Virus record (IMG/VR): IMGVR_UViG_3300046007_000398
Coordinates: 1-28,318 of that record
Strand: one strand, 5' to 3'
Length of the DNA stretch: 28,318 bases
Source: a virus
A model generated the notes under the pieces. The model was not told where the DNA came from and made no database searches. It saw only the letters and a list, made by a program, of their open reading frames with translations. Shown here in pieces: positions 1 through 28,318 of the stretch. Numbering within the stretch: position 1 is the first letter of the stretch; every line of letters starts with the position of its first letter. The translations under genes were made by a program, and so were the position numbers.

Positions 1-2
1 GG

Positions 3-410
3 CAAGACAAGAAGCATGAACTGGCTCTTGTCGCAGCCCAGAAAGAGCGTGAGTTGGCCCTTGCAGAGCGTGGGTTTATCGCGCAGGCACGGGTTGAGGA
101 AATCAAACTGGAGCAAATCCAGACGCAGACGGCTGGCGAGGAGCGACAGGCTTTGTACCAGCACGACATCGAGATCGGCAAGGGCGCAAGCCAGTGGATG
201 ATTAACCTGCGTGCCAGCGTCCGCCCGGTTGTGACGTACATTTTCGTGCTGGAGTTGGTTGCGTTGAACATTGCCGGGGTGTGGTACGCATGGCATCAAG
301 GGGTGCCGTTTGCGGCTGCGATGGAAAACGTATTTAGCGACGATGAGATGGCAATTCTGGCGTCCATCATTGCGTTCCATTTTGGTGGCAGAGCGTTCTC
401 GCAAAAATGA
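3..410 (+). CDS. Putative holin-like membrane protein, 5' partial
   Basis: The frame is open from the window edge (base 3), so the gene probably starts upstream. A TTG at 54 is the first in-window alternative start, but charged helical sequence continues before it. The N-terminal half is a charged, Glu/Lys/Gln-rich helix. The C-terminal half has two hydrophobic segments (around VVTYIFVLELVALNIAGVWY and MAILASIIAF) and ends in FHFGGRAF, close to the FWFG-R ending common in small phage membrane proteins annotated as holins. It sits directly before a lysozyme, which fits a lysis role: permeabilising the inner membrane at the end of infection. The stop overlaps the next start (ATGA at 407-410), implying translational coupling. 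The membrane character is clear; the holin function is inferred from context, and a virion membrane protein is the alternative. Confidence 0.6.
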   Translation, partial: QDKKHELALVAAQKERELALAERGFIAQARVEEIKLEQIQTQTAGEERQALYQHDIEIGKGASQWMINLRASVRPVVTYIFVLELVALNIAGVWYAWHQGVPFAAAMENVFSDDEMAILASIIAFHFGGRAFSQK

Positions 411-895
411 TTGGGGTATACGCAATCAGGAATGTCGTTGCCGGAAAGGTATATATCGGCAGTAGTGGCAATATTAAGAAAAGGCTTATCTGCCAAAAGT
501 CATACTTAAAGAACGGAAATCACCCGGCTACCATTCGTTCTTTGCGTGGAGCCAAGCAAGACATATCTCAATTTTCGTTTGATGTTGTCTGCGAAACGGA
601 AAATATTGATCAGGCAAGAGAATTGGAAGACTTCCTTCTTGCAGAGATTCCGCAAGATCAACTTTATAACCTTGCTCTGGACTACACTGGCGGCAAGGTA
701 AAGCGCATTAACTTGGAGCGGTATCGTGATGGCGCTGCCAAGCGTCTTTCTGACCCCGAGTTTAGAAACAAGTTAAGTCAATCCTGCAAAGGAAAGCGCC
801 AAATCGTTACTTGCCCAAAGTGCGGTGTATCAGGTGGTGGCGGCAATATGCGCCGATATCACTTTGACAGGTGCAGGAATGAAAGTAAGTCCTGA
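407..895 (+). CDS. GIY-YIG homing-type endonuclease with C-terminal zinc finger
   Basis: This 162-residue protein carries an apparently intact GIY-YIG nuclease domain: GVY at residues 3-5, YIG at 16-18, the catalytic Arg at 26, Glu74 as metal ligand and Asn88. A basic stretch with a NUMOD3-like look (residues 110-130, DPEFRNKLS and KGKR) follows. It ends in a Cys2-His-Cys finger (C136, C139, H152, C156) whose CPKCG...GNMRRYHFDRC pattern is familiar from phage homing endonucleases. Such proteins cut an unoccupied allele of their own locus and spread by repair. It lies between the holin-like gene (ATGA overlap) and the lysozyme (17-base overlap). By eye its sequence is richer in A and T than its neighbours, consistent with late acquisition. 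Nuclease family is confident; homing activity is inferred. Confidence 0.85.
   Translation: MIGVYAIRNVVAGKVYIGSSGNIKKRLICQKSYLKNGNHPATIRSLRGAKQDISQFSFDVVCETENIDQARELEDFLLAEIPQDQLYNLALDYTGGKVKRINLERYRDGAAKRLSDPEFRNKLSQSCKGKRQIVTCPKCGVSGGGGNMRRYHFDRCRNESKS
869..878 (+). promoter_or_regulatory. Ribosome binding site deciding the lysozyme start
   Basis: AGGTG followed by five bases and ATG at 879 gives a usable Shine-Dalgarno element inside the end of the nuclease gene. It favours ATG 879 over the upstream in-frame codon at 825. The extra 18 residues from 825 do not look like part of a GH24 domain and merely read through the zinc-finger codons in another frame. Confidence 0.5.
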
Positions 896-1367
896 ACTGA
901 TTAAACTTGTAAAACACCACGAAGGTGTCCGAACGCGCCCATATCAATGTCCGGCGTTAATTTGGAGCGTGGGCGTGGGCCATGTGATTGATCCGACCCA
1001 TGCGGCGGTGAAGTATGAGGAGCGCAAGAGTCTACCGATACCCGCAGGCTGGGATCGCGCCTTCACGATGGACGAAGTGGATCGGATTCTTTCTCAAGAC
1101 CTTGGTCGGTTTGAGCGTGGTGTGGTTCGACTTTGCCCTGCTGCTGTTGGTCGTCAGGGAGTCTTTGATGCTCTCGCATCTTTTGCCTTCAACGTGGGTC
1201 TTGGCAATCTCCAGCGTTCTTCCCTTCGGATGAAGACCAACCGGGGTGAGTACGAGGACGCGGCTGAAGAATTCATGAAGTGGACGAAGGCGGCTGGGCG
1301 GGTATTGCCCGGTCTTGTCAAACGCCGTAAAGATGAGCAGGCTTTATATTTGTCGGGAGTTGCCTAG
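879..1367 (+). CDS. Endolysin, GH24 lysozyme (lambdoid/T4 type)
   Basis: This 162-residue muramidase hydrolyses the peptidoglycan MurNAc-GlcNAc bond to release progeny. The start at 879 gives the standard GH24 opening, with the catalytic Glu15 in HHEG. In the usual E-(8 aa)-D/C-(5 aa)-T triad it has E15, C24 and S30, so Cys replaces Asp, and Ser replaces Thr. The GVGH segment (32-35), the later FNVGLGNL segment and the C-terminal GLVKRRKDEQALYL are typical of the family, where GL..RR..E..L is usual. There is no N-terminal signal or SAR helix, so export should depend on a holin; the membrane-protein gene two places upstream fits. The gene's 5' end lies inside the nuclease gene. Confidence 0.9.
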   Translation: MKVSPELIKLVKHHEGVRTRPYQCPALIWSVGVGHVIDPTHAAVKYEERKSLPIPAGWDRAFTMDEVDRILSQDLGRFERGVVRLCPAAVGRQGVFDALASFAFNVGLGNLQRSSLRMKTNRGEYEDAAEEFMKWTKAAGRVLPGLVKRRKDEQALYLSGVA

Positions 1368-3659
1368 ATGCCCCTACAAAAAGTTGAACTACGCCCCGGC
1401 GTCAACCGCGAGTCTACTTCGTACGCTAACGAGGGCGGGTTCTTTGCTGGCGACAAAGTGCGGTTTCGCTCTGGCTATGCCGAAAAGATTGGCGGTTGGG
1501 AAAACATCAACGTCAACGGCAGTACGTTCTTCGGCGTGTGCCGGATGCTGTGGAACTGGATCAGCAAACTTAATCAAAACCTTGTTGGCATGGGTACAAG
1601 CCAAAAGGTCTACGTGGAGCAGGGCGGCACGTACTACGACATCACTCCGCTTGGTAACTCGTTGACGCTTTCGTCAAATCCGTTTTCTACTACATCAGGT
1701 AGTCGCCTTGTCACGGTTACGGCTTCTGGGCATCTCACGGCTATCGGCACGTACGTTAATTTCTCCGGTGCCACGGCAGTAGCCAGCCTGACTCTGAACG
1801 GCCAGTACGAGATTCAGTCCGTACCTAACGCCAACGAGTTCACGATTTATGCTTCGGCTACGGCTTCATCCACAACGACTGGCGGCGGCTCGCTGGTCAT
1901 TGCCAAGTTTGATATTGATGCAGGCAACGCTGTCTACAGTTCGGGCGTAGGCTGGGGTGGCCCTCCTTGGGGATCAGGCGGGTGGGGTTCTTCCACGGGT
2001 GCAGGCGTCGAGATGCGCCTCTGGTCGATGTTCAACTACGGCGACGATTTGATCTTCGCTGAACGCGGTGGCGAGATTTACTTCTGGACGATAGACACGA
2101 CTTCGTGGTCTCGTGCTGTTACGTTGGAAGAAAAAGCCAACACGGCGATCAAAGGTACGACGCTCGGAGCGTTTGCCTCGGGCGTTACCACTATCGTTCT
2201 GGATGACACGACCGGGCTTGATACGGGCGCGGTGCTGTCGGGTAGCGGGATTGTTACCGGTACATACGTTACGACTGCATGGGACTTCAGCAACTCAGTC
2301 ACGATTTCGCAGGCAACGAACGCCTCGGCTACGCTTTCGGCTATCTCGTTCAGTTACTCCGGTCGGCACGTGCCGAACGAGGTCAATTACATTATTGACT
2401 CGCCGGTTAATGACTTTGTGATTTCTTGCGGCTCGACCCCGTACGACCCGACAAGTTTTGCCACGACGTTTGATCCGCTGCTTGTACGCTGGTCAGATCA
2501 AGGCAACGCTTACGAGTGGGTGCCAGCAACGACAAACCAGTCAGGCGAACAAGGTCTGTCACATGGCTCGTACATTGTCACAGCCAACAACACCCGTCAG
2601 GAAATTTTGATTTGGACGGACACGGCGCTCTTCTCCATGCAGTACGTCGGGCCTCCGTTCGTGTGGTCGTTTACGCTGCTGGATCAAGATATTTCTATTG
2701 CATCGCAGAACGCCGTGCTGACGGTGAACAACGTGGTCTACTGGATGGGCCGCGACAAATTCTTCATGTACTCGGGTCGCGTTGAGACGCTGCCTTGCAC
2801 CCTTCGCCAGTTCGTCTATAACGACATCAACTATGACCAATTAAGTCAGGTTGCGGCAGGGGCCAACGAGGGCTACAACGAGATTTGGTGGTTCTACCCA
2901 TCGCAGAACAGCACGATCAATGACCGCTATGTCATTTATAACTATCTTGAGCGTATCTGGTACTACGGCAATTTGAACCGTACATTCTGGGCGCAGCATA
3001 CGCAGCGCATCTATCCGTTCGCTACGTTCAACGTGCAGCAGGCATACCTTGCCACGAGCATCAATTCGTCGGTAACAACGATTGCCTTGACCGACACTTC
3101 GACCTTCCCGATGAGTGGCACTATCTCCATAAACTCGGAGAAGATTTCTTACGCTGCCAAGGACGGTAATACGCTCACCGGGTGCGTTCGTGGCATTGAG
3201 GGTACAACTGCAGGGTCACACGACCAGTACGCCTACATCACGTTCAACGTCGCAAACCAAATTATGTTGCACGAAGTGGGTAACGATGATGCGTCGGTGT
3301 CTCCCGCACTACCCATTGAGGCATTTATTGAGTCGTCGGACTTTGACATTCAAGATGGTCAGAGTTTTGGTTATGTCTGGCGCATGTTGCCCGACCTCAA
3401 CTTCACAGGGTCTACGGGATCAAGCCCGAGTGTGACGCTGACGGTACGGCCTCGGCAGAACTCTGGTTCTAACTATACGAACGCCGACAGCCCGGTCGTG
3501 ACTCGCACCTCAACGATACCCATTCAGCAGTACACCGGGCAGGTCTATACCCGTGTCCGTGGTCGCCAGATGGCGTTCCGTGTGGACTCCAACGACCTTG
3601 GCGTTGCTTGGCAAATGGGCGTGATGCGTATTGACGTTCGACCGGATGGCCGACGATGA
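1368..3659 (+). CDS. Tail protein, P22 gp10 / phage-stabilisation type
   Basis: This 763-residue beta-rich protein opens with LQKVELRPGVNRE...GDKVRFRSGYAEKIGGW, the pattern I associate with the 'phage stabilisation' family (P22 gp10-like), which forms part of the podovirus tail hub and helps close the DNA exit channel. Inside are Thr/Ser-rich beta insertions (about residues 105-175 and 265-325) and, at about 561-625, a segment of the SVTTIALTDTSTFP...INSEKISY...GCVRGIEGTTAGSH type seen in many virion proteins. A Gly/Trp-rich stretch (WGGPPWGSGGWG) lies near residue 200. It starts immediately after the lysozyme stop, with GGGAG as ribosome site, and overlaps the next gene by four bases. A virion protein is near certain; the exact tail position is inferred. 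Confidence 0.65.
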   Translation: MPLQKVELRPGVNRESTSYANEGGFFAGDKVRFRSGYAEKIGGWENINVNGSTFFGVCRMLWNWISKLNQNLVGMGTSQKVYVEQGGTYYDITPLGNSLTLSSNPFSTTSGSRLVTVTASGHLTAIGTYVNFSGATAVASLTLNGQYEIQSVPNANEFTIYASATASSTTTGGGSLVIAKFDIDAGNAVYSSGVGWGGPPWGSGGWGSSTGAGVEMRLWSMFNYGDDLIFAERGGEIYFWTIDTTSWSRAVTLEEKANTAIKGTTLGAFASGVTTIVLDDTTGLDTGAVLSGSGIVTGTYVTTAWDFSNSVTISQATNASATLSAISFSYSGRHVPNEVNYIIDSPVNDFVISCGSTPYDPTSFATTFDPLLVRWSDQGNAYEWVPATTNQSGEQGLSHGSYIVTANNTRQEILIWTDTALFSMQYVGPPFVWSFTLLDQDISIASQNAVLTVNNVVYWMGRDKFFMYSGRVETLPCTLRQFVYNDINYDQLSQVAAGANEGYNEIWWFYPSQNSTINDRYVIYNYLERIWYYGNLNRTFWAQHTQRIYPFATFNVQQAYLATSINSSVTTIALTDTSTFPMSGTISINSEKISYAAKDGNTLTGCVRGIEGTTAGSHDQYAYITFNVANQIMLHEVGNDDASVSPALPIEAFIESSDFDIQDGQSFGYVWRMLPDLNFTGSTGSSPSVTLTVRPRQNSGSNYTNADSPVVTRTSTIPIQQYTGQVYTRVRGRQMAFRVDSNDLGVAWQMGVMRIDVRPDGRR

Positions 3660-4252
3660 CCGTTGCACGTGGCATATCTACGCCGAACTTGCCGGTTGCT
3701 CCGATTCAATACGAGCAGCGGTTTCAAGATCAATTTAGTAACGTCTTGCGGCTTTTCTTTAGGCAGGTAGCCAATCGGGTTAATTCACCGACCGCGCACG
3801 GTTCGTATTTTGATACGACGACGCAGCCAAATCCGGTTGCGAATGCCGTTAATTTATTTACTTACAATTCAGTCGTTACCCAGCAGGCTATTACACGCGG
3901 TAACCCGACATCCAAAGTCTACGTTGCTCAGACGGGTATTTATAACTTTCAGTTTTCTGCCCAGTTGGATAAAACGGGCGGTTCGGCAAGTGCCGTATAT
4001 ATCTGGCCTCGTATTAACGGGGAAAACCTGCCGGACTCGGCTACTAAGATCGTTATCGACGGCCCCAACAACGAGATTGTAGCAGCGTGGAACTTTGTGC
4101 TTGTGCTGCAGGCAAACGACTATTTTGAGTTGGCTTGGGAGTCTTCGGACACCAACGTAGTTATCCCGTATGTAACCGCAACCGGCAACATCCCAGCGAT
4201 CCCCTCCATCATCCTGACGGTGGTTTGGGTATCAAATTACGAGGCTAACTAA
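3656..4252 (+). CDS. Virion protein with C1q/TNF-like jelly-roll character
   Basis: This 198-residue protein starts by ATGA overlap with the tail gene. Residues 1-45 form an N-terminal helix (YEQRFQDQFSNVLRLFFRQVANRV) likely to anchor or trimerise. From about residue 65 it is a run of short beta strands: SKVYVAQTGIYNFQFSAQLD, AVYIWPRINGENL, NDYFELAWES and IILTVVWVS. That order (a G-Y-F/N-F-S strand, a W-x-x-x-N-G strand, then NDYFEL) resembles the C1q/TNF-like jelly rolls found in aquatic phage neck, fibre or head-decoration proteins. No enzyme motif is visible. Its place beside a tail protein suggests an external tail or neck component. Confidence 0.5.
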   Translation: MTVARGISTPNLPVAPIQYEQRFQDQFSNVLRLFFRQVANRVNSPTAHGSYFDTTTQPNPVANAVNLFTYNSVVTQQAITRGNPTSKVYVAQTGIYNFQFSAQLDKTGGSASAVYIWPRINGENLPDSATKIVIDGPNNEIVAAWNFVLVLQANDYFELAWESSDTNVVIPYVTATGNIPAIPSIILTVVWVSNYEAN

Positions 4253-4289
4253 TGATACTATCCATCAAACTTGCCCCCGTGAGGGAGTT

Positions 4290-6668
4290 ATGAATCAAAG
4301 TCAATCCATGGCGGGTCTCGCCTCCCTAGTCCAGTCGCGTGGCAGGAACGGCGATTCCATGCTCGTCCACATGACCCCCGGCGAGGTCAAAGGGCTTCAG
4401 GCGCTTGCCTTGGCCCACGGCGGCAGTTTGGCCGTCAATCCAGACACGGGGCTTGTCGAAGCCAATTTCCTCAAGAAACTACTGCCAACCTTGCTTGGGG
4501 TGGGCCTCAACTTCCTCGTTCCCGGCCTTGGTGCGCTGGGTAGCGGCCTTTTGGTGGGCGGTGTGGAAGCGGCTAGGACGGGCGACATTGGCAAGGGTCT
4601 GATGGCGGGCCTTGGCGCGTACGGCGGTGCGGGGCTGGGTAGTGCTGTATCGGGAATCGGTGCGGCGGCTACAGATGCAGGTACCAAAATTCTCGCTCAA
4701 GAAGCCGGGACAAAGGCAGCGCAAGAGGCTGTCACTAATCAGATTAAAAATCAGGCCGCGAACCAAGCAGCGACGTTAGGGGGGCGGCTGAGTAATTTTG
4801 GTGCGGGAGCGAAGGAACTATTTACCGGCAGTCAAAACCTCGGTCTTAGCGGTTTTGGCGGGGTTAAGGCGTTGGGCAGCACCATGGGTATGCCTGCGAT
4901 TTCCGGGCTTGGCATGACCGCCGCCAACGCTATGTCTCCCGACTACAAGATGCCGACCGGCGGGAACATGGAAATTGACCAGTCCTACTACGAAGGTGGC
5001 GACTACGACCCTGTGACCGGGACATTCCGGCAGGGGCAGTGGCGTAAGGGCTATCCCGGCTTTCCCCCGCCGGGCATGGCAGGGGGCGGCGTAATCCCAG
5101 CCCCGAACGGTAACTATCCGTTGGCTAGACCGTCAGAGAGTGTTGGTGGGTACGAGATGGATATTGATCCGTACACTGGCGAGGAGCGGTTTGCTGACGG
5201 CGGAGATGTTGGGAATTCGCAAAATCTTCAAGCCTATTACCAAAGCCTTCTTGCGCCTCCTGTTCAACAGGGCGGCGGTGGGCAGAACTTTGCTAGTTAT
5301 TTGCAAGGACTGAACCAGTACATCACTTCGCCCGTAGAAGCCCCGAAACCAGTTGCCGCGCCCCCTCCTGCAGGAACAGCACCTCCCGGCTCTGGCGCGC
5401 CGATTGCTGGCGGTGGTAGGTATTTTGACGGGGATTATTTCGGCGGTGGTATGCGTTGGGATGCCAACCAAGGCCGCTTCGTTGCTGATGCTCCGCAAGG
5501 CCGACCCGGCGGTACTAACCCCTTCGCTTCGGTTGGGAACATAGATTTGTCCAACTTTGGCAACATAGATTTTTCTAGATTGCAAGAACTTATGGGCGGG
5601 ATGAGTGGGGCCAGAGGCGGTAACACGTTTACTCCCGACACCAATAGGGGCAACTTTAGCACCGAGCCGGAAGAGCGGTTCACTGCCGACATGGGCATGG
5701 ATGAGAGCGGCGCGGCCTATAACCCACCGCAAGATTTTAGTCAACCCCAGACGCCCGATTTTAGCAACATAGATTTCTCTGCTTTGCAGGGAATGATAGG
5801 AGCAGGGGCGGGTCAGGAAGCACCTACCACCCCGTTCTCAGAAAACTACATGCCGCCTGCTGATATGGGCATGGGTGAAGTTGCTTATCGTGGGGGTTCG
5901 CCCAGTTTTGATATGACGGGTGGCGGCAGGGAATACACTCCCCCTCCTGAATTCTCTAGCGGCCCGATAGCGCCCATGGAGTCTTATACGCCTCAACCCC
6001 AGCCTGCCCCGCAGCAACCTGCATTTGACATGGGCGGAATGGATTTCAGCGGTCTCGCCGGTCTTGGCGCGTTGAGTGGTATGCCGCCACAAATGGCACA
6101 GGCTCCAGAAATGCCGCAAATGCCGCAGCAGCCTGCCTTTGACTATGGCTCAATGATGGCCCAACAGCCTGCCCCTTCATTTGACATGGGGAACTTTGGC
6201 GGTGGTATGGACTTTGGCGCTATGGCTCAACAGCCTGCTCCGTCGTTTGATATGGGCGGTTTCGGTGGTGGTATGGATTTTGGCGCTATGCAACAGCCTG
6301 CTCCTTCATTTGACATGGGGAACTTTGGCGGCGGCGCTGGTATGGATTTTAGTGGTATGAACCTTGGCGATATGGGCGCGTTTGCAGGTGGCGGTTCAGT
6401 TGAATACGCTGCGGCGGGTAAATTACTGCGTGGCCCCGGCGACGGTATGTCGGACAGCATCAAGGCCAACATCTCTGGCAGACAAGAAGCGCGGCTTGCT
6501 GATGGCGAGTTTGTAATTCCTGCCGATGTGGTTTCGCATCTTGGTAACGGTTCAACCGAAGCCGGGTCGCGCAAACTCTACAAAATGATGGCCGATGTAC
6601 GTCGAGCACGTACTGGCAAAGCCAAGCAGGCTCCTGCCGTAAAAGTCGATAAATACATGCCCGGTTAG
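4290..6668 (+). CDS. Large Gly/Pro/Met-rich virion-associated protein
   Basis: This 792-residue protein follows a good ribosome site (GAGGGAG, 4281-4287). Its opening, GDSMLVHMTPGEVKGLQALALAHGGSL, and its ending, GPGDGMSDSIKANI...ARLADGEFVIPADVVSHLGNGST, are patterns I recognise from aquatic podovirus structural genes of unknown function. Residues about 60-130 are hydrophobic, Gly/Ala-rich helices (LLPTLLGVGLNFLVPGLGAL, then LMAGLGAYGGAGLGSAVSGI), compatible with membrane contact. The middle (about 230-700) is low complexity, rich in Gly, Pro, Gln, Phe and Met, with FDMG/MDFG repeats and three (F/M)A(D/G)GG-x-V-like motifs at residues 263, 301 and 698. No catalytic motif is visible. Context points to a tail or internal virion component; function unknown. 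Confidence 0.7.
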   Translation: MNQSQSMAGLASLVQSRGRNGDSMLVHMTPGEVKGLQALALAHGGSLAVNPDTGLVEANFLKKLLPTLLGVGLNFLVPGLGALGSGLLVGGVEAARTGDIGKGLMAGLGAYGGAGLGSAVSGIGAAATDAGTKILAQEAGTKAAQEAVTNQIKNQAANQAATLGGRLSNFGAGAKELFTGSQNLGLSGFGGVKALGSTMGMPAISGLGMTAANAMSPDYKMPTGGNMEIDQSYYEGGDYDPVTGTFRQGQWRKGYPGFPPPGMAGGGVIPAPNGNYPLARPSESVGGYEMDIDPYTGEERFADGGDVGNSQNLQAYYQSLLAPPVQQGGGGQNFASYLQGLNQYITSPVEAPKPVAAPPPAGTAPPGSGAPIAGGGRYFDGDYFGGGMRWDANQGRFVADAPQGRPGGTNPFASVGNIDLSNFGNIDFSRLQELMGGMSGARGGNTFTPDTNRGNFSTEPEERFTADMGMDESGAAYNPPQDFSQPQTPDFSNIDFSALQGMIGAGAGQEAPTTPFSENYMPPADMGMGEVAYRGGSPSFDMTGGGREYTPPPEFSSGPIAPMESYTPQPQPAPQQPAFDMGGMDFSGLAGLGALSGMPPQMAQAPEMPQMPQQPAFDYGSMMAQQPAPSFDMGNFGGGMDFGAMAQQPAPSFDMGGFGGGMDFGAMQQPAPSFDMGNFGGGAGMDFSGMNLGDMGAFAGGGSVEYAAAGKLLRGPGDGMSDSIKANISGRQEARLADGEFVIPADVVSHLGNGSTEAGSRKLYKMMADVRRARTGKAKQAPAVKVDKYMPG
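6162..6359 (+). repeat. Three tandem repeats of about 21-23 codons in the 792-aa protein
   Basis: Units at 6162-6227, 6228-6290 and 6291-6359 each begin with codons for QQPAPSFDMG and continue NFGGGMDFGAM or a close variant. The third carries a two-residue Gly-Ala insertion. Units one and three share FDMGNFGGG while unit two has FDMGGFGGG, and synonymous differences (gcc/gct, cct/ccg, tca/tcg) show the copies are diverging under protein-level constraint. They encode residues 625-690. Copy number could vary by slippage or recombination. Confidence 0.9.
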
Positions 6669-6677
6669 GAGTGAATT

Positions 6678-7649
6678 ATGAGCAGCGGTGGTCAACAGCC
6701 TAGCGCCCCACAGACTCCGTTCTCTCCTAACTATAGGGAGCGACGTAGCGTACAATCGCGTGGGCCGGGTAATGCTTATACCCAGAGGCCGGGGCAGCAG
6801 CCTAATCCGCAGCAGCCTGCACAACAACTTCCCCCTCCTCCGCAGCAAGGAAACATGCAATACGACGGCGGTGGGTATAGCACCCCGTTTGGCGGTTATG
6901 GCGGTTTTTTTGAGCAGTACCGTACTCCGTTTAGCGGATACGGCGGCGGGTACGGCGGCGGGTTTAGTCAGCCTTTTGCGTTGCCGCAGAATCCTTATCA
7001 GCCTCCTGCTCCACCACCGACTCAATTTGGAGTGTTTAATGGATTTGGAGTGGCGGGTGGCGACAACGGATTTAGAAATTCCCCCCAACAACCTCCTCCG
7101 GGGATGGAGGTCAATCCTGATTACCAAGAACTCAAGCCCGGAGAGTATGGAGTTGCTGGTGGCTCTGCCAGTATGCGTTACAGGCCTATTCAAGGGGCCA
7201 ATCCTGCTACGGGCGCGATGCCGTCTGAGCCTATCTCTAATCCAAATGAACGCGTTTTTACTCAAGCCCTTATTCGATCTACAAAGGACGGAGTGTCTGG
7301 CTATTACACTGATGGGAGCATGAGTCGTTTTGTTCCCGATGAGCAACAGTTAGGCCCTGCCATTCAACCTAACCCCGGATTTCGCGGCAATTTCTCTGAC
7401 TATGGTGACGCTATGCGGAATCAAGGCATTGGCTTTGGCAATCCTTACGGCGGCTACGGCGCTCCCTATGGTGAAAATCCTTACATGAGGATGTTTGGTG
7501 GATTAGGCAGTCTTTTTGGTGGGAACGGATTCCAAGGAATGAACCAACAGGCGCGAGCGCAACAAATGGCGTTAGAGAATCAGCGTCAGTTCCCGCAGGG
7601 ATCGTTTTCTCAAAATACCGTATACCCAGACGGGCGTGTTGTTTATTAA
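6678..7649 (+). CDS. Gly/Pro/Gln-rich structural protein of unknown function
   Basis: This 323-residue protein is preceded by AGGAG (6667-6671) at good spacing. It opens SSGGQQPSAPQTPFSPNYRER, and its first 150 residues are disordered and rich in Gly, Tyr, Pro and Gln, with GGYGGFF, FSGYGGGYGGGF and QQP runs. A more ordered middle (about 160-245: YGVAGGSASMRYRPIQGAN, ERVFTQALIRSTKDGVSGYYTDG) may fold. The C-terminal part returns to GGYGAPYGENPYMRMFGGLGSLFGG, followed by a Gln-rich helix. Its composition matches the gene before it, so the two probably act in the same virion substructure. No family is recognised and no membrane segment is clear. Confidence 0.6.
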   Translation: MSSGGQQPSAPQTPFSPNYRERRSVQSRGPGNAYTQRPGQQPNPQQPAQQLPPPPQQGNMQYDGGGYSTPFGGYGGFFEQYRTPFSGYGGGYGGGFSQPFALPQNPYQPPAPPPTQFGVFNGFGVAGGDNGFRNSPQQPPPGMEVNPDYQELKPGEYGVAGGSASMRYRPIQGANPATGAMPSEPISNPNERVFTQALIRSTKDGVSGYYTDGSMSRFVPDEQQLGPAIQPNPGFRGNFSDYGDAMRNQGIGFGNPYGGYGAPYGENPYMRMFGGLGSLFGGNGFQGMNQQARAQQMALENQRQFPQGSFSQNTVYPDGRVVY

Positions 7650-7655
7650 TTCCCA

Positions 7656-8102
7656 ATGAACTTCGATATCTCACTTGTCCCCTACGGCCAGATTACTTAT
7701 CTGGTGCCGTCCTTGATCAAATATTTTCAGGAATCTGAAGGTTGGACTAAGGGTCGGGCGAGCATCGATGACATCGTTCGGTTTGCGTTAACCGGGCAGA
7801 TGCAGTTATGGGCAGTGTTTGATCCGAAAGACAATGACACAATACACGGTTACGTCATGACGGAGATCAAACAGTACCCACAGAAGAAGATGTTTGTCAT
7901 TCAGTACTGCGCGATGAACCCTAATCATATGCAGTATGTTGACGACATCATGCACAAAACTGCAGATCAATTTGCAAAAGATGCAGGTTGTTCTGGCATT
8001 GAATTCTACGGTCGCCCCGGATGGGAACCGCATGTTAAGAAACGCGGGTACACCGTGAAAACGGTGGTGTACGAAAAGCATTTTGATGGAGTAGAACCAT
8101 GA
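7656..8102 (+). CDS. GNAT-fold-like protein (candidate T7 gp13-like virion factor)
   Basis: This 148-residue protein has the strand-helix order of GNAT acetyltransferases: an N-terminal helix pair (LVPSLIKYFQES, SIDDIVRFALTG), strands AVFD/IHGYVMTEI/FVIQYCAMN, a long helix (YVDDIMHKTADQFAKDAG), strand CSGIEFYGRPGW and the terminal KKRGYTVKTVVYEKHF, the 'G(F/Y)' strand typical of the fold. The acetyl-CoA loop (Q/R-x-x-G-x-G/A) is missing: the matching place reads NPNHMQYVDD, so catalysis is doubtful. It lies just before the three large presumed ejection proteins, the position of gene 13 in T7, where a small protein of similar size assists core assembly. No clear Shine-Dalgarno precedes ATG 7656, six bases after the previous stop, suggesting coupled translation. 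Fold assignment is moderate; role inferred. Confidence 0.5.
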   Translation: MNFDISLVPYGQITYLVPSLIKYFQESEGWTKGRASIDDIVRFALTGQMQLWAVFDPKDNDTIHGYVMTEIKQYPQKKMFVIQYCAMNPNHMQYVDDIMHKTADQFAKDAGCSGIEFYGRPGWEPHVKKRGYTVKTVVYEKHFDGVEP

Positions 8103-10045
8103 GTAGTGGCGGCGGCGGCGGTGCACCTCAACCAACCAATCAAACAGTAACTCAGGTCACGATACCGCCTGAGTTGATGCCGTATGCCAAGAAAACTCTT
8201 GGCACTGCGGAAAGTCTTGTTTACGGCAAACCGTACGAAACCTTCCAAGGTCAGCGTTTTGCGGGGCTTAACCCCCTCCAGATGCAGGCCATGCAGCAGA
8301 TTCAGCAGCAGCAACTTGCACCTCAGATAGGTCAAGCGACTGGTATGGCAGGACTTGCTGGCCTGCAGGCGCAACAACTGGGTCAATACGCCCCTTCGCA
8401 GTATCAAGGACTGGACGTTAGTTATCTTGGCGCACAGGCTCCCAATCTGCAGCAATACCAGATGGGGCCTGCAGAGCGCGTTAAGGCGGATACTGTGGCT
8501 GCTCAACAGTTGCAGCAATATCAAATGGAGGGGCCGGAAAGCGTTGCGGCTCAAACTGATTTTGGTTCTGTCTCTGCGCCCGGTCTTCGTGACATTCAGA
8601 TGGGCGGGCCACAACAGGTTCAAGCACCGTCCGATCTTGAGCGACTGCAGATGGGGCCAGCCGAACGTGTCGGCACCCAAGCCCTTGAACAGTACCAGAT
8701 GGGGCCAGCCGAGCAGGTTCAAGCCGAGAAGTTTGGGCTTTCTTCACTTCAGCCGTACATGTCTCCGTACATGCAGGACGTTGTGGAGACTCAGAAACGT
8801 GAGGCGATGCGTGATGCAGCCCGTCAAATGCCGGGTGTGGGCGCTGCCGCTGCACGTGCGGGGGGTCGTGGTGGTAGCCGCGAGGCGCTTCTTCGGTCTG
8901 AATCACAGCGCAACTTGGCTAATCAGTTGCAGGGCATACAGGCTACCGGTACGCAACAGGCGTTCCAGCAGGCTCAGCAGCAGTATGGTGTTGACCGTGC
9001 CCAAGCGTTGCAGGCCGCGCTGGCTAACCAACAAGCGGGTCTTACCACGGGCCAGCAGAATCTGGCTGCACGACTTGGCGTCCAGCAGTTAGGCGCACAA
9101 CAGGGGCTGCAAGCGGCTCTTGCCAATCAGGCAGCGGGTATGCAAGTTGGCCAGCAGAATCTGGCTGCGGCACAGGCTCGTCAGCAGTTGATGGCTCAAC
9201 AAGGTCTAGAGGCTCAGCGGCTCAATCAGGCGGCTGGGCTTACTGCCGGTCAAGCCAATCTGCAAGCCGCACTCCAAACACAAGGGCTTGGCGCACAGCA
9301 GGGTATGCAGGCTGCGTTGGCTAACCAGCAGGCGCGTATTACTGGAGGCCAGATGGGCCTCCAAGCGTCGTTGGCTAACCAGCAGGCTCGACAGAGAGCG
9401 GCTGAGCAGAACCTTCAGGCTAGACTCGGCGTTCAGCAGTTGGGGGCACAGCAAGGGTTGCAGGCAGGACTCGCTAATCAACAGGCTAGAATGCAAGCCG
9501 CACTTGCCAACCAGCAGGCGGGTCTGACCACTGGTCAGCAGAACCTCGCGGCTAGACTCGGTGTTCAGCAGTTGGGAGCGCAGCAGGGTCTACAGGCTCA
9601 GTTGGCTAACCAGCAGTCTCAACTTCAGGCCCAGCAGCAAGCGTTGCAGCAGCGTCAGTTTGGTACCCAGTTTGGCGAACAGTCGCGGCAGTTCGGTGCC
9701 AATCTTGGACTGCAGGGTATTCAGCAGCAATTGGCTGCGGCAGGTATGCTTGGCAATCTGGGACAGCAGCAGTTTGGTCAGCAGCAAGGTATCAACCAAG
9801 CCCAGATGGCTGCGGGGCAGCAACTTCAGGCGCAGGAACAACAGAGGCTGCAAGCAGCATACGAGGACTTCCTTGCTCGTCAGCGTTACCCGTACACTCA
9901 GTTGGGCTTCATGTCTGACCTCATACGCGGTACGCCTACGGCAGGTGGCATCCAGACCATGTATCAAACGCCGCCTAGTATGCTGAGTCAAGTTGCTGGC
10001 GCGGGTCTTGGGTTAGCCGGTCTCTACGGCGCGGGTAGGGGTTAA
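8099..10045 (+). CDS. Gln/Ala-rich helical repeat protein, probable ejection/internal virion protein
   Basis: This 648-residue protein starts by ATGA overlap with the GNAT-like gene, with GGAG upstream. Residues 1-70 contain IPPELMPYAKKTLGTAESLV...YETFQGQRFAGL, a motif I have seen at the N-termini of virion proteins in other aquatic phages. Residues 121-207 carry five Q-M-G/E-G-P repeats. Residues about 210-290 include a conserved-looking block (LQPYMSPYMQDVVETQKREAM..., a glycine-rich AAARAGGRGGSREALL). From 304 to 530 it is an 11-residue repeat array almost free of charge except Arg. The C-terminus has YEDFLARQRYPYTQLGFMSDLIRG and a Gly/Ala-rich hydrophobic tail (VAGAGLGLAGLYGAG). The position and helical nature suggest a T7 gp14-like role in building a DNA conduit; this is inference. 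Confidence 0.65.
   Translation: MSSGGGGGAPQPTNQTVTQVTIPPELMPYAKKTLGTAESLVYGKPYETFQGQRFAGLNPLQMQAMQQIQQQQLAPQIGQATGMAGLAGLQAQQLGQYAPSQYQGLDVSYLGAQAPNLQQYQMGPAERVKADTVAAQQLQQYQMEGPESVAAQTDFGSVSAPGLRDIQMGGPQQVQAPSDLERLQMGPAERVGTQALEQYQMGPAEQVQAEKFGLSSLQPYMSPYMQDVVETQKREAMRDAARQMPGVGAAAARAGGRGGSREALLRSESQRNLANQLQGIQATGTQQAFQQAQQQYGVDRAQALQAALANQQAGLTTGQQNLAARLGVQQLGAQQGLQAALANQAAGMQVGQQNLAAAQARQQLMAQQGLEAQRLNQAAGLTAGQANLQAALQTQGLGAQQGMQAALANQQARITGGQMGLQASLANQQARQRAAEQNLQARLGVQQLGAQQGLQAGLANQQARMQAALANQQAGLTTGQQNLAARLGVQQLGAQQGLQAQLANQQSQLQAQQQALQQRQFGTQFGEQSRQFGANLGLQGIQQQLAAAGMLGNLGQQQFGQQQGINQAQMAAGQQLQAQEQQRLQAAYEDFLARQRYPYTQLGFMSDLIRGTPTAGGIQTMYQTPPSMLSQVAGAGLGLAGLYGAGRG
8459..8719 (+). repeat. 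Five irregular Q-M-x-G-P repeats
   Basis: Codons for YQMGPAERV, YQMEGPESV, IQMGGPQQV, LQMGPAERV and YQMGPAEQV recur at irregular 17- to 28-residue spacing (protein residues 121-207). The nucleotide cores (cagatggggcc) are nearly identical in three copies. The repeats precede the hendecad array and are a separate family. Confidence 0.8.
9008..9688 (+). repeat. Hendecad (11-residue) repeat array, largely in 33-residue units
   Basis: Protein residues 304-530 parse into consecutive 11-mers of three types: LQAALANQQAG, LTTGQQNLAAR and LGVQQLGAQQG. Full 33-residue units occupy 304-336, 337-369, 370-402, 421-453 (variant) and 465-497, with extra single 11-mers at 454-464 and a variant triple at 498-530. 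One break at 414-420 is seven residues long, so the helical phase is kept (11+7=18 residues, five turns). DNA copies are 99 bases long and partly identical. Confidence 0.9.
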
Positions 10046-10056
10046 GGAGAGCAAAC

Positions 10057-11973
10057 ATGGTTGACAAAAACTACAACCCGCTGAATCCGTTTGTCGGGCA
10101 AGTTCAGAAGTTTCTGGACGAGAAAAAAATTCCCGATGATCAGGTTGTACCGTTTCTCATGTCGATGGGCTACCGTGGTCTAGCCGGTGCAGTGGCTAGT
10201 CGGATGCGGCTTGAGAAAGCCAGCGAAGGCTTGAAGGCTCTGCAGCAAGGCCAGAACCAGCCTGCTCCGCCAAACGTGATGCAGGAGAACGAGCAAAAGG
10301 CCCAGCAGGTGCAGCAGCAAGTGCAGCAGGCTATGGCTGGACAGCGCCCCCAGATGCCGCCTCAACAGGCTCAACCTCCCGGCATGGCGGGTGGGGGTAT
10401 CGTTGCATTTAGTAATGGCGGTGGCCCGACTTCTTCCCAAACTTTTGACGAACTTGAAAACATGTTCCGCACCGGTACTCCTGCAGAACAGGCGCGAATA
10501 CTTCAGTGGGCAGAAAAAAATATGCCTACGTTTGCTCAATATTTGAGAAGCCCCGCTGTTGGTAAAATTGCTAGCGGAGCAAAAAAAGTTGCTAAGGGTG
10601 CTCCAGCAATCGGCGGTTTAGCCGGTTTGTATGGCATGTCTCAGACCGACCCTGAAAATTTACAGCGCGAGTCTCGGCTTGCTCAACTTGGTATGGACGT
10701 TGATCCAAGTAGCGCAATGAAAACTTATGCAGCGGGATTAGCGGGTATAGCAGAATCGGCAATACCTTTTGCTGGGCTGTTCTACGACACCCCGCTTGAT
10801 AAAGCACAAGCCGCGTCTGATAAGCGTAGGCAGTCTATTTTGAATGCGCCGGGAGCGCAGACTAACCTCAATCCCCAAGAAACCGGGATTGCTCAAAACT
10901 ACATGGCGATTGTTCGTCAATACGGGGCCAATTCACCCGAAGCCAAAGAGTTTGAAAAGCAATATCGCGGGGCCATGGGCCGCGCTGCGCCGGAAGACGA
11001 AGATGCTTTGAGCCAATACATGGCTCAGTCTGCGGCTGGTGGACGAGGAGCGGGTGGTGGACAAGGTGCAGGTGGTGGGCCGCGTCTGCCTAGCGTTTCT
11101 ACTACAGCACAAGAGACCAAAACATTATCTGATTTGCGTGGACGGCTAAAAGGCATGGAAGATGTATCCAAGCCCGAAGCGCGTGAAGCAGCGATTGACA
11201 GAGAGATTGCTGCCCGTATGAAGCGTTATACCGACATGGGCATCATGAAACCGTTTGACGATGCCAAGGCTAACGTGCAAGGGCGTTTGAAAGAACTTGA
11301 CGGCATCAAGGATAAGAACTTTTACAAGGCTATGGCTATGATGGGTTTCACCATGGCAGGAACCCGTGGGTCGTTCTTCCAAGCCCTTGCAGCCGGTGGC
11401 GCAGCGGGACTGTCAGCCTACGAGACATTTGAAGAACGGCGTCAGGCTACGCTTGATAAGTTGCAAGACCGCATGATGAATATTGACATGGGTATTGCGA
11501 ACATAAAGGAGAGGGCTGGCGCTGGCGCAGAAACGCGGGTAGACAAACTTGAGTCTGAACGCAACCGAGTTCAGGATCAAATTACTAATTTGCAATCGGC
11601 CCAAGAGACACTTGCTCAAACGCAGTCATTCCAACTGGCTTTGGCTGACCGCCAAATTGCCGCCGATGCTGCACGAGACGATTCTCGATTTGGCGGCTTG
11701 GGCAAGGAGATTGAACAGGAAATTAGTCGGCTTCGTCAGATTGAACAAGACCCGAAAGCCCCAGCAAACGTACGCGAAGCGGCGCGTAAACGTAAAGAAA
11801 AACTGTATGAAGAACGTGAACGTGCTACGCAGGTTGGTAGCGGCAGTTACCAGTCTGCACAACTCAAGGCTTTGGCTACGCAGATTCCGGGTTACCCTTA
11901 TTCCCGAATTGGAGATAAAAGCCAAGGTGGCGATACCGGGCTTGAAGACATATTAGCCAAATACGGGTATTGA
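10057..11973 (+). CDS. Coiled-coil virion protein, probable internal/ejection protein
   Basis: This 638-residue protein is preceded by AAGGAG at ideal spacing. Residues 1-60 form a small helical domain (NPFVGQVQKFLDEKKIPDDQVVPFLMSMGYRGLAGAVASRM). A Gln/Pro-rich linker follows, with PPGMAGGGIVAF at about residue 108-118, a motif shared with the 792-residue protein. Residues about 165-260 are Ala/Gly-rich helices with a hydrophobic patch (AAGLAGIAESAIPFAGLFY). A hydrophobic Gly/Ala segment (MGFTMAGTRGSFFQALAAGGAAGL, about 428-451) leads into long charged coiled coils to about 600. The ending, PGYPYSRIGDKSQGG...LEDILAKYGY, is compact. It sits one base before the giant gene and probably assembles with it, as T7 gp15 does with gp16; that comparison is by order and architecture only. 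Confidence 0.6.
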   Translation: MVDKNYNPLNPFVGQVQKFLDEKKIPDDQVVPFLMSMGYRGLAGAVASRMRLEKASEGLKALQQGQNQPAPPNVMQENEQKAQQVQQQVQQAMAGQRPQMPPQQAQPPGMAGGGIVAFSNGGGPTSSQTFDELENMFRTGTPAEQARILQWAEKNMPTFAQYLRSPAVGKIASGAKKVAKGAPAIGGLAGLYGMSQTDPENLQRESRLAQLGMDVDPSSAMKTYAAGLAGIAESAIPFAGLFYDTPLDKAQAASDKRRQSILNAPGAQTNLNPQETGIAQNYMAIVRQYGANSPEAKEFEKQYRGAMGRAAPEDEDALSQYMAQSAAGGRGAGGGQGAGGGPRLPSVSTTAQETKTLSDLRGRLKGMEDVSKPEAREAAIDREIAARMKRYTDMGIMKPFDDAKANVQGRLKELDGIKDKNFYKAMAMMGFTMAGTRGSFFQALAAGGAAGLSAYETFEERRQATLDKLQDRMMNIDMGIANIKERAGAGAETRVDKLESERNRVQDQITNLQSAQETLAQTQSFQLALADRQIAADAARDDSRFGGLGKEIEQEISRLRQIEQDPKAPANVREAARKRKEKLYEERERATQVGSGSYQSAQLKALATQIPGYPYSRIGDKSQGGDTGLEDILAKYGY

Positions 11974-11974
11974 A

Positions 11975-14900
11975 ATGGCAACGCTTGAACAGATTGCCGC
12001 TGCTTTACGTAGAGCAGATCAGGCTGGAGACGTTGAGGCTGCTCAACGGTTGGCCGCTGCATACCGTGCGCTACAAGCAAAAAGCCGCACTGAACAAGCC
12101 GGGTTTCTTGAGTCTTTCCGTGAGTCGGCACTTGGGCTAGGTAAGGCTCCAGAGGCTGCACGTTTTGCAGCGGCTGAACCCGGCACGGATGAGGCTAGAA
12201 AAGCCTTCCTTGAGGCGAATCGTCCCAAGAAAGAAACGACTAGTTTTGAGGAAGTCAAAGACCTTTCCTCGCTTGCTGACTGGGCCAAGCAAACCGCCGG
12301 TACTTCGGCGGGTTATCTCGTTGCTCCTGCCGCTGCCGCTACGGTCGGCAAAATGCTTACCAAAGCCCCCGGTGCCGCCAAGGCTCTGGGCTACGGCACC
12401 CTTGGAGCGCAGTACCTTATTGAGAATCTGGGTCGCCAAGCAGCGGCGCAAGAAGAACAAATACAGCGTGGTGAAGGCCCGTCTGAAACGTCGCTGGCTA
12501 AAGCCGGTGCTGCTGCAGCAGGACAAACGGCGCTGGACGCTGTGGGTATCAAGTTCTTCCAGCCATTGTTTGGGCGATTCCCAATCTTGAGAAATCTGCT
12601 TGGCGAGTCTGGAGAAAAAGCCGCCAAGGAAGCCGAAGATGCGTTGCTTGAATCCGTGCGTAACCAAACTTTGCGCGGTCGAACAGGCATTTTAACAGGT
12701 GCAGCCAAGGGCGCGGCCTTTGAGATTCCACAAGAAATTGCTCAATCAATGCTTGAACGGGCGCAGGCTGGCCTTTCACTGACTGACCCCGATGCACGGC
12801 GCGAATACTACGAGGCTGCGGCAGGTGCCGTGCTTTTGGGTGCGCCGCTTGGCGGCATGTCGCGCTATTACCAGAACCAAGCCAAAATTGAAGAGGCCCA
12901 ACAGATTCAGTTTGCTCGTGAAATTGAGCGGGAAGAAGCGCGTCAGAAGGCCAAGGTACGCGAGAAAGAAGAAGTCGAAGAGAAGCGCGAGGCCGAGAAA
13001 GGCACCAAGAAGGAACTCCGCGAGGCCAAGATTAATGAGCAGTTAGATGCTGCCAGAAGCCTGCTTTTTGGGCTAACTAATCCCGATGGCACGCCGCTTA
13101 CAACCGAGACTGAACCCGGTCAGTTTGAGAGAGCATTGATTAGTTCAGGTATACCGGCAAAAAATGCAGACTCGTTACTCAGAAAACTTAGGCGTGAGTC
13201 TGTTGTTACTGAACGTAACCCTGTTACCGGTATTCGTAGCCTCATTCCCGAGGCCAAGCAGTATGATTTGACGAAGGGCGAAGAGGCTGCACCGCCTCCC
13301 GCTGTCACACCGGCTGCAGATGAAAAAGTTAAACCAGCAACTGCGGCGGCTACTGTCACTGCACCGCAAGGAGTCACATCCGATGAATCAGCAAGAGTGG
13401 CAACTTCAGCAGCAGGTACTACAGAAACTGACGGTGGAGCAGGTGGAGCAGGCGCTGCACAGTTTGTACAGCAGCGAGGAGCCGAAAGACCCGCTGTTAC
13501 AGCGGTTGCAGATACCGGAGTGGTTGGTGCTGGTGAGACTGTTGAACAACCTGCTGTTGGAAAAAAGCCAGTCAAGTCTTCACTAGACGAGACCAAACTT
13601 GAAAAGTGGCAAGCGCGGTTTGAAAAGACCCGCTCCCGCTTTGATGAGGCTGACCCCGAGTCACCTATCAACTTGGTCAATCGTATCAATGAACTGAAGC
13701 AGAAACTGCCTGCTGGCGAGGGCGTTAAGTACACCACCGACATAGAAGATATTGTTTCTTATCTCCGCAAAGGTGCAGACCTTGAGACCGTGGCCGACAA
13801 AGTTGGCATCGATATGCCTGTTCTTGAGGGCTATCTGGACGATCTGCGCGAAGCCGGTATTGTCACGCAAGACAATCAACTTGACCCCGATGCTTTCGTA
13901 GCCAGAAAAACGACCACCAAAACGGGCGAAAAAGGCCGCACTGTTGAGTCTGACTATGATCGGTTTTTGATGCAGAACGAGACGCCGATACTGACGGCTG
14001 TCCGTTCACTTGATGACATCGTTGAAAAGTATGACGCCGATGGCGTGATTGAAAACACGGGTGATGTCCGTGCCCGTATTCGTGAGCGTCTTGATCAAAT
14101 TGACCGCAGCATTGCTGATGAGCAAGCCCGTCGCGCTGCCCGTCGCGCCGTTGAAGGTGAGCGAGTCAGTGCCGAAACCGAAACTGAACTAAACGAAAGA
14201 GAAATTGTTGCGAAGCAACGCGCAGATAGTCGTACCGAATCGGCAGATCAAGCCGCTGGCATGGGGCCAGTAGTAAGCGGTGAACTGAGCAAAGCAAACG
14301 TAAGTTTGAAAGCCGTTGACCAGCAGGTTCGTGATGCTGTTGTACAAAAAGACGCGAACAAACTTCTTGATACCTTGTACGACCTCAATACCGAACTTGG
14401 CAACGCCATTCCGGTAGGCGAAGCCCCGGCTCCGCAGGTCGAGCGCGTCAAGCGCGTGCCAAAAGAGATGACCAAGGGTCAACGTGCCAAGTTGATCCGT
14501 GATTTGTTTGAGAAAACTGCCGCTACAGCCGAAAACACTGGGGTTGTACAAGGCCGAGAGAGGCCCGGTGTAGCCATATCTGAGCGTGGCGCGGCCAAGC
14601 GCAGGATCGACGTAACCAAATCTCTAATCGATACGCTGAGAAAGGTTGACCTTAGCGATCTGACGTTTGAATTGGAAGGCGAACCGGATGTAAACGTCGA
14701 AGCGTTTGACCGGATGCGTAACCAAAACCGGCTTGCCGAGTATGACCCACAGAGCAACGTCATCCGGCTACGTACGGACGGGGTAAAGCAAAAAACCCTT
14801 TTGCACGAAATGGTTCACGCCGTTACCGTGAAAGTGTTGCGGCAGTACGAAACCGCCCCCGATTCGCTGCCCGAGAACCAACGCGAAGCGGCTGAACACC

Positions 14901-17900
14901 TCAACAAGATTTACGCGCTTGCAAACAAGAAACTGCGTACGCGGTATCCGAATGCATTTGAAAACGTCTACGAGTTTGTCTCGTATGCGATGACCGACAA
15001 CGCTTTCCAGAAAGACTTGTCCGAGATGCGTTCGCCCAACTTGGCGAAGTATGCAGTCAAAGCGGTCAAAGACCTCTGGACGCAGTTTGTCGAGTCCTTG
15101 ATGCACATGTTTGATCTTGTGCCGCTTGGTGACAACGAAGCACAGGCACAGGCGGAGAAGGCTATCGCGCTTGAGCGCGAGATCAACGACCCGAATACAT
15201 CAGAAAGCAAAAAGAACTTCCTGCGGCAGCAGTTGGCGCGTATCCGCCGCGAGTCCATCAAGACGCGAGAAGGGAACCTCCTGCTTGAGACTGCCGGTGC
15301 GTTTGAAGAAATCGTCTCCCCGCCGCAGAAAGGCGTAGACGTTGCCCCTCTTGCTGCCAAGGCCGCGCCCCTTGCCGAAGAGCGTGGGGTAGCCAAGATA
15401 AAGCGCGAATACCGCACCAAACTAGACAACAAACACCCGACAGAACCTGCCATTCGTGGCGCGGTTAAGTTCTTGAAGACCCATGAAGGTTCGGAGTGGC
15501 TGATCCGCAAGTTCCAGAACGACCGTCGTCCACTCAAGACGCTGCAGGATGCGCTTGTTCGGGCAGGGAAACTGATTGTTGGCGAAGAGAACTTCAACAA
15601 TCTCTACAGCCTTATCTCGCTCTCCTCTGGTAATGCGTTCCACGTAATGACGCAGTACTTCCAGAAAGATACGCACGATGTTCATGAGGCTATCGAAGCC
15701 TACGCCAAGGCAAACAACATCAACATCATGGATGCGTTGAGTGACCTCAATTTGTACATGATTGCCCGGCACGAACCGGAACGTCGTCTGATCAAGTTCT
15801 TGCGTAACGTACCGCTTGACGACACCAAGTTGATAACTAGATTTGGTTTGACAACAACCGCTGCCAAGCATCGACAGAAGATTTTTGAGATGCTGCGTAC
15901 TAACGTCAAACTGACCAAGGATCAAGCCTTAAAGTTACGCGAGTTTGTTGAAGAACTTGCCGGGTACAAGGATGGCAAACGGGTCGGCAACGGGTCAGTC
16001 GATACTACGGCTGGCAAGTCTATGGACAAGCGTACCAAGCCGGGCAAGTACACGGACAGAATTGAAGACGGTGCGTACAACGTAGCGGGTGAGTTCACGC
16101 CAAGCGAGTTGGAGAGTCTGCGTAACGCATATCAAAACGATAAACAGAAAGTCTTGATCGACCGCATGATCAAGGCGATGGACAACATTCAGAAGAACAC
16201 GATTGAACAGGATCGGCGTGCTAACTATTGGTCGCAGCCTGTAGATAACATCGTCAACTTCTACAACTTCAAGAACTACGTGCCGCTCAAGGGCAAGCCC
16301 GGACAGCCCGAGACCGAAGACGAGAGCGAGTACAACTATACTGGCAAGCGATTGAGTGGTGAGTTGGCCGAGACTCCGCAGTCGTTTGAGGGCCGTATTA
16401 CTGACGCCGATAACGTCATCATGCAGACGCTCGTCGATGGAGCGAAATCTGCAATGCGTGCGGGCCGTAAAGATGTGACCCAAGCAATTAAAAACTTAAT
16501 TGACCAAGGTCTGATTGACGGCGTAAACCTGAACGGTGGCAGGAAGGGTAAACCAATACCGTTCCAAGATCGTGAGAGCGAACTGGAGCGAGCCAAGTAC
16601 AAGGGTGATGACAAGATTTATCACTACAACCCAGACGGTTCAGTCGAAGTTCTCAAGATCAACGATAAGAAGACGCTTGAGTCTATTCGCCGTGCCTACC
16701 GTGATAAGTCGCCGTTCATTGACATGGCCAACCGTATCACAAGCGGTATCGGGCAGTTCCACACCCGGTACAACCCGGCGTTCCACCCGTACAACTTTGT
16801 CCGTGACGTACTGACCAACGCCTTCACGTTGGGGGCTGAATTTGGGCCAGATAAGTCGCTGAAGTTTATTGGGCATATTTCGACCCGAGTTGCTGAAGGT
16901 GGCATGGCTAAAGCAGCCAAAGTCTCAAAACTCTATGCCGATGGCGATGTTGGCCAGATTGAAAAAATGGCCAAAACAGACCCCTTCATTGGGAGCATAT
17001 TGGAGTACTTACTAGAAGGCGGTCGCGTCTCCTACGTGCAGGGCTTGGCCATTCGTGGCCAGATCGACGAACTTGTACGTGATATCAACCGTGGTAAGTG
17101 GGTTCGCGGCAAAGAGAAGGTCGATAGATGGGTCGATATCTGGACTGACATGTTTGAATTGACGAGCCGCGCTGCTGCTTACGAAACGGCAAAGGCCGAA
17201 GCCTTGGCACGGGGTATGTCAGAGAAAGCGGCACGGCAAGAAGGCGCTGCATACGCCAAGAACCTCGCCAACTTTGAACAAGTCGGTGAGTGGGGTCGCC
17301 AAGCCGGTGCGTTGTTCATGTTCTTCCGGCCTGCCGCGACTGGCGCTATTCGTGCGATTGATGCATTGACCCCGGCGTTTCAAGACGTACAGACCGCTGT
17401 AGACAGACTGCCCGAGGCGATTCGCAAAGACCCTGTTGCGGTCAACCAGTTCAAAGCCAACTTCATGAAGGAGAAGAAAAGTGCCCAAGCGATGGCGCTT
17501 AGCCTCCTTGGAGTCGGGTTCACCCTGTATGTCATGGCGTTTATGGTGGCTGACGATGACGAATTAGGCCGCAACAAAGTGGCTACGGAAGACATGTCGC
17601 TCTGGACGCGCAATTTGCGTCTGCCGCTTGAGTTCTTGGGCGTAGAAAAACTGAAGGACAACTACCTGCAGGTGCCGTGGGGCTTTGGCCTTGGCTCGTT
17701 CTTGGCCATGGGAGCGCAGGTTGGCGGCATGGCGATAGGTAACTCGTCGCTTTCTGATGGCCTTGCCAACGCCACGACTATCGCGCTTGACTCGTTCCTC
17801 CCGCTGCCCGTTGCCCGGTTCAACCCGGCAAACAACTTCCCGGCGTGGATGCTCGACTCACTTGCACCTAGCCTCGTGCGGCCTTTCCTTGAGTACACCA

Positions 17901-18523
17901 TGAACGTCGATACGTTCGGGCGCGAAATCTACAACAACAGACTGAGCCGGTATGGCGATGCCTACACGGGCGGTCGCAACGTGCCAGAGTTGTACAACCA
18001 AGCCGCACGTAAGTTGTTTGAAGCGACTAACGCACAAGTCGATGTGTCACCTAACACAATGTATTTCTTCACCAACAACTATGTTGATGGCTTGAGCCGT
18101 ATCATTCACAACGGCCACGGCATGTTCTTGATGTTGGCAGGTAACAAAGAGTTCGACATCAAGCGTGATCTCATTTTCATGGACAGTTTCTTCGGCAGGA
18201 AGTCCAGTTTCGATGCGCGGCAGTTTGCCGAGGTCGAGCAGTCTATCCAAGAGAAAGAACAGCGACTGCGTACGGTCAAGGACAGGCCAGAACTTTTGCA
18301 GCGTTACTTGGAGTCAAACCCGAACGACCCGGCCCTTGTGTACATCTACAACAAGTTGAAGAACCAACAGTTGAAGGCGATCCGCGAAGAGATGAACAAG
18401 GTCAAGGCTGCAGATTTGACTGTCAAGGAACGTCAAGAACGTCTGAAAGAACTGGAGCGGCTGCGCGACATGACCATGCGTAGCATCATCGACACGTTCA
18501 AGCAATACGGGTTAGAACCCTAG
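11975..18523 (+). CDS. Giant ejection protein with zincin (HExxH) domain and LPD-like C-terminus
   Basis: This 2182-residue polyprotein-like gene starts one base after the previous stop. N-terminus: amphipathic helices (LEQIAAALRRADQAGDVEAAQRLAAAYR), then Gly/Ala hydrophobic helices (about 105-150, 230-300) and a charged coiled coil (about 305-355). A small winged-helix-like piece (about 370-425) and a disordered Ala/Thr/Pro linker follow. Residues 920-1020 look like a zinc peptidase: HEMVH at 944-948, with Glu1000 in YEFVSYAM as the likely third ligand. The middle contains long helical regions. A hydrophobic segment at about 1839-1860 (MALSLLGVGFTLYVMAFMVA) can span a membrane. The last 300 residues (NFPAWMLDSLAPSLVRPFLEY, GREIYNNRLSRYGDAYTGGRNVPELY) resemble 'large polyvalent protein-associated' domains of phage ejection proteins. 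T7 gp16 has a transglycosylase instead. Membrane- and wall-crossing during DNA entry is inferred. Confidence 0.75.
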   Translation: MATLEQIAAALRRADQAGDVEAAQRLAAAYRALQAKSRTEQAGFLESFRESALGLGKAPEAARFAAAEPGTDEARKAFLEANRPKKETTSFEEVKDLSSLADWAKQTAGTSAGYLVAPAAAATVGKMLTKAPGAAKALGYGTLGAQYLIENLGRQAAAQEEQIQRGEGPSETSLAKAGAAAAGQTALDAVGIKFFQPLFGRFPILRNLLGESGEKAAKEAEDALLESVRNQTLRGRTGILTGAAKGAAFEIPQEIAQSMLERAQAGLSLTDPDARREYYEAAAGAVLLGAPLGGMSRYYQNQAKIEEAQQIQFAREIEREEARQKAKVREKEEVEEKREAEKGTKKELREAKINEQLDAARSLLFGLTNPDGTPLTTETEPGQFERALISSGIPAKNADSLLRKLRRESVVTERNPVTGIRSLIPEAKQYDLTKGEEAAPPPAVTPAADEKVKPATAAATVTAPQGVTSDESARVATSAAGTTETDGGAGGAGAAQFVQQRGAERPAVTAVADTGVVGAGETVEQPAVGKKPVKSSLDETKLEKWQARFEKTRSRFDEADPESPINLVNRINELKQKLPAGEGVKYTTDIEDIVSYLRKGADLETVADKVGIDMPVLEGYLDDLREAGIVTQDNQLDPDAFVARKTTTKTGEKGRTVESDYDRFLMQNETPILTAVRSLDDIVEKYDADGVIENTGDVRARIRERLDQIDRSIADEQARRAARRAVEGERVSAETETELNEREIVAKQRADSRTESADQAAGMGPVVSGELSKANVSLKAVDQQVRDAVVQKDANKLLDTLYDLNTELGNAIPVGEAPAPQVERVKRVPKEMTKGQRAKLIRDLFEKTAATAENTGVVQGRERPGVAISERGAAKRRIDVTKSLIDTLRKVDLSDLTFELEGEPDVNVEAFDRMRNQNRLAEYDPQSNVIRLRTDGVKQKTLLHEMVHAVTVKVLRQYETAPDSLPENQREAAEHLNKIYALANKKLRTRYPNAFENVYEFVSYAMTDNAFQKDLSEMRSPNLAKYAVKAVKDLWTQFVESLMHMFDLVPLGDNEAQAQAEKAIALEREINDPNTSESKKNFLRQQLARIRRESIKTREGNLLLETAGAFEEIVSPPQKGVDVAPLAAKAAPLAEERGVAKIKREYRTKLDNKHPTEPAIRGAVKFLKTHEGSEWLIRKFQNDRRPLKTLQDALVRAGKLIVGEENFNNLYSLISLSSGNAFHVMTQYFQKDTHDVHEAIEAYAKANNINIMDALSDLNLYMIARHEPERRLIKFLRNVPLDDTKLITRFGLTTTAAKHRQKIFEMLRTNVKLTKDQALKLREFVEELAGYKDGKRVGNGSVDTTAGKSMDKRTKPGKYTDRIEDGAYNVAGEFTPSELESLRNAYQNDKQKVLIDRMIKAMDNIQKNTIEQDRRANYWSQPVDNIVNFYNFKNYVPLKGKPGQPETEDESEYNYTGKRLSGELAETPQSFEGRITDADNVIMQTLVDGAKSAMRAGRKDVTQAIKNLIDQGLIDGVNLNGGRKGKPIPFQDRESELERAKYKGDDKIYHYNPDGSVEVLKINDKKTLESIRRAYRDKSPFIDMANRITSGIGQFHTRYNPAFHPYNFVRDVLTNAFTLGAEFGPDKSLKFIGHISTRVAEGGMAKAAKVSKLYADGDVGQIEKMAKTDPFIGSILEYLLEGGRVSYVQGLAIRGQIDELVRDINRGKWVRGKEKVDRWVDIWTDMFELTSRAAAYETAKAEALARGMSEKAARQEGAAYAKNLANFEQVGEWGRQAGALFMFFRPAATGAIRAIDALTPAFQDVQTAVDRLPEAIRKDPVAVNQFKANFMKEKKSAQAMALSLLGVGFTLYVMAFMVADDDELGRNKVATEDMSLWTRNLRLPLEFLGVEKLKDNYLQVPWGFGLGSFLAMGAQVGGMAIGNSSLSDGLANATTIALDSFLPLPVARFNPANNFPAWMLDSLAPSLVRPFLEYTMNVDTFGREIYNNRLSRYGDAYTGGRNVPELYNQAARKLFEATNAQVDVSPNTMYFFTNNYVDGLSRIIHNGHGMFLMLAGNKEFDIKRDLIFMDSFFGRKSSFDARQFAEVEQSIQEKEQRLRTVKDRPELLQRYLESNPNDPALVYIYNKLKNQQLKAIREEMNKVKAADLTVKERQERLKELERLRDMTMRSIIDTFKQYGLEP

Positions 18524-18714
18524 CGAACTCGCCAGACGCGCACTCCAAGGTGTCCATCCTTGGACGAGGTAAACGACTTGACTCGGATACCTACTGCCTT
18601 GGAGCGTGCGTCGATAATGTAATGCATTTCGGCTGGTTTGAGCGTTGGCACGAAGAAACTATCGCCAATCTTCATGAACTCAAACGGAAGCAACCATTCA
18701 GGTTCCTTTATCAT
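18520..18714 (-). CDS. Small conserved-looking phage protein (GDSFFVP...GVRVWRV type)
   Basis: Read from ATG 18714 this gives 64 residues, with FEFMKIGDSFFVP near the start and GHLGVRVWRVR at the end. I have met this pairing (a 'GDSF-V' turn and a final 'G-R-V-W-R') in many short phage proteins beside replication genes; none has a known function. Its first 17 bases overlap the primase 3' end in another frame, and no strong ribosome site is visible, so it may be translated by coupling. A second start at 18675 is possible but would remove part of the pattern. Its stop codon lies on the same CTAG as the stop of the giant + strand gene. Confidence 0.6.
   Translation of the reverse strand: MIKEPEWLLPFEFMKIGDSFFVPTLKPAEMHYIIDARSKAVGIRVKSFTSSKDGHLGVRVWRVR
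18544..18564. other. Inverted repeat at the convergent junction
   Basis: TCCAAGG (18544-18550) and CCTTGGA (18558-18564) form a perfect 7-bp stem with a 7-base loop, 21 bases past the + strand stop. There is no T-run on either side, so it is not a standard intrinsic terminator. It is the only hairpin noticed where the two blocks meet, and it lies inside the small - strand gene. Confidence 0.4.
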
Positions 18715-21538
18715 CGAAGAAGTTTTCTGGCAGTTCAGACTTGAAAACATAGCAAGACACGGCTGACATGTGGGTGCCTTGCTTCCATCCCGTAGTCAAA
18801 CGCTGCTTCTTTTGTTCAACAAGCAGGCCAGTCTTCCGCCACTCTTCCTCGGCGGCTCGGGCGCTGACTTGCAAACCCGGCTGCGACAAGAACTTCCGCA
18901 TCTCGTTCTTGGACACATAGTGCATGTTCTTGTCTGCGTCGATACGCCCCACGATGATGTTCCCGTACGGCTCGACCACCACCTTGTCCTCGTTGAAGAT
19001 GAGGTAGTTCTTGTGATTGTGGTTGAAGAACAGGGCCAGTAGTTCTTTGTAGTCCGTGCTGTTGAGACTGAAGATGGTGCGGCGAGACTTGTTCATCTCC
19101 TCCAACACAACACTGAATATGCGTTGCAAATCCAAATCAATAATGCCAGCAGCGCAGGCGATTTCGCCTCCTGCAAACGAAGAAGCAATGGTGTTCTCGT
19201 AGAATCGGTATGCTGTGTCTGTACCGTAACTTGCACGGAACTTGTCCGACCAGTCTGTAATGATCTCGCGTACGCGGGGCAGACCTAACTTATACACTGC
19301 ACGAATGAAGTCTGGCCCTGCGTGACCGTAGTTGTAGTTAAACGGGTCAACGATCTTCTTGGAGATGGTCGGGTCTTCCTTGAACCATTCGGGCTTCTCT
19401 AACCGAAACTCAATGATACGAGCCATCTCACCATCTGGGCTGTTCTTGAGCATCGACAACTTGTCGTACAAAGACTGGTTCGTTGTCATCACCGCGATGA
19501 GCGATGCAGCAAACTCAATTTCACGTTCAGCGTTGATGCTTGACTGCATACGCAGTTTGGCTCGGCCCTGCGAGATACGGTGAATCAGCCTCGACAAGAT
19601 GTCGCTGTTGATGTTCGACGCTTCGTCAAGACCGAACATGATGTTCTTGAGCGAGAGGTAACGGCCAAGCAGTGCGTTGTCCGTCGCGTTGCCTTCAGAC
19701 AGGCTGAGGTAAAACGGGTTACCAAATACGCTAACACCTGCATACATGGAGCCGGTCTTACCCACACCAGACTCGGGCGAGACATACGAGATCGTGCAGC
19801 CCGGCGTGTTAGTCAACGACATGAGCGGCGAACCAAACCCTGCCAACAAACCTAGCGCATGAAGTTCCAGACCTACGTGGTTGAAAGCGTTTGCCGACTT
19901 CTTCCATATTTCGTAGTCACCTTCTTGCTTGATGAACTTGGATACGTTCTTCGCCAACGGTGAAGTGGCAGCGGGGCGGCTGTCGCCGTTGATCATGATC
20001 TCCAACGTACCGGCTACAAACGCATCGCTGTTCTCTGTCCAGCCCATCTGCTGACGCATCACTTCGGCTGCTTTCTGTAATTGCATATATTCGTCCCATT
20101 TGATGATGTATTCGGACACAAACTTTGCCATAGATGGCATGAAGTTGACGCCGTTGAAACTCAAAATCTCTTTCATTTTTTCAAAGGCGTAGGCGTACTT
20201 GACCGGGAAGACAAACTCCTTCACAGGGTCTTTCGGCATGATGTGCCGCATCAACAATGACTCACCTTCGGTGGCTCCGGTCATTCTTTTTACCGGGAAA
20301 AAATCATGGTTGGTGATACGAATTAACGTATCCGGTTCCTTCTCGCCGTCCTCGTTTACTTTTCCTTTTTGTAAGTAAAAGACTCCTCCGTCTCGTCCTC
20401 GTACATAGGGCAAGATCGCTGAAGGAAATAGTGGAACTTCTTCGGGATTCTCTTGGCCCCGAACTGCGTCCTCCGCACTAGCCTCTTCAAGCGTTGGAGC
20501 CGGTTTGAACTCTCGTCCAAGTTCAATCGGGCCGTAGATTTTTCCTCTGTGGGGGCATCCATCACATACTCCGGGGTTGAGTTGATTAAAAACTTCGCAG
20601 CCGTAGGCGCTGGTAGCCTTCAGCGTTGACTGTGCCTTTGCTTCAGTCTGCTTCGGGTCGTACTGCGGGTGAGGTTTGGACATGATGTGGATGGCGTCTG
20701 CCCCATCCACGCAGCGTACAGCGACGGACAACCCCGCTCTCCAGACTGGCTCTGGAAGCGTCTGTGCATTGACTAGGACATTTTTGATCTGGGCGCAGCC
20801 TTTGTCGTTAAGACTCTGCACCGCAATCGTCTTGAACGTGTATTCGTAGTTATCAAACTTCGCCAGTTTGGCGATGATCTCCGTGTCGCTATCAAGCCCC
20901 TTGGCGATACCGGACAGGACTGACTCGGTAGTCTGCTCTACCGGGCCTATAAATTCCTTGAACTTTTCCCACGAGTAAACATTGATAACCTCATTTAAAA
21001 GAGCGGTTTCGACTCCTTGACTTCGCTTGTAATTTACAGTATTGGGGCAGCGCATAACCCGCGCCGTGTCGCCCATGACAGCGGGGTCAATCTTGATGTA
21101 GTCAAGACAGAACTTCTTGAACGCCAATGAGTAGTCTTTCCACTCGACGCTCGGGATGTCTTGATCAAAAATCCAGTACGCATGAACCCCGCCACCAGAG
21201 TCCACCCTAACAGGCGGCGGCAGTTTCGATATCTTGATGAAGTCATCTAGCGCGGCTAGTGCCTCACCCTTGGTGCTGTACTTCTTGCCGTCCTCACCTA
21301 CGTCAAGATCAATAAACAGCGCCCTGCAGTACGCAGCGTTGTCAGCCTTGCGGCTGTAGTTCTGGTACGAGTTAAGCGCGAAGAATACATTTGATTCAGA
21401 TTCCTTGAGTTCATCAATGATCTCAAGCATGTCGCCAAGTGTTTCAGCAAACCGGTTAGTGGCCTTGCCATCCTTGATCCCGGTAACACAGTAAACACCC
21501 TGCGACGGTAATGCTTTCTCATAAAATTGTTGTGTCAT
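18698..21538 (-). CDS. PrimPol-type DNA primase fused to a helicase
   Basis: This 946-residue protein starts at ATG 21538; a TTG six codons earlier lies in the U-run of a terminator and is unlikely. The N-terminal archaeo-eukaryotic primase (PrimPol) domain shows FIDLDVG with D77 and D79 as metal ligands and SGGGVHAYW with His119. A Cys cluster of the C..F..LNPGVC..CPHRGKI type (about residues 325-350) is characteristic of phage primases. The C-terminal ATPase has Walker A ESGVGKTGS (Lys594), Walker B FGLDEAS (Asp638, Glu639) and a following MTTNQS polar motif, like DUF927-type or SF3-like helicases. It should prime and unwind at the replication fork with the polymerase and SNF2 protein of the same block. 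A terminator ends 17 bases upstream, so its expression depends on read-through or an internal promoter. Confidence 0.88.
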   Translation of the reverse strand: MTQQFYEKALPSQGVYCVTGIKDGKATNRFAETLGDMLEIIDELKESESNVFFALNSYQNYSRKADNAAYCRALFIDLDVGEDGKKYSTKGEALAALDDFIKISKLPPPVRVDSGGGVHAYWIFDQDIPSVEWKDYSLAFKKFCLDYIKIDPAVMGDTARVMRCPNTVNYKRSQGVETALLNEVINVYSWEKFKEFIGPVEQTTESVLSGIAKGLDSDTEIIAKLAKFDNYEYTFKTIAVQSLNDKGCAQIKNVLVNAQTLPEPVWRAGLSVAVRCVDGADAIHIMSKPHPQYDPKQTEAKAQSTLKATSAYGCEVFNQLNPGVCDGCPHRGKIYGPIELGREFKPAPTLEEASAEDAVRGQENPEEVPLFPSAILPYVRGRDGGVFYLQKGKVNEDGEKEPDTLIRITNHDFFPVKRMTGATEGESLLMRHIMPKDPVKEFVFPVKYAYAFEKMKEILSFNGVNFMPSMAKFVSEYIIKWDEYMQLQKAAEVMRQQMGWTENSDAFVAGTLEIMINGDSRPAATSPLAKNVSKFIKQEGDYEIWKKSANAFNHVGLELHALGLLAGFGSPLMSLTNTPGCTISYVSPESGVGKTGSMYAGVSVFGNPFYLSLSEGNATDNALLGRYLSLKNIMFGLDEASNINSDILSRLIHRISQGRAKLRMQSSINAEREIEFAASLIAVMTTNQSLYDKLSMLKNSPDGEMARIIEFRLEKPEWFKEDPTISKKIVDPFNYNYGHAGPDFIRAVYKLGLPRVREIITDWSDKFRASYGTDTAYRFYENTIASSFAGGEIACAAGIIDLDLQRIFSVVLEEMNKSRRTIFSLNSTDYKELLALFFNHNHKNYLIFNEDKVVVEPYGNIIVGRIDADKNMHYVSKNEMRKFLSQPGLQVSARAAEEEWRKTGLLVEQKKQRLTTGWKQGTHMSAVSCYVFKSELPENFFDDKGT

Positions 21539-21554
21539 GCCCGTTTCCGCAGAC

Positions 21555-21580
21555 AAAAAAGGCGGGGGCGAACCCCCGCC
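21555..21580 (-). terminator. Intrinsic terminator between HTH gene and primase gene
   Basis: On the - strand an 8-bp perfect GC stem (GGCGGGGG / CCCCCGCC, 21561-21580) with a 4-base loop is followed at once by six T (21560-21555). This is a textbook rho-independent terminator. It lies 18 bases after the stop of the HTH gene and 17 bases before the primase ATG, so it should limit read-through into the primase. Confidence 0.85.
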
Positions 21581-21598
21581 AAACTGTGGCCTATAAAG

Positions 21599-21910
21599 TT
21601 AGATCGTGATGCCTACCATTTCCTCTATGTACCTCTTGGCATCGAACAAGGTGGGAGCAGGTAGCATCCCTTTACCCATGTCCTGCCTCACCAAATCCAT
21701 AAAGACTTCAATCGTCTTGCGCTTGTCTTCACGAACCCCCGCTCCACGGAACCACTTGTATACAGTCATACGAGATGTTTCCAAGGCTCGGGCTACATAG
21801 GCGGCGGGAAGGTTTGCCTCGACGCACAGCCTACCTAGTTGCACCCCAAGCCGGGTCGGGTCAGCACGTTGTAGATCAAGCAAGAAGTTTTCACTGTACG
21901 TACGTGGCAC
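21599..21910 (-). CDS. Small helix-turn-helix DNA-binding protein
   Basis: This 103-residue protein begins with GTG (21910) behind a GAGG ribosome site five bases away. Residues about 25-62 read LGRLCVEANLPAAYVARALETSRMTVYKWFRG, a helix-turn-helix in which LPAAYVARALETS is the first helix plus turn and RMTVYKWFRG is the recognition helix, Cro/XRE-like. The C-terminal third is helical (KRKTIEVFMDLVRQDM, DAKRYIEEMVG) and may dimerise. It follows the zinc-ribbon gene by 7 bases and is followed by a strong terminator before the primase. A transcriptional regulator of early genes is likely; a replication-initiation or origin-binding role is possible. Confidence 0.7.
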   Translation of the reverse strand: MPRTYSENFLLDLQRADPTRLGVQLGRLCVEANLPAAYVARALETSRMTVYKWFRGAGVREDKRKTIEVFMDLVRQDMGKGMLPAPTLFDAKRYIEEMVGITI

Positions 21911-21917
21911 AACAACC

Positions 21918-22760
21918 TCACTTACTCGTCCATTCCTTGATTACGTCAGACACATCTGCCACGGGGGCAGCGGATGGCTTTTTCGGCTCACGTAACTTCG
22001 GTTCCTTCACAACAGCCGGGGCAGCGGGGGCAACCCAAAAACTCTCATCTGCTTGATAGACCGTGAGTTTGATAGCCGCTTCAGCCGCAGCACTCTTGCT
22101 TTGGTTGGCCAGCGTCTCAAGGTCATCGGGGCTGATGCCCGACACAGGCGAGAACAACACACGGGGTACAGGCGACTTGGTGTCGAACTGCATCTTGGTC
22201 ACTACGCGACCGGCAGCGATGTTGTGATTGGCAAGCATCTTCACGTACTCGCGGAAGGGCCACTTGCCGTTCTCCTCCTTGCCGAACACCGACGTAGCAG
22301 GAAGAACCAACTGCATCACATCACCCGCAGGATGTCCCGGCAGCACAACTGCCGTACGCCACGACAGACGACACGCCGTGCCGCTACCGCCTTGGCCCGA
22401 TCCCTTGACCGACATGGGACAAGATTCGCAACGGGCTGCGACGGGGTTCTTGACCTCGGCATCGGGAGTCTCGGAGTTGCTTGACCAACAGACCGGAGCG
22501 ACCTTCTCGCCTTCACGGTACGTGCCGCTGTAGTAAGTACGGCTCGGCTTGTGCGACATTTTCACAAAGATGATGTTCATGTGCCGATCTTCAATCGCAC
22601 CAATTTCCTTACCGCCGGTCATCTTGCGGAACACGCCGCCCTTGATGGAGATACGCTTGTTACCGCCAAGCGACCCACCGGCAATAGCCTTGGTGTCTTC
22701 ATCCAACCCGCCGATCACGGCAAGGTCATTCTTCAAACTAGCAATGATATCGTTACTCAT
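21918..22760 (-). CDS. Four-Cys replication-associated protein, candidate ssDNA-binding protein
   Basis: This 280-residue protein is preceded by AGGAG six bases from ATG. The first 85 residues alternate strands and turns (RISIKGGVFRKMTGGK, MNIIFVKMSHKPSRTYYSGTY). C91, C111, C114 and C130 (PVCWSS...RCESCP...GTACRL) form a likely zinc ribbon inserted in a beta-rich domain (VVLPGHPAGDVMQLVLPATSVFG, FREYVKML). The C-terminal 60 residues are an Ala/Pro/Lys linker ending DVSDVIKEWTSK. I recall proteins with this C-W-S...C-x-x-C layout in other phage replication blocks, without a firm function. The size, beta content, zinc ribbon and place between helicase and primase suggest an SSB-like protein, though the usual acidic C-tail is absent. 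Confidence 0.55.
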   Translation of the reverse strand: MSNDIIASLKNDLAVIGGLDEDTKAIAGGSLGGNKRISIKGGVFRKMTGGKEIGAIEDRHMNIIFVKMSHKPSRTYYSGTYREGEKVAPVCWSSNSETPDAEVKNPVAARCESCPMSVKGSGQGGSGTACRLSWRTAVVLPGHPAGDVMQLVLPATSVFGKEENGKWPFREYVKMLANHNIAAGRVVTKMQFDTKSPVPRVLFSPVSGISPDDLETLANQSKSAAAEAAIKLTVYQADESFWVAPAAPAVVKEPKLREPKKPSAAPVADVSDVIKEWTSK

Positions 22761-22786
22761 AACTGACTCCTACTGAATAGACTGAC

Positions 22787-23182
22787 TTAACTAGCCTTAC
22801 GAACCGTGATGCCAAACTCGCGCATCACGCTAACACCGGGGGGCAACCCGTCAGCCTCACTCTCTGACATGTGCTGCTTGAAGTTGCTCTGGTGAATACG
22901 GCGCTCAAGAAGTTCGATGGCCTCCCTCTCAAGCACATACTTTCTGAAGTTGTCCCAATCGTTGCAGTAGAACCGCTCGTTCAACTTGCGGATCACCGTA
23001 CCGTGAGATGTCTTGATACTGTCTGCGTTGATGTCGTTGCACACGGTCAGAAGCGCGGCTTCAATCTTCGCCATGTCTTCCTTGAGCCGTGAGTCTTGTG
23101 CTTCGTACTCGCGCAGAAGTTTTTCCCGTTCGTTACGAATTGCAAGATAGGCATCTACCATTTGCTCTGTATTGACTGACAT
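22787..23182 (-). CDS. Coiled-coil protein, Gp157/Gam-like in layout
   Basis: This protein has 131 residues from ATG 23182 (133 if ATG 23188 is used). The first 60 residues are a long charged coiled coil (VDAYLAIRNEREKLLREYEAQDSRLKEDMAKIEAALL). After it comes a folded part with SIKTSHGTVIRKL, DWDNFRKYVLEREAIELLERRIH and LPPGVSVMREFGITVRK. The layout (helical N-terminus, a small strand motif, then D-W...F, L-E-R-R and L-P-P-G-V) resembles phage proteins of the Gp157 or nuclease-inhibitor kind lying beside helicase genes. It follows the SNF2 gene by two bases, so the two are probably made together and may interact. Function is not established. Confidence 0.55.
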   Translation of the reverse strand: MSVNTEQMVDAYLAIRNEREKLLREYEAQDSRLKEDMAKIEAALLTVCNDINADSIKTSHGTVIRKLNERFYCNDWDNFRKYVLEREAIELLERRIHQSNFKQHMSESEADGLPPGVSVMREFGITVRKAS

Positions 23183-23184
23183 GT

Positions 23185-24762
23185 TCATTCCTCTAGTTCC
23201 TGTTTATACAAGTCCACCAATTTTTGGTGGCTATCCACTTTGCCCTGCAGCATGTTGTACATTTTTTTCTCGACATCGGAGCCTTGAAGATGCACCACGG
23301 TCATCTTGTTGACTTGCCCGACGCGATCAATACGTGCAACACACTGCAGGTACGTCTCCACGCTCATCACAGGCGACCAGAAGACCACCGTATCCGCAGC
23401 CGTCAACGTGATGCCGTGTGACGCAGACTGCGGTTGGATGATCAATATCTTTGGGTCGTTCTGTTTCTGAAACCTATTGATGATTGCAGAGCGTTCTTTG
23501 GGAGACACAGAGCCTTTAATGACTTCGACTGTGTAGCCCTCAGCAAGCAAGAACCGCTCAACAATGTCGATGGTGTGGATGTACGGAACGAATACTACTA
23601 CTTTGTTATACGTTTCATCAAGCACTTCTTTGAGCGTGTTGAGTCGCGGCGAGATGTCGAACTCAACCACTTCGCGTGTGTCCGTGTAGACCGCACCACC
23701 CGATATCTGTAATAACTTGTTTAGACTAGCCGCAGCATTGACGGCGGAGATCTGTTCTCCGGCGGCTTCAATTAAGAGTTGACGTTTTAAGTCCTTATAG
23801 TACCGCTCGACTTGTGTCGTTAATGGCACATCGCGTGTCTGATAAACAACGTCTGGCAGGTCAAGACACTCGCTCTTGGTAAAGCGTATCGCAGGTTGAA
23901 GCGCCTTGTAGACTTCTTCTCGTGCGTTGAATTTCGGTAACCATTTGAATCGACTGACTTGCGTCATCACTCGGTCGCGCCACGCAGTACTATACTTCGG
24001 AACGCGCCACGGCGAGATCAACTTGGCTAGACCAAATGCATCGACAGGTGATTGCGCTGCGGGCGTGCCCGTCATCATCCATAGCATAGTGTTTGGTGTA
24101 ACCAACTTGGCCAGTGTGCGCCACCGCCGAGTTTGTGTAGATTTGTATGCACTAGCCTCGTCAACAATGATCAGGTCAAACCCGGTCTTCTCTAACGTGT
24201 CGAATACGGTATGCACACCATCAAAGTTGATGATGACGAAATCGTAGTTGGACTGAATTACTTTCTTTCGCTTGGATACATCACCATGCGCCACGCCACA
24301 TGTCCTATGCATCGCGGTCTTGAAGATGTCGGCTTGCCATGCCGAATACATGATCGATAGAGGGCAGATGACAAGAACACGCTTGATATGTCCAATGTTC
24401 ATCAAATAGTCAGCGGCCCATATCGCTGCTGAAGTCTTGCCCGTCCCGGCTTCGTTAAAGCAAAACGCACGAGGACGTAGGCTCAAGAACGCAGCGGTCG
24501 TGATCTGGTGGCTGAACGGACGGTAGATACCGGGCCACTTGTAGTCTCGCGTGATTGGCGAGGGCAGTTGCATCGGGGTCACGGCTGTAACGTCAGAGTG
24601 CGTTGCCAGTTTGACCATCTCGTCGTAGTCCCAGTAGACCACAATCTCCTTGGTATACTCGTCTTCGCTGATAAGTTTGCTGCGCTCCACCGTCTCTAGT
24701 ACTTTGTCAGCGGCCTCGTTTGGCAGCACGATCCTCACGGCTGCATCTTGGATGATCTGCAT
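23185..24762 (-). CDS. SNF2-type DEAD/DEAH-box (SF2) helicase
   Basis: This 525-residue ATPase starts at ATG 24762 behind AGGAA at good spacing. Motifs in order: Gln86 in the RPFSHQ segment before motif I; motif I NEAGTGKT (Lys109); motif Ia VICPLSIMYSAW, a typical SNF2 'P-x-S-L...W'; motif II DEAS (201-204); motif III TGTP (231-234); the C-terminal domain with KVVVFVPYI; motif V (SHGITLTAADTVVFW); and motif VI QCVARIDRVGQ. It is compact, without an accessory nuclease domain. Proteins like this translocate on duplex DNA, and in phages they are thought to assist replication or recombination. Its transcript begins with, or passes through, a leader that ends in an intrinsic terminator 21 bases upstream. 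Confidence 0.9.
   Translation of the reverse strand: MQIIQDAAVRIVLPNEAADKVLETVERSKLISEDEYTKEIVVYWDYDEMVKLATHSDVTAVTPMQLPSPITRDYKWPGIYRPFSHQITTAAFLSLRPRAFCFNEAGTGKTSAAIWAADYLMNIGHIKRVLVICPLSIMYSAWQADIFKTAMHRTCGVAHGDVSKRKKVIQSNYDFVIINFDGVHTVFDTLEKTGFDLIIVDEASAYKSTQTRRWRTLAKLVTPNTMLWMMTGTPAAQSPVDAFGLAKLISPWRVPKYSTAWRDRVMTQVSRFKWLPKFNAREEVYKALQPAIRFTKSECLDLPDVVYQTRDVPLTTQVERYYKDLKRQLLIEAAGEQISAVNAAASLNKLLQISGGAVYTDTREVVEFDISPRLNTLKEVLDETYNKVVVFVPYIHTIDIVERFLLAEGYTVEVIKGSVSPKERSAIINRFQKQNDPKILIIQPQSASHGITLTAADTVVFWSPVMSVETYLQCVARIDRVGQVNKMTVVHLQGSDVEKKMYNMLQGKVDSHQKLVDLYKQELEE
23189..23193 (-). promoter_or_regulatory. Ribosome binding site deciding the coiled-coil gene start
   Basis: GAGGA (- strand) abuts ATG 23188 with no spacer but lies six bases before ATG 23182, so the second ATG has the normal spacing. 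An AGGA further upstream could still serve ATG 23188. The element lies in the last codons of the SNF2 gene. Confidence 0.5.
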
Positions 24763-24945
24763 GTCTGTTTCCTGTTAGTTGTAAAAAGCCCCTTACGGGG
24801 GCCAGTCGTCTGAATCACCGCCCGGAAACACGAGGTGCGAGGTGGACGGCTTCAGATGGCATGGTTACGCGCCATGTCAATAACGCGAGAGAGGAAGTGG
24901 GTGGTGGGCCTCTCTTATCCCTGCACACTCATGCCTTGTGCGGAA
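24763..24945 (-). other. Non-coding 183-base leader, candidate structured RNA or attenuator
   Basis: No plausible ORF fits here. On the - strand, in order, there is a 7-bp hairpin (AGAGAGG/CCTCTCT, 24888-24915), a short CATGG/CCATG hairpin (24859-24875), and a two-helix element at 24809-24856. In the latter, TCTGAA pairs with TTCAGA outside and CCGTCC with GGGCGG (one G-U) inside, closing a 20-base loop. The intrinsic terminator at 24783-24802, a ribosome site and the SNF2 start follow. The order 'folded leader, terminator, gene' is that of an attenuator. It may also simply be a 3' trailer plus terminator for the upstream gene. Confidence 0.35.
24783..24802 (-). terminator. Intrinsic terminator in front of the SNF2 gene
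   Basis: On the - strand GCCCC / GGGGC (24802-24788, loop of five) is followed by five T (24787-24783). The stem is short but all GC. It ends 20 bases before the SNF2 start codon and 144 bases after the stop of the HNH-like gene, so it divides the replication block. Confidence 0.7.
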
Positions 24946-25200
24946 TCACTTCATCGCTCCGCTCGACTTGCGACGGAACGAACGATTCTTCGACGGCGAC
25001 TCTAGCCTAGTACCGTCGCGGTTGCTACCGCCCTTTGACAAGGCTTTCACGTGTGCAACGTCTTTACCTTTGCGGCTGACTCCCTTCTTGTCATAACTTC
25101 GACGAGCGCGTTGCCGCTCCATGCGGTCTCCGTGTTCATCGCGCTCGACTTGCTGTTTGTATTCCTTCTTGTACGGTCTGGATTTGTTGACGTAAGGCAT
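24946..25200 (-). CDS. Small HNH-like protein, Cys-free and possibly degenerate
   Basis: This very basic 84-residue protein begins with a Lys/Arg/Tyr-rich stretch. Its second half, GKDVAHVKALSKGGSNRDGTRLESPSKNRS, follows the HNH pattern (D-H-x-x-P-L-x-x-G-G-x-N...N-L...N-R). The central His50, Asn60 and Asn72 are kept, but the Asp normally before the first His is Ala49, and no zinc-binding Cys pairs are present. It may nick DNA weakly or have become a DNA-binding protein. It shares one base with the nuclease gene upstream (TAATG). HNH proteins of this size often serve phage packaging or recombination; the role here is open. Confidence 0.6.
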   Translation of the reverse strand: MPYVNKSRPYKKEYKQQVERDEHGDRMERQRARRSYDKKGVSRKGKDVAHVKALSKGGSNRDGTRLESPSKNRSFRRKSSGAMK

Positions 25201-25859
25201 TAACGCTCTCCGTTAAATCTGCAGGTTGTTACAGGACACCACTTTCGGCACAGGAAACCGGGATTCTCTGGCCACATATTATTTTCATACGCGATCTGCA
25301 AACGGTTCAGGCCCGGCTTGAACACTTCCCACAACTTCGGTTGATCTTCACGTTTGTATTCCTCAAATACCAAAGCATTGTGAGCCACAAACATCAAACT
25401 AGCCTTGATCGTGTTGAGTTCGGGGAAATGCGCGTAGGCCATCAACGCCATCAACTTTAACTGATTGGGGTCGGGGTTCCTCGCACTGCCTGTCTTGTAG
25501 TCCACGATGAAGGCACGGTCGTTGTCCACGATCATCAAGTCCACGATGCCGCGCACCCAGTAGTTCGGCGCATCAAACGAGCAGGGTGTCTTGTCTTGAT
25601 CAAGTGCCATCTGATACTCGGCGTAACGAGTGCCAGCGATTGTAAGTAGTGGGTCTACGTATTTCTTGAACTGCTCATAGTTCCTAGGTAACGCGGTGCC
25701 GTCCCTCACGTAATCTTCCAAAGCCTTGTGTACAGCAGTGCCGTACAGCATTTGTTCGGAAACAGTCTTCTTGTAGTTCTGCGCGACCTTGACTTCGTAG
25801 TACTGCCGGGGGCAGTTGAGAAAGTCCTTGAGACCGCTAAACGACCATTTAATAGTCAT
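25200..25859 (-). CDS. Cas4/RecB-like PD-(D/E)XK exonuclease with four-Cys (Fe-S) signature
   Basis: This 219-residue protein starts at ATG 25859; the TTG one codon earlier is less likely. The nuclease core shows GTAVHKALEDY with His44, VRGIVDLMIV with Asp107 and AFIVDYKTGS with Asp120 and Lys122, that is, the H...D...D-x-K set of the RecB/Cas4 nuclease family. Cys16 near the N-terminus and C204, C208, C213 near the C-terminus (LCRKWCPVTTCRF) have the Cas4/AddB layout for a 4Fe-4S cluster. No cas1 or CRISPR repeats are nearby, so a phage recombination exonuclease is more likely than a spacer-acquisition factor. It overlaps the upstream gene by 11 bases and touches the HNH-like gene downstream. 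Confidence 0.88.
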   Translation of the reverse strand: MTIKWSFSGLKDFLNCPRQYYEVKVAQNYKKTVSEQMLYGTAVHKALEDYVRDGTALPRNYEQFKKYVDPLLTIAGTRYAEYQMALDQDKTPCSFDAPNYWVRGIVDLMIVDNDRAFIVDYKTGSARNPDPNQLKLMALMAYAHFPELNTIKASLMFVAHNALVFEEYKREDQPKLWEVFKPGLNRLQIAYENNMWPENPGFLCRKWCPVTTCRFNGER

Positions 25860-26337
25860 CAAATCGACTCGCCATTACTTCGTTGTAATCGAACATAGTC
25901 TTAAAGCAGTCGTACAGGTGAACCATCTCGTCTCCGTACTTCAGTACATGATTGTTGTAAGCAAAGGCATGTTTAGGGACTCTGATCCTGTTGTAGTAGA
26001 AACTCCATCCTTTGTCCGTTGGTCGCCACAGCCCACTATGCTTGGCTCCGCCTTCGTCCCCGTCTTTGGCACAGCGTTCAACAAGCCCCCACGTTGTCAA
26101 GATCGGCAGTTGGTTACTGCGAATCACGAATCGCGGCCCGGTGTTCGGCACATCGATCCAGTCGTACCCCGTGCGCTTGACTTCTTGGCAAAGCCAGATC
26201 AGCGACTTCGCCATCGTCTTGTTCAATGTGCGTTTGTAAATCTTTCCCCACCTATCACAGACGGGGCAGTCACCGCCATCACCGGCAATAACGTGCCTCC
26301 ACCCCTGCCGTAACGAACCTACTGTAGTTATAGACAT
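25849..26337 (-). CDS. Winged-helix-like protein with N-terminal CxxC
   Basis: Read from ATG 26337 (GGAG nine bases before it, one base after the polymerase stop) this gives 162 residues. Longer in-frame starts would run through polymerase codons and add unlikely sequence. A CPVC knuckle (C24, C27) is followed by helices NKTMAKSLIWLCQEVKRTG and SNQLPILTTWGLVER and a wing-like HSGLWRPTDKGWSFYYN, ending in a helical tail. This helix-helix-wing order, with T-W-G-L-V-E and W-R-P-T-x-K-G, suggests a winged helix. It is the first gene after the polymerase, so a DNA-binding replication accessory is plausible. Function unknown. Confidence 0.6.
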   Translation of the reverse strand: MSITTVGSLRQGWRHVIAGDGGDCPVCDRWGKIYKRTLNKTMAKSLIWLCQEVKRTGYDWIDVPNTGPRFVIRSNQLPILTTWGLVERCAKDGDEGGAKHSGLWRPTDKGWSFYYNRIRVPKHAFAYNNHVLKYGDEMVHLYDCFKTMFDYNEVMASRFDDY

Positions 26338-26338
26338 G

Positions 26339-28195
26339 TCAGCACTCTCCATAGGATTGTCCAAACTTGGCCTCGCAAGCCACCGGAAGTCCCGCCGCCC
26401 ATGCCGGGGGCGTAGACATAATAGTAGTAATGTATACCAATGCGTCCTCAACTTCACTAGTCGGGACAACGCAGACCGCTGCGTCATGCACCGTCAGCAC
26501 AGGCTTGTACCGCTCCCTTATCTGAAGCATTTGTTCACCCACGATGACACGCGCTAGTGCCTGAACGATGTTCTCGACCATCGCCCCGCCCCAAATACTC
26601 ACCTTGCCTTTACGTGACTGATAAGAGTATTGCTGGTCTTCGATGGACAGTTTGGGGTAACGGATGTACAGCCCATTTGGTAGACGGATGCCCTGTGCGG
26701 TAACCCACACTGCCTCGTGTTCACCGATAGTGTATGCAGAGCCACCGGGCCACGCTGCCAGATGGGACAAGGCTTGGTCGCACTCGCGCCACAAATCGAC
26801 GATCTTGTGGTTGGCCTGTCGCCACGTGTTGACGAGTCTCTTGCACTCATCTTCCGAGAGGTCGGCACCCGGCGGTTGAGTCTTCAGCGTGTGTTGAAGT
26901 TTCTTCGCTCCCGTGCCATAGCCCAGACCAAGCCGCATGGTCTTGCCCACGAATCTCTCGACCGGATCAGCCTTGGTGATCTGTCTACCGTAGACTTTGG
27001 TTGCGTCTTCACAGTAGATGTCGCGCTTCTCTGCAAAGGCTTGAACGACATCGCCCTGCCCCGCAAGCCAAGCCAACACACGGGCTTCTATCTGCGAGGA
27101 GTCGCAGTTGATAACGGAATAACTTGGCGCAGCGACCACCGAATTCTTGAGTGCCTTCTTTTTCTTGTCTCGTGATGGAAGGTTTTGTAGGTTGACGGCA
27201 TCCATACCCGACCAACGACCTGTATGAGCGCCGTAATACTTGAGCGGAATAGGTAACCGACCGCGATTCCTAGCACCAATACCGATAAAGCGTTCAATGC
27301 GTGACTCCTCTATTGTAGATTTCGTACCTAGTCGAACAGAACATAACTGCTGAACCACCGGATTATCGTTTTCCGATAACGCAATAAAGCCCTCGTCGTT
27401 CTTGGCGAGAGCGAAAGTTTCCTTGCCCGTCGTGGGGCTGATCTTCTTCGGCGGCTCGACACCAAACTCTTTGAGTACGGCAGCGAACTGCGGATTACTG
27501 GCCAGTTTCTTGCGTACTTCTTCGTCGGTATCGACTTTTAAGACGGCCTTCAAACTGCTGAGTAGTTCAGCCTTCTCGGTCTTGATCTCCTCAAGTCGCT
27601 CGACCAACAGAGCGTCGTCAACTCGCAGCACAGGCTTGGTATACATACGCAACGTCATATCAATCAAGTTCAACTCGGGCGTGGGAAACCCTTCGCTAAT
27701 CATCGCGCTGAACAACTTGAATGTGAGGTCTACGTCATTGATGCAGTAGGCACCATAACGCGCCAAGTCTTCGGGGGTGAAGTCACTACGCCGTTTGCCT
27801 TGTGCGTTGGCTACTTCAGTGCCCTTCTCACCCAATCTGTACCGCTCAACAAGCGCAGCAAGCGAACCGCCTGCATCCACGCCGTGTATCGCACGAGCCA
27901 TGCAAAGCGTATCGAAATACTTCGCAGGAGTGATCCCGAAATACCAAGACAAGATCGCTCCGTCAAACATCGCGTTGTGACAGAGCAGCGCAGAGTTCGC
28001 CCAATCAATCTGGTCTAACCTTGCTTTGATCTCGTTCCTATCCCCACTTACCCACTCGCATCTACCGTCATCAATCTTCATCGCCACGCCAATGACTTCA
28101 AAACGTGGGTCGTTTATGTATTCCTCAGTCGTAAGTTTCTTCAGACTAAAGTCGCTGCTGTAGAAAGTCTCAAAGTCAAGTGTTACAAAACTCAT
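26339..28195 (-). CDS. Family A DNA polymerase with 3'-5' exonuclease (Leu-762 type)
   Basis: This 618-residue replicative polymerase has an N-terminal DEDD proofreading domain: Exo I TLDFETF (D7, E9), Exo II LLCHNAMFDGAIL, and Exo III YCINDVDLTFKL. The polymerase domain has motif A INCDSSQIEARVLAW with catalytic Asp365; motif B R414...K418...Y426 (ERFVGKTMRLGLGYG); and motif C TVHDAAV with catalytic Asp571. Aligned on K418 and Y426, residue L422 corresponds to E. coli Pol I Phe762 and T7 Tyr526. In motif C the usual Glu after Asp is Ala572. There is no 5'-3' exonuclease domain, and at 618 residues it is shorter than T7 gp5 (704), so a thioredoxin-binding insertion seems unlikely. A GGAG site lies ten bases before ATG, and the start overlaps the preceding gene by ATGA. 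Confidence 0.95.
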   Translation of the reverse strand: MSFVTLDFETFYSSDFSLKKLTTEEYINDPRFEVIGVAMKIDDGRCEWVSGDRNEIKARLDQIDWANSALLCHNAMFDGAILSWYFGITPAKYFDTLCMARAIHGVDAGGSLAALVERYRLGEKGTEVANAQGKRRSDFTPEDLARYGAYCINDVDLTFKLFSAMISEGFPTPELNLIDMTLRMYTKPVLRVDDALLVERLEEIKTEKAELLSSLKAVLKVDTDEEVRKKLASNPQFAAVLKEFGVEPPKKISPTTGKETFALAKNDEGFIALSENDNPVVQQLCSVRLGTKSTIEESRIERFIGIGARNRGRLPIPLKYYGAHTGRWSGMDAVNLQNLPSRDKKKKALKNSVVAAPSYSVINCDSSQIEARVLAWLAGQGDVVQAFAEKRDIYCEDATKVYGRQITKADPVERFVGKTMRLGLGYGTGAKKLQHTLKTQPPGADLSEDECKRLVNTWRQANHKIVDLWRECDQALSHLAAWPGGSAYTIGEHEAVWVTAQGIRLPNGLYIRYPKLSIEDQQYSYQSRKGKVSIWGGAMVENIVQALARVIVGEQMLQIRERYKPVLTVHDAAVCVVPTSEVEDALVYITTIMSTPPAWAAGLPVACEAKFGQSYGEC

Positions 28196-28318
28196 GGGTC
28201 AACGCTCCATGTCTCCGTCTGCCGTTGCAACTTAGGCCACGCAACCTCGGTCGTGAAAGACTTATCCTTCACAAGAACATGGTTTGTTGGCTGCGCTGTG
28301 AATCTGCCGTTGTTTCTC
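28192..28318 (-). CDS. 3' end of an upstream gene, partial, unknown
   Basis: On the - strand one frame is open from the window edge to a TGA at 28194-28192, encoding about 41 residues (start RNNGRFTAQPTNHVLVKDK, end ETWSVDP). Its stop overlaps the polymerase start (ATGA), the same coupling seen elsewhere in the block. The other frame checked stops at once (TAA after GAAGGA). The start lies outside the window and no family is recognisable from this tail. Confidence 0.6.
   Translation of the reverse strand, partial: RNNGRFTAQPTNHVLVKDKSFTTEVAWPKLQRQTETWSVDP

Follow-up and report, generated by a model that had tools for sequence, protein, structure and literature searches.

The window analysed here is a stretch of 28,318 nucleotides of viral DNA. 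The gene under study lies on its plus strand at 8099-10045 and encodes 648 residues from ATG to stop; the open frame was 97% identical in a related locus, L001. Three conserved domains, all on the same strand, separate two repeat segments. The N-domain (8159-8374, residues 21-92), an HMM anchor, had helices at 27-42, 59-70 and 75-96 in the AlphaFold2 model, and is followed by segment I (8375-8752, residues 93-218), with repeats of about 16 or 21 residues such as LQMGPAERVAAQQLQQ, which was modelled as coil with a pLDDT of 31-44. The M-domain (8753-8989, residues 219-297) was marked by invariant alignment columns and a conserved Gly-rich loop at about 255-261; in the model it consisted of a helix at 224-253, a loop and a helix from 259. 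Segment II (8990-9679, residues 298-527) is the hendecad array, assigned as alpha helix from its parse, spectrum, composition and model, and the conserved C-domain (9680-9982, residues 528-628), likewise an HMM anchor, contained a model helix at 539-610. Repeat copies in the window were only 61-79% identical, so recent DNA duplication was not evident. Whole-length searches with the window protein gave no match in PHROG, Pfam, PDB or annotated phages, and a contig search by pattern returned 74 matches, none of them a relative.

A gene for a P22 gp10-like packaged-DNA stabilisation protein (phrog_3287) is located at 1368-3659 on the plus strand and accompanied the two-array gene in 23 of 25 contigs, these contigs being our own choice among the loci gathered. 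The next gene after the two-array gene (10057-11973, plus strand) likely encodes a second ejection protein, and the 2182-aa protein with an LPD38 domain encoded at 11975-18523 (plus strand) is likely a large injected protein; its homologue was found in 14 of the 25 contigs, several of the records being fragments. An ejection-type protein had been presumed in the initial annotation, and this was supported by relatives matching phrog_4287, 'DNA ejection protein': its HMM matched 20 of 20 array-poor members and 35 of 50 members of a mixed set, and in L254 the match covered residues 8-303 of 307. The profile, 392 positions long, left the window protein itself unscored and without a match; the protein is linked to the profile through the N-, M- and C-domains common to the relatives. 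By annotation and synteny, its role is likely DNA ejection.

Several other features were observed. Upstream of the gp10-like gene, a GIY-YIG-type homing endonuclease match at 407-895 (plus strand) overlapped an endolysin gene (825-1367). The product of the gene at 4290-6668 (plus strand), 792 aa long, contains tandem blocks that are nearly identical (GGMDFGAMAQQPAPSFDMGNF-like); the gene at the syntenic position in phage DSL-LC04 carries the annotation tail tape measure protein. A match to a minor head protein family (phrog_13900) lay at 22787-23188 on the minus strand, amid minus-strand replication genes. In L030 and L036 the two-array gene was fused to downstream sequence with GGMVAFADG/GGIVAFAG-type motifs, which resemble GGGIVAFSNGG in the window's next gene.

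Hendecad array of segment II

A hendecad array had been annotated at 9008-9688 (residues 304-530), and this description proved accurate. An 11-state Viterbi parse of these residues gave ten hendecads from 304, the 7-residue break ITGGQMG at 414-420 (9338-9358), which keeps the helical phase as had been claimed, and nine more hendecads to 519, followed by a tail; the score was 149, and the best of 200 shuffles reached -47. The alternation of three unit types was borne out by identity at lag 33 (z = 12.5), and the Gln/Ala/Asn-rich strip, nearly without acidic residues, was recovered with 67 Gln, 50 Ala, 3 Glu and 0 Asp in 227 residues. The spectral peak of the array fell at 3.66 residues, with a power of 11.3 against a shuffle maximum of 4.2. 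Among 89 relatives, the expected periodicity was also found: period 11 outscored periods 7-10, 12-15 and 18, and period 22, its double, scored slightly above it. The 11/3 helix suggested earlier agreed with the AlphaFold2 model, which predicted segment II as a long helix with modest confidence. The array length was variable through copy number, as had been envisaged, with segment II ranging from absent to 464 residues across relatives. When segment II was longer than 20 residues, 85 of 95 lengths were equal to 3 or 10 modulo 11; these two classes are 7 or 4 residues apart, corresponding to about two turns of helix or one.

On an 11/3 wheel, position a was 78% large hydrophobic, and f, j and c were Ala-rich; position g was 59% Asn, k was 34% Gly, and b and i were 55% Gln and nearly uncharged. 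A Leu seam could thus provide helix-helix contact or oligomerisation, and an Ala/Asn/Gly face could pack against a strand. The protein's strongest feature is the upstream partner array at 8375-8752, which had been overlooked.

Length and register of the two segments

Viral contig scans yielded many relatives in which the N-, M- ('YMSPYM') and C-domains are conserved and the array length varies widely; an HMM of each domain served as a fixed anchor. Of the 289 sequences, made up of the window and 288 loci, 49 had no M- or C-domain match and 54 more had no N-domain match, giving 240 with M and C and 186 with all three domains; 124 were left at less than 90% identity. The outliers L153, L271 and L280 were included only where stated. 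One relative, L047 (4636-8850; 1405 aa), had a repeat stretch of 634 residues and a much enlarged N-terminal part; it was outside the counts, its anchors being unmatched.

Segment I, between the N- and M-domains, co-scaled with segment II (r = 0.981 for all 124 non-redundant members, and r = 0.998 for 121 without L153, L271 and L280). When segment II exceeded 20 residues and the three outliers were left aside, the slope was 2.066 ± 0.010 (r = 0.999, residual SD 4 residues, n = 92), and its bootstrap confidence interval of 2.048-2.081 corresponds to 3.07-3.12 Å per residue of segment I if the helix rise is 1.5 Å. Phylogenetic contrasts gave r = 0.973 for all members and 0.9987 without L153, L271 and L280, and the unreduced rows with segment II above 20 residues gave r = 0.985 (n = 142; the three named outliers removed, their near-copies kept). 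The largest r in 2000 permutations was 0.35. Fifty-one further loci, after removal of 19 without an anchor, 22 already used and 3 duplicates, left 7 later members outside the fit, and their lengths were predicted with a mean error of 2.8 residues. Pairs with 97-98% identical conserved domains differed in segments I and II by exactly 16 and 33 residues (two pairs) or 21 and 44. Because the segments flank the conserved M-domain, one duplication cannot lengthen both. L153, an exception to the length law, ends at the contig end, and repeat collapse in assembly is a possible cause. The length of the next ORF did not follow that of the array (r = -0.19, n = 89), and the upstream ORF with a GEFV motif showed a weak correlation, uncorrected for relatedness (Spearman 0.41, Pearson 0.31, n = 39). 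Domain match lengths against segment II gave r = 0.25 for N, 0.44 for M (over a 3-residue range) and 0.00 for C.

To examine the register of the arms, we took pairs whose differences could be accounted for by a single indel in segment I and a single indel in segment II, and determined in each segment how far the indel centre lay from the M-domain; 103 distinct sequences provided 53 such pairs, which reduced to 16 independent events. Fifteen of these fitted II = 2.078 × I - 15.5 (r = 0.996), the positions matching in antiparallel order, and the coefficients of this line were near the slope and half the intercept obtained independently from the length law. The remaining event, L271/L280, lay off the line (r = 0.92 with it included). 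Random uniform placement gave a mean error of 48.7 ± 9.6 residues versus 4.8 seen (n = 14), and 0 of 20000 placements did as well, indicating that the two arms gain or lose matched units at corresponding axial positions and are antiparallel. A parallel arrangement of the arms was rejected (r = 0.28).

Repeat lags were 11, 22, 33, 44 and 55 in segment II, and 16, 21, 32, 5, 11, 10, 37 and 26 in segment I, near multiples of 5.3. The pooled spectrum of segment I peaked at 5.28 (z = 31), and 53 of 74 segments peaked within 5.15-5.5, where 14% would be expected; the period was carried by hydrophobic residues (5.26). The number of segment I residues per hendecad was 5.32 by the length law, 5.29 by the indel register and 5.28 by its own period. 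The 5.28 period would therefore be the spacing that matches one hendecad (16.5 Å) at about 3.1 Å per residue, as in an extended chain.

Different ratios were observed in other clades. In the Gly-rich clade, for which 17 loci and earlier ones gave five distinct points with an array, the lengths of segments I and II were (139, 116), (121, 98), (110, 87), (67, 38) and (38, 17), with a slope of 1.01. The strongest period of segment I was 3.64-3.66 in three related members, and each peak on its own was weak (equally strong peaks arose in 15, 27 and 33 of 200 shuffles); L374, whose anchor is uncertain, had its segment I peak at 6.04. Roseobacter phage CRP-902 gp34 (L291, 17329-18768) matched the C-domain and had the same two-array layout with entirely different repeats, 12-mers and then charged 18-mers. 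In its subfamily (25 frames found, 16 picked by pattern, 11 measurable), with 12-mers in segment I and 18-mers in segment II, seven distinct points gave r = 0.95 and a slope of 1.48, and in one pair segment I changed by 12 residues and segment II by 0. Since segment I has a helical appearance in the Gly-rich clade and the ratio there was 1.0, it is apparently equal physical length that is kept; in these small samples the clade ratios appear to fit a change in the conformation of segment I.

Rod proposal and rival explanations

AlphaFold2 modelled segment II as helical and segment I as low-confidence coil both in the window protein (pLDDT 59, pTM 0.27) and in L027 (pLDDT 64, pTM 0.35), and contact between the segments was not seen in either of these low-confidence models. 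In Foldseek searches, the L027 model gave nothing against the PDB (best E 0.73), and its matches in BFVD were mostly uncharacterised proteins of uncultured phages.

The best explanation of these data is a strand-helix rod with antiparallel arms, 0 to about 70 nm long and part of an ejection complex; we consider this architecture probable, and infer direct contact between segments I and II in it. The protein would fold back on itself into a long thin rod. Segment I would run as an extended chain from the N-domain at the base to the M-domain at the tip, where the chain would turn, and segment II would return as one continuous 11/3 alpha helix to the C-domain, beside the N-domain. Each hendecad (11 residues, 16.5 Å) would be paired with a stretch of segment I of about 5.3 residues in extended form (3.1 Å each), so that an indel in one arm would be tolerated only together with its counterpart at the corresponding axial position of the other; rod length would thus be evolvable and quantised from 0 to about 70 nm. 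With less assurance, the rods may be ejected with the genome and help to build a DNA conduit across the envelope. A straight 70-nm rod is too long for a small capsid, and hence would assemble after ejection or lie outside.

The paired rod could also stand outside the virion as a stalk, monomeric or of few strands, presenting the M-domain to the cell and having no conduit role. The antigen I/II stalk, as far as the accessible accounts describe it, has the architecture proposed here and a domain at its tip, and the longest arrays (464 residues, about 70 nm) exceed the periplasm's need. However, such a stalk is unlikely given the phrog_4287 annotation, the adjoining gene for a large injected-type protein and the M-domain, which is among the most conserved parts and so unlike a receptor-binding tip. 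Still less probable is a hollow hendecad tube lined with Gln and Asn for DNA passage, like phiX174 H, with segment I as a mere flexible linker, because a linker accounts for neither the length law, the indel register nor the 5.28 period. In its favour, positions b and i are 55% Gln and nearly uncharged, and phiX174 H has hendecads with Asn, Gln and Arg at 18 of 23 lumen positions (accessible text of PMC7354561). A tube with segment I packed on its outside would be compatible with the strand-helix rod.

If segment II folded back midway and segment I were a third helix of equal length, the resulting helical hairpin or three-helix bundle would predict a slope near 2.0, and the window model has a break at 395-402. 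The slope interval of 2.048-2.081 argues against this fold, as do the indel positions, which in segment II rise with distance in segment I at a slope of about 2 across the whole range, the Pro content (7.4% in I versus 0 in II), a period of 5.28 rather than 3.6, and a parse with no conserved turn at the middle of segment II; we regard this fold as very improbable. The free amphipathic helix on a membrane surface, of the apolipoprotein/synuclein type, had been offered in the initial annotation on the basis of the 11/3 periodicity. It was unsupported, since it would need no length-matched partner and would not force a second segment matched in length and register, and the array has almost no charged flanks; we give it hardly any credence.

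The strand-helix rod may, as a tentative and doubtful extension, act as a self-matching molecular ruler, with the conduit length set by paired modules in the outgoing and returning arms, and with an outgoing arm whose conformation depends on the clade (extended at 2.07:1, mixed at 1.5:1, helical at 1:1) while equal physical length is kept. If so, phages would tune conduit length to the host envelope through paired insertions and deletions. For podovirus conduits across envelopes of differing depth, the family supplies a natural series of lengths, beginning with proteins that lack an array and reaching about 70 nm. Sequence alone established the length law, the antiparallel indel register, the commensurate periods and the predicted helix of segment II, and it may likewise reveal, for proteins without a solved relative, how a long rod is laid out in topology, axial register and rise per residue.

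Comparison with known systems

A literature search covering few subscription papers or preprints found no report of co-scaling arrays in phage proteins. PDB chain searches gave no sequence match, with no antigen I/II stalk fragment and no phiX174 H among the matches. The DNA-pilot tube of phiX174 H resembles the present array in its hendecads, Gln/Asn-rich lumen and part in genome delivery, but it has three hendecads followed by heptads, and no matched second arm is described in the accessible text (PMC7354561). The ejection proteins of P22 (gp7, gp20 and gp16), T7 (gp14-16) and DEV (gp72/gp73) form helical tubes according to the accessible parts of PMC8954989 and PMC10925440. As with P22-type ejection proteins, the two-array gene follows a gp10-like gene and precedes the gene of a large protein; P22 gp7 and gp20 had no detectable homology to the two-array protein (hhalign probability 0.2%).

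The proposed architecture is of a known kind, like antigen I/II, with no detectable homology. The phage protein differs in having its extended arm first and in its 11-residue rather than heptad register; Pro-rich repeats like those of the antigen I/II extended arm were absent here (segment I is 7.4% Pro), and no wall-anchor motif was seen. The A-repeat of antigen I/II has 82 residues and the P-repeat 39, a ratio of 2.1. In the accessible accounts of the streptococcal stalk (SpaP/P1, SspB, BspA), an alpha helix is combined with an extended polyproline-II-like chain, a distal domain lies between both arms, and the N- and C-terminal parts interact; BspA has an asparagine seam on its helix, and position g of the phage protein is 59% Asn. 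On these accounts, antigen I/II is the closest known architecture, a helix paired with an extended arm and a tip domain, which is proposed here from sequence only.

Follow-up and report, generated by a model that had tools for sequence, protein, structure and literature searches.

Gene context and domain layout of the giant protein

The window, i.e. the whole stretch of 28,318 nucleotides of viral DNA that was analysed (IMG/VR record IMGVR_UViG_3300046007_000398), contains an open reading frame on the + strand (11975..18523) for a giant protein of 2182 amino acids. This gene is the largest in a run of three consecutive genes and the last (third) of them; virion structural genes and probable ejection genes lie upstream of it on the same strand. 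The first gene of the cluster (8099..10045, +) is a probable ejection gene: its orthologue in a close relative (L002:1442-3382) matched phrog_4287 'DNA ejection protein' with an E-value of 5.6e-6; the window copy itself had no match in PHROGs at E 0.01. The second (10057..11973, +) was designated a probable ejection gene by position only, and its product matched no family above cut-off in Pfam or PHROGs. The contig of a near relative carries terminase, portal and major head genes. The product of 8099-10045 contains Gln/Ala-rich repeats of the LGAQQGLQAALANQQAG type. A lysozyme gene, a typical lysis gene separate from the giant gene, is located at 825-1367, and a GIY-YIG endonuclease gene (407-895) lies between the lysozyme gene and the first (truncated) open reading frame and overlaps the beginning of the lysozyme frame.

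Two domains were located in the giant protein. Residues 1894-2046 (17654..18112, +) matched the Pfam family LPD38 (PF18857; E 3.5e-11, 44 bits, cut-off 27), which was present in all 22 full-length proteins that we aligned. Residues ~870-1046 (14582..15112, +) were assigned to a zincin-type metallopeptidase domain on the basis of an AlphaFold2 model, VIA-align comparisons and a match to phrog_2206. This domain includes the sequence HEMVH at residues 944-948 (14804..14818, +), with the presumed zinc ligands His944 and His948 and the presumed general base Glu945, and Glu1000 (14972..14974, +), the presumed third ligand, in the following helix. The initial annotation had placed Glu1000 in YEFVSYAM, 52 residues past His948, and translation of the open reading frame showed both positions to be exact. 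As in polyvalent proteins, we are dealing with a very large multidomain phage protein that combines LPD38 with a zincin and is encoded among late virion genes. Its earlier description as a giant ejection protein agrees with the gene context, namely the three-gene cluster, the phrog_4287-matching orthologue of the first gene and LPD38, so that this label is supported but not proven. From the homologues phiKMV gp37 and PhiM1 TEP we infer that the giant protein would be present in the virion and ejected.

Conservation of the HExxH site

HEMVH is the sole HExxH sequence in the 2182 residues; the amino acid composition predicts 0.011 occurrences per protein, and the motif was found in 0.8% of shuffled copies. 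Because relatives should not be chosen by the motif, we searched for them with residues 1560-1799 as the query, which lie more than 600 residues away from it. The search yielded 69 loci, six of which end before the motif and 63 of which reach the motif region; the latter include near-identical contigs and therefore represent fewer than 63 independent lineages. Loss of HExxH in close homologues, which the initial annotation had named as evidence that would speak against a peptidase, was not seen: the motif was kept in 62 of the 63 relatives covering the region. The only exception, L056, has HEAVGH, a HExxxH form, which is a described variant of polyvalent-protein metallopeptidases (MPTases) (Iyer et al. 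2017, PMC5512222).

An alignment of 22 full-length proteins (the window protein and 21 relatives gathered without the motif) contained eight invariant positions within residues 1-1100: M1, E254, G293, H944, E945, H948, L965 and E1000. The probability that all four motif residues would be among these eight by chance is ~1e-9. In a 56-sequence alignment of the domain, the only invariant columns were H944, E945, H948 and E1000; the rows had been selected by HExxH, and therefore E1000 is the sole independent test in that alignment. A chance occurrence of HExxH was ruled out, because these four residues are invariant in the 56 domain rows and in the 22 full-length proteins, and by the rarity of the motif in shuffled copies. 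The dN/dS ratio was 0.04-0.06 in the domain versus ~0.2 in the upstream linker (residues 331-880), these values being rough since dS was near or above saturation. Residues 301-900, just before the domain, are poorly conserved.

The domain itself occupies a constant location, at 0.42-0.48 of the protein length. Some relatives have another form of the site, e.g. LHELTHYMADH, in which the surroundings vary and the ligands are constant. In L056 (L056:3720-9932) the HExxxH form is found at the same place of the giant protein, and the others have HExxH, in two sequence types. Such variant site forms at one place of the protein suggest domain replacement at a fixed position. Outside the domain, H1266, E1269 and R1270 (HEPERR; window 15770-15784, residues 1266-1270) are invariant in 22/22 full-length proteins, in a region without a Pfam domain.

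Predicted fold and relationship to virion proteins

The initial annotation had called for structure prediction against zincins. The AlphaFold2 model of residues 854-1093 had a mean pLDDT of 86.3, with values above 90 across most of the core, and placed HExxH in one helix (86-107 in the model) and Glu1000 in the following conserved helix (145-154), the arrangement that characterizes zincins with a Glu third ligand. A Foldseek search of the PDB with the predicted domain yielded no significant hit (best E 0.29; none below 0.001). With VIA-align, the top match was the C1 domain of the N4 virion RNA polymerase gp50 (Z 7.8, 165 residues, rmsd 4.0, chain residues 2146-2358), followed by many anthrax lethal factor catalytic domains (Z 5.0-5.5) and, further down the list, by Pro-Pro endopeptidases (PPEP; Z 4.3-4.7). 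Ranks 1-19 were all zincins or the N4 HExxH domain. The predicted fold thus appears to match zincins, with every Z below 8, a score that, taken alone, would not settle the matter. Foldseek against BFVD returned five matches below 0.001, all to large phage proteins, one of which has an LT_GEWL domain.

The likeness to the anthrax lethal factor catalytic domain and the Pro-Pro endopeptidases would lie in the overall zincin fold and in a Glu third ligand in the following helix, and it is weak (Z 4-5.5). In the lethal factor/PPEP group, an active-site Tyr stands about 7 residues before the third ligand. A Tyr at E-7 or E-9 was found in 32 of the 56 domain rows, compared with a background of 19%; a catalytic Tyr of the lethal factor type is thus not a general feature of the domain, in contrast to those enzymes.

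Sequence profiles provided evidence that is independent of the fold. No PHROGs family matched the whole giant protein at E 0.01, and only the isolated domain gave a match, to phrog_2206 'virion RNA polymerase' over the corresponding stretch (E 1.3e-13). The domain profile also matched phiKMV gp37 (9sfn; E 3e-26), PhiM1 TEP (8vb2; E 5e-12) and a virion RNA polymerase (11fw; E 6e-7). No peptidase model in Pfam scored above its own cut-off with either the 2182-residue protein or the isolated domain, and neither NCBIfam nor the plasmid records searched gave a match. The invariant ligands and the predicted fold, together with profile matches to virion proteins of solved structure, support the zincin reading of the initial annotation. 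In Vibrio phage PG11, the virion RNA polymerase has two HExxH sites ~240 residues apart (HELVH, L013:2079; HEMTH, L013:2790).

The domain is a zincin metallopeptidase of the phage-type polyvalent-protein kind, a kind that is already known: zincin-like MPTase domains of phage polyvalent proteins were described in 2017 in 12 clades, as the commonest domain of these proteins, and the HExxH of the N4 polymerase was remarked upon in the same work (Iyer et al., PMC5512222). Our protein resembles them in its very large size, in combining an LPD domain with a HExxH helix and a Glu in the next conserved helix, and in the HExxxH variant of L056. The C1 domain of N4 gp50 (residues 2124-2375; PMC12633501) is both the best structural match and a relative by the phrog_2206 profile; however, N4 fuses its zincin-like domain to an RNA polymerase, whereas no polymerase family matched in the giant protein. 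phiKMV gp37 (9sfn chain G; 1337 aa) and PhiM1 TEP (8vb2 chain A; 1263 aa) carry a homologous HExxH...E domain in a gp16-like ejection protein, but they are shorter, have no LPD38 hit and are annotated or published as endolysin-like, not as peptidases.

Proposed role and alternative explanations

We propose, with a probability of roughly three in four, that residues ~870-1046 form a catalytic, zinc-binding zincin of the polyvalent type, within a protein that travels in the head and is ejected together with the DNA. The observed basis consists of the sequence, the predicted fold, the kinship to virion proteins and the strong conservation of the catalytic residues, and from it we infer that the domain binds zinc, cleaves peptides and acts after ejection, and that this particular protein is packaged. 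A zinc ion would be held by His944, His948 and Glu1000, and Glu945 would activate the attacking water. Built into the giant protein, the zincin domain would be packaged in the head and then leave it along with the DNA, and its most likely use would be the cleavage of a protein met during entry. We see an even chance that the target is a host protein; the ejectosome itself, once out of the head, is a less probable substrate, and the data do not separate the two well. No functional test of such a virion zincin was found in the open-licence literature.

Two observations on related phages bear on the time of action. The virion RNA polymerase of N4, which has the same domain, is packaged without prior processing (PMC5512222), and the PhiM1 domain was resolved inside the mature ejectosome (PMC11440229), so that use after ejection fits better than use in maturation. 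The domain is probably catalytic and probably acts after ejection. The same observations weigh against self-processing, in which the zincin would, either before packaging or on entry, cut the giant protein or the ejection proteins that accompany it and thereby free or re-arrange their parts. Self-processing is predicted for polyvalent MPTases generally and stressed by Iyer et al., who cite phage P1 DdrB as a protein processed before packaging (PMC5512222), and the constant position of the domain, adjoining poorly conserved residues that could be cut, would suit it. However, the unprocessed N4 polymerase argues against cleavage before packaging, the PhiM1 ejectosome in which the domain was resolved is intact, and the 22 full-length proteins showed no further enzymatic domain that would have to be released. 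There is no sign of self-processing here, and we consider it less likely than not.

A structural zinc site, in which the fold would serve stability or a controlled unfolding during passage through the tail and would have no peptidase activity, is less probable still. An ejection protein has to pass a narrow tail channel, and the authors of the cryo-EM study of N4 described C1 only through its HExxH, attaching no activity to it. The general-base Glu of known zincins does not bind zinc; a structural site would not need Glu945, yet this residue is as invariant as the ligands, which favours catalysis over a structural role.

The initial annotation had also suggested the processing of head proteins, and the gene does lie among virion genes of the + strand. 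A protease that matures the head by trimming capsid or scaffold proteins is nevertheless very improbable, because a head gene on the contig of a near relative matches families of two kinds, 'major head protein' and 'head maturation protease', so that another candidate for this function exists, and because the best-matching families of our domain are virion or ejection proteins, not maturation proteases.

The endolysin label and the contrast with T7

A peptidoglycan hydrolase (endolysin or transglycosylase) is the least credible reading: it is favoured by the name of phrog_342, 'internal virion protein with endolysin domain', and by the description of PhiM1 TEP Asp268-Asp528 as 'endolysin/exotransglycosidase-like', derived from BLASTP and DALI (PMC11440229), but no SLT or lysozyme model matched the window protein or its relatives, the SLT domain of Titan-X Tit39 is N-terminal and separate (residues 13-126) from the zincin (HEMLH at 672), and phiKMV gp37 and PhiM1 TEP lack the SLT part of phrog_342. 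This last point follows from the starts of the phrog_342 alignment, at position 7 in Titan-X, where the SLT domain is located, at 168 in phiKMV gp37 and at 192 in PhiM1 TEP. A transglycosylase hidden in the giant protein, as in T7 gp16, was rejected after no SLT or lysozyme Pfam model matched in the 22 proteins.

T7 gp16 has a transglycosylase (PMC8954989), and the initial annotation had contrasted the peptidase of the giant protein with this activity of T7-like phages. That contrast did not hold, as the same domain occurs in phiKMV gp37 (HEAVH at 423), PhiM1 TEP (HEAAH at 385) and Titan-X Tit39, all from Autographiviridae. Titan-X has both the zincin and the SLT domain in one protein; therefore, peptidase and transglycosylase are not alternatives. 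Two proteins labelled endolysin- or transglycosidase-like carry the zincin and have no SLT region: PhiM1 TEP (L121:7198-10986) and phiKMV gp37 (L009:3259-7269). As both the HEAAH and the downstream Glu of PhiM1 TEP fall within Asp268-Asp528, a zincin is the more economical reading of this segment, and the 'endolysin/exotransglycosidase-like' domain appears from its sequence to be one. The 'endolysin' label of this domain in phiKMV-like and PhiM1-like ejection proteins is, by the same comparison, a probable mislabel. Such a re-reading was not found in the open-licence literature, subscription papers being outside the scope of our survey.

Three points are new here: the conservation test on relatives collected blind to the motif, the exchange of one site variant for another at a constant location, and the new interpretation of the 'endolysin' domain in proteins of the phiKMV and PhiM1 types. 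Across a large and diverse set of uncultured phages, strict selection maintains the catalytic site of a virion zincin, and this speaks for an enzymatic step that infection requires. We tentatively suggest that many short-tailed phages, including model Autographiviridae with 'endolysin-like' proteins, may need a working protease in the passage of the envelope or just after entry. If this is true, DNA ejection by podophages would generally involve the cleavage of proteins alongside that of peptidoglycan.
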